Shown: positions 1-38,480 of the stretch, piece by piece | Numbering within the stretch: position 1 is the stretch's first letter | Layout: every line of letters starts with the position of its first letter | Origin: a virus | Virus record (IMG/VR): IMGVR_UViG_3300042323_000977 | Location: 1 to 38,480 of that record | DNA length: 38,480 nt | Direction: 5' to 3' (one strand) | The notes under the pieces: generated by a model | Told to the model about the DNA's origin: nothing | Databases searched by the model: none | What the model saw: the letters and a program-made list of their open reading frames with translations, nothing else | Made by a program: the position numbers and the translations under genes

Positions 1-119
1 CTCCGGGCGGCCTGCGGTTGATTGCTGCACGCATGAGCGGAAACCCACCACCTCGGGAGTTGCGGAAGGACAAGCCTTACTCCTGGCCTTTCAAGATTGC
101 GTTCTGGGTGGTCTATCCC
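1..119. repeat. terminal direct repeat, left copy
   Basis: Bases 1-119 are identical to 38215-38333. Beyond that the two ends stay alignable to 272 and 38480 but diverge, with a 6-base indel and many substitutions, and then become identical again over the last 33 bases. The repeat covers the start of a small membrane gene. It is best explained as the join of a circular genome carrying two allelic versions of one locus; a true tandem duplication is the alternative. Confidence 0.9.
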
Positions 120-305
120 GTCTGCGTCTACGCGTGGTGGTCTGTGCGGTTGACGCAATACTGGGGCTGGATTTGGGAGCCGGTGGGATTGTTGGGAGCT
201 TTGGCCCTCTCAATCATGCCCGCGCTTTTCGCCGGTTGCTTGGCGCATGTCATTTTCGTGCGCGAGAAACCGTCTCCTGGTCGCCCTCCGTCACAGCGTC
301 CTTGA
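33..305 (+). CDS. small two-helix membrane protein, opposite-strand accessory gene
   Basis: A 90-residue protein with a basic, proline-rich N-terminus (residues 1-20), a hydrophobic aromatic-rich segment about 23-37, a short WGWIWEP loop and a second hydrophobic segment about 53-75, then a polar tail. ATG at 33 is preferred to the in-frame TTG at 18. It is the only plus-strand gene inside the late block, and its last 56 bases overlap the 3' end of the giant virion gene tail to tail. A divergent copy at the right end keeps the frame through a 2-codon deletion and conserves the hydrophobic pattern, which supports real coding. Phage membrane genes placed this way are often lysogenic-conversion or superinfection-exclusion genes; that role is inferred only. 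No family was recognised. Confidence 0.7.
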   Translation: MSGNPPPRELRKDKPYSWPFKIAFWVVYPVCVYAWWSVRLTQYWGWIWEPVGLLGALALSIMPALFAGCLAHVIFVREKPSPGRPPSQRP

Positions 306-3300
306 AGCCAAGCACCTGCTTGGTAACGTTCCACCCCAGACCGATTGCGGCGAATCGCCCGCCAAGGAGCACTGACAAGCCTTGGGTCACCGCCCCGGCA
401 TCCCTGATGTCGAATTCGTCTTTGCTCATATTCTTGAGCAGCTTGTAGGCATCGAGGGCCGGGCTCGCCTGCCGGGGCTCATACCCACCGGGTAGCCTGG
501 CAAAAACCGCCTCAATCATAGGGCCAAACCAAAGCGCCCCCGTGAGCGGCCCCATCGCGATCGCTTTCGCGTAATCCTCGGGCCTCCAATCCTCTTCCCA
601 ATCATCGTCCGATGTCGCGTAACGCATCAGGTTTCCGATGGTCTGGAGCACCAGCCCGTTGAGGACCCAATAAACGCCAACGTTTCTTCCGGCGTCCCCC
701 CAGCGGCCTTGCTGCACCGCGAGCCGTGTCATTGCGAACGCCTGCCGGTTTGCGCCCTGGAAGAGAGCAAAGGCGAGTTTGCCGGTGATCCCGAGCCGGG
801 CCTCAAAAAGGCTCTTGCGGTCGATGGTCTCCGGCTGCGCGGTGGCCTGCACGACTTGATCCGTTTGCTCCAGCGCGTGCGCCCGCGCGGCCTCCGGGGT
901 GAGATTCATCGCGACGGCTTCCCGGTATGCCGCGTCATACACAATCGCGGCGGAAACCCCCGTGAACACCGCATCGGCAACGCCCAGGCTTTCCCGTGCC
1001 CCGTTGAGGAACACATCCACGGCGCGCGGGTCCGCTCCGAGCTTTTGCGCCGCCCTGCTCAGCCCTGTGAGCACCCCCCGGTCTCCCTGCATCGCTTGTT
1101 TCCACTCGATCGGCATGCTGTTGATCCGACGCTGAATGATGGGGCTTTGGATCATGTCATGCAGGCTGATCGCCCCCCGCCCCGAGAGCACCCGGGAGGC
1201 GGATCCCATGAATTTGTTAAACCCGATGACCGACGCGGAGGAATAGGCGGCGGGAAGCTGCTTTGCGAGCGTGGCCAGCTTAAGCAAAAGCGCGTTGTCA
1301 GTTGTGGATTGCATCCACCGCCGGAGCATTTCCTGCCCCCGTGCGTTCTCCACCCCGCCCCGGTCGAACATCTTGAGAAACTCCGAGACGTTCCCGGCCA
1401 TTTTCTCCCCGTGGTTGGCCTTGATCGCGCGCATGGAATCGCTCTGCATGAACACCCCCCGGAGCGTTCTCATGGTCTCGGCCCAGTTGACCCAGTGCTC
1501 CACTTGCATCGCGTTTTGGGTGTAGGCTGAAAGCGCGTCGATCCGAAGCGGCGGTTTCCCGGGTTTTGTCACCCGTCGTTTTGTGAACCCGCTTTGCAGT
1601 GTGCCGCTTGCGCCTTCCGCAGTCAGCGCCATGTCTTTGACGTTGCCGCCGTGATCCACATACCGGGGCGCGTAGTAGCCCACCCGGGGCATGTTGACCC
1701 CGAACATTCGTTTGTAGACGGCGTTGATCTTGTCGTATTGGGCTTCATATTGCGCCTCCAAGAAGGAGCGGATTTGCCGGGCCTCGGGCGAAAACATCCC
1801 TTCAAACGCGGCCTGAGCATCTGCCCCGTAGCCGTTTTCTGTGAGCCACTCTTTGGAGTCTGGATCGCTCCAAAGCATGGTGTAATGGACGGCTTGCAGC
1901 TCTGAAAGGAGCAGAGAAGAGCCGGAGGCCGTCTTGATTTCACGCGGGCGGGCGAGTTCGTCCAGTCGGCGAAGCCGGGCGAGCACTCCCCCGGGGATGA
2001 TTTTGCGGAGAGCGTCCTGTAAGCCCTGCCCGCGCTCAGCCATTGCGGATCGTTCCGCGTTAATGGAGTCCCGCACGATTTTTTCCGCCCAGGCATGGGT
2101 GGCGCTGTTCTGCCCTGTGATCTGCGAAATGGTTTGTTGCCAGTCGTTCCCGGAATCGAGAATCTCCCGCGTTTTCGCCCCGAGCTTCTCATTCTCGATC
2201 TTGCGCCGGGCGATAAGGTCATCGCCCCCGTAACCCCCGGATTCCTGGATGAGTGATTCCCGGAATCGTTCCCATTGGGTTGCCCGGTCGAGCACCTGCG
2301 TTTTCCAGTCGAGTTTCCCCTTGAGCATGGTGGCTTTCGCCAGTTCGACCGCCGAGGCGATCTCCGCCGAGGTGCGCCCGTTGATGGCTCCAAAGCTCTG
2401 CAAGAGCATGTTCCAGAGCTCAAACCCGGCCAATGCCTTATCCTCGGTGTTGATCCCGTCAAACTTCCGGTTGAGATCCGTGATGTCCACGGGTTCAATT
2501 GGGGACGCCCCGGAAATTTTGCTTTCGACAAGCGCTTCTTCCGCCTGCAATTGGAGTTCGGAGAGCTGGGAAATGCGTTCCGCCTCGCTAAACCAGCCTT
2601 GGACGAAGGCGCCCATGGTGCCTTTTGCTTTCTCCCCAACGCTGCCTTTGGGGCGGGCGTTCTCAAAGATCCGGGAAAGGGTGCCCAGATATTCTTTCTT
2701 GAGGGTCTTTTCGAGTTCGCGCTCGAGGCGGTCGATCCGGTCTGCGAAGAACGAGGCGCGGCCCCGGTCGGTCTTGATCTCGGCGAGCTGGACGAATCCG
2801 CCCACTTTGCCCCGGACCTCGGCGGGGAACGCGGAGAGAATGGCGTTGTATTCGGCCAGGGATTGGATTTGCCGGGTGCGGATTTTGGTTTGGCCGGTGG
2901 TCTGAGCCAGCGCGGCGGCCAAAGCGCGATCGGCTGCGGCCCGTTTTGAGGCGAACCCGAGGCGGACGCCGTTCTGCGCCTGTTTGGTGGATGCGGCCTG
3001 CATGGCGGCGGCTTCCTCGGTGGCGAGTCGCTCCAAGGTGGCGGCGTGCGTATCTTTGGCGGCTTGGATCTGTTCGGCGTTGGGGCGGGTGTCCTTGGGT
3101 TCTGCGCTGGCCTCGGCGCGGATCTGGGCGACAAGCGCGGAGAGCTTTTTCTTGGCGTTTTCGTAGATGGTGACGCGCGCGGTGGGGTTGCGCTTGAGGG
3201 CGTCCATCTGCGCGGCGAGCCGCTCGGCGTAGTCGGCGGGGCGGAGGGAGAATGAGGTGTCTAATCCAGGCGGCGTCCAGATCATTGACTCCTGAGTAGA

Positions 3301-6300
3301 AAAATCCCGTGAGCGGCCGGCGTTTTTTTCAAAACCCAGCTTTGAATAAAAGCGTTCAAGCCGTGTTTGTGAGGTTGCGCCAAAGTCAGTGGAGGGCGTC
3401 AGAAGAATGCGTTTCCCGTTGGCTCTGGCGAATTCTTGCAACCTCTGGATCGCGTTGGTCCCGGCGCCCTGCCCACGCGCCTCTTCCGGCACAATGATCT
3501 TAGAGAGGGTGATGTCATTGCCTCTGGATGTAATAGTGACGCTGAGCCCGGATTTGCGCAGCTCCTGCTGGAAGTCAGAAAGAGCATTAGAAAAGCTATT
3601 GTCCGCAGGTTTTAGCGAAAAGCTGACCTCCGCCAACTCACCTGCCGCCCTCACCGTCGCCCGGTTCTGCTCAACAACCGAATCCACGCCCACGGCCCGG
3701 GCAAGGAACGCCTCCCAATCCGCGTCCAGTTTGCCTTCCCGAAAGAGCTTTTTCAGCGCGGCGGCCCTCTGGAATGCCGCCTTGAAGAAAACGCCTATCC
3801 GGGCAAAGAACCCCCGCACGCTCGCGGGCAGGTTGTCGATCTTGCGGAGGTTGCCAATGAAGTAGTCCACGCCCATCTCCGCGACGGCTTCATGGATCTG
3901 CTCCGGGCTCATCGTGGCCGGGGCTTTTTCCCCGAGATACACGCGCGCGGCCTTTTCGGCGGCGTCCATGCTGATGGCCCCCGAGGCGAGCTCGCGCTTG
4001 AATTGGCTGTGGGTGCGTTCGTGGACCACATCGGCGGGCGTCGAGCCTAGGAAGAGCCGCGAGACGTCCTCATAAAGCCCTTCCCGGACTTCGCCGGTGT
4101 TGGAGCCGTACACCCGGACATCCGCCGGGCTGGTTCCGGCTGCGTAGCCAGCCAGCTTCATTTGTTCGGCAACGCTCTCGGGGCTGGCCTGGGATTCCAT
4201 GTCGAGCGTCTGCTTGTTGGGCAGCACCTCCCATTTGCCCGAGCTGTCCTTGGCGGCATACCACGCCACCAGATCACGCACGGCCTGCGCGTTCCCGTTG
4301 GCCTCCCACGCGAGCCGGTCTTGGTAGGCCACGGCGGCGGCTTCTTCGCTGGTGAACTTGGCGCTCACGGTGCCGTCGGGTTCGATCATGTGGATCTCGT
4401 TCCCCACCGGTTCCAAATGCGGGGCCTGTGGATTGTTGGCGATGGCCTGCTCCGCTGCCACGCGCGCGTCGGCGGCTTTTTTCCCGGCGGCTTTGCTCTC
4501 CTCGGTGCGGTCTCTCCACGCCTGCCGGAAAGCGGCTTCTTTCTCTGACAGATTGGAAATAGTGGCAATACGCTGGGCGTCCTCCAAGAGAATCCCCGCC
4601 TCGACCATGGTTTGCGGGCTGGTGAGCGCCTGCGCCACGGCGCGGCTCTCCTTGAGGCTGCCAACCCCGGTGCCGAGAAGCGCCAGAGGGAGCACCGCGA
4701 AGAACGTCTCCGCGCGGGAGCCGGTCCAGTCGCCCAGCTCTTTTTTCCAGTCCACCCCGGGGATGTCCTTGGAGAGCGCCGAAGCGGTTTGCTGCACCAC
4801 CGCCGGGGTGATGTCCTGAAGCCCCTCCTGGAGGTTCTGCTCGAAGACGTTGGCGGCCCCTTTGATGGCGAACGAGCGCCAGAAAGAGGAGGTCGGATCG
4901 GTAACCAAGTCCACCAACCCCTTGGTGAAAGGCAACTGGCCAAGGGTCGATTTGAGTTGGAACCGCTCAAGCACCGCTTGAATGCCGCCCGACACAAGCG
5001 CCATGGCGTAGCCTTTCTCGGGGTTGATCTCGGGATGATCCAAGGTGAGCCGCTCAAACTCTTGGTTGACCATGCTGTTGGTCATCCATGCCATGCCCAC
5101 GCCCGGGACGGCTGCGGCCATCATTTGCGGCACGGAACCGGCAAGGCCGAAAAAACCGCGCTCCACCACATCGGGCAGATACGTTGCGACCGGCTTGACT
5201 GGATCGAGTTCGTTCTTGGCCACCCGGTCCAGCTCCATGGAGAGACGAATCAGCGCGTCCGCTTTCTTGGCGTTGGCAAGACGCTGGGCACGTTCCTCGG
5301 GGGTGGCCGGGCGCCACGGGCTGCCCGTGTAACTCCCGTCAGCCGATTCGATTTCACCGGGCGCGATCTTGGGCCCCAAAGGCCGATCCGGATTCACCAT
5401 GAACTCTTTCCCGCTCTCCAGCGCGTCGATTTCCTTGCGGGCGTCAAGCAGGGTGAACATGCGGCTTGTGTTGGTCACCCGCAGCGGGTCGATGCCACGG
5501 AGGTAGGAAACCCCCATGTTTTTGAAGAACGCGCCGACTTGTTGCACCGCGCCCTGAGGGTTCTCGGGCTGGTTGTGCGCGGCGTAGGCGGTCAGCATCT
5601 GGAGAACGGCCTTGCGTTTCTCAGGCTCGGCTTCCATGAGCCGGGTGGCCGCTTCAAATGGCAGGTCCGCGCCCGCGTTGATCGCTTTCGTGCTGCGTTC
5701 CAGCGTGGATTTTACCGCGGCGAAAATGTCCCGGTTCTCGCGGGCGACTTCGTAGGCCTTTTGGTAGGTGTCGCGGTATTGGGCGAAGTCCGCGCCTTCC
5801 TGCGCGGGGTCGTAACCCTTGGCGGTGTTCGCCTTTGCCTGCCAGTCCGTATAGGCGGAGTCGTAAACCGGGGCCCCGGCGTCAATGGCTTGGAGAAATG
5901 CGGCGCTGGTGGCGTCTCCCTTGCGCTTGGCCTCGAAGGCCGCCCGGTCGTCGCGCTGCTGAAACTTGCCCTGAATGGCGGTATAAAATCCCAAGTCATC
6001 CTTGGGGCCGTTGAAATTCTCGTTGGCGTATTGGTCGCGCAACGTGTCGTAAACCGGCGCCACCCGGTCCAAGGGTATCTCGGTTGCGTGCGCGAGAAAG
6101 GCCATGTTGGCCGACTGCGCCCGGGCTTTGTTGGCGTCGGGCACGAAGGGACCCAGCTCGGCCTGCATCTCCTTGGACCATTTGCCGCCGAGGGTTTCGA
6201 CATCGGAAAAGAGCGGGCGGATTTGCGCCTCGCGCGCGCTGCGTTCCGCGTCGAGCCGTTTCTGGGTGGCGTCGTGCCACTCTTGAATCTGCGGGCGGAT

Positions 6301-6372
6301 TTGATCCTGCATGGCCGGATCCGCCTGGGGAAACGCCTCGATGAGGATGGATGCTTGCTGGTCGTCGATCAT
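250..6372 (-). CDS. giant internal virion protein with zincin and GNAT domains (2040 aa)
   Basis: This is the last gene of the T7-like internal core set and by position corresponds to gp16, the protein ejected into the host envelope. The start is ATG at 6372, 2 bases after the upstream stop; open frame further upstream only shadows the previous gene. Visible parts: a charged helical N-terminus (1-390); hydrophobic stretches near 403-430 and 550-565; a metallopeptidase signature HERTH at 784-788 with acidic residues near 820; a GNAT-type acetyltransferase with RGQGAG at 966-971 and an FYSKLGF motif downstream; a long coiled-coil-rich part (1050-1500); and C-terminal hydrophobic stretches near 1900 and 1945. 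The GNAT domain is bracketed by SFSLKPAD (917-924) and SFSLRPAD (1040-1047). No N-terminal transglycosylase like that of T7 gp16 is visible. Size and embedded enzymes resemble the polyvalent proteins of phages and conjugative elements. Confidence 0.85.
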   Translation of the reverse strand: MIDDQQASILIEAFPQADPAMQDQIRPQIQEWHDATQKRLDAERSAREAQIRPLFSDVETLGGKWSKEMQAELGPFVPDANKARAQSANMAFLAHATEIPLDRVAPVYDTLRDQYANENFNGPKDDLGFYTAIQGKFQQRDDRAAFEAKRKGDATSAAFLQAIDAGAPVYDSAYTDWQAKANTAKGYDPAQEGADFAQYRDTYQKAYEVARENRDIFAAVKSTLERSTKAINAGADLPFEAATRLMEAEPEKRKAVLQMLTAYAAHNQPENPQGAVQQVGAFFKNMGVSYLRGIDPLRVTNTSRMFTLLDARKEIDALESGKEFMVNPDRPLGPKIAPGEIESADGSYTGSPWRPATPEERAQRLANAKKADALIRLSMELDRVAKNELDPVKPVATYLPDVVERGFFGLAGSVPQMMAAAVPGVGMAWMTNSMVNQEFERLTLDHPEINPEKGYAMALVSGGIQAVLERFQLKSTLGQLPFTKGLVDLVTDPTSSFWRSFAIKGAANVFEQNLQEGLQDITPAVVQQTASALSKDIPGVDWKKELGDWTGSRAETFFAVLPLALLGTGVGSLKESRAVAQALTSPQTMVEAGILLEDAQRIATISNLSEKEAAFRQAWRDRTEESKAAGKKAADARVAAEQAIANNPQAPHLEPVGNEIHMIEPDGTVSAKFTSEEAAAVAYQDRLAWEANGNAQAVRDLVAWYAAKDSSGKWEVLPNKQTLDMESQASPESVAEQMKLAGYAAGTSPADVRVYGSNTGEVREGLYEDVSRLFLGSTPADVVHERTHSQFKRELASGAISMDAAEKAARVYLGEKAPATMSPEQIHEAVAEMGVDYFIGNLRKIDNLPASVRGFFARIGVFFKAAFQRAAALKKLFREGKLDADWEAFLARAVGVDSVVEQNRATVRAAGELAEVSFSLKPADNSFSNALSDFQQELRKSGLSVTITSRGNDITLSKIIVPEEARGQGAGTNAIQRLQEFARANGKRILLTPSTDFGATSQTRLERFYSKLGFEKNAGRSRDFSTQESMIWTPPGLDTSFSLRPADYAERLAAQMDALKRNPTARVTIYENAKKKLSALVAQIRAEASAEPKDTRPNAEQIQAAKDTHAATLERLATEEAAAMQAASTKQAQNGVRLGFASKRAAADRALAAALAQTTGQTKIRTRQIQSLAEYNAILSAFPAEVRGKVGGFVQLAEIKTDRGRASFFADRIDRLERELEKTLKKEYLGTLSRIFENARPKGSVGEKAKGTMGAFVQGWFSEAERISQLSELQLQAEEALVESKISGASPIEPVDITDLNRKFDGINTEDKALAGFELWNMLLQSFGAINGRTSAEIASAVELAKATMLKGKLDWKTQVLDRATQWERFRESLIQESGGYGGDDLIARRKIENEKLGAKTREILDSGNDWQQTISQITGQNSATHAWAEKIVRDSINAERSAMAERGQGLQDALRKIIPGGVLARLRRLDELARPREIKTASGSSLLLSELQAVHYTMLWSDPDSKEWLTENGYGADAQAAFEGMFSPEARQIRSFLEAQYEAQYDKINAVYKRMFGVNMPRVGYYAPRYVDHGGNVKDMALTAEGASGTLQSGFTKRRVTKPGKPPLRIDALSAYTQNAMQVEHWVNWAETMRTLRGVFMQSDSMRAIKANHGEKMAGNVSEFLKMFDRGGVENARGQEMLRRWMQSTTDNALLLKLATLAKQLPAAYSSASVIGFNKFMGSASRVLSGRGAISLHDMIQSPIIQRRINSMPIEWKQAMQGDRGVLTGLSRAAQKLGADPRAVDVFLNGARESLGVADAVFTGVSAAIVYDAAYREAVAMNLTPEAARAHALEQTDQVVQATAQPETIDRKSLFEARLGITGKLAFALFQGANRQAFAMTRLAVQQGRWGDAGRNVGVYWVLNGLVLQTIGNLMRYATSDDDWEEDWRPEDYAKAIAMGPLTGALWFGPMIEAVFARLPGGYEPRQASPALDAYKLLKNMSKDEFDIRDAGAVTQGLSVLLGGRFAAIGLGWNVTKQVLGFKDAVTEGDQETVSRARK

Positions 6373-6374
6373 GA

Positions 6375-8294
6375 TTAGGCTTTGCGGAAGTTGGTCACTT
6401 GCACCCCGTCTTTTGCGTGCAGCCCGGAGGGGCTGAAGAAGTCGAACCGGCCGCGCAGCGGGGGGAGCCCCAGTTTTCTGGCCTGCTCGTCGGTGGCGGT
6501 GTGGTCGGAGTATTGGCGGCGGACGGTGGAGCCGTCGGCGAGTTGAAGCTCCACCCAGTCGCCCTGCTTGATGCCCCGGAGTTTGAACTGCTCTTGAATG
6601 TCCGGGGAGATGGCCAGGCTGTTTTCGTCGAGCGTGTTGTTCCACGCGCCCACCCGGTTCTTTGAGGCGTTGTCCTTCCACGGGTCGGCCTTGTAGCCGT
6701 AGCTTGTGACTTTGCCACCCATAGCCGGGGCGCTGGCGTCGGAGAGCGGTTTGCCTTGGAGGATCTTCTTTGCGTCCTCCAAGGTCTTGCGGGCCTCCTG
6801 GGGCGGCTTGTAAGTGCTCTCCGGCGAGCTGAGAAACTTGGCGGCGGCGGAGGCGGGCGCGTCTTTGCTGAGCCGGTCCTTGAACCAGTTGTTGATCTCC
6901 ACTTGGCCCCATTCGGGGTGCCGCTTGAGCAGGGCCTCCCCTTCTTGTGTGATTTGAAGCGCTTTCTCGTAGGCCTTCTCGTTTGCCGCCCGGGCGGCGG
7001 CGTCTTTTTCTTTGGCGCTCTCCCCCCACCACCAGTGGAATTCACTGAGGTTCGGGTCAATGGGCTTTGAAGAAAGTCCTTTTGTAAATTCCCCGAACAC
7101 CTTGGCGTGAAGGGCGTTCTTCGTTAACTCTCCGAGCACTTTCTTAGCGCTGGTATTGACCGGGCCTGAGCGGCCTTTGGTCTGATTCTCCAACTCCGAC
7201 ATGAGCTTTGAGCGGTAGTCGCTGCGCAGGGACAACACGCTGCTCATGAGGTTGAAGTGTTCTTCGCTGGTCGGGTCCTTGGCCGGGTCGTAGAGCTCGA
7301 TGGAGCGTTGAACCGTGTAGTATTGCTCGAAGCTCGGGGGCGCCGACGCCGTGGCGCGGTCCTCCAGCTTCGAAAAGTAATTCGTGAGCTTCTGCGCTGC
7401 GATCGGGTCGAGCGACGGCCCGAAGAACTCCTTGGCGTCGTCCATCGTGGTGATCCGCCCCCCGTCGATCATGTCGATCGTGGCGCCGAACCGTTCCCCG
7501 CGCAGGGAGTTGGTCTTGTGCTCCGCGTGTTGCTGGAGTTTGAGCCGCTGAATCTGGGGAAGGTCTTTGTATTGCTCCGGATCCGAAAGCGCTTTGCTGG
7601 CCGTCACCGGGTCGGCTTCGATCGCCGCTTGGGCGCGGTTAAACTGCACCTGTTTTTCAGCGTGCAGCTTCATGCCCTCAGCTTGGTCGTCCCAGGCCAG
7701 CCCTTTTTGGCGCATGACATCGGCGGTGGCCTTGGCCCCCTCCACGTCGCCCGCGTCAATCTGCGTCTCGTAAAGCCGGGTGTGGGCTTTGGTGGAACGA
7801 TCGAAACTTACGTCGGCGGCCTTAAGGCTCAGAGCGCCTGTGTTCTTCCGCCCAAACTCCATTGAGTAACGCTGGATGGCTTGCTTTGCGTAAGGCGATA
7901 GCGACTTGTCCGCCAAAAGTTCCTTGGTCTTTTCGCCGAGTGCTTTTTCGTACCCGGTCGCCCAGGTGTTGGTGTCGGAGCCAGGGGCAAGCTGGCTTTG
8001 GTAAGCGGTGAAATGTTCGTTGAGCGCGGACTGCGCCCCAATGATTGCCGTGTCGTTGTCCGCCTTGGCTTTCTCGGCGAAGATGTTGCCGAGCATGTTG
8101 CTGGTCTGGCTCACCCCACGCGCCAGCGAACGCATTCCTTGCGCGGCCCCGTCGAACGCGCCTTGGCGAATCCCCTCCTCGCGGAGCATGTTGGCGGCTT
8201 GGCTGAAATTCGCGCCTCTCCCGGCGGCTTCGCCGGTGGGCATGGCTACGCCCTGGGGAGCGTTCGGGATCGCGGCAATGGGAATGCGTGGCAT
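6375..8294 (-). CDS. internal virion protein, gp15-like position (639 aa)
   Basis: A long, mostly helical and charged protein between the gp14-like and giant virion proteins, the slot of the second internal core protein in T7-like phages. The start ATG (8294) shares bases with the upstream stop (TAATG). The C-terminal 110 residues look like a separate domain: a VTSYGY stretch, a GAWNN stretch, an ISPDIQEQF segment, a GDWVEL stretch, and a closing GRFDFFSPSG segment. This reads like a double-psi beta-barrel (3D/RlpA-like) fold; that assignment is inferred from pattern only. If right, it could act on or bind peptidoglycan during ejection. Confidence 0.75.
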   Translation of the reverse strand: MPRIPIAAIPNAPQGVAMPTGEAAGRGANFSQAANMLREEGIRQGAFDGAAQGMRSLARGVSQTSNMLGNIFAEKAKADNDTAIIGAQSALNEHFTAYQSQLAPGSDTNTWATGYEKALGEKTKELLADKSLSPYAKQAIQRYSMEFGRKNTGALSLKAADVSFDRSTKAHTRLYETQIDAGDVEGAKATADVMRQKGLAWDDQAEGMKLHAEKQVQFNRAQAAIEADPVTASKALSDPEQYKDLPQIQRLKLQQHAEHKTNSLRGERFGATIDMIDGGRITTMDDAKEFFGPSLDPIAAQKLTNYFSKLEDRATASAPPSFEQYYTVQRSIELYDPAKDPTSEEHFNLMSSVLSLRSDYRSKLMSELENQTKGRSGPVNTSAKKVLGELTKNALHAKVFGEFTKGLSSKPIDPNLSEFHWWWGESAKEKDAAARAANEKAYEKALQITQEGEALLKRHPEWGQVEINNWFKDRLSKDAPASAAAKFLSSPESTYKPPQEARKTLEDAKKILQGKPLSDASAPAMGGKVTSYGYKADPWKDNASKNRVGAWNNTLDENSLAISPDIQEQFKLRGIKQGDWVELQLADGSTVRRQYSDHTATDEQARKLGLPPLRGRFDFFSPSGLHAKDGVQVTNFRKA

Positions 8295-9064
8295 TAGGGT
8301 TTTTTCTTTTTGGAGAACGCGCCTTTGCTGTAGGCGTCGTAAGTTTGGCCGCCCGCTTGGGCTGCGCCTGAGAGCAACGAGCCGTAACCATCCAAGCGGT
8401 ACCCCTGCGCGGTGGCACGGCCTGAGGCTTCGGTGATCTGGGCTTGCCGGAGCGCGATCTTGTTGCCAGCGGCGGCGGCTTTGTAATTGAGATCCTGCGT
8501 GAAAGCGTCGTCGAGCAGCCCGGCCCGGGTGAGCTCGCCTTTGCGGGTCAGCGCGCGGTTCTCAAGGTCGGCCTTGTATTGGACATCCTGATTTTGAAGC
8601 TCAAACAGGCCCGCCGTCTCCGCCAACTGCGCGAGGGGCGACCCGCTCATGACCACGCCCGCCTTGGCGTAGCTGGCCCGGGTCTTTGCCATGGCGCGCG
8701 CTTTTTCTTCTTGGTTGCGCTGGATCTGGGCCTGCGCCTCCCGGGTGCGTTGGACCGCTTCGTTGTCGATCGCCTGCGTCTGATTTTGCTGGGTCTGGAT
8801 TGCGGCCTGAGCGCTGAGCGCCTGCCGCTGCTGCATCCGCATTTGAAGATCCGCCTGCTGGCGCTGCACTGCTGCGTTGTAGGCGCCGATCTTCTCGCTG
8901 TTTTTGGCCTGCTGCTGAGAGGAGTAGTAGGACATCCCGGCCCCGGCGAGGCCCGTCACAATGGATGCCGCCGCCAAAACTCCGGCGGTGATCCCCACTT
9001 GTTGCTGTTGCTCCTCAAACGGCTGCCACTGCGCCGGGGCGGGTTGCTCTTGGCTGTGTCTCAT
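8294..9064 (-). CDS. internal virion protein, T7 gp14-like (256 aa)
   Basis: The N-terminus is Gln-rich. It is followed by a hydrophobic small-residue helix (residues about 25-48, VGITAGVLAAASIVTGLAGA), then a long Gln/Ala/Arg coiled coil (50-150), a conserved-looking KAGVVMSGSPLAQL segment (about 137-150) and a Lys-rich end (KKKKP). One membrane-inserting helix plus a Gln-rich coiled coil and a GVxxxGSP segment is typical of T7 gp14-like ejection proteins. The stop overlaps the next ATG, and the start overlaps the acetyltransferase-like gene by 4 bases, so translation is coupled. Confidence 0.75.
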   Translation of the reverse strand: MRHSQEQPAPAQWQPFEEQQQQVGITAGVLAAASIVTGLAGAGMSYYSSQQQAKNSEKIGAYNAAVQRQQADLQMRMQQRQALSAQAAIQTQQNQTQAIDNEAVQRTREAQAQIQRNQEEKARAMAKTRASYAKAGVVMSGSPLAQLAETAGLFELQNQDVQYKADLENRALTRKGELTRAGLLDDAFTQDLNYKAAAAGNKIALRQAQITEASGRATAQGYRLDGYGSLLSGAAQAGGQTYDAYSKGAFSKKKKP

Positions 9065-9495
9065 GGGCGGGTGAAAAGGGTCAAGTGGGTGATTCCGCTG
9101 TCGTTGTTGTGGAACCCGAATTTCTCAAAGGCCCGGATCAATCCCGCGTTTTTGAGCGCGGCCAGGACCACCCCGTAATCGTTTTCAAGCGCCACTTCCT
9201 TGAGCGCCCCGAGGAGGTGATTGATAGAGCGGAGGCTTTCCCGCGGGGTGTTGTCGGGGTTTGTGACTGTCCATTCCAGCATCGCCACCCCGACGGAGTT
9301 GTCCATGTAAAGCCAGGCGGCGGCTTTCGGCACGCCGTCAAGCTCCACGATGCACCCGAGTTTCGGGAGCATGTCCCGGGGAACGGCTGGCCACCCGTGC
9401 GCTTTCCACCACTCGCAGACCATTGAATAATCAGCCTCAAGCTCGATCATCCGGGCGGCGTAAACGGGCAGCGGTTTAATCTCCGAGCACTTCAT
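9061..9495 (-). CDS. GNAT-fold acetyltransferase-like virion-module protein (T7 gp13 position)
   Basis: A 144-residue protein with a GNAT-like layout: an LGCIVELDG strand pair and KAAAWLYMDN in the centre, and a C-terminal AGLIRAFEKFGFHNND segment matching the end of GNAT domains. It sits between the nozzle gene and the gp14-like gene, where T7-like phages carry gp13 (the DUF2833 family), often annotated as an acetyltransferase. The N-terminus overlaps the end of the nozzle gene by 20 bases. The classical acetyl-CoA loop (Q/RxxGxG/A) is not obvious, so it may be a non-catalytic GNAT fold needed for assembly. Confidence 0.65.
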   Translation of the reverse strand: MKCSEIKPLPVYAARMIELEADYSMVCEWWKAHGWPAVPRDMLPKLGCIVELDGVPKAAAWLYMDNSVGVAMLEWTVTNPDNTPRESLRSINHLLGALKEVALENDYGVVLAALKNAGLIRAFEKFGFHNNDSGITHLTLFTRP

Positions 9496-11755
9496 ATTTG
9501 GGTATCAACGCCAGCACGGTCAACGGGAGTGGCTGGGTCTGCCGTACTTGGATGGTGCCTTTGTCTTCGTGAGGCCGGGCAACCATCACGGTCTTGTCAC
9601 CGGTGAAAACCGGCGGGCTGCTGCCCATCGGGTCGGCGGTGTCGCGGCTGTAAATGGGGTCCCATTCGCCGTTTTCCACTTCGACCTCGCCGCCGAGGCT
9701 CTTGTAAATCCGGACCACCATGCGGTTGACCCGAAACTTGCGGCCTTGCGCGCTGCCGTCGGGAAGCTGCCCCGGGTCCAGCGGCATGGGTTTGAGCGTG
9801 CTGGTGTAGGGTAAGCCCACGGTCACCACGCTGGCGGCTTTGGGTAGGGTGATGGTGCCTGCGCTGACGGTCTGGTTCGGAACCACGGCCCCGTCAGCCA
9901 GGATGCTCACGGTCTTGCCGTTGAGATGGCTCAGGCCGGTCACGGTGACCGCAGGCGCGCCGTTGTAGGTTTTTCCGGCGTCCACGTAGAACCAATCCGT
10001 CTTGGTCTCCGCCTCCAACGTCTCGCGATAAGCGGGATCCATGCGTTCGATGAACCGCACCGGCACCCCGTTGATCACGCGGAGGATCGAACACCACACT
10101 TCATCGCCGCCCGTGCCCTCGCCGTAAATCGTGGCCACGCTCTCAAACACCCCGTCGGTCGTGTGCCGGTGCCAGCCCACCACGTTCTGCCCGCGTTCGT
10201 AGGTCATCCCGGCAAGGTTCCCGTCGCCGGTCACCACCCAAAGGATCGCGTCGGGCTGAGCCTGAAACGCAAGGTCCGTAATACCCCCGCTGGTGACGTG
10301 ATCGGCCAGCAACGTGAGATCCGCCGAGACGTAGCCGTCTTTCTCGAACTGAAAGACGAACTCCCGCACTTTGCGCCCCTGTCGCTGGATGAACAGGGTG
10401 ACCTCGTTGGCCAGCAGCGCCCGGCTGTATTTGCTCCCGAAATGGCTCTGGGGCCGGATGTTGATGCTGCTGGGGGTGATCGCCGCATCGCTGCTGCTGG
10501 CGGAAACGATGTATTCATAACCGGCCGTCCCGACGCAAAGAACCTGCTGGCTCACCATCCAGTTGATCGCGTTGGACTCGCTGGAAGCGATCGTGAAGGC
10601 AAGCGCGCTGTCGTCGTAAGTGCCGGAGCGGAACGTCTCGAAATCGTTGATCTTACTGCCCCAGATCGTTTGCGGTTCGGCTGTGTTGCCACCGAAAAAC
10701 AGGCGCTGCTCGTGCATGGCCACCGTGCGCGGAAACCCACGGCGCGGGCTCCAACTGCCCTCCGCCCAAAACTCCGTGGCCGTGGTGGCAAAAAGCTCTT
10801 TCTGAACCGAGCCAGTGACAACGGTGGGGCTGGTGTAACCCGTGATCTTGACCACGCCATAAACGCCCGCGTCCTGGGCTTCGATGTAAGCGCGGGTGGT
10901 GGACGATCCATGTGACCAATCCGTTACGTTGATACGCAACTCGCACTCCGTGGCCTCGTCGCCGCTGGTCGAAATGTTCCGGTCGCTGGTCCCGCGAAAG
11001 CTCCGGATTGTCTCCCACGGGCCGCTCCCGTAACGCCGCTGAATGTTCAGTGTCGCGGTCCATGTGCCGTAGGTGCGGAAATCCCACGGGCCAATCACCC
11101 GCAGCGACCCGCTCGCTCCGGTAGATGAAATTTCCCTTTCAACGTAGGCGGTCGTGCGTTTGTGGACGACCTGGTAATAACCGCCCACGTTGCCGGGATC
11201 GAACACGGCGGCGGACGCGGTCAGCGTGATGCTGTTGCCGGTCGTGGCGCTCGGGGTGATGGTTGTGCTGTTGACGTTCTCGTCGCGGAACGCCGGGTAA
11301 GCCCAGGCCACCTCTGCCAAGGTCCAATTGGTGTCCGAGAGCCGGGAAAGCTTGTAAACCGGATGACTCGGATGAACCAAATACATCACATCGTTGATCT
11401 GGACATACTGAATGTCGTCCAGTTGTTCTCTCAAATACGGGCTGCCGATCTGATACAACACGCCGGGAGATGTTTCGACTCTCGCGCCGTTGCTGAAAAA
11501 GCGGATGTAGAATTGGCCCAGCTCCAGAATAAAATTCGTGGTGGTCGAGAAGTTGAACCCGATCAGCCGGACCCGGAGCGGCCCGACGGTGGCGATGTAT
11601 TCAAACCCCGGCCGGCGGTTCACGCCGCCGTAGGGCATGATCACGAAATTCTCCAGCGTCCGGCAGGCGCTTGCGTATTTCTCGAGATCCGGACGCGACT
11701 CCAGCCGCGGGGAAAGCTCGCCGGAGTTAAAACTGGGGATGAGTTGAACGGGCAT
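9476..11755 (-). CDS. tail tubular protein B / nozzle, T7 gp12-like (759 aa)
   Basis: The start is highly characteristic: a PSFNSGELSPRLESR segment, then RTLENFVIMPYGGVNRRPGF. This is the opening of nozzle/tail tubular B proteins across podoviruses. The rest is beta-rich with many Thr/Gly strands. Further typical landmarks are HEQRLFFGG (about residue 345), FRSGTYDDSALAF and IQRQGRKVREF. It should form the distal tube below the adaptor ring and carry the spikes. The ATG at 11755 follows the adaptor stop by 1 base. Confidence 0.88.
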   Translation of the reverse strand: MPVQLIPSFNSGELSPRLESRPDLEKYASACRTLENFVIMPYGGVNRRPGFEYIATVGPLRVRLIGFNFSTTTNFILELGQFYIRFFSNGARVETSPGVLYQIGSPYLREQLDDIQYVQINDVMYLVHPSHPVYKLSRLSDTNWTLAEVAWAYPAFRDENVNSTTITPSATTGNSITLTASAAVFDPGNVGGYYQVVHKRTTAYVEREISSTGASGSLRVIGPWDFRTYGTWTATLNIQRRYGSGPWETIRSFRGTSDRNISTSGDEATECELRINVTDWSHGSSTTRAYIEAQDAGVYGVVKITGYTSPTVVTGSVQKELFATTATEFWAEGSWSPRRGFPRTVAMHEQRLFFGGNTAEPQTIWGSKINDFETFRSGTYDDSALAFTIASSESNAINWMVSQQVLCVGTAGYEYIVSASSSDAAITPSSINIRPQSHFGSKYSRALLANEVTLFIQRQGRKVREFVFQFEKDGYVSADLTLLADHVTSGGITDLAFQAQPDAILWVVTGDGNLAGMTYERGQNVVGWHRHTTDGVFESVATIYGEGTGGDEVWCSILRVINGVPVRFIERMDPAYRETLEAETKTDWFYVDAGKTYNGAPAVTVTGLSHLNGKTVSILADGAVVPNQTVSAGTITLPKAASVVTVGLPYTSTLKPMPLDPGQLPDGSAQGRKFRVNRMVVRIYKSLGGEVEVENGEWDPIYSRDTADPMGSSPPVFTGDKTVMVARPHEDKGTIQVRQTQPLPLTVLALIPKYEVLGD

Positions 11756-11756
11756 G

Positions 11757-12359
11757 TTATCCGATGTCGCTCACGAAACGCGCGTTGACTAAATCGCTTT
11801 CCACCCATGCCGCTTTGCGCTTGGGTCGGCCCTCTTTGGAATCCTGCGAGGAAGCCAGATTTTTGAGCATCCCCTCAAACTCCTGCATGAGCTCAGCGGC
11901 CTGGGACCGGCTACCCGTGAGCGGGGTCACGATGTCGCTCGCTAGCTTGATGGAGAGCGCCTTGATGAAAAGCGGGTCGAACAGGTTCGCGTCCTCGACG
12001 CGCGCGGTGTAGAGGATGCGCGCCTCCTCCTGATCGGTGAGCAGTTTCCCCTGCTCCACCACGTAGGGCGGGCGATTCTCCCCGTTCTCGTAGGCGTTGA
12101 GCTGGAGCACCCGGAGGCAGTCCGTGGGGAGTTGATATTGGCAGGCCCAACCGAACGCCGGGGCGTCTGCGAGCCGCGAAAGAGTCGCCCGTGCCGTGGC
12201 GAAATTCCACGCGTGGGACCGGAGCACTTCGTCGCGCCCCTGGGCGTAGAACAATTTGCAGTAACGCGCGGGCTGGGTGGCGTCGTCCAAGGACATGATC
12301 CGGATCGAGCCGATTTTCCCCAGCGCCAGATTGCAAATTGTGGTTTCGTCCGAGGCCAT
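11757..12359 (-). CDS. head-tail adaptor / tail tubular protein A, T7 gp11-like (200 aa)
   Basis: The protein begins MASDETTICNLALGKIG, with the NxALxxIG start of gp11-type adaptors, followed by LDDATQPARYCKLFY and RSHAWNFATARATL, both familiar landmarks of this family. An upstream in-frame start exists at 12395, but the family N-terminus fits the ATG at 12359. It forms the ring joining portal and nozzle. No good ribosome-binding site is visible; a hairpin lies just upstream, between this gene and the decoration gene. Confidence 0.85.
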   Translation of the reverse strand: MASDETTICNLALGKIGSIRIMSLDDATQPARYCKLFYAQGRDEVLRSHAWNFATARATLSRLADAPAFGWACQYQLPTDCLRVLQLNAYENGENRPPYVVEQGKLLTDQEEARILYTARVEDANLFDPLFIKALSIKLASDIVTPLTGSRSQAAELMQEFEGMLKNLASSQDSKEGRPKRKAAWVESDLVNARFVSDIG

Positions 12360-12387
12360 AAAAAAGAGGTGCAACCCTGCGGAAAGA

Positions 12388-12415
12388 GCCTCCACCCGGT
12401 TGCGCAGGTGGAGGC
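12388..12415 (-). terminator. hairpin between decoration and adaptor genes
   Basis: The 9-bp perfect stem GCCTCCACC / GGTGGAGGC closes a 10-base loop. Read on the minus strand it is followed by TCTTTCC, a weak pyrimidine tract. It lies in the only gap between the highly expressed capsid/decoration pair and the tail genes, so partial termination that lowers tail gene expression is a reasonable reading. Confidence 0.5.
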
Positions 12416-12439
12416 CCTGATTATTTCAACCGCGCCCGG

Positions 12440-12901
12440 TTAAGGGGCGATGTAGGTCAGCCGGACCCGGATCAGCTTTCCGGCCGTGACGGTGCCGGAG
12501 CTGAGCGCGATCTTGGCCTTGATGACCTCGTTACCCGCCGCAATCGCGTAGGGCGTCAGACCGATGGCTGCCGTTGGCGTCACCGCCGTGGTAGCCGCCG
12601 CAGTCAGCGAGATGGACGTGGCGCTGTAGCGGTCGTCGTCGCCGTCGTCGCCCAGGGTGGCGAACGCGGTGCCGGTCCCGCCGCACGCTTCCATGGACAC
12701 ACGGCACTCCTCGGGGATCAGGACGGACCCAATCGGGAGAGTGGCGATGTGCACCAGGTCGTTGGCCGCCCATGCCGCCGTGGTCGTGATAAGCGCGGAG
12801 ACATGGCGTTTCTCACCGCTGGTAAGCGCGGAGTTGTTGTTGCGGCTCGCGAGGGTCCCGAGTGCCGCGTTGGCTTGGATGTCAGAGTTAAATGAAGGCA
12901 T
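12440..12901 (-). CDS. capsid decoration/cement protein (153 aa)
   Basis: A small protein rich in Ala, Thr and Ser, with a beta-type pattern (SVLIPEECRVSMEA, SLTAAATTAVTP, KLIRVRLTYI). It lies 34 bases downstream of the capsid gene, where podoviruses and many other phages place a head-stabilising decoration protein. An AAAGGAA ribosome-binding site precedes the ATG by 11 bases. Function is inferred from position, size and composition. Confidence 0.65.
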   Translation of the reverse strand: MPSFNSDIQANAALGTLASRNNNSALTSGEKRHVSALITTTAAWAANDLVHIATLPIGSVLIPEECRVSMEACGGTGTAFATLGDDGDDDRYSATSISLTAAATTAVTPTAAIGLTPYAIAAGNEVIKAKIALSSGTVTAGKLIRVRLTYIAP

Positions 12902-12935
12902 AGTCTAGATTTCCTTTCGTTGGTGTTCCTATGGA

Positions 12936-13841
12936 CTACGGGGATTGATCGCAGGCGATGCTCACCACCTTGGTTTCCTCCAACCGGGTCGCGCCCAGCC
13001 GGGCCACGCTGCGGATCTGAAGCGCGTGGTTCTGGGTCGGGAGAATATCGGTGTAAACCTGACGCCCGGCGTCCGTGAGAACGACTCCGCTTTTGGCGTA
13101 GGCGTAGCAAGTGCGAACATCCGTGGAGGTGTTGAGCGGGAGCCGCTGGGAGCGCCGCCATTTGAAGCCCATCCAGCGGTCAATCGAGCCGTCAACCAAC
13201 GCTTTCACGTTGTTGTAGTCGGACGATTTTACCTCGGCCACGTTGAGCAGGAGATCATCCAGCTGCGCTTGGCTGTAAACGAAAATGAGCTCCTCATCTT
13301 CGTCCACGTCGTTTTTCCCAAACTTGCTCTTGGCCTCGATGACTTTGGCGAGGGTGAGCCCGCTGTTGGCGGCTGCACCGCTGGCAACAAAGTTCACAGC
13401 CACCGCCTGCGTTGGCGCAAACTCGGTGGCAATAACTCCGGTCGGGCCGCTGTAGGCGATGCCGCCCAGGGCGTCGATGATCACCTGGTCGCAGGTGCGC
13501 ATGTAGGCCATGGCGTGGTTGTTGATGAGCGGGCTGGTGGGAAGCGCGATCGTGCCAAGGAGGTCGTCGTCGAACTCGTCGAGAACGTCCACCGCGTCAT
13601 AACCCTGCTCGCGCACCCAGCGCTTTGCGGTGGCGGTGTTCTGCGCGCTGGTTTTCTCGGCGCGGCCCGTGATGAGCCGCATCGCGGTCGCGGCCATCTG
13701 GTTGTAGGATTTCTCCTTGCCGCTGATGGTGTCCAGAGTGACGAACTCTTTGAGTCGGCTCTGTTTTTGCTGAACTAAGTGATTCCAATTAGTCGAAAAT
13801 TCCGTCGGAAAAAAATCCGGAATTGTGGTGATTGCAGCCAT
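12936..13841 (-). CDS. major capsid protein (301 aa)
   Basis: Placed between scaffold and decoration genes, with the strongest ribosome-binding site of the window (AAAGGAGG, 7 bases before the ATG). The N-terminus (ITTIPDFFPTEFSTNW, then LVQQKQSRL) resembles capsid proteins of BPP-1-type podoviruses, as do the VLDEFDDDLLGTIALP and AYMRTCDQVIIDALGG segments. HK97 fold is expected but cannot be seen directly. There is no obvious N-terminal delta domain, in agreement with a separate scaffold gene. Confidence 0.85.
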   Translation of the reverse strand: MAAITTIPDFFPTEFSTNWNHLVQQKQSRLKEFVTLDTISGKEKSYNQMAATAMRLITGRAEKTSAQNTATAKRWVREQGYDAVDVLDEFDDDLLGTIALPTSPLINNHAMAYMRTCDQVIIDALGGIAYSGPTGVIATEFAPTQAVAVNFVASGAAANSGLTLAKVIEAKSKFGKNDVDEDEELIFVYSQAQLDDLLLNVAEVKSSDYNNVKALVDGSIDRWMGFKWRRSQRLPLNTSTDVRTCYAYAKSGVVLTDAGRQVYTDILPTQNHALQIRSVARLGATRLEETKVVSIACDQSP

Positions 13842-14094
13842 TTAAGGTCCTCCTTTGGAGTGTGTGAGTTTTGGTCTCCAGCGGCTGGGCGAGTGTCCCG
13901 AGCGGGGTCGTCGTCGTCTGGTGTTGAGATGCCGCTGGAAGGCTCGCTAAGGAGGTGTCTTCCGCTTGCGATTCGAGCAATAGTAACCAATTTTCTCGCG
14001 CGCGAGCGGAAAATGAGATGTGCCCCAAAACGGTAAGGGCCCGACCAGCACACACGCGCCGATCGAGCCCCCACCGTGTTCCACCATGGATGTG
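13842..14094 (-). promoter_or_regulatory. scaffold-capsid intergenic region with strong RBS and palindrome
   Basis: A 253-base gene-free stretch, unusual in this tightly packed operon. It holds a perfect 12-base palindrome CTCGCGCGCGAG at 13995-14006 flanked by TTTT and AAAA runs, and the capsid ribosome-binding site AAAGGAGG at 13849-13856. Independent boosting of capsid expression, by a promoter or an mRNA processing/stability structure, is the likely purpose. No clear sigma-70 promoter was found. Confidence 0.45.
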
Positions 14095-14961
14095 TTACCC
14101 GTGTCGCATCAGGCTGCGGACAAGCTCGACGGTCTCGCCGTCCCCTTCCTGATACTTCGCGTAAAGTGGGTTGCTCTTGTCGGTCATGATCGACTTGGCC
14201 CGGATCTTCCCGGCCTGCATGGACGGCGCAAACTCGCCGGTGACCAACTTATCCTCGCTCATCATACCCGCGAACCGCACCAGCGCCTGCACGACCTTGG
14301 GATCGCGCAGCCCGTCGGTGTGCGGGTCGAGTCCAACCGTTTGCGCCACGCGCGCGGCGAGGCTGATGTTCTTGTCGAAATTCGCGCCCCATGCGGTTTG
14401 CAGCTCCTGCTTTCCGCGCTCAAGCTCTGCGCCGATCATCTTGCCGACCTCCTCGGCCCGCATGGCTTCCTGCGAGAGTTGCAGCGCGGCCAGCTCCTTC
14501 ATTGCGGCGGCCGGGATGTGGTGTTTATGGGCGATCTCCGCGTAAGCTTTACCGGTGGCGTCGTCCCAGGTCACGCCGTCCGGAAGTTTCTCGGGCTTGA
14601 GTTGGTAGCCGTCCACGGTCTCCGGCACGCCCACCGCTTTCCGGTAAGCTGCGATTTCCTCGGGCGTGCTTTTCTCGCCGGGGATGTTCACCGCGGAGCT
14701 TTTCTTTCCGAGTAACTGCTGGAGCTCAAAGTGGCTCTTGGCCAACTCGGGGAGGCCCCGGTATTTGGCGAGCGTTTGCTTTGCCGGGTCCAGCTCCCCG
14801 GGGAGCCGGTCCAGCCAGCCATCCGCGAAACTGCCGTCATCGCCCACGTAGCCTCTGGGGGCGCTGGAGGGGCTGGCCTGCGTGGTTGTGTCCGTGGCGG
14901 GTGCCGTGGTTTGTGCCGTGGCTGCTGCGGAGTCGGTGGTGCCTATGAGAGTGTCTGACAT
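14095..14961 (-). CDS. scaffolding protein (288 aa)
   Basis: The N-terminus is Thr/Ala/Ser-rich and disordered (residues 1-35). It is followed by DGSFADGWLDRLP and by segments with LAKSHFELQQLLGKK, PEEIAAYRKAVGVPE and GYQLKPEKLP. These are the usual hallmarks of podovirus/HK97-lineage scaffold proteins, with an acidic helical body and a basic C-terminus. It is immediately upstream of the capsid gene. It should guide procapsid assembly and leave before or during packaging. Confidence 0.8.
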   Translation of the reverse strand: MSDTLIGTTDSAAATAQTTAPATDTTTQASPSSAPRGYVGDDGSFADGWLDRLPGELDPAKQTLAKYRGLPELAKSHFELQQLLGKKSSAVNIPGEKSTPEEIAAYRKAVGVPETVDGYQLKPEKLPDGVTWDDATGKAYAEIAHKHHIPAAAMKELAALQLSQEAMRAEEVGKMIGAELERGKQELQTAWGANFDKNISLAARVAQTVGLDPHTDGLRDPKVVQALVRFAGMMSEDKLVTGEFAPSMQAGKIRAKSIMTDKSNPLYAKYQEGDGETVELVRSLMRHG

Positions 14962-14967
14962 GGTGGA

Positions 14968-15132
14968 TTAGTTGAGGTGATGTTTGCGTGCGGAAAATCG
15001 GGCGACGTATTCCTCCGGGTGATATTCCCGGAGCCATTCGACGTAAGCGGGCGTCTTGTCTCCGGCCTGCGGATCCAGCGCGGGCGCCGGTGGAATCTCT
15101 TCGGATTTCTTGGGGGCGGGCTTCTTCGTCAT
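14968..15132 (-). CDS. small hypothetical protein (54 aa)
   Basis: A short gene starting ATG at 15132 in an ATGA overlap with the Bbp19-like gene and ending 6 bases before the scaffold start. The N-terminus is Lys/Pro-rich (MTKKPAPKKSEEIPPAP); the C-terminus has a compact YVEWLREYHPEEYVARF segment. The spacing argues that it is translated. No family recognised; by position a minor head-assembly factor. Confidence 0.6.
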   Translation of the reverse strand: MTKKPAPKKSEEIPPAPALDPQAGDKTPAYVEWLREYHPEEYVARFSARKHHLN

Positions 15133-15428
15133 GACTTCTTCACCCGGGTCTTGGGTGTCTCAATGTTGCCGTCCCCTGCCGAGGGCGCGGCCAAGATTGC
15201 TTCGATGTGCAGCCAAACCTGCCTTTGCCCGTCCCGGATCGCCGCGTGAATGGGGTCGTATTCACAGTGCCGCCCCCGCTCCTGGGGAATGAAGGCGGGC
15301 ATGTGCAGCCCGAACGTCTCGCGGATGTGGTCGAGCACAAGCTTCCCGTCTTCAGTGGCGAACAAGCGCCGGAACGCATTCCCGATCCGCTGCGACTTCT
15401 TGGCTTTCTCAATCAACGCCTCGGTCAT
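15129..15428 (-). CDS. Bbp19-like phage protein (99 aa)
   Basis: Located directly after the portal, with 4-base overlaps on both sides. The sequence pattern of an aromatic-containing FRRLFATEDGKLVLDHIR segment followed by DPIHAAIRDGQRQVWLHI matches the small Bbp19 family found at this place in BPP-1-like podoviruses. Its role in the virion is not established; probably head assembly. Confidence 0.65.
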   Translation of the reverse strand: MTEALIEKAKKSQRIGNAFRRLFATEDGKLVLDHIRETFGLHMPAFIPQERGRHCEYDPIHAAIRDGQRQVWLHIEAILAAPSAGDGNIETPKTRVKKS

Positions 15429-17101
15429 GCCATGTCTCCCAGTGCCTGCCCGATTGCCGAGTCAGGTTTGATGCTCCCCGCTTTTGCGGCCGCGTTGGCC
15501 ATCATCTCCGCCTGTTGCGCCTGCGCCTGAGCCTGCTCAACTTCCGCGCGCGCTTGGCGCATCTCCATTACCTTCTCAAAGGGCAGCATCCAATCCGCGT
15601 TGACTCCGTTGTTGCGGGCCCGGTCCCGGGCGATCCGGTCCCAGTCGTAATTATCGAGAATCTCCGGCCGCTGCTGGGCAATGGGCAGTGTCATCTCCAT
15701 ATCCCTATCGAACGCCGAGTTTTCAAGGTTCTTGATGGCAAGCGCGATCCGGCTGTTGTAGGTCACCCGGGGCTGCGCGAGGTAGGCCCCGCTGGCGTCC
15801 TGCACGACCACCGATTCAGGCGGCGGCGGGAACAGACCCGCGCGGAGATGGATCGAGAACACCCGCTCAAGCAACGGGTTGAAAACCTCGGTCGTCATCC
15901 GGGCGAACGTGGGCGAGAACTGAATCAGCTTTTCCCCCGAGCGCTCAGAGACCTCCCGGGCGGTCATCTGTTTATCCGTGCGGCTGAACATCTGGAAGAG
16001 GTCCACATGGTAAGCCTCTTCGATGGCGTCCCGTTTGACCTTCGCGCGCGCTTCGCCGACGTCATACCGGCCAGCCGTGCCCCATTCCCTAGGGATCGCG
16101 TTGGGCATTGCCGCGTTGTAGTAGGTGATGCCGCTGCTGCGGAGGTCGATGTCGCCCTCATGCGTCGAGGGGACCAAGAACCGGGGAAACGCCGCGAGCT
16201 CCGCCAGGGCGTCCATCTGCTTCTCCAGAAAATTCAACTGCCGAGCCTCGGGGAGCGCCATCCAGCTCGGGCTCCAGCCATAGACCTCGTTTCCCCAGGT
16301 GAGGAACCGGGACGCCGCAAACGGCGATTCGGGGTAACCCGAGTTCCGCACAACGTGCTTGCTCTTCTTCTCCACGTAAACCGAGGCAATCGGCATGTTC
16401 TCAGGATCACTCTTGCGCGGGTCGATCTGCTCCGGGTCTCTTGGGAAAACGCCGTGAATGAACGAGTGCTTCTTGTCCTGCTCCTTGCTGTCCTTGGATT
16501 CCAGCGCCTTGCGCAGCTCGGGCGAAAGATTCTCCGCGCCAAACTTCATCGCGGCCTGTCGTGCCGTAAGCTCGAAATCCCGGAAACACGTGTCCACCAG
16601 CCCCTCATCGTCCTCGGCGATGCTGTAGCTGCCGACCGGCCAGCACGCAAACGTCACCGGGTTGCGCTTCCCGGGTTCGCAGTAGATCACCGACGTTCCG
16701 AACGCGCCCCGGTCGAGATAAAATTCATGAATCACCGAATAGAAATTCGACCGGCTGAGTGATGCCTGGGCAATCTCTGTGCAGCGTTTGAACCATTGTT
16801 TCGCCTCGTCGTCACCTTGAATCTCGGGCGGTGCGTCGAAGTTGAACCACGCGCCTTCGTGCGGCGTCATCCAAGAGAGCTTCCCGTTGGCGAGGATCTG
16901 GTTTGCCCGGATCGCGGTCCCGTCGAAAAGCTGCTGCTCGTTGCTGGTGTTGGGCTGGCTTTGGGTGCGGGTGATGTTCGCTTTGCGCGGCATCACGTAT
17001 TGGGCAACGTCCTGCCAGAACCCATCCCACACGCTGCGCTCATTGCGTAGAGATTCGCTGCGCTGGATCACATCCGCCCCGAGTTGGGAGAGAGATTCCA
17101 T
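15425..17101 (-). CDS. portal protein, T7-like head-to-tail connector (558 aa)
   Basis: The opening with LRNERSVWDGFWQDVAQYV, then NEQQLFDGTAIRANQILANG and LSWMTPHEGAWFNF, is diagnostic of the head-tail connector family (Head-tail_con). Further landmarks are RGAFGTSVIYCEPG and, near the C-terminus, a long Ala/Gln coiled coil (about 510-540). The protein forms the dodecameric DNA channel at the capsid vertex. Start and upstream stop share bases (TGATG). The length is normal for the family. Confidence 0.92.
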   Translation of the reverse strand: MESLSQLGADVIQRSESLRNERSVWDGFWQDVAQYVMPRKANITRTQSQPNTSNEQQLFDGTAIRANQILANGKLSWMTPHEGAWFNFDAPPEIQGDDEAKQWFKRCTEIAQASLSRSNFYSVIHEFYLDRGAFGTSVIYCEPGKRNPVTFACWPVGSYSIAEDDEGLVDTCFRDFELTARQAAMKFGAENLSPELRKALESKDSKEQDKKHSFIHGVFPRDPEQIDPRKSDPENMPIASVYVEKKSKHVVRNSGYPESPFAASRFLTWGNEVYGWSPSWMALPEARQLNFLEKQMDALAELAAFPRFLVPSTHEGDIDLRSSGITYYNAAMPNAIPREWGTAGRYDVGEARAKVKRDAIEEAYHVDLFQMFSRTDKQMTAREVSERSGEKLIQFSPTFARMTTEVFNPLLERVFSIHLRAGLFPPPPESVVVQDASGAYLAQPRVTYNSRIALAIKNLENSAFDRDMEMTLPIAQQRPEILDNYDWDRIARDRARNNGVNADWMLPFEKVMEMRQARAEVEQAQAQAQQAEMMANAAAKAGSIKPDSAIGQALGDMA

Positions 17102-17514
17102 CAGCCCAGGAGCGTTTTCTTGCCGTCGGTCGCGGGTTGACCGGGCTTATAGCCGCCCGTCTCCCCTGCCAACAAAGTGCGCGCCATGCCGTTCTGGCGC
17201 GCGGATTGCCTGCGGGCATCGCGCTCGACTTGATCCACTGCGGGAGAATCCATCTGAGGCGGTGGCGGAGGCGGCGGTGGCGGAGGCAGCGGCGCAGGCG
17301 TGGGCATCGCTGGCATTTGGAAATCCTCTTTCCGCTGCTTTGGCGGTTTGGGGATCTCGGCCTTGCCGCCCTTGAACCAAGAGAGCGTAGGCTTTGAGTC
17401 GGCCTCTGGAGCCGTGGGCGCGTCCTCGCCTTCGAGCGCGAAAACTACTTCCGGCGGGAGAGCGTAGAGAGCCCCGGCGATGAGGACGAAAACAAGAGCG
17501 GTTTGGATGAACAT
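17101..17514 (-). CDS. single-pass membrane/secreted proline-rich protein (137 aa)
   Basis: ATG at 17514 gives an N-terminal hydrophobic helix (residues 2-25, FIQTALVFVLIAGALYA), then an acidic linker and a proline tract with ten consecutive Pro near residues 77-86. A GTG 30 bases upstream is in frame, but the ATG is preferred because a 23-base palindrome ends 4 bases before it, as it does just before the spike gene. The gene overlaps the end of the 134-aa gene by 70 bases. Function unknown; it sits between the terminase and portal genes. Confidence 0.6.
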   Translation of the reverse strand: MFIQTALVFVLIAGALYALPPEVVFALEGEDAPTAPEADSKPTLSWFKGGKAEIPKPPKQRKEDFQMPAMPTPAPLPPPPPPPPPPQMDSPAVDQVERDARRQSARQNGMARTLLAGETGGYKPGQPATDGKKTLLG

Positions 17515-17849
17515 AACCTTTTTACGTGTTTTGCGTAAAAACACCTGATCACGTTCTGTCGCTCGAAAATCACAAACTCAAGGGGAAATGGTTCCACCCG
17601 CCAAAACTCCGCCAGGTTGCCCGCCGCGAGGTAAACCATCCACGCATCCCACTCCGCGCGGGGGAACACACACCACGGGTTGACGAGTTCCTCCCTCGGC
17701 GCGTTGTGTCGCACCGGCCGCCCCATAACGAACATCGTGGGCGTGCTGTAAACGTAGCCGTTGAGCAGGTGCGCTTCCAGATCCTCGCGGAAGGTCCGGG
17801 CGCAGTCTTCGCGCTCGTAGACGGCAGCGGCCAGCTCCGCCGGGGTCAT
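17445..17849 (-). CDS. conserved podovirus protein between terminase and portal (134 aa)
   Basis: Overlaps the end of TerL by 4 bases. It has an aromatic core (YVYSTPTMFVMGRPVRH, then PWCVFPRAEWDAWMVYLAAGNL and FPLEFVIFERQN). Proteins with this VYSTP...RPV...DPW...WLVYLxAGDL pattern are recalled at the same place in other podoviruses, without a known function. The last 30 residues lie in the region overlapped by the next gene and are low-complexity Ser/Leu. Confidence 0.65.
   Translation of the reverse strand: MTPAELAAAVYEREDCARTFREDLEAHLLNGYVYSTPTMFVMGRPVRHNAPREELVNPWCVFPRAEWDAWMVYLAAGNLAEFWRVEPFPLEFVIFERQNVIRCFYAKHVKRLCSSKPLLFSSSSPGLSTLSRRK
17519..17541 (-). promoter_or_regulatory. 23-bp palindromic element, copy 1
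   Basis: TTTTTACG, 7-base loop, CGTAAAAA. The same element, identical at 20 of 23 positions, lies at 38085-38107 upstream of the tail spike. Here it ends 4 bases before the ATG of the 137-aa gene. It could be a protein-binding operator or an mRNA hairpin near the ribosome-binding site (AAAAAGG). Confidence 0.6.
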
Positions 17850-19165
17850 CGCAACACCCGGGCGCCGCCGCCCCTGAACCCGGTCAACACTCGGGCGGGC
17901 CCGGTGTTCGGCCGGCGCGCGATGGCGGAACGATCGACCACAAGCCCGTGTTTGATCGCCTGATGACTGAGGCTGAACGCATCCGAGAAATGCGAAGCCC
18001 AGTCATGCACTGGCACATCCTTGATCGTCACCCCGTCGCGCTCCTCCTTCGCGTGGTAGGCGTCCAGCGCCTCGATGCCGTCGCCGCATCCGCTGGCGTT
18101 GAAATGCGCGCGCGGGAATGCGTCCTGGGCGAGATTGATCCCGTCCCAGACCGAGTGCTGCCGGGGCACCGGCACCACGTTGGTCAGTCCTGCCACCCCC
18201 AACGCCTCTTCCCAGAGCCCGCCATTCTGCGCGGCGGCGTCGTGCGGGATAAAATGCGCCCCGTAGGCGTAGCGCTTCGCCTTGAGGTAGCCAGCCCAGT
18301 CAGCCGGTGTTCTGCGATCCTCGCCGCCTGAGAGGGCTTCGAGGTAGTTGATCCGGTCGCCCACAAGCTGCCAGATCCAGAGCCGCTGGTTCTGCGGGGC
18401 GCCCACGTCCCAGCTTGTGTAAACCGGCAGCTCCTTGAACCACAGCACATCGTCCGACACCCGGCGCGCGGCCCGTGCGGCTTCGAGGTGGCTCGCGTAG
18501 ATCGCGCCCGGCCGTCCCACGGCGAAGCTGCATTCATACTCCTGGGCAAACGTGTGCGGGGGCGTCCCGTTGCGGATGTCGGCGAGCTCGGACGCTGGCA
18601 GAATCCCCGAGTCGCTCGCGCGCAGAATCAGCGTGAACCAAGCCGGATCTTTGAGCGCCTCGCTCCACAACCGCCAGAATTGGTTCCGGCCCTTTGGGGT
18701 CCCGATGAACGTCGCCCATCCGGTGTAGTCGCTTAGACACGGCCGAATGACCGCGTGCCACGCGGCCGGGTCAATATCCGCGTATTCGTCGATGACAACC
18801 CCGTCGAGATACAGCCCCCGCATGCGTTCGTAAGACTCGCCGGAGTAAAGCCGAATCGACGCCCCGCTTGGCAGGATCACCACCAGATCCGCCTCGTTGA
18901 TGCGCACCCCCGGAATCTGTCCGAGAAACTGCTTGATGTAGCTCCAAGCGATGTCCTTGGCCTGATCGCGCGTCGGGGCCACGTAGGCGTAACGCAGGGG
19001 CGGCCCGGGGCGGGTGTGGGTCAACGCCCGCAGAATCAAATCTTGAATGCAGCAGAATGTCTTCCCGCCCCGGCGATGCACGACCATGCAGGCCCAGCGT
19101 TGGCTGCGTTCCAGGTAGCCCCGGAACTGCTCCCGAGGTTCGATCTCAACCGTGATCCGGGCCAC
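17846..19165 (-). CDS. terL: terminase large subunit (439 aa)
   Basis: The packaging motor ATPase and nuclease. The ATPase part shows a deviant Walker A VHRRGGKT (29-36), Walker B GVVIDEYAD (122-130, catalytic E127) and the coupling motif FIGTPKG (153-159). The nuclease part shows SWDVG (D253), HDAAAQ and a closing HDWASHFSDAFS segment with the last acidic ligand. The start is taken as GTG at 19165, overlapping the small subunit by 20 bases, because sequence further upstream only mirrors the terS frame. Family: Terminase_6/6C-type. Confidence 0.9.
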   Translation of the reverse strand: MARITVEIEPREQFRGYLERSQRWACMVVHRRGGKTFCCIQDLILRALTHTRPGPPLRYAYVAPTRDQAKDIAWSYIKQFLGQIPGVRINEADLVVILPSGASIRLYSGESYERMRGLYLDGVVIDEYADIDPAAWHAVIRPCLSDYTGWATFIGTPKGRNQFWRLWSEALKDPAWFTLILRASDSGILPASELADIRNGTPPHTFAQEYECSFAVGRPGAIYASHLEAARAARRVSDDVLWFKELPVYTSWDVGAPQNQRLWIWQLVGDRINYLEALSGGEDRRTPADWAGYLKAKRYAYGAHFIPHDAAAQNGGLWEEALGVAGLTNVVPVPRQHSVWDGINLAQDAFPRAHFNASGCGDGIEALDAYHAKEERDGVTIKDVPVHDWASHFSDAFSLSHQAIKHGLVVDRSAIARRPNTGPARVLTGFRGGGARVLR

Positions 19166-19541
19166 TGCGTCCCCCGATTTTGACCACGATGTCCACCTCG
19201 CCCGCGTGTTCGACCTCGACCTTGTCCCCGTATTTCTTCGGGGCGATCTTGGAGGCCGCCCACTTGAGCGCATCCATGCGGAGCCTGCCAAGCTGCGCGT
19301 CTTTCGCGGTGCGCGCCTCCTCCAAGATCATCTCGGCGAACGTGTCCGCCTGCTTCGCGCGCGCGCGCACATACTGGTCGCGAAGTTCCGGTCGTTCCTC
19401 GACCAAATCCAGAAACATGCCCTTTGATGGGAACCCTTTTGTTTTACAAATCTCGATCAGCGTTTTGCCCTCGGCGAGTTGGCGAAACACCTCGGCGAGC
19501 GTCTCGCTCGGAATGTCTGCGCGCTTGATTCGCTTCGCCAT
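19146..19541 (-). CDS. terS: terminase small subunit (131 aa)
   Basis: The N-terminal helix-turn-helix-like part (LAEVFRQLAEGKTLIEICKTKGFPSKGMFLDLVEE) is typical of small terminases that recognise the packaging site, followed by a helical oligomerisation part (QYVRARAKQADTFAEMI, LRMDALKWAASKIAPKKYG). The WxxxKxxPKKYGDK ending is a common signature of Sf6-type small terminases. It overlaps terL and is the first gene of the late block. The repeat element at 19591-19703 lies directly upstream and could hold the packaging or late-promoter signal. Confidence 0.85.
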   Translation of the reverse strand: MAKRIKRADIPSETLAEVFRQLAEGKTLIEICKTKGFPSKGMFLDLVEERPELRDQYVRARAKQADTFAEMILEEARTAKDAQLGRLRMDALKWAASKIAPKKYGDKVEVEHAGEVDIVVKIGGRSGPDHG

Positions 19542-19590
19542 GGCTCAAGGTCCTAGTGTCCGATTTCGCGTCGTGTCCAGACCTGTTTTT

Positions 19591-19703
19591 TTGAAGGCCC
19601 AAAAGGCCAAGGCCAATAAATACCCCCCTAAAGGGGGGTTATTGGCCTTCTTGGCCTAAGGCCAGAAAGGTCAATTTGGCCCTTCTTGGCCTTATTGGCC
19701 TAA
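19591..19703. repeat. hairpin/repeat element A
   Basis: A 9-bp outer stem GGCCAATAA (19611-19619) pairs with TTATTGGCC (19639-19647). Inside, after a 3-base bulge, C6 (19623-19628) pairs with G6 (19633-19638) around a TAAA loop. Further GGCC words lie on both sides (TTCTTGGCC, AAGGCCAGAAAGG, CTTATTGGCC). No T-run follows on either strand, so it is not a classical terminator. It fills the whole gap between the early and late operons. Confidence 0.85.
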
Positions 19704-20989
19704 ACGCGCCTTTTTGCCCTCCATTCGCCGGGTTCTGCCTTCGATTCCTCCACCCATTTCAGGTCCTTGAGCCGCTCCCATTTGGTCTTGAACGTGGACG
19801 TTGACCAATCGGCCGCAACAGCGCGCTTGAGCATCTCGGAATAAGTCACCTGCTCATCTCCCATCATTTTGAGCAGTTTCTCCGGCGACCACACCTCAAC
19901 CCGCCCCTTGCGCACAGGCTCAGCCTCTGGCAACTCGTCCGCCTCTGCGGGCCGCCAGCAAATCGACCCCGGCTCTTTGGCGTGTGCGATCGACCGGTGA
20001 TAGATGCGTTCCCCCTCTTCGCCCACCCAACCCGCCCGGGCGCCGCGTTTGCCAAGGACCAGCTGAAAAACCTCATGAGAGCCCAGCCCCCGCACGGCCA
20101 CAACGGCCCGGGCCCAGTTGGCCCATTCCGCGCTGCCGCTGCCGAGGTATGCCAAGTCATTGCCAGCCCATGTCGCCTTTTCCTGCCCGCTGGGCGGCTT
20201 GTTGGTGTGATGCACGATCACCGTGGCGCAGTCGTATTTGTGGAGGATGGGGTTGAGCCCGTTGCGGAGGAATCCGCCGACAACCTCCTGGGATTTCACA
20301 TCGCCGCCGATGTAGGCAAGCGCCGGATCCAGCCAAAGAAGATCCATCGTCGCCGAGGCGGCAATCGGCTCGACCACCTGGGAGAGAAACGCATCCCCGC
20401 TCAGGGTGTCGCAAGTGTGCACGCTCACGTTCGCGAGCGCCTTGGCCTGCTCCTGCGCAGACAGACGAAGCCCCCGGATCACGCCGTCGCGCATCTCAGC
20501 CAAGTCCCCGTCGTCGTTCTCCGCCTGAATGAGCACCGAACGCAGGGGACGCGCCGGGCGAAGCCCGAAACATTCCCGGCCCAACGCCCAGAGGATCATG
20601 CATTGCATAGATAAACTCGATTTCCCGATGCCCGAGGGGCCCACCAGCAGCATTCCCCCGCCCTTGCACAGAAACCTGTCCTTGATGAGCTCGTCCGAGT
20701 CGTCCTTTGGCCGTTGCAGGCTGGCTAATGACCGAGTGAGCACCGGGGCGGCCGGTGTCGGCTTCTTCTTGGCCTTGGCGACAATGTCCCCAGGGCTGCC
20801 CTCGGCGAACCATCCGCAATATCCGCAACGGCACGCCCCCTCGATGACGTCGAGCGGCTCGGGCTCCGGGCAGGCCGGGCAAACAAACGTCAGCGCGCCG
20901 CTGCCAATGCTGGCCGACGCATAGAGATCCGCAGCGCGCCATGCGTGGTAGAGCTGCTCTTCAAAGGTGGTTGGGGTGGTGGTGGACAT
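19700..20989 (-). CDS. zinc-ribbon RecA-fold ATPase, replicative helicase/RepA-like (429 aa)
   Basis: Last gene of the early operon. An N-terminal zinc ribbon uses C37, C40, C53, C55 and C58. A RecA-like AAA_25 domain has Walker A GPSGIGKSS (117-125), Walker B LLWLDP (D221) and a sensor-like VIVHHTNKP segment near 258. The C-terminal part looks like a winged-helix (VTYSEMLKRAVAADWSTSTFKTKWERL). Such proteins act as hexameric replicative helicases. The start MSTTTPTTF is chosen because the frame upstream only mirrors the primase gene, which it still overlaps by 100 bases. The pairing with the primase implies a joint replication module. Confidence 0.8.
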   Translation of the reverse strand: MSTTTPTTFEEQLYHAWRAADLYASASIGSGALTFVCPACPEPEPLDVIEGACRCGYCGWFAEGSPGDIVAKAKKKPTPAAPVLTRSLASLQRPKDDSDELIKDRFLCKGGGMLLVGPSGIGKSSLSMQCMILWALGRECFGLRPARPLRSVLIQAENDDGDLAEMRDGVIRGLRLSAQEQAKALANVSVHTCDTLSGDAFLSQVVEPIAASATMDLLWLDPALAYIGGDVKSQEVVGGFLRNGLNPILHKYDCATVIVHHTNKPPSGQEKATWAGNDLAYLGSGSAEWANWARAVVAVRGLGSHEVFQLVLGKRGARAGWVGEEGERIYHRSIAHAKEPGSICWRPAEADELPEAEPVRKGRVEVWSPEKLLKMMGDEQVTYSEMLKRAVAADWSTSTFKTKWERLKDLKWVEESKAEPGEWRAKRRV

Positions 20990-21966
20990 TGGAAAAAGGG
21001 ATCGAAAAAGAAAACTTCTTGGCGGACTTCCCCGGGGGTCTCCCATCCGGGGGGTAAATAAGCTTCTGGGGCAGGCGGCGCGGACCGCACCCCGCCTGGG
21101 AGCCGGACCAACTGGCACCGGGTCCAAGTGGCCGGATCCGCGCCCAGCCTCACGGCCTCGGTCATGAGCTCCCGGGCGTGCTCCTCGCTCTTGCAAGGGC
21201 CATACCAGCCATGGAGGGATTTCCCCCCCGAATGCACGGCCAACCGCAACTGGGGCCAGCCCAGTGCCTCGGCAACGGCCTTGAGATACCAATGGATCGC
21301 CGCCTGTTCATCCAGGCTGCCGCAATCAAACTCCACCACTAGCCAGCGCCGGGGCCCGGTGTTATCGAGCGAGCGGTGAGTGAGTCGCCCGTCGAGCCCG
21401 CGCCCGCTTGTGCCGGTCATGGGACTGGGGACCACCAGCCCGCACCCGTCAGCCTCTCCCCAGCGCGCCCGGCTCCGGGTCCGTGCCGTGCCGGGATGCC
21501 CTGCGGCGAGGCAAAGCCATTCCGCATCGGGCAACAGAGCATTGAGCCACTGCATCGCGCTCTGTTGCGGAGGCTCCACCGGGCTGCGGTGAAAAAGATC
21601 CACCAACCCGCCCACGCCGTCGCGTTTGGATGCCGCCACCATGGCCGCCCGGTGGCCAGGCTCCGGCTTTGGCCAACGCTCCGCGCTGGCAGAACGCCGT
21701 GGGGCCGCTTCCTGCAGGTCCGGCGCATCCTTGTCGGCCGGCGCTTGCCACGCGATCTCCCGTGAATTAGCAACCGCGTCTCGGATCTCCCGGGGCGTCA
21801 CCCTGCGGGCCGCTCCAGCGGTGGCGGCAGTCAGGGCGGCTTCGATCACCGGCCCGGGCATATGGGCATGGAGTTGCCGGGCGACCGCGAACAGCCAGGC
21901 ATGAATCCCGGCGCCCGCCGTCGGCGGGGACGCGAGCTTTTCCACCAACCATTGAGGGAGACTCAC
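20890..21966 (-). CDS. archaeo-eukaryotic-type primase (AEP) protein (358 aa)
   Basis: The C-terminal half carries an AEP-like pattern: WLVVEFDCG (acidic motif, 212-214), LAVHSGGKSLHGWYGP (SGG...HGWY motif, 246-255) and CQLVRLPGGVR (284-294). The N-terminal 100 residues contain a helical domain with TPREIRDAVANSREIAW. It is translationally coupled (GTGA) to the 95-aa gene. It presumably makes primers for the adjacent helicase. The first acidic motif has only E212 and D214, so whether it is an active primase or primase-polymerase is inferred. The last 35 residues lie in the overlap with the ATPase gene. Confidence 0.7.
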   Translation of the reverse strand: MSLPQWLVEKLASPPTAGAGIHAWLFAVARQLHAHMPGPVIEAALTAATAGAARRVTPREIRDAVANSREIAWQAPADKDAPDLQEAAPRRSASAERWPKPEPGHRAAMVAASKRDGVGGLVDLFHRSPVEPPQQSAMQWLNALLPDAEWLCLAAGHPGTARTRSRARWGEADGCGLVVPSPMTGTSGRGLDGRLTHRSLDNTGPRRWLVVEFDCGSLDEQAAIHWYLKAVAEALGWPQLRLAVHSGGKSLHGWYGPCKSEEHARELMTEAVRLGADPATWTRCQLVRLPGGVRSAPPAPEAYLPPGWETPGEVRQEVFFFDPFFQCPPPPQPPLKSSSTTHGALRISMRRPALAAAR

Positions 21967-22250
21967 GAGAGCACCCCCGCCAAGATCTCCGAAATCTCAA
22001 CCCCAGCCTGCTCCCGGTAGCCGCGCCGGAGCACGGGTGCCAACACCGGGAGGAACCCCTCAAACGCATCGGCCCCCTGTTGGGTGGCATAAACGAACAC
22101 CATCCTGTTTTCCCGCCCGTCACGTTCCCAGGCGATGGCCCGGAGAGCGCCGCGGAGGTTGATCTCGAGCCCCCCGTTGGCCGGGACTTGGCCCAGTATC
22201 CAATCCACAGCTGCCTGCACCCCCTGAGTTTCCGCCGCGTGTGTGCTCAT
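21963..22250 (-). CDS. hypothetical protein (95 aa)
   Basis: Coupled by 4-base overlaps to the helicase upstream and the primase downstream. It contains a mixed alpha/beta pattern (LEINLRGALRAIAWE, then RMVFVYATQQGADAFEGFLPVLAPVL). No family was recognised. Its place inside the replication module suggests a replication accessory role, but nothing in the sequence shows one. Confidence 0.7.
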   Translation of the reverse strand: MSTHAAETQGVQAAVDWILGQVPANGGLEINLRGALRAIAWERDGRENRMVFVYATQQGADAFEGFLPVLAPVLRRGYREQAGVEISEILAGVLS

Positions 22251-23773
22251 GACCGGCCCCCGATCCTCTGGCCGATCACGTAACCCGCCTGCTCCCGAGT
22301 CATGAGTTCCGCATTCGGGTTGCCCAGTCGGCGCAACAGCATTACCTGCTTCGGTGTCGCCAGCCCCATCTCCGCCCGGTGGGCGAGCCGGTCAATCAGC
22401 TTGGCCGCAAAGCCCCGCGTCATCCGCTCGGTCCAGATCCCCGCGCGGGAAAGCACGGCCAGCTGATTCTCCGTCGGCGGTTCCTCCTCCCAGGGCATCG
22501 TCGGTTCGTATTCCTCAAGGTCGCTGTCATGGATACCGACCGCCCACGCAAGCGGATCCACAAGACCCTTGGGCGCTTTGCGGTTCTTCGCAGCCTCCTC
22601 CAGCTGGGCAGCGAGGGCCTGCTCCACATCCACCTTCGCGCGCGCCTCGGCCTCGAGGATCTCCGCGCCTGCGTCGAGGTGCGCTTGGAGCGCCTTCTTG
22701 TGGGTCTCGTTGGGGGCGGAAATGTCCGCCGGCTGACAGAGGGACAAATCCCCGCTCAACCAGAGCGGATCCAAGAGCAGGCAAAACTCTTTGCCCGGCG
22801 CCGTCCGCGTGCCCCGGCCCACAATCTGGCAATACAACGCCCGGCTCTTGGTGGGGCGCAGGCACAGAATACAGTCGATGTCCGGCTGATCGTAGCCCTC
22901 GGTGAGCAACATGGCATTGCAAAGCGCCGTGCCCTGTCCCGCGCGCCGGAACCAGTCCAGCCGGTCGGCCCGGTCCTCACTGCCCCCGTCCACGTGCCGG
23001 GCGTCGATCCCCTCCTCCGCCAGCGCTTCCGCGAATTTCTCGCTCACATCGCACCTGGGGAGAAACACCAAGGTTTTCCGATCCCAGATCTCCGAAGCGG
23101 CAGCCCGGGCGACTTCCCGCAACCGAGGCTCCAGCAGACTGCTGGCGACGTCTGCCGATAAATCCGAGCCGCTGCGCAGCTTGATTGAGCGGGCGTCAAT
23201 TTCGACAGGGAGCCGAAGGGCCCTCAGATTGCAGAGGTGCCCGGCGCCGATGAGTTCCAGCAAACCGATCTCAAACGCGACGTTTTGGTAAAACGCCCCG
23301 AGCGATTTGCGGTCGGCCCGGTCGGGGGTGGCAGTCACCCCCAGCACGCGCGCAGTTTCAAACCGCCCGAGCACCTCCTGCCATTCCTCCGAAAGACTGT
23401 GATGAGCCTCGTCGCAGATGATTAGATCAAACGCATCCGGATCGTACTTGTGCAGCCGTCGCCGGACACTCTGCACAGACCCCACCACCACGCCGTGCCC
23501 AGGCATGGCCGTAGATGCGCCCTGTTCGACCGCTGCAAAGATCCCCGTCGCCGCGTGCAACTTCCCGGCGGCCTGCTTAACCAACTCCTCCCGGTGCGCC
23601 AGGATCAGCGTGCGGCCCGTCTCAGCGGCGGCGATGTGCGAAAAGATCACGGTCTTGCCGCCCCCGGTGGCTGCAATGCCCAGCTGGCGCTGGAACTGGC
23701 TCCAACCGGCCGCCACGGCGTCCACTGCCCGCTGCTGGTAGGGCCTGAGCGGCATTGAGAACGAGGCGCTCAT
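22247..23773 (-). CDS. SF2 DEAH-box helicase (508 aa)
   Basis: Complete superfamily 2 helicase motifs: RPYQQRAVDAV (Q-motif region), ATGGGKT (motif I, 35-41), DEAH (motif II, 121-124), TATP (motif III, 147-150) and QIVGRGTR (motif VI, 316-323). The layout matches the RadD/YejH-like and phage DEAD/DEAH helicases used in replication or recombination. The last 110 residues form an acidic linker and a helical tail with a PPTENQLAVLSRAGI segment and an ATPKQVMLLRRLG segment, which look like a repeated short helical motif. Confidence 0.88.
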   Translation of the reverse strand: MSASFSMPLRPYQQRAVDAVAAGWSQFQRQLGIAATGGGKTVIFSHIAAAETGRTLILAHREELVKQAAGKLHAATGIFAAVEQGASTAMPGHGVVVGSVQSVRRRLHKYDPDAFDLIICDEAHHSLSEEWQEVLGRFETARVLGVTATPDRADRKSLGAFYQNVAFEIGLLELIGAGHLCNLRALRLPVEIDARSIKLRSGSDLSADVASSLLEPRLREVARAAASEIWDRKTLVFLPRCDVSEKFAEALAEEGIDARHVDGGSEDRADRLDWFRRAGQGTALCNAMLLTEGYDQPDIDCILCLRPTKSRALYCQIVGRGTRTAPGKEFCLLLDPLWLSGDLSLCQPADISAPNETHKKALQAHLDAGAEILEAEARAKVDVEQALAAQLEEAAKNRKAPKGLVDPLAWAVGIHDSDLEEYEPTMPWEEEPPTENQLAVLSRAGIWTERMTRGFAAKLIDRLAHRAEMGLATPKQVMLLRRLGNPNAELMTREQAGYVIGQRIGGRS

Positions 23774-24126
23774 CGCGCGCCCCCTTCTTTGCGCAGCAAC
23801 TGTAATGCGCGCTCTATTTCACCGATGTCCCTCTTTGCTGAATCTAGGTTGTAAACAAGATGCGACGTCGTTCCCGCCCGGCTCACTCGATGAAAATGTT
23901 CGTCGCGCCAATGCAAACACTCGCGTGCGCACTTAAGACCGATCTCAGCGGCGTGAATCGCCTGCTCCCTCGCTTCATCGCGCTCGCGCTCCAGTTTGCG
24001 AGCCAAGTTTCTCATTTGTTCGAGCCTATCCCCATGCCAGAATCTGAAGTCACGGGCTGGCTGTAGTCGCTGAATGTCTTGGCAGCGTTCGAGCGCATCC
24101 GTCTCCGGCGTAGGTCGGTCGCTCAT
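23770..24126 (-). CDS. hypothetical coiled-coil protein (118 aa)
   Basis: ATGA overlaps on both sides. It begins with a PTPETDALERC segment, a start seen in many small phage proteins, and continues with a charged coiled coil (LARKLERERDEAREQAI) and further helices. No enzyme motif; function unknown. Confidence 0.65.
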   Translation of the reverse strand: MSDRPTPETDALERCQDIQRLQPARDFRFWHGDRLEQMRNLARKLERERDEAREQAIHAAEIGLKCARECLHWRDEHFHRVSRAGTTSHLVYNLDSAKRDIGEIERALQLLRKEGGAR

Positions 24127-24428
24127 TGCGCGCCCCCTTCCTCTTCCAGTATCCGCTCCAGCTCAGCGACGAGAAACGCGGCTGCGGTTGCGATCTCGTC
24201 TTTGATGGTGGCCTTGGCCGGACGCGTCCAGAGGTCTTTGGGGACTTTGCGCCCCTGAGACTTAATCAGAAACTTGACGAGCTCAGGCCCCACTTGTTCG
24301 AGGTTCAACATGCGGCACAGGCCCATGTCAGCGAGCCCGCCCGCCGGTAGCTTTTTCAGCGCGTCTTTGTGTTCGGTCTCTAGGCGCTCGCGCGCCTGCC
24401 AGATTTGTTCGATTGCTTCGGAGGTCAT
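24123..24428 (-). CDS. hypothetical protein (101 aa)
   Basis: A helical, charged protein (IWQARERLETEHKDALKKL at the start; VAELERILEEEG at the end) in a chain of 4-base overlaps. No recognised domain. It may bind DNA or another replication protein, but this cannot be shown from the sequence. Confidence 0.65.
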   Translation of the reverse strand: MTSEAIEQIWQARERLETEHKDALKKLPAGGLADMGLCRMLNLEQVGPELVKFLIKSQGRKVPKDLWTRPAKATIKDEIATAAAFLVAELERILEEEGGAQ

Positions 24429-24607
24429 TTGCGCTGGATTTCGTAGGTCATGGAAACGGTGATTTTGACGGGCTCGCTCTCTTCGCGTCCCTCCTCCAGC
24501 TCCTCAGCTACGTAAGCGAGAATGGCGTCTTGCTGAGCTTCGAGGCTCTTCCTCAGTTGGCCTGTCATGTCGTGCGCGATTGCGCGCACTAGTGAATGTC
24601 GGATCAT
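24425..24607 (-). CDS. hypothetical protein, short paralogue of the next gene (60 aa)
   Basis: It aligns along its length with the N-terminal 55 residues of the 180-aa neighbour: both have a hydrophobic start with a LA-H-M segment, an AQ..ILA/R core and then an acidic stretch leading into S/EEPVKxxV. It looks like a tandem duplicate retaining only the N-terminal unit. Coupled by ATGA at both ends. Function unknown. Confidence 0.65.
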   Translation of the reverse strand: MIRHSLVRAIAHDMTGQLRKSLEAQQDAILAYVAEELEEGREESEPVKITVSMTYEIQRK

Positions 24608-25146
24608 CGCGCCGCCTCCCCGTCATCTTTCGCTGAGGCCTCGTTCTCACCCTTCCGCATACACGCGGCGAGAGCGGCGTCGATCTTCTCGACGTCCTCT
24701 TGTGCAGGTTCCCTCCGATAAACCCCGTCTTCGGCCTTCAGGAATCCGACGTCGGCGAGCGTGGCTTCCACCTTCTGCTTCATTTTTTCGAGGCTTCCAG
24801 GCGTCACGGTGACAGAGTTAATCCGCTCACCATCCGGCCCCAGGCGGCTGATTGTGATGCTCGTTGCATCCAGCGGGAGCTTCCCCTGTTTTGGGTCCTC
24901 CAACGGATGCTTCTCCTTCACGCTCGTCCGCGTCGTGAAAGAAAACGCGGTCTCGACCGTGTTCGCGTCCAGGTTGAGCACCCCCCGCAGCGTGACACCG
25001 AATTTGACGGGCTCCTCCGAGTCCGTGCCGGTCTCCGACGCCTTCGCGATCGCCCTGAGTATTTCCTCCTCCTGCGCGCCGATGGCGTCGGCGAGGTCGT
25101 CCTGCATATGTTGCGCCAGTTGTTTTAGTAAGTAGTTCTTTGACAT
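24604..25146 (-). CDS. hypothetical protein (180 aa)
   Basis: The start MSKNYLLKQLAQHM is used; an upstream in-frame start at 25212 would add 22 atypical residues. Helical N-terminus (1-40), a beta-rich centre (KFGVTLRGVLNL, VETAFSFTTRTSVKEKH), then ITISRLGPDGERINSVTV and a charged helical end. Its N-terminal part is paralogous to the preceding 60-aa protein. Strand-forming central repeats resemble small phage DNA-binding accessory proteins, but no family is claimed. Confidence 0.65.
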   Translation of the reverse strand: MSKNYLLKQLAQHMQDDLADAIGAQEEEILRAIAKASETGTDSEEPVKFGVTLRGVLNLDANTVETAFSFTTRTSVKEKHPLEDPKQGKLPLDATSITISRLGPDGERINSVTVTPGSLEKMKQKVEATLADVGFLKAEDGVYRREPAQEDVEKIDAALAACMRKGENEASAKDDGEAAR

Positions 25147-25262
25147 TTTAAGAGTTGGTTTTGGGAAAGGGTCCCTGCGTCCAAGCCGACCGGCTCGAAA
25201 GGCGCGGTTCACAGCTCACAGGGAGCACGCGCCCGGCAATTTTGCCCGCAGGGATAAATGGG
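25147..25262 (-). other. intergenic gap with small palindrome
   Basis: This 116-base gap breaks the chain of overlapping early genes. It contains the perfect 12-base palindrome GGCAATTTTGCC (about 25238-25249). It could be an internal promoter or processing site for the distal half of the early operon; no -35/-10 pair was convincing. Confidence 0.3.
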
Positions 25263-25421
25263 TTACTTGTCCTTCGACATGCGGCGTTCCACGCCCTTCG
25301 TGATGCGTGCGAGAAATGCCTTTTCGCGCGGTGTCCGCTTAATCACCTTATCGCAACTGGCGGAGAACTCCTTCATCTCCGCCTTGCTGGGCATGTCGCC
25401 GGATTTGCGTCGTTTGCTCAT
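25263..25421 (-). CDS. small basic protein (52 aa)
   Basis: ATG at 25421 overlaps the upstream stop (ATGA). The product is rich in Lys/Arg (MSKRRKSGDMPSKAEMKEF, then a TPREKAFLARITKGVERRMSK segment). It is missed by length cut-offs near 60 residues, but the overlap and composition support a real gene. Probably a nucleic-acid-binding accessory protein; inferred from charge only. Confidence 0.6.
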   Translation of the reverse strand: MSKRRKSGDMPSKAEMKEFSASCDKVIKRTPREKAFLARITKGVERRMSKDK

Positions 25422-25657
25422 GAGCGGAATTTCTCACAGAGCTTGAGCACCATCTCCAAAGAGCGCTGGTTGAGATACAACTGCGCGGAGTGGTTTGCTT
25501 GGAGGTCGCCCACGATGCCCGCAAACTCCGAGCTCTGATGTTGCAAGGGCCCCATGATCGCCTCGCGAAGCTCCTTGAGCGCGGAAACGGCCTCGGTTTT
25601 GCCGTTGATGTCATTCACCGTGATCCGGTCGTTAAGGATCTCGAGGATCTTGCTCAT
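25418..25657 (-). CDS. hypothetical protein (79 aa)
   Basis: A soluble helical protein (SKILEILNDRITVNDING at the start; EAVSALKELREAIMGPL; SLEMVLKLCEKFRS at the end). Coupled to both neighbours by 4-base overlaps. No family recognised. Confidence 0.65.
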   Translation of the reverse strand: MSKILEILNDRITVNDINGKTEAVSALKELREAIMGPLQHQSSEFAGIVGDLQANHSAQLYLNQRSLEMVLKLCEKFRS

Positions 25658-25794
25658 AGGCCCCCCTTCGCTTTGCGGATGATCGCCCAGAGCGCGCAGG
25701 CAAACGCGATGCTCAGCAGGCCCAGCGACCAGCGCCGGGAGGGACTCCTCTGGTTACTCAGCCAGAGCGGTGTCTTGATGTTCAGAGATTTCAT
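25654..25794 (-). CDS. small membrane protein (46 aa)
   Basis: A very short gene exactly filling the space between the resolvase and the 79-aa gene, with ATGA-type overlaps at both ends. After a basic N-terminus (SNQRSPSRRWS) it has one hydrophobic helix (about residues 23-40, LGLLSIAFACALWAII) and a Lys-containing tail. A single-pass membrane protein is predicted; role unknown. Confidence 0.55.
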   Translation of the reverse strand: MKSLNIKTPLWLSNQRSPSRRWSLGLLSIAFACALWAIIRKAKGGL

Positions 25795-26165
25795 TCAGGG
25801 ATGATTGTGATTTCGATGCGCGGGAATTTCTCGACTTCGGTAAAGGTGGGCCGCTCGGGCCAAAGGTCTTTGTCGTTTGCAACGATCCCGGCGTCCGCCA
25901 GGCCGTCGATGTAGGATTTGAGGCTTGCGATCAGGTTGTCCGGATCCGGCTGGCGGTTTCTCGGACCGAGAAAAACGGCGGGGTGCAGCTTGGCTTTGCC
26001 CCACCGAGGGGGCGGGCACCCGTCGAGCACCCGCACCGCCTCGATCCTTGCAGCCCCCCGGGCCGCTTTGACCATCCGGGCCTTGATTGCCCAGTGACTC
26101 CGCGCATTGGGCGACAACCGGCGATCCGGCAGGGGCAACTGGAACGTGAGCGCCTCAAAACTCAT
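25791..26165 (-). CDS. rusA: RusA-like Holliday junction resolvase (124 aa)
   Basis: RusA-family pattern: an N-terminal beta strand with LSPNARSHW, then PDPDNLIASLKSYIDGLADAGIVANDKDLW. The acidic metal ligands correspond to D74, D76, D87 or D98, with K83 in the usual DN..K.. position. RusA resolves four-way junctions during phage recombination and replication and debranches DNA before packaging. The C-terminus EITIIP is the final strand. It overlaps the DUF669-like gene by 11 bases. Confidence 0.85.
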   Translation of the reverse strand: MSFEALTFQLPLPDRRLSPNARSHWAIKARMVKAARGAARIEAVRVLDGCPPPRWGKAKLHPAVFLGPRNRQPDPDNLIASLKSYIDGLADAGIVANDKDLWPERPTFTEVEKFPRIEITIIPE

Positions 26166-26535
26166 CGAACACGTAGGCCGCGATCTTGTTGCTTTTGTTC
26201 CCGTTGTGCTCCTCGACTTTCAGCACGGCCCGAAACTCCCAGCCGATCATCTCCTCGCAGTCCAAGGAGAAATCCAGACCCGGCCCTGGGTGTTTGGCGC
26301 AGGCCGATAAAAACTGGTCGATTCGGAACAACGTCTTTTCCGAAAAGACCAAGTATTCAAACAGGGAAACCCCGAGCGTGCCGTCTCCATTCACGACTCG
26401 GCACTTGAGCTTGATCATGTCGTTGTTGCTCTTGGAGGTTTCCTCCACGGCGTCCATGACGTTGAGGGTGTATTCACCCGGCGGAACGTGGAATTGCAGC
26501 GCCTCCGGGGCCTTGGTTTTGTATGTTAAAGCCAT
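26155..26535 (-). CDS. DUF669-like ssDNA-binding-type protein (126 aa)
   Basis: PPGEYTLNVMDAVEETSKSNNDMIKLKCRVV and LFRIDQFLSACAKHPGPGLDF, followed by GWEFRAVLKVEEHNGNKSNKI, reproduce the usual layout of DUF669 proteins, a phage family found next to single-strand annealing or Sak4-like recombinases and thought to have an OB-like, ssDNA-binding role. The neighbours support this. The start is ATG at 26535, with no clear ribosome-binding site. Confidence 0.7.
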   Translation of the reverse strand: MALTYKTKAPEALQFHVPPGEYTLNVMDAVEETSKSNNDMIKLKCRVVNGDGTLGVSLFEYLVFSEKTLFRIDQFLSACAKHPGPGLDFSLDCEEMIGWEFRAVLKVEEHNGNKSNKIAAYVFDEF

Positions 26536-26618
26536 GTCGTTTGTATGTTGGTTGTTGTTTGTTTTGGCGCGCGTCTCTCCGCGCGGTCACGCCTGATTGC
26601 CCGGCATTCGGCGGTTGA

Positions 26619-27596
26619 TTAGTTGCCCGACTTGGGCTTCCGAATGGTGATGTAGGCGGACCCTGGGCTTTCCATGACCGCCTCTTCGGGAAACGGTTTC
26701 CCCGGTAGTTTGCGCCCCCAGATCTCCCGCAGCTTGGCTTCACTCATAGGGCCATAAGCGGCCAGCACATCGGCCACCCCGAGCGCGGCCAGATTGAGCT
26801 CCACCACCCGCTCCGGAACCTTGCGGCTTCCCCGTTTTGATGTGATCGAAACCCCGGAAACCTTCTCCCCGGCGATCAGACGCGACTTGAGAATCCCGCG
26901 CGCTTCGTCCGCGAACTCCTCCACGATCCCGGCCCGGGTCACAAACTCCCGCAGAAGCTCGCTTGGGAGCGATTCCAGAAGCGCCTTTTCTCCGATCTCC
27001 ACCAGCCCCAGCGATTCCCGACGCGGGGCGCAGGTGAACCGATTGGAGCACCATCCGCAATACTCGTTCAACGTGGGCGGCTCCCCGGAAACGCCCTTGG
27101 CAATCGCCGCGCGCACGGCAGCCTCCGCCGATTCCCGGGTGAACCGGAGCGTCTCCACTTCGCGCAGGTCGCAATAAAGGAGGTAAACCGTCCACTCATC
27201 CGCAAACGTGCGGTCCATGTAGCCCAGCGCGTAAGCGGCCTGCTGCTCCAGGTAGTTGCGTTTCTGGCCGCTCTTGAGGTCGGCGGACCAAAGCAACTCT
27301 TCACAAAGTAGATCCCCGGTGCCCACAAGCCCGAGTGCCTCGATCCGCAGCGAGTCCTCATTCGCGTCCAGCGGTGAGCCGTTTGCAAGGGCTCTAGCCG
27401 TGGCCACAGCCCAAGCAACCGCCTCAATTTCAATCGTGCATAAATCCTGCAAAGCCATCCACCCGTTCTCGATGGCGTCACGAAATGCCACGTCCAGCCG
27501 GGTGCCACGTTCCGCGGCTTCGCCCGCAGGGGCGCTCCGGAACGAGCCGCAAAGCGCCAGCTTGGGCAGGATGGACGGGCGAAGAAAATCGTTCAT
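26619..27596 (-). CDS. PD-(D/E)XK exonuclease, DUF2800/Cas4-like (325 aa)
   Basis: A RecB-type nuclease core: ERGTRLDVAF (29-38), E86, GTGDLL (D95), then SADLKSG (D106, K108) and LEQQAAYALGY (116-126). Four cysteines, C16 plus C180, C183 and C189 (YCGWCSNRFTC), are placed as in Cas4/AddB-type iron-sulphur nucleases. DUF2800 proteins have this arrangement and act with phage recombinases. It likely makes the ssDNA tails on which the recombinase acts. The C-terminal part (SEAKLREIWGRKLPGK) is a small helical domain. Confidence 0.8.
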   Translation of the reverse strand: MNDFLRPSILPKLALCGSFRSAPAGEAAERGTRLDVAFRDAIENGWMALQDLCTIEIEAVAWAVATARALANGSPLDANEDSLRIEALGLVGTGDLLCEELLWSADLKSGQKRNYLEQQAAYALGYMDRTFADEWTVYLLYCDLREVETLRFTRESAEAAVRAAIAKGVSGEPPTLNEYCGWCSNRFTCAPRRESLGLVEIGEKALLESLPSELLREFVTRAGIVEEFADEARGILKSRLIAGEKVSGVSITSKRGSRKVPERVVELNLAALGVADVLAAYGPMSEAKLREIWGRKLPGKPFPEEAVMESPGSAYITIRKPKSGN

Positions 27597-27877
27597 TCCG
27601 CGCCCTCCTCTCTGGTTTCCTTTCCGCCGCCATATCTGACTTCTAAAGCGAGCTCAGAAACAAAATCAGCAGCCTGCTTCAGCTCTTCAACGTCCGCGCT
27701 TATTGAATAAGCCAACTTTTTGCAAAGCGGCCTTTCCACTCCCATTTCTCGCTTGTATCGGAAAAGGCATTCCTCGGCGTATTTTTGGCCGGCCCTAATT
27801 GAATTCTCGATCTCAAACAAGTCCTCGACGGTGAGCCATTCGGGCCACGGATTAGCCTTGGCTTTCTTGGCACTCAT
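27593..27877 (-). CDS. hypothetical protein (94 aa)
   Basis: A charged helical protein beginning MSAKKAKANPWPEWL, with two amphipathic helices (EDLFEIENSIRAGQKYAEEC and DVEELKQAADFVSELALEV). 4-base overlaps on both sides. No recognised family. Confidence 0.65.
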   Translation of the reverse strand: MSAKKAKANPWPEWLTVEDLFEIENSIRAGQKYAEECLFRYKREMGVERPLCKKLAYSISADVEELKQAADFVSELALEVRYGGGKETREEGAE

Positions 27878-28035
27878 TCCGCACCCTCCTCGCGTTCAGA
27901 GCGCCGCCCGTTGAGATACCCCTGCGCCGTGCCGATCCGTTCCCCGTCGGCGTATCCGTTTTTGTAGGCGGCGACCGCCAACCAAAGGGACGCCATAACC
28001 AGCAGCGCCCAAGAGACAATTCCGGCCGCAATCAC
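27874..28035 (-). CDS. small single-pass membrane protein (53 aa)
   Basis: GTG at 28035 in a GTGA overlap with the recombinase stop, ending in an ATGA overlap with the next gene. The N-terminus is one hydrophobic helix (residues 2-22, IAAGIVSWALLVMASLWLAV), followed by a polar tail (KNGYADGERIGTAQGYLNGR). Exact fit into the operon supports translation. Function unknown. Confidence 0.55.
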   Translation of the reverse strand: MIAAGIVSWALLVMASLWLAVAAYKNGYADGERIGTAQGYLNGRRSEREEGAE

Positions 28036-29075
28036 GCTGCCACCTCCTGAGGAGCGACAACCTTGAGGAACCCAGCGGGGTTCTTGACCACACGGGCCGC
28101 GTAAGAAGGGGAGACATCCCGGAACGTCTGCCCGGGCTGGATCTGCTTTTGCCTGAGAAGGTAGGCGTTCACCAACTCCTCATGCGGCGCGCAGACCCGC
28201 TCAAGCTCCGCATTGCCAGCCGGGGCCGCTTTCGGCGCCGGGTTCTCCACACCGGGAATCTCGTCATCCCCAGCGGACTCAACCACAGGCGCGGCCACCG
28301 GCTCCGGAGTCGCTGCGGGCTGCCCCCAGGGCGCGCCCACGGAGCGGAAGGCGCGCTCAACCGTGGAGATGTCCCACTTCTCCACCTCTGCCAACCCGTG
28401 CCGGTTCTTGGCGTCCCAAGCGGCCGCCCGGGTGCAGTGCATGAGCCGTTCCCGGCCGCCCACTCCCTGGAGCTTCCCGGAGTTCTTCTCCCGGATCTGG
28501 GTTTTCCAATTCCCAAAAAGCAGGGCGTCGGCCCACTCCTTGATGAGCGGCGAAACGTGTTTGGTCAGCTTGAGCTCATACCGGTCATACGCCCCCTCCC
28601 CGTCGGGCGGCTCGAACTTCGTCACCTTGCTGTGAGCCAGGAGGACGACCGTGATCCCCGCAGCGACAACCGCATCCAGCCGGCTGAGAAGGATCGTCAC
28701 CCGCTCTTTCAAAAGGGTGTAGCCCTTCCCATAGCCGAAGTCTTCCACCCCTTTGATCTTGGGGCTGGCCGCGTCGGCCACGATGGCATCCAGCGCCATC
28801 GACTCCAGCCAATCCACAGTGTCCACGATCAGCGTCCCGCATGGGCGGGCCTTTGCGACCTCTGAGAGCGCGGTTTCGACCGCCCGCAGGTCAGGCAGGT
28901 CCGCCCGCTCGATCCGGTCAACGTCGAGTTGCGACGTGCTGCCCTCGACATCGAGAAACAACGGGTTCGGGAATTGGCTCGCCAAGGTGCTTTTGCCGAA
29001 TCCCTCGGGGGCGTAGATGACAATTTTCTGAGCCCGGCCCTTTTTGCCTGAGCTGATTTTGCTGAGTATGGACAT
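28032..29075 (-). CDS. Sak4-like RecA-fold recombinase ATPase (347 aa)
   Basis: The compact AAA_24/Sak4-type core has Walker A YAPEGFGKST (21-30), an early LFLDVEG acidic motif (40-45), Walker B TLIVDTVDWLE (D85) and VVLLAHSK (sensor). Sak4 proteins are phage single-strand annealing/recombination ATPases typically paired with DUF669 or SSB-like genes and a nuclease, exactly as here. The start is ATG at 29075; the longer open frame upstream mirrors the HTH gene. The C-terminal 110 residues are a Pro/Ala linker and a small domain ending in FLKVVAPQEVAA. Confidence 0.75.
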   Translation of the reverse strand: MSILSKISSGKKGRAQKIVIYAPEGFGKSTLASQFPNPLFLDVEGSTSQLDVDRIERADLPDLRAVETALSEVAKARPCGTLIVDTVDWLESMALDAIVADAASPKIKGVEDFGYGKGYTLLKERVTILLSRLDAVVAAGITVVLLAHSKVTKFEPPDGEGAYDRYELKLTKHVSPLIKEWADALLFGNWKTQIREKNSGKLQGVGGRERLMHCTRAAAWDAKNRHGLAEVEKWDISTVERAFRSVGAPWGQPAATPEPVAAPVVESAGDDEIPGVENPAPKAAPAGNAELERVCAPHEELVNAYLLRQKQIQPGQTFRDVSPSYAARVVKNPAGFLKVVAPQEVAA

Positions 29076-29119
29076 GGTGGTGGTGGTTTTTGGTTGGTGG
29101 TTTTGCTGGCCCGAGCGGG

Positions 29120-29299
29120 TCAGCGGAGAAACGAAGCGAGGAGATCCCCGCGAAATCGCCAGGAATGCCCGATCTTCCGGGCGCCGGGGAGCTGCCCCAG
29201 ACGGGCGAGCTTCCGGGTGTGATACTCGGAGAACCCGAGCACCGCAGCGGCCTCGGCGAGCGTTAGCATTCGGGTTAGTGGCACGGTGGAGCGGCTCAT
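29120..29299 (-). CDS. MerR/HTH_17-type excisionase-like DNA-binding protein (59 aa)
   Basis: Residues 11-58 are a textbook HTH_17 domain: LTLAEAAAVLGFSEYHTRKL (helix-turn-helix), then GQLPGARKIGHSWRF (wing) and RGDLLASFL. Proteins of this size in temperate phages are often excisionases or small regulators. It overlaps the RHH gene by ATGA and has an AGAGGA ribosome-binding site. An operator-like palindrome lies 35-47 bases upstream, inside the RHH gene. Given the tyrosine integrase elsewhere, it is the best Xis candidate, although it is not next to int. Confidence 0.8.
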   Translation of the reverse strand: MSRSTVPLTRMLTLAEAAAVLGFSEYHTRKLARLGQLPGARKIGHSWRFRGDLLASFLR

Positions 29300-29478
29300 T
29301 TGTTCCTCTCAATGCGTCTTTTTCCGGGCGTTGACTGTCTGACAGTTTGAGGCGAAAAAAAACTCTGCCTAAGCCGATGCACGACAACGTTGGAAAACGA
29401 ACGGTCGTCGGTGTCGGCCTCGGCTTGAATTCGGTTTGCAAGTTCTATTGGGAAAGCGAGTGTTTTTCGTGTCGTCAT
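29296..29478 (-). CDS. ribbon-helix-helix regulator 1 (60 aa)
   Basis: Arc/CopG-type pattern: RKTLAFPIELANRIQAEADTDDRSFSNVVVHRLRQ, with the beta strand TLAFPI and two helices. It is clearly paralogous to the RHH protein encoded upstream. The start ATG (29478) is only about 9 bases from a predicted -10 box, so the mRNA would be nearly leaderless. The palindromic operator sits between -35 and -10, which fits autoregulation by RHH dimers. Confidence 0.75.
   Translation of the reverse strand: MTTRKTLAFPIELANRIQAEADTDDRSFSNVVVHRLRQSFFSPQTVRQSTPGKRRIERNK
29334..29346. promoter_or_regulatory. operator-like palindrome O1
   Basis: ACTGTCTGACAGT, a 13-base palindrome identical on the other strand to ACTGTCAGACAGT. 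It lies inside the RHH 1 coding sequence (codons for TVRQ), upstream of the HTH_17 gene. It is one of three copies within 416 bases and none were noticed elsewhere. Confidence 0.65.
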
Positions 29479-29487
29479 CGGTGTGAA

Positions 29488-29515
29488 AAAATAAGCAACT
29501 GTCAGACAGTTTCAA
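29488..29515 (-). promoter_or_regulatory. promoter with embedded operator O2
   Basis: -35 TTGAAA (29515-29510), 16-base spacer, -10 TATTTT (29493-29488) on the minus strand, upstream of RHH 1. The perfect 15-base palindrome AACTGTCAGACAGTT (29497-29511) covers the spacer and the edge of the -35. A dimeric repressor bound here would block RNA polymerase, so the operon is probably repressed from this site. Confidence 0.6.
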
Positions 29516-29523
29516 GAAAAAAA

Positions 29524-29730
29524 TTAAGCCTTTTTCCTGCTGTGTTTCCACGTCGTGTTCTTGCGCAAAAACTCCCGCGCTTCCGGATATTGCATCGCGA
29601 GTCGCTCAAGCACGGCCCGGGTGAAGTCGCCGCCAAATTTCTCGTCGGCCTCGGCTTGAATGGCCGCAGTCAAATCAGCCGGGAGGCTTAATGTCTTGCG
29701 CGTCCTATCTTTGGCTCTGCCCTCAGTCAT
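29524..29730 (-). CDS. ribbon-helix-helix regulator 2 (68 aa)
   Basis: Same type as RHH 1: RKTLSLPADLTAAIQAEADEKF followed by a second helix (FTRAVLERLAMQY) and a basic tail (KHSRKKA). ATG at 29730 is preferred; a GTG at 29748 would add 6 residues but would place the start inside the operator. First gene of the early operon. It probably controls its own transcription and that of RHH 1, whose promoter carries the same operator. No other repressor-like protein is visible, so these two are candidates for lysogeny control. Confidence 0.75.
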   Translation of the reverse strand: MTEGRAKDRTRKTLSLPADLTAAIQAEADEKFGGDFTRAVLERLAMQYPEAREFLRKNTTWKHSRKKA

Positions 29731-29736
29731 TCCAAC

Positions 29737-29749
29737 ACTGTCAGACACT
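29737..29749. promoter_or_regulatory. operator-like palindrome O3
   Basis: ACTGTCAGACACT, matching the consensus ACTGTCAGACAGT in 12 of 13 positions, just upstream of the RHH 2 ATG. A -35-like TTGACT lies at 29765-29770 on the minus strand with the operator at the expected -10 distance, though no good -10 hexamer is visible. Confidence 0.6.
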
Positions 29750-29823
29750 TTCCGATGGTTTGCAAGTCAAGTTTTCCAGTCACCCCCTGCGCCATTCATT
29801 CCGGCCTGACGCCATCACAGCGA

Positions 29824-29874
29824 GGGGACAAGGGACATTCCCCCCCCTTTAGGGGGGGTGTCCCTTGTGTCCCC
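29824..29874. repeat. hairpin/repeat element B1
   Basis: AGGGACA (29831-29837) pairs with TGTCCCT (29859-29865). Inside, a C run (29840-29847) pairs with G7 (29852-29858) around a TTTA loop. An outer GGGGACA (29824-29830) can pair with the TGTCCCC-type word at 29868-29874. The stem word differs from the other elements but the architecture is the same. Confidence 0.8.
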
Positions 29875-29883
29875 AACTTCCCA

Positions 29884-29998
29884 GAGTCGGTGCCAGTGCC
29901 AAGTGCCATAATTCCCCCCTAAAGGGGGGTTATGGCACTTATGGCACCAACTCGGCATAAGTGCCAAAAAGCCAATATGGCACTTATGGCACCAACTC
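29884..29998. repeat. hairpin/repeat element B2
   Basis: The 11-bp stem AAGTGCCATAA (29901-29911) pairs with TTATGGCACTT (29930-29940). Inside, C6 pairs with G6 around a TAAA loop after a 2-base bulge. An outer arm of 12 bases (29884-29895 with 29942-29953, one mismatch) extends the pairing. The 23 bases at 29931-29953 recur directly at 29976-29998. Confidence 0.85.
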
Positions 29999-30116
29999 AA
30001 AAACAGCCCCCGACGCGCCCCGGGGTGTGAAAATGTTCCACAAGCCTCCCTCGCCCGCTGCCCCATTGCGCCGCTGAGGCCAAGAAAACACTCGTCACAT
30101 GTTGCCAGGAATGCCA

Positions 30117-30226
30117 AGGCCAGAAATCCCTCCCCCCCTACGGGGGGGAGAAGGGAGTTTCTGGCTTTCTTGGACCCAATAAGGCCAGAAAGGTCAAATT
30201 GGACTTATTGGACTTATTGGCCTTGA
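30117..30226. repeat. hairpin/repeat element C
   Basis: GCCAGAAA (30119-30126) pairs with TTTCTGGC (30058+100, i.e. 30158-30165), TCCCT pairs with AGGGA, and C7 (30132-30138) pairs with G7 (30142-30148) around a 3-base TAC loop. The following 46 bases (30181-30226) closely match 19658-19703 of element A (AAGGCCAGAAAGGTCAA shared exactly), so A and C belong to one dispersed family. Confidence 0.8.
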
Positions 30227-30325
30227 TCAAAAAAACCCATGAAATCTTGTGGAACATTTTGAGGAAAACGCACCCCACCGGGAAGCCTTGAAAAACGCCC
30301 CCCGCCCCTTCACGTTGGTATCACC

Positions 30326-30445
30326 ATGAAAACTCTCCAACTGATCGCGAATGGTTTTGGCCTGCTGATCCTCGCGTCCATTTTTGTCCCGGGCGTCTTC
30401 GCCGCCATCCGGCTTACCCGGACGCTGATTTCGTGGGTGTTTTAA
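30326..30445 (+). CDS. tiny membrane protein (39 aa)
   Basis: The sequence MKTLQLIANGFGLLILASIF, then VPGVFAAIRLTRTLISWVF, is nearly all hydrophobic apart from two Arg, giving one or two membrane helices. It is on the plus strand, 10 bases before a second tiny membrane gene, and both point toward attP and integrase. The ribosome-binding site is weak. A 94-residue minus-strand open frame covers the same bases but looks like an antisense shadow. Possible lysogenic membrane protein or type I toxin-like peptide; unproven. Confidence 0.45.
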   Translation: MKTLQLIANGFGLLILASIFVPGVFAAIRLTRTLISWVF

Positions 30446-30455
30446 CTGCGCTCTC

Positions 30456-30584
30456 ATGAAAGCCCTCGATCTCGCCATCCGCATCGCCACCCTCATTGCT
30501 TTGGCGACCATCGCCCTCGCGCTGACTCGCCTGGAAGAGCATTTCCGGGGCAGCTTAGAAGTGAGTGGTCGCGTGTCTCAGTGA
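30456..30584 (+). CDS. tiny membrane protein (42 aa)
   Basis: The sequence MKALDLAIRIATLIALATIA, then LALTRLEEHFRGSLE, gives one N-terminal membrane helix (residues 4-24) and a short charged, amphipathic tail. It follows the 39-aa gene by 10 bases on the same strand, suggesting a two-gene unit. No family recognised. Confidence 0.45.
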   Translation: MKALDLAIRIATLIALATIALALTRLEEHFRGSLEVSGRVSQ

Positions 30585-30619
30585 CCGCGCCACGGGCCCC
30601 CGGGGAAACCCCGAAAACA

Positions 30620-30638
30620 TGGCAGCAAACTGGCAACA
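30620..30638 (+). promoter_or_regulatory. candidate integrase arm-type site, P side
   Basis: TGGCAGCAAACTGGCAACA: two TGGCA(A/G)CA words spaced 11 bases, one helical turn. The same 19-base block, with one mismatch, lies at 30830-30848 on the other side of the attP core. Integrase arm sites typically flank the core like this. Confidence 0.5.
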
Positions 30639-30665
30639 AGGGCGGCTTCCAGAGTAAAAAGTTCG

Positions 30666-30711
30666 TTTCGTAAACAGCAGGTCACGGGTTCAAATCCCGT
30701 CACTGGCTCCA
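30666..30711 (+). other. attP: attP core: 3' half of tRNA-Thr(CGU)
   Basis: It reads as the 3' part of a tRNA: anticodon loop TTCGTAA (30667-30673, anticodon CGT), anticodon stem strand ACAGC, variable AGGTC, T stem-loop ACGGG-TTCAAAT-CCCGT (30684-30700), acceptor strand CACTGGC, discriminator T and CCA (to 30711). The 5' half is absent: the upstream bases do not pair with ACAGC. Phage attP cores commonly copy a tRNA 3' end so that the tRNA is rebuilt on integration. The host gene should start GCCAGTG and have a GCTGT/ACAGC anticodon stem. Confidence 0.88.
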
Positions 30712-30739
30712 GTTAAATCACTCTGGAAACCCTGTATTG

Positions 30740-30760
30740 AAGCCCTTCTTCGGGCTTTTT
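30740..30760 (+). terminator. rho-independent terminator after the tRNA core
   Basis: AAGCCC-TTCTTC-GGGCTT followed by TTT on the plus strand. It would end transcription running through the reconstituted tRNA gene after integration and shield the integrase gene from tRNA read-through. Confidence 0.7.
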
Positions 30761-30785
30761 GCGTTCTGCAACCGGAAAGGCTCAA

Positions 30786-30801
30786 TGTTGCTGAATGTTG
30801 C
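30786..30801 (-). promoter_or_regulatory. candidate inverted integrase arm site
   Basis: Two TGTTGC words 10 bases apart, i.e. GCAACA on the minus strand, the same core word as in the direct blocks at 30620-30638 and 30830-30848. They are placed between the att core and the integrase start. Confidence 0.4.
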
Positions 30802-30829
30802 TTTTTGGGGCGGTTTGTGGCCTATTTTG

Positions 30830-30848
30830 TGGCAGCAAAGTGGCAACA
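30830..30848 (+). promoter_or_regulatory. candidate integrase arm-type site, P' side
   Basis: TGGCAGCAAAGTGGCAACA, one mismatch from the block at 30620-30638. It ends 7 bases before the integrase ATG, so Int binding here could also repress int. Confidence 0.5.
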
Positions 30849-30855
30849 GATCCCA

Positions 30856-31998
30856 ATGGCTAAGCCCCTCTTCTCGGTCTCGCAAACGGTTCTCAGGGGG
30901 GAATCTGTCTGGGTGGCGTCGATTTCTCAGAGGGTCACGGGGAAACGGCATCGGATTTTCGCGGGCTCAAAAGCGGAGGCCACCCGGTCGGCGAATGAGT
31001 TTCTTGCCTCGCATCAGCAGTTCGGCGCCGAGGGGCAAATCAACGCTCAAGAGCGGGCGTTGCTGGCTCGCTGGCGGGGGCGGCTGAGCCTGGACGAAAT
31101 GGAGCACGCGTTGCGGGTGGCGTCGGAAAAACTGGCAACAACTGGCAGCAAAACCGTTTTGGAGGCTGCGGAGCTTTGGCTGGAGGAGCAGAAACTCGGG
31201 TGGAAACCCCGAACGCTGACCGGGAACCGGCAGCAAATTGGGATCCTTTGCCGTGAGCTCGGGGAGCTGCCCTTGGAGGAGCTCACTCCGGACCAGATCG
31301 CCCAGCACATCCGCGCGCGCGGGGCGTCGGCCCGGAATCAGTGGGGTGTTGTGGCGGCGTTTTTGCGGTGGTGTCGGACGCCGAAGGGGTGGATGTCGGG
31401 GAACCCCATGGAGCAGCTCCGGCCACCCGCCCGGCAGACGAAACGCAAGGAGGTGTTCACCCCGGAGGATCTGCGGGCGCTTCTGGAGAGCTCCCCCGCC
31501 CCGTTCCGGCGTCTGATCGCGTTGCAAGCCCTCGCCGGGTTGCGGCATTCGGAGGCGGTGCGCGCCCAGGTGAAGGACTTGGACGTTGATCAGGGGATTC
31601 TCTATGTGGGCGAGCTCAAGACGTCCGCCCGGGGGCTCCGGGAGCGGTATGTGACGCTGCCGCCGGCCGCGCTGGCGTGGTTGCGGGCGTCGGACCTGGG
31701 CAAAACCGGGCGGATTGTCGGGGCCAACGAACGAAACACCCGGCGGTGGATTGAAGACGCGAAGGCGGTTGTGGGGCATTGGCCGCACAACGTGCTGAGG
31801 CGGTCGTTCGGGTCGCACCATTTGGCGGCCTATCACGACGCGGCACGCACGGCGGCCCTGATGGGGCACACCAGCGCGGAAACCACTTATTCTAAGTATT
31901 ACCGGGCAATTCCGCAGCCCGTCGGGGCGGCTTGGTTTGGTGTGTTCCCCTTAGGTGGGAGAGATGGGAGGAATGCGAATAAACGACCCGCAGAATGA
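30856..31998 (+). CDS. int: tyrosine integrase (380 aa)
   Basis: Site-specific recombinase for integration at tRNA-Thr. The C-terminal catalytic part shows R230 (AGLRHSEAVR), H311 and R315 (PHNVLRRSFGSHH), a MGHTSAETTYSKYYRAI box and the likely nucleophile Y349. The central core-binding domain has WLEEQKLGWKPRTLTGNRQQ. The N-terminal 60 residues (SVSQTVLRGESVWVASISQR, then KRHRIFAGSKAEA) look like an arm-binding domain. ATG at 30856 is preferred to an in-frame start at 30805. Its 3' end overlaps the endolysin 3' end by 48 bases on the other strand. Confidence 0.92.
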   Translation: MAKPLFSVSQTVLRGESVWVASISQRVTGKRHRIFAGSKAEATRSANEFLASHQQFGAEGQINAQERALLARWRGRLSLDEMEHALRVASEKLATTGSKTVLEAAELWLEEQKLGWKPRTLTGNRQQIGILCRELGELPLEELTPDQIAQHIRARGASARNQWGVVAAFLRWCRTPKGWMSGNPMEQLRPPARQTKRKEVFTPEDLRALLESSPAPFRRLIALQALAGLRHSEAVRAQVKDLDVDQGILYVGELKTSARGLRERYVTLPPAALAWLRASDLGKTGRIVGANERNTRRWIEDAKAVVGHWPHNVLRRSFGSHHLAAYHDAARTAALMGHTSAETTYSKYYRAIPQPVGAAWFGVFPLGGRDGRNANKRPAE

Positions 31999-32460
31999 GA
32001 GGCTGCGCAGCTTGTCATAACAGCCGTCGCCGTCGCGGGATCCGGCGGCGTTGGTGTTGCCCTCGATGGTGTGAACCATCCCGGTTTTTGCGAACCCCGC
32101 CACGATGCCGATGTGAGAAAGGCGCGGAAGAAAAACCACGATGTCGCCCCGCTCGGGCTGGTAGGTTTTGGACTTGTTGGAGAACACCAGGCAACCGGCC
32201 TTCCGCGCCCACGGGATCCAATCGCGGACGGCGGCGAAACGCGGAGGGACCCGGAGCCGGATCTCGGCGCTCTGCCGGTCGGCTTCTTGGACGCAGTAGC
32301 TCGCGAAAGCGGAACACCACGGCTCACGGTTTTTCCCGCCGTCCGGGTAGTTTGTGGCAGCCCAGAATTTTTCGATTCCGGCAAAACGGTTGGGGGTGGT
32401 TTCCCGAAGGCCGATGTGTTTTGCGGCGATGTCGGCGATAAGAGCGCGCGGGTTGCTCAT
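31951..32460 (-). CDS. CHAP/NlpC-type endolysin (169 aa)
   Basis: A cysteine peptidase/amidase fold of the TIGR02594/CHAP type: PWCSAFASYCVQEA (nucleophile C49), PERGDIVVFLPRLSHIGIV (catalytic H116) and HTIEGNTN (E133/N135). It hydrolyses peptidoglycan at lysis. No signal peptide, so a holin or signal-arrest partner is needed. The start is ATG at 32460 in an ATGA overlap with the DUF1353 gene; the longer frame upstream mirrors that gene. It is the last gene of the block, converging on integrase. Confidence 0.85.
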   Translation of the reverse strand: MSNPRALIADIAAKHIGLRETTPNRFAGIEKFWAATNYPDGGKNREPWCSAFASYCVQEADRQSAEIRLRVPPRFAAVRDWIPWARKAGCLVFSNKSKTYQPERGDIVVFLPRLSHIGIVAGFAKTGMVHTIEGNTNAAGSRDGDGCYDKLRSLSFCGSFIRIPPISPT

Positions 32461-32891
32461 AAGACGGCGGCGCTGAGCTTTTCCTTTTTGGCCCACGCGA
32501 ACCCACCGGCGAGTCTGAGCGCGCGGTAAACGGTGGCGATTTTCCAACGAGGGGCGCCCACGGCTTCCATTTGTTCGGCAAGCACGGCGTCACACTGTTG
32601 GCGGGTCAACGCGCGCGTGTAGAGGTCGCCCTGGAGGGTGTAGAGGTAGTCATGCGCAAACGCCGGATAGAGTAGGTCCGGATCCGATGCGTCGAGCAAA
32701 GCCCAGACCGGTCGCGGCACGCTGGCCCCGTCCGTCAAAAAACCGTCCGGGATGACAAGGCGCCCGGCGATTGCGGAATGACAGGTAAGATCTCGCTGGA
32801 ACTCGCCCCACCAGCGCAGCGGGAGCCCTCGCCCGAGGATTTCGTGGCGGGGAAGCTCTCGCACGATGGCGCTGGATTGGAAGCCGATCAT
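32457..32891 (-). CDS. DUF1353 family protein (144 aa)
   Basis: Family landmarks: FLTDGASVPRPVWALL (54-60), YPAFAHDYLY (HDYLY at 80-84), then a TRQQCDAVLAEQMEAVGA helix and a YRALRLAGGFAW end. DUF1353 proteins are small phage proteins found beside endolysins; a role in lysis or virion assembly is suspected, not shown. ATG at 32891 follows the previous stop by 1 base; an in-frame ATG at 32927 would add 12 residues that overlap the Cys-rich gene. Confidence 0.8.
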   Translation of the reverse strand: MIGFQSSAIVRELPRHEILGRGLPLRWWGEFQRDLTCHSAIAGRLVIPDGFLTDGASVPRPVWALLDASDPDLLYPAFAHDYLYTLQGDLYTRALTRQQCDAVLAEQMEAVGAPRWKIATVYRALRLAGGFAWAKKEKLSAAVL

Positions 32892-32892
32892 T

Positions 32893-33114
32893 TTATCCGC
32901 CGCAGAGGGTGCAGGGTTGGCATTCATCGGGGTTTCCCCAGCGCCCCCCGCGTGTGTTCCGAAACCAACGACACGCCCGGTTGTGCCGGATGCCGCTGTT
33001 GGAGATCCAGTGTGCCGTGGGCGGCGGCGTTGCTTTGGCTGTGAGGCTCCGCGTGCTGTTGGCCGCTGCCCACAAGAGCGCGAGGGAGGCGAGCCACGGG
33101 ACGCATCGGCGCAT
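32893..33114 (-). CDS. secreted small Cys/His-rich protein (73 aa)
   Basis: A signal peptide (MRRCVPWLASLALLWAAANS, residues 1-20) and a mature part with HWISNSGIRHNRACRWFRNT, then CQPCTLCGG. C48, C65, C68 and C71 with H35/H44 could bind a metal or form disulphides. Short proteins with this W-[IL]-x-S-G-x-RHN-x-x-CR...C-x-x-CGG pattern are recalled from several phages and bacteria, without known function. It lies inside the lysis cassette, 4 bases from the coiled-coil membrane gene, so an outer-membrane or cell-wall role is possible. Confidence 0.65.
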   Translation of the reverse strand: MRRCVPWLASLALLWAAANSTRSLTAKATPPPTAHWISNSGIRHNRACRWFRNTRGGRWGNPDECQPCTLCGG

Positions 33115-33118
33115 GGCG

Positions 33119-33397
33119 TCAGCCAAGTTTTTCAAGCACACGCTCCATGACGTGTTTGGTCTGCCCCACAACGTCGGCCACGCGCTCGGCCAGCTCCCGG
33201 TATTGCGTGGCGTGTTGGTCTTGTTTGGACTCCAGGGCGGCGATTCGTTCGTCTCGCTTGGCCCCGATCTGGAGCCGCTCTGCATCGCGTTTCTCGTCCC
33301 GTTTCCACAGAGCGATGACGGCCAGCGCCAAGAGCACGCTGGGCCCGCCGTCTAACAAGAGATTCATGGAGTTGGCGTCAGGCATCGTGTCAGGCAT
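33119..33397 (-). CDS. membrane/coiled-coil protein, holin or spanin candidate (92 aa)
   Basis: One hydrophobic helix (GGPSVLLALAVIALW) is followed by a charged coiled coil (KRDEKRDAERLQIGAKRDER, then ALESKQDQHATQYRELAERVADVV). A single N-terminal membrane anchor plus a coiled coil in a lysis cassette suggests an i-spanin or a holin-like protein. Start ATG at 33397, giving an 8-base overlap; ATG at 33385 is also possible. Confidence 0.55.
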   Translation of the reverse strand: MPDTMPDANSMNLLLDGGPSVLLALAVIALWKRDEKRDAERLQIGAKRDERIAALESKQDQHATQYRELAERVADVVGQTKHVMERVLEKLG

Positions 33398-33713
33398 CGC
33401 GCTCAAGTTGTTTGGCCCGGATGATGGCGAGCAGCCCGTTGACCACGTCCCCCAGCGTGACGCTTTCCCCCGATGCCTCGCCTGTGCCGTAATCGAGCAA
33501 CGGGTAATTCTGGGCCAGGGCAGCCGGATCGAACGAGACGCTGAACTGGTGTTTGTTGGTGGGTGCCTCCAGTGTCAGCACCTGACCTCCTGCCACGATG
33601 CTCTGGGTTTCGTAGAGCGTCACATCGGCGCCGGTGGCGCGGTAGTCGATGGCGATGCCACTCACGCGCGTATAAGGCAGGCCGAGCGCTGGGTTGTAGT
33701 TACGCCCGGACAT
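33390..33713 (-). CDS. hypothetical structural-module protein (107 aa)
   Basis: MSGRNYNPALGLPYTRVSGIA and later YPLLDYGTGEASGESVTL. Mostly beta-strand, Ser/Thr/Gly-rich, ending in a helix with IRAKQLERDA. The start shares bases with the upstream stop (TGATG). No recognised family; the place after the structural genes suggests a minor virion or assembly protein. Confidence 0.65.
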   Translation of the reverse strand: MSGRNYNPALGLPYTRVSGIAIDYRATGADVTLYETQSIVAGGQVLTLEAPTNKHQFSVSFDPAALAQNYPLLDYGTGEASGESVTLGDVVNGLLAIIRAKQLERDA

Positions 33714-33925
33714 CAGAGGGTGATGGGTTGCCCGACGATCTGCGAGCCCACGAGGCACACGTCTTCGTTCTCCCAAGTGTCCGCCCCGCGATCGGCGGCC
33801 GCCGCGTAAAGCAACGACTCGGCCACGGTGAACGGGACCACAACCGGGTTGTCTTGCACCAGCAGCATACACTGGCAGGTGACGGACCCGGCCGGATAAG
33901 AAATGGCGATGGATATGAGTTTCAT
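33713..33925 (-). CDS. hypothetical small protein (70 aa)
   Basis: It begins MKLISIAISYPAGSVTCQCM. Alternating hydrophobic strands and an Ala-rich helix (VAESLLYAAAADRG) suggest a small globular protein. Tightly placed between the 729-aa structural gene (9-base gap) and the 107-aa gene. Function unknown. Confidence 0.6.
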   Translation of the reverse strand: MKLISIAISYPAGSVTCQCMLLVQDNPVVVPFTVAESLLYAAAADRGADTWENEDVCLVGSQIVGQPITL

Positions 33926-33934
33926 GAGTGATTA

Positions 33935-36124
33935 TTAGGGAGCGGTATACCCTTGGAAGTTGGCGCGGACGGTGCCGGCTGCGGAAAGGTTGGCGTTGAG
34001 CGCGGTGGCGGCGGTTGTCACGATTTCGGTCGGGAACTCGAAGGCCACCGGGATGTTGACGGGTAGCGGTAACCTCCAGCGTTCGGTAGCACCGTCGAGG
34101 AGGATGAGATCCACGGCGGCGGCGCCGGTGTTAATCGCCTGCACGGCAGTCAAATGCCGTTTGATGCCGGCGGCTCCAGCGGTTTGGATTGGGGCGGCCG
34201 TCGTGGACGTCAGGGCCAGCGATGCGTTGAAGCCGGCTTCGGGCAGGGCGTAAGGTTTCACGATGCCCGCACCGATCATCGTGCCCATCCAGCCCACGCT
34301 GTCGCCTGCTGCACTCATGGCGGCGATGTTGGCGTTGGATGCCCGCAGACCGGCGGTGATGGGGTTGCCAATGGCGGCGTCCACCGCGACGGTGCCCGCT
34401 GCGGCGACGGTTCCCGAAGAAACCGTCACGGCTCCGGAAACAGGCACCGAGCTGGCAGCGTCGCCCGAGGGTCTTGGCAACATTTCCACACGGTTGCGTT
34501 CAAATTCAGTCGGCCGCAGATACGAAACCCGCATCGTGGTGCGTTTGATGACCGCCCCTCCGCAGTTGACCAAGGCGAAATCCGGCACCGTCGGCGAGGA
34601 TCCAGGGACGTTGACCAGCGTGAGGTTGGTCGTCGCAAGGTTGGCCACCTTCCAGGTGCCGTCAATCCCGATGCTCGTCAGGCCGTTGACGGCATCCCGA
34701 GCGCCGAGCACTTCCACTTCGTCCCCATTCACGAGCCCGGCCCAAGTAGCCGACCCCACGAGCACGACTTGGTGTTGGCCGTCTGCCAAGGTGGTTTTGA
34801 CCGCCGATTGGATCGACTGCGAGACTGCGCCCGGCACGGGGCACGCCGCGTTGACCTTGGCGATGAACCCGCCAAAACTGGTGTTGGTGGCGGCGGTTCC
34901 CCACACCACGGTAAACGTGGTGGAGTCAACGACCGTAACCGCTGCGGGCGTGGTCAGCGCGGGATAAAAACCGGTGCCGGTGTCGCGTTGCCCGTAACCC
35001 ACAATCAAATCGCCCGTCACCAACCCGTGCGCCGCTGCCGTGACCACGGTCGCGGTGGTGGCCCCCGCTTTGCTCACCGTTACGACTTGCGCGGACGGGA
35101 CCGTCAGCGAGGGCTCATTCCGCGCTTTGAGACGCACCCGGTAACGTTTCGCCGGATTCGGCACGACTTGCGTCCGCGTCACGCGGGCGTTACTGAGGGC
35201 AATGGAGTCAACCAGGGTATCTGACCACTGGAGCCGATCTTCCATCAGCGTCAGCCGGTATTCGTTGGTCGGGGTAAAAGTGTACGTGTAGGGCGAGCTG
35301 GCCACCAGCGGCACGCTGGCCGTGGTGCCCACCGTGGTCGCCTGCCGAGCGTTGAGCGCGTTGCCGGAGCCCGATGCAAACGGGAGCGCGTCACCGGCAG
35401 AAGCTCGGGCATACACAAACCCAAGTGTGGCGGTCGTGCTTTCAAAATGCAGGGCGGTCCCGTTTCTGCGGCTTGAAAGCGCGGGCCGGAAATACACAAA
35501 CCCTTTTGCCCCGGCCGGATTGGTCACGGTCTGTGACGGGATCGTGGAGTTCGGACCGCCGGTCACGGTGAACTGCGTGGGACTGGCGATCGCCGCCACA
35601 ACGAGTGACGGGTAATTGACCACCGCGTTCGAGCACCCCCGGATCCCAATGCGTTTCCCCGGAACCAGGTTGTGCGGGAGCACAGTGTCCACGGTCAAAA
35701 ACGTCGTGGTCTGAGAAATCGCGGAAATCTCCAGGTCCGCCACCGCCGGGATCTCGTCCACGTCGATCAATTCCACGGAACAATCCTGACCCCATGTGTT
35801 CTGACTCAGGTGCAGTCCCACAGCCAGGTCAAACGGCATGGAGAACGTATCCACCGTATCGACAAACGTCTCGGTGCCGGCGGTCAGAGGGCTCAAAGAG
35901 ATCGCAAGGTAAGACGCGCCGAGGGCGTTGCCGTCCACGGTCACGATGTCGCCCGGGGCTTTGGTCTCGGTCCATTCCGGCGAGGGCCATACCTCAAACG
36001 TCTCGCGGAAGGGCGTCTCGACGTTCCCCGTCATGAGGGCTCCGTGTTCGTTGGTCAGCAGGTCGTGGGGCGTCTGGTCGGCGCTGCGACCGGAGACAAC
36101 GTTGTAAGAGCGGGGTGCGGGCAT
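33935..36124 (-). CDS. large beta-rich structural protein (729 aa)
   Basis: It starts MPAPRSYNVVSGRSADQTPHD, with LTNEHGALMTGNVETPFRET, an opening seen in phage tail/virion proteins. The body is Thr/Ser/Gly/Ala/Val-rich with repeated beta segments such as TQFTVTGGP and TTFTVVWG preceded by HNL/HGL and GDLIVG turns, indicating repeated Ig-like or beta-sandwich units. Next to the spike gene, it is probably a tail or spike-associated protein. The exact role is not visible. Confidence 0.65.
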   Translation of the reverse strand: MPAPRSYNVVSGRSADQTPHDLLTNEHGALMTGNVETPFRETFEVWPSPEWTETKAPGDIVTVDGNALGASYLAISLSPLTAGTETFVDTVDTFSMPFDLAVGLHLSQNTWGQDCSVELIDVDEIPAVADLEISAISQTTTFLTVDTVLPHNLVPGKRIGIRGCSNAVVNYPSLVVAAIASPTQFTVTGGPNSTIPSQTVTNPAGAKGFVYFRPALSSRRNGTALHFESTTATLGFVYARASAGDALPFASGSGNALNARQATTVGTTASVPLVASSPYTYTFTPTNEYRLTLMEDRLQWSDTLVDSIALSNARVTRTQVVPNPAKRYRVRLKARNEPSLTVPSAQVVTVSKAGATTATVVTAAAHGLVTGDLIVGYGQRDTGTGFYPALTTPAAVTVVDSTTFTVVWGTAATNTSFGGFIAKVNAACPVPGAVSQSIQSAVKTTLADGQHQVVLVGSATWAGLVNGDEVEVLGARDAVNGLTSIGIDGTWKVANLATTNLTLVNVPGSSPTVPDFALVNCGGAVIKRTTMRVSYLRPTEFERNRVEMLPRPSGDAASSVPVSGAVTVSSGTVAAAGTVAVDAAIGNPITAGLRASNANIAAMSAAGDSVGWMGTMIGAGIVKPYALPEAGFNASLALTSTTAAPIQTAGAAGIKRHLTAVQAINTGAAAVDLILLDGATERWRLPLPVNIPVAFEFPTEIVTTAATALNANLSAAGTVRANFQGYTAP

Positions 36125-36142
36125 AAGGTGTTAAGCGAAAGT

Positions 36143-38077
36143 TCAGTTGTTTTTGATCGAGGCCTGCCACGTAAACAGGTAGTTATTAGGCACAGCCGTT
36201 AACGTCCTGACGGTAAAGCTGCTGCTGGTAATTGAGCTGCTGTCGATAAAGAGGTTATTCGTGCCAGTGTTTACTGTGGGAGAAATAGAGAGGTTATCCA
36301 CCAGCGGGGCTTCAGCGAGGCCATGCGCGATCACCACAGAAGTGTTGCCTGTGGTAATCGTGCCCACTCCTGACGAGCGGGTGGAATAGCCGTGGTTTCC
36401 TGAAATGGTCTTACTATTCCCTGACCCCCCGTCGTAGATGCCAGCGAGTGTGTTTCCTGCCACGTCCACCCCGATTATCGAGTATCCGTCGGAGCTTCCC
36501 GAATTCACCAAAACTCCATAAGCCTGGCTTTGAGGAAAAACGATTGCTGCGCCAATTTTCCCGCCTTGGATTGAAAAATTACTTACGCCGGCTTGTATGT
36601 CGACTCCCGCCGCAGCGCCGAAAGAAGATTGGGAGTTGCCGGAAATCAAGGGGTCCGAGAACCGCACATTGTTTCCCGCAATAATGAGAGCGCCTTGTTG
36701 ACGGTTATTTAGCGCTTTGTGCTGATCAAAAATGATGCCGTCCAAAACCGAGGCGGGGGATTTCTGCACCAAAACACCGCGGTCGTTTGAGGAGGTCCAA
36801 CAGCCGTTAAAAAACACGCCTCGAACACTGCCTGTCCCGGTGGGGCTTATTACCACGCCCGGCCCCGCCCCCAGATCAAAGGCCGTGTTGTTGACAAATA
36901 ACCAGCTGATCACCTGACCGCTGTCCGGAGATACCACCATGCCCGAGCCGCACTGAATAAAGTCGCTGTCTGTGCACCAGATGGCTTGGCTCTGAAACAA
37001 TCTCAGACCGGCTAACGGTTGGGATAACGCGGGGTTGTCCGCAACCACTCGGGCAATCATTGTGTCATTCCCGCCTGCAATATCAATAACGACGCCCGTG
37101 CTGGGGGTGGTGTTGATGGCTTCGCAGTCGCTGATCCACGTAATGACCGCGTTGGCTTTGATTGCGATCGGGTTGAATTGAGAATTAAACCGGCAAGACT
37201 TGACGGCGTTTCCGCGCACAGCAGCGGTGACAGCAACCGTAGAGCCGCTTGTTCGGTAGGTTGGCGACTGAAAACTCATTGATTCCACGCCGCTGTAGTC
37301 ACTACTCAGCGCCACCGCGTCGTAGCCGCTGCCGATCACCGTGATTTTTGTGATCTCAATACCGGCACCAATTAACATCGCCCCAGTGGTGTTAAGGATG
37401 CTGGACGTGATGGCGAAATTACCGGCAGGGAAGGTTACCCGTTTTCCGGTATTAACGGCCGCCTGAATCGCCGCCGTGTCATCCGTTACACCGTCGCCGG
37501 CGGCTCCGAAGTCTTTGACGTTGACGGCGTCGGCAAACCGGTCGCTCAGGAACCGGGCCTGCGTGCTGCCCGTGGCGGTGACCGGGCCGACGGCCAGCGA
37601 GGGTTGTTCCTGCCACGAGGGCGGCTGATTGGCCCAGGCCGTGAGCACAAACTGCTGGGTGCCGGTCGGACTCGGGAGCGGCGAGAGCGGTGTGGCCTCG
37701 GTCCCCCGAATGCAGTTGGTGATGCGGCGCTCGAGCTGCTGGGTGATGGTCGTCAGCTTGTCCAGGGCCCGCTCGTGGCTGGCGGCCGGGAACGCGTCGT
37801 TCTCGGCGTAGCTCGTCGTCTGCGTGAACGGGACTTCGCGGTAGATCGTGAGCGTGCTCGTGGCGGGCACTGCGACCGCCGTGCGCACGGTGCCGCCGTT
37901 GGGGTCGCCCGCTCCGGTGACGTTGGTCAGTGTGACCGCCGTTTCAACGCCTGCGGCGGTTTTTGCGATGGCGTTGAGGTGGGCGTTTTCCTCGAAATAA
38001 AACGGCACGGCGTAGGCCGTCACCAGTGAGTTGTTTCCAGTGTAAACAATGCGGGATGTGGCGGATGAAACACTCAC
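36143..38077 (-). CDS. tail spike: T7 gp17-like N-terminus plus pectate-lyase beta-helix (644 aa)
   Basis: Residues 1-125 match the T7 tail-fibre attachment domain (IVYTGNNSLVTAYAVPFYF; FTQTTSYAENDAFPAASHE; LDKLTTITQQLERRI). Residues 185-210 (VNVKDFGAAGDGVTDDTAAI) begin a pectate_lyase_3-type beta-helix running to about 560. The C-terminus is a beta-sandwich-like end (HGLAEAP...TGTNNLFIDSSS). Such spikes bind and cleave host surface polysaccharide. GTG start at 38077; the palindromic element lies 7 bases upstream. It should determine host range. Confidence 0.88.
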   Translation of the reverse strand: MSVSSATSRIVYTGNNSLVTAYAVPFYFEENAHLNAIAKTAAGVETAVTLTNVTGAGDPNGGTVRTAVAVPATSTLTIYREVPFTQTTSYAENDAFPAASHERALDKLTTITQQLERRITNCIRGTEATPLSPLPSPTGTQQFVLTAWANQPPSWQEQPSLAVGPVTATGSTQARFLSDRFADAVNVKDFGAAGDGVTDDTAAIQAAVNTGKRVTFPAGNFAITSSILNTTGAMLIGAGIEITKITVIGSGYDAVALSSDYSGVESMSFQSPTYRTSGSTVAVTAAVRGNAVKSCRFNSQFNPIAIKANAVITWISDCEAINTTPSTGVVIDIAGGNDTMIARVVADNPALSQPLAGLRLFQSQAIWCTDSDFIQCGSGMVVSPDSGQVISWLFVNNTAFDLGAGPGVVISPTGTGSVRGVFFNGCWTSSNDRGVLVQKSPASVLDGIIFDQHKALNNRQQGALIIAGNNVRFSDPLISGNSQSSFGAAAGVDIQAGVSNFSIQGGKIGAAIVFPQSQAYGVLVNSGSSDGYSIIGVDVAGNTLAGIYDGGSGNSKTISGNHGYSTRSSGVGTITTGNTSVVIAHGLAEAPLVDNLSISPTVNTGTNNLFIDSSSITSSSFTVRTLTAVPNNYLFTWQASIKNN

Positions 38078-38084
38078 GAAAACG

Positions 38085-38107
38085 TTTTTACGTTCCTTGC
38101 GTAAAAA
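38085..38107 (-). promoter_or_regulatory. 23-bp palindromic element, copy 2
   Basis: TTTTTACG, 7-base loop, CGTAAAAA, ending 7 bases before the spike GTG. It matches the element at 17519-17541 at 20 of 23 positions, with all differences in the loop. On the minus strand the loop here contains AAGGAA, a possible but distant ribosome-binding site. Confidence 0.6.
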
Positions 38108-38196
38108 GTCACTGGTTTCTTCAAGTCTTTTTCATCCGACTCACCGGATTTTTCACAGGTCCTCCGCGTCGGTCATGTTTTCGAGGAGCTTGGCGC

Positions 38197-38235
38197 ATGA
38201 AAATCAGGTTGCCCCTCCGGGCGGCCTGCGGTTGA
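38197..38235 (+). CDS. 12-codon leader ORF upstream of the membrane gene
   Basis: ATG at 38197 follows a good ribosome-binding site, GAGGAG (38183-38188), by 8 bases. It encodes MKIRLPLRAACG and stops 11 bases before the membrane-gene ATG, which itself has no visible ribosome-binding site. Translation of the downstream gene may therefore depend on coupling or reinitiation. Confidence 0.4.
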   Translation: MKIRLPLRAACG

Positions 38236-38333
38236 TTGCTGCACGCATGAGCGGAAACCCACCACCTCGGGAGTTGCGGAAGGACAAGCCTTACTCCTGG
38301 CCTTTCAAGATTGCGTTCTGGGTGGTCTATCCC
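38215..38333. repeat. terminal direct repeat, right copy
   Basis: Identical to bases 1-119. Divergence begins at 38334 (C against G at 120). The homology continues to the window end, where 38448-38480 is again identical to 240-272. Confidence 0.9.
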
Positions 38334-38480
38334 CTCTGCGTCTGCGCGCTCTGGTCTTATCAGCAATACTGGGGCCCATTCTGGGAGCCGCTTCGGCTGT
38401 TGGCGGCGTTGGTAGCCTCATTCATGCCTGCGATTTTTGCCGCTTCATTGGCGCATGTCATTTTCGTGCGCGAGAAACCG
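38247..38480 (+). CDS. small membrane protein, divergent right-end copy, truncated by the window
   Basis: 78 codons are present without a stop. The first 29 residues are identical to the left copy. The membrane part then differs at many residues (VCALWSYQQYWGPFWEP against VYAWWSVRLTQYWGWIWEP; FMPAIFAASLAHV against IMPALFAGCLAHV), with a 2-codon deletion. The last 23 bases also encode, on the other strand, the stop and final codons of the giant virion gene. It is therefore likely a second allele of the same locus. Confidence 0.65.
   Translation, partial: MSGNPPPRELRKDKPYSWPFKIAFWVVYPLCVCALWSYQQYWGPFWEPLRLLAALVASFMPAIFAASLAHVIFVREKP

Follow-up and report, generated by a model that had tools for sequence, protein, structure and literature searches.

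Four hairpins in a viral DNA of 38,480 nucleotides (IMG/VR record IMGVR_UViG_3300042323_000977, positions 1 to 38,480, hereafter the window) are very probably replication-origin elements of a phage, which is temperate as judged from its integrase gene. Our reading, held with high confidence and based on sequence comparisons, is that each is a double-stranded DNA origin module, made of iterons and a hairpin that would be bound by the phage's own initiator helicase. The iterons, the hairpin, its position 3' of the helicase gene, the conservation of its structure and the coupling of iteron and recognition helix are strongly supported by sequence; from these we infer that such an element works as the origin and that helicase loading or priming takes place at the hairpin.

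An earlier note on this DNA had described hairpin elements at 19591..19703, 29824..29874, 29884..29998 and 30117..30226, and all four are present there, each outer arm pairing with its own partner and each element flanked by copies of its own word. Element 1, the putative origin element immediately 3' of the helicase gene, has a C6-TAAA-G6 core at 19623-19638 (with its closing pair, ACCCCCC-TAAA-GGGGGGT at 19622-19639), an outer stem in which AAGGCCAATAA pairs with TTATTGGCCTT, iterons (GGCCAATAA/GGCCAAGAA/GGCCAGAAA) at 19611, 19639, 19648, 19660, 19683 and 19692, and a second dyad at 19657-19694. Element 2 is a C7-8/TTTA/G7 hairpin (core 29840-29858; outer stem GGGACA/TGTCCC). Element 3 is a three-way fold with a C6-TAAA-G6 hairpin (core 29914-29929), the outer stem AAGTGCCATAA/TTATGGCACTT and GTGCCA iterons. 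Element 4 contains C7-TAC-G7 at 30132-30148, within an extended core at 30130-30150 (CTCCCCCCC-TAC-GGGGGGGAG); its outer stem is GGCCAGAAA/TTTCTGGC(T), and its iterons resemble those of element 1. These hairpins are real and well above chance expectation. No other C5+/G5+ hairpin occurs in the window. Allowing 3 mismatches at most, the core pattern has 13 matches there for 0.77 expected, and 3 hairpins combine a stem of 6 bp or more with an outer stem of 7 bp or more, against 0 in 50 shuffled windows. Folding z-scores on the plus strand are -6.4, -4.7, -9.3 and -5.1 for elements 1 to 4.

The gene next to element 1 encodes, on the minus strand (19700..20992), an AAA_25 RepA-like helicase of RecA fold and about 430 amino acids (Pfam AAA_25, E=5.5e-18). 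In its AlphaFold model, an N-terminal zinc-finger-like region precedes the helicase core and a C-terminal winged helix (residues 370-426; 19715..19885, minus strand), predicted as three helices and two strands with a block pLDDT of 86-93 across most of the domain; WSTSTFKTKWERL is presumed to be the recognition helix. A comparison of the modeled fold gave RSF1010 RepA as the best PDB structure match (Z 20.5, 213 residues). No tblastn match to this helicase was found among named phages, and a PDB sequence search returned no relative of either the helicase or its upstream partner. The latter, a protein of 358 amino acids (20890..21966, minus strand), is probably an archaeo-eukaryotic-type (AEP) primase, judging from the motifs VEFD, SGGKSLHGW and RLPGGVR, also kept in relative A3; it has no match in Pfam or PHROG, and its structure model is of poor quality. 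Beyond element 1 the next gene is the terminase small subunit (19146..19541, minus strand; Sf6_terminase, E=7.8e-29). Elements 2-4 have as first large gene on their left a Sak4-like recombination ATPase (28032..29078, start estimated, minus strand; phrog_124, E=6e-45; AAA_24, E=5.9e-43) and on their right the phage integrase (30805..31998, plus strand; phrog_1, E=5.5e-43).

Public viral contigs were queried with the 16-base core alone, which gave at least 120 matches, and with the reversed G-to-C pattern, which gave 26. Among the matches listed, AAA_25 was present in 69 of 100 core-match records versus 5 of 26 reversed-pattern records (p=8e-6). The core search pointed to this single gene, for an AAA_25 (RSF1010 RepA-like) helicase that in many cases has a primase fused to it or beside it; the clustering beside RecA-fold and primase genes that the earlier note had suggested looking for was indeed observed. 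Relative to the helicase gene, the hairpin lay 3' in 58 cases, 5' in 1 and inside in 3 (n=62, among the matches listed), with a 3' distance of usually 30-300 bp from the stop codon. In cellular genomes it was 3' of an AAA_25 helicase gene in 18/18 cases, at 39-241 bp. Separately, most core matches in cellular genomes belong to an unrelated Bacteroidales repeat devoid of outer stems.

A second search collected loci by helicase protein alone, independently of the hairpin; an alignment of 15 diverse AAA_25 proteins was too divergent for use in it. Within the window's family, a C5+/G5+ hairpin lies 40-116 bp beyond the stop codon in 9 of 23 loci, and in another family (L093) a C-TTTA-G hairpin is found in 67 of 76 loci at a constant site about 115 bp beyond it. 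No C4+/G4+ hairpin was found in 74 regions upstream of helicase genes. Two loci (L137 and L143) have no clear hairpin, and some AAA_25 phages, such as Caulobacter GB2A and Mycobacterium Thonko, have little or no 3' gap. An unannotated 3' region with iterons and hairpin is present in the named phages Rhizobium 16-3, Idiomarinaceae 1N2-2, Salicola CGphi29, Alteromonas XX1924, Rhodoferax P26218 and Roseobacter CRP-823.

This distribution bears on two other explanations. That the elements are packaging (pac/cos) or integrase arm-type sites would fit the proximity of element 1 to the terminase gene and of elements 2-4 to the integrase gene, but the constant neighbor across phages is the helicase, and the gene that follows in 16-3, 1N2-2 and CRP-823 encodes neither a terminase nor an integrase; we consider this very improbable. 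Still less credible is a selfish palindromic repeat (REP or MITE-like) spreading among phage genomes: four copies do reside in one window and the Bacteroidales repeat shares the identical 16-mer core, yet the constant place beside one gene family, with a word that differs from phage to phage, is not the dispersal of one sequence, and most loci among the matches listed have a single copy.

The variation of the stems argues for selection on a fold, as the earlier note had proposed. Among 37 paired outer stems there are 36 distinct words. In the L093 family, the stem has Watson-Crick pairs at 7 of 7 positions in each of the 11 distinct sequences, compared to 0.61 when arms are swapped, and the stem thus varies by compensatory substitution at a constant site. 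The outer stems and inner hairpins described in the note are present, but the C-run/G-run it had taken as constant is not: in relatives the stem sequence changes and the apical C-TTTA-G (or C-TAAA-G) loop alone persists, so that the C-run/G-run is just one version of the structure.

Whether this fold acts as RNA, the regulator that the note had also envisaged, can be examined with the same data. A hairpin in the 3'-UTR of the helicase transcript, one that terminates or attenuates this transcript, or a regulatory RNA would agree with the strong RNA folding z-scores, with the position of element 1 after the helicase gene and with its weakly terminator-like score on the strand of that gene; no C-run core of elements 2-4 was flagged in the terminator scan. 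However, internal mismatches of the outer stems display no G-U bias (GT 7, AC 6), the polarity of the loop (TTTA or TAAA) changes from family to family, and iterons that covary with the helicase recognition helix extend outside the stem. Moreover, the genes flanking elements 2-4 lie downstream of them, and the window has no Rfam match at the gathering threshold. We therefore regard an RNA role as distinctly unlikely.

The copies of the word around each element, which the earlier note had called direct, are iterons: the outer-stem word is repeated around the hairpin in both orientations, reaching past it. Repeated 7-mers are significant in 70% of 43 regions downstream of helicase genes, against 0% of upstream and 2% of coding regions, and element 1 is also significant. 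Across relatives, iterons and recognition helix vary together, part of which could arise because the codons of the C-terminus are linked to the neighboring DNA. Among pairs with similar helicase cores, iteron similarity drops from 0.77 to 0.17 to 0.00 as C-terminal similarity falls. Residue 627 (Gln or Val) matches the iteron (GGTAAC or GGGAAC, respectively) in 75 of 75 relatives, with 9 independent switches (p=0.004), and strong discrimination between words is confined to residues of the recognition-helix region. Together with the winged-helix model, this covariation points to an initiator domain specific for the repeats, and we propose that the winged helix of the window helicase reads GGCCAA iterons. 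The same observations would suit a regulatory protein site only, in which the iterons would be a helicase operator or copy-control site (like P4 crr or plasmid inc iterons) and not the point of initiation: the C-terminal domain appears to read them, plasmid iteron arrays serve control too, and the window holds two own-word elements. A simple operator nevertheless needs no conserved hairpin with compensatory change, and the site is 3' of the gene, away from its promoter, which makes this explanation unlikely.

In the window, the resident helicase's word is carried by elements 1 and 4, located 10.5 kb apart. Elements 2 and 3 carry other words, which counts against the origin reading. The word of element 2 is that of relatives L127-L129. 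In relative L126, the counterpart of element 2 is degenerate and lacks the C-run hairpin, element 3 was not found, and element 4 is kept with 97% identity over 158 bp. With their words of other specificities, elements 2 and 3 are probably copies of origins that were captured or are decaying. The cumulative GC skew of the window has its minimum at 30,531, adjoining elements 2-4 and not element 1 (p about 0.005), and the change of gene strand near 30.8 kb contributes to this switch. In other contigs no skew flip was found at the hairpins (2 of 37, versus 17% in controls); as a general test for origins, the skew flip failed outside the window.

The origin reading, strengthened by the 3' linkage to AAA_25 genes, the iterons and their covariation with the recognition helix, as is the note's related idea of a DNA hairpin recognized by the AAA/primase pair, predicts the following course. 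In such a module, iterons of either orientation would surround a hairpin; an inverted pair of them makes up its outer stem, and the loop at its apex is in most cases TTTA or the complementary TAAA. The iterons would be bound by the C-terminal winged helix of the helicase, whose gene immediately precedes element 1, and the helicase would assemble at the site. The hairpin would be extruded or exposed, as a cruciform or a single-strand hairpin, allowing the helicase ring to load and the adjacent or fused primase to start synthesis. More tentatively, with slightly less than even confidence, we suggest that phages of several bacterial phyla have in common a type of origin not described before: a self-recruiting, self-loading RepA-type helicase would read private iterons by its winged helix and use the common TTTA-loop inverted-iteron hairpin as its loading and priming gate, with any type of primase (Toprim, CHC2 or AEP); one recognition-helix residue would set origin incompatibility between close relatives, and phages like that of the window would also carry origin copies with the specificities of other phages.

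Hardly any phage genome has its replication origin annotated. Since the same arrangement follows the helicase gene in many unrelated phages, it offers a means of finding where their replication starts: iterons with a C-TTTA-G hairpin, at 30-300 bp on the 3' side of an AAA_25 helicase gene, are a signature by which candidate origins can be found from sequence, usable in many contigs and several isolated phages. It also suggests how DnaB/RepA-type helicases might load with neither a separate loader nor a separate iteron protein, and that recognition helix and iteron form a readable specificity code, which might account for the incompatibility of replicons and for the exchange of modules between phages. 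The core sequence was not found in the literature, nor was a description of the iteron and hairpin arrangement for AAA_25 phages; this absence is weak evidence because subscription papers were mostly outside reach.

Several known origins resemble the proposed one. In phage P4, the alpha protein is primase and helicase in one and reads the repeats of the origin with a winged helix; this union would be common to both systems, but the P4 helicase is SF3-type, and we know of no conserved hairpin described at the P4 origin. The helicases of SaPI and SCCmec elements are AAA+ initiators (SF3-MCM-like). At the origins of SaPI Rep and SCCmec Cch2, the initiator helicase binds, with its C-terminal domain, iterons that immediately follow its gene on the 3' side (PMC7581432). 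The 3' iterons, the specificity apparently residing in the helicase C-terminal domain and a separate or partner primase are similar here; the RecA-fold AAA_25 (RepA/SF4) helicase and the conserved TTTA-loop hairpin, formed from an inverted iteron pair among the iterons, are different.

The origin of pRN1 is a stem-loop 54 bp 3' of orf904 that is necessary, sufficient in cis and movable, and that its authors extended only to the SF3-type phage BIP-1 (PMC4234260). Both systems have a stem-loop 3' of a primase-helicase gene, a C-terminal winged helix, and structure kept over sequence, a 3' trait seen here in 58/62 (among the matches listed), 18/18 and 67/76 loci; pRN1 differs in its SF3 helicase, its lack of iterons and its stem-loop of roughly 100 nt. 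A pRN1-type SF3 helicase and AEP primase in one protein was ruled out for the window, as the helicase is AAA_25/RecA-fold. In the IncQ plasmid RSF1010, oriV combines RepC iterons, the RepA helicase and the RepB' primase acting at the ssiA/ssiB hairpins (PMC4434180, PMC4234260). RSF1010 RepA is the closest solved structure to the window helicase, iterons and hairpin occur in both, and an AEP-type primase probably adjoins the window helicase. In RSF1010, however, a distinct protein, RepC, binds the iterons, and of the two hairpins each strand has one, whereas iteron binding here appears to be fused to the helicase and each element has a single hairpin amid its iterons. By analogy, the iteron and hairpin arrangement would thus place these elements among origins resembling those of SaPI, P4, pRN1 and RSF1010.

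The four hairpins (elements 1 to 4, at 19591-19703, 29824-29874, 29884-29998 and 30117-30226) are present as the earlier note described, each surrounded by words identical to its own outer stem, and they are the only hairpins of the window with a C5+/G5+ stem. Allowing up to three mismatches, the core pattern matches the window 13 times against 0.77 expected. Three of the four elements combine an inner stem of at least 6 with an outer stem of at least 7, a combination found in none of 50 shuffled windows, and on the plus strand all four fold far more stably than shuffles do (z of -4.7 to -9.3). Judged from their sequence, they are probable replication origins, a variant on known iteron and stem-loop origins, the iteron being the outer-stem word.

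On the minus strand, the gene order is a probable AEP primase (20890-21966), the RepA-like AAA_25 helicase (19700-20992), element 1 and the terminase small subunit. The primase-like protein has AEP-type motifs and no match in Pfam or PHROGs; in some relatives, L019 among them, it forms one protein with the helicase. Elements 2 to 4 are flanked by a Sak4 gene and an integrase.

Scanned alone over viral contigs, the 16-base core gave at least 120 matches, compared to 26 for a G-to-C reversed control. Many of the matches listed have their own flanking word and its inverted copy, and outer stems of 6 bp or longer occur in 57 of the 120 listed, versus 3 of 120 after arms were exchanged between loci. 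When all proteins encoded near these listed matches were clustered, one dominant family emerged (61 loci, median 131 bp from the hairpin), which consists of AAA_25 helicases, often with a fused CHC2/Toprim primase. The earlier note had asked whether matches would cluster beside RecA-fold/primase genes, and they do: among the matches listed, AAA_25 is present in 69 of 100 hairpin records versus 5 of 26 controls (p=8e-6), the hairpin lying 3' of the gene in 58 cases, 5' in 1 and inside it in 3. In cellular genomes, the majority of core matches belong to an unrelated Bacteroidales repeat, and where an AAA_25 gene is present the hairpin lies 3' of it, at 39-241 bp, in 18 of 18 loci. Named isolated phages share the same unannotated region 3' of the helicase.

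The Bacteroidales repeat (contigs L187-L302) is an abundant, different repeat of pattern CCCCCCnnCCCCCCTAAAGGGGGG that contains the same 16-mer, with neither outer stems nor AAA_25. Two reversed-order control matches, GGGGGGTAAACCCCCC at L171:7610 and L180:10187, are likewise 3' of an AAA_25 helicase, at a distance of no more than about 1 kb, the latter with additional GGGGTAAA copies nearby. A group of contigs (L012-L014, L055, L061, L088, L096, L116 and L118) have near-identical GAACGGG-word hairpins at a C6-TAAA-G6 core; the AAA_25 match is weak and divergent in most of those tested, and some lie 0.4-1.6 kb away.

In the reverse approach, loci were chosen from helicase relatives without regard to the hairpin. 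Of 23 relatives of the window helicase, 9 have a C5+/G5+ hairpin at 40-116 bp after the stop, and several of the rest carry a variant form, for example CCCCTAT...ATAGGGG; at one locus, L130, there are two clusters of GTCCAATAA iterons, both with hairpins, and one of these clusters is about 1 kb downstream. Relatives of L093 have a C-TTTA-G hairpin in 67 of 76 cases, its loop 120-124 bases past the stop. Their stems are CCCCCCC/GGGGGGG, ACACACC/GGTGTGT, CCCCATC/GATGGGG, CTCTTTC/GAAAGAG and CCGCTTC/GAAGCGG; each of the 11 distinct sequences is paired at 7 of 7 stem positions, versus a fraction of 0.61 with swapped arms. The C-run/G-run core that the earlier note took as constant is thus not the conserved part; the apical C-TTTA-G and the pairing are. 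In relatives of L037 the hairpin has C-TAAA-G, at 72-80 bp, and the iterons vary in concert: CCCCAA becomes CCTCAA, with a matching change in the right arm. No C4+/G4+ hairpin was found in 74 regions upstream of helicase genes.

The iterons follow the same placement: downstream regions hold 48 repeated-7-mer pairs versus 11 in shuffles, and repeated 7-mers are significant downstream in 70% of loci, upstream in 0% and in coding sequence in 2%. As modelled by AlphaFold, the window helicase has a RecA core and, at residues 370-426, a C-terminal winged helix, a candidate reader of the iterons, for most of which block pLDDT is 86-93; the best solved matches to the model are chains of RSF1010 RepA (213 residues, Z 20.5). 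When loci whose helicase cores are alike are compared in pairs, the similarity of their iterons drops with divergence of the C-terminal domain (0.77, then 0.17, then 0.00); in partial correlation it goes with the C-terminus at 0.55 and with the core at 0.19. The window and its relative L127 have helicase cores 0.98 alike and differ in winged helix and iterons (GGCCA versus GGGACA). In the L093 family, the three positions of the whole 672-residue protein that most sharply distinguish GGTAAC from GGGAAC loci (627, 633 and 634) all fall in the presumed recognition region of the winged helix; at residue 627, GGTAAC loci have Gln (39 of 39) and GGGAAC loci have Val (36 of 36). In a tree built from the remainder of that protein, residue and iteron both change 12 times, and the 9 independent pairs all agree (p=0.004). 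Joint recombination of the gene end and the origin could also produce such coupling, but discrimination is weaker at residues closer to the origin.

GGCCA, the word of the resident helicase, is present in elements 1 and 4. Elements 2 and 3 (29824-29998) have iteron words GGGACA and GTGCCA, differing from it. Element 2's word is that of relatives L127-L129; reciprocally, in L129 a GGCCAATAA element lies about 11 kb away from the resident GGGACA origin. The relative L126 lacks element 3 and has element 2 in degenerate form. We infer that elements 2 and 3 are captured or decaying origins of other specificity. Element 4 is framed by a perfect 15-bp inverted repeat (30030-30044, AAAATGTTCCACAAG; 30246-30260, CTTGTGGAACATTTT; 201 bp apart), separate from the iteron words, one arm of which also occurs in L126.

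Cumulative GC skew of the window has its minimum at 30,531 and its maximum at 15,120 (p ~0.005). In minus-strand genes, third-codon-position GC skew switches sign at about 15 kb and a second time in the 29-33 kb interval, which suggests a replication origin and a terminus in the phage genome; opposite signs on the two arcs are expected if replication starts near elements 2 to 4. A general skew test at hairpins of other contigs was negative.

The RNA regulator that the earlier note also considered finds little favor: outer-stem mismatches show no wobble excess (GT 7, AC 6), loop polarity relative to the gene varies among families, the window has no Rfam match at gathering score, and elements 2 to 4 lie between leftward and rightward gene groups, upstream of both. 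On the strand of the gene, element 1 shows a weak resemblance to a terminator, so it may have a minor transcriptional role.

As replication origins, these elements would have precedents. The C-terminal domain of SaPI and SCCmec helicases binds iterons 3' of their own gene (PMC7581432), the pRN1 stem-loop 3' of the primase-helicase gene is necessary and sufficient in cis (PMC4234260), and in RSF1010 the RepB' primase initiates at a hairpin exposed by RepA (PMC4434180, PMC4234260). The hairpin persists across different types of primase, so it would more likely act for the helicase or in opening the DNA than for a single primase. Compared to these systems, the AAA_25 class combines their features, with a helicase of a different type and, in addition, a conserved loop.
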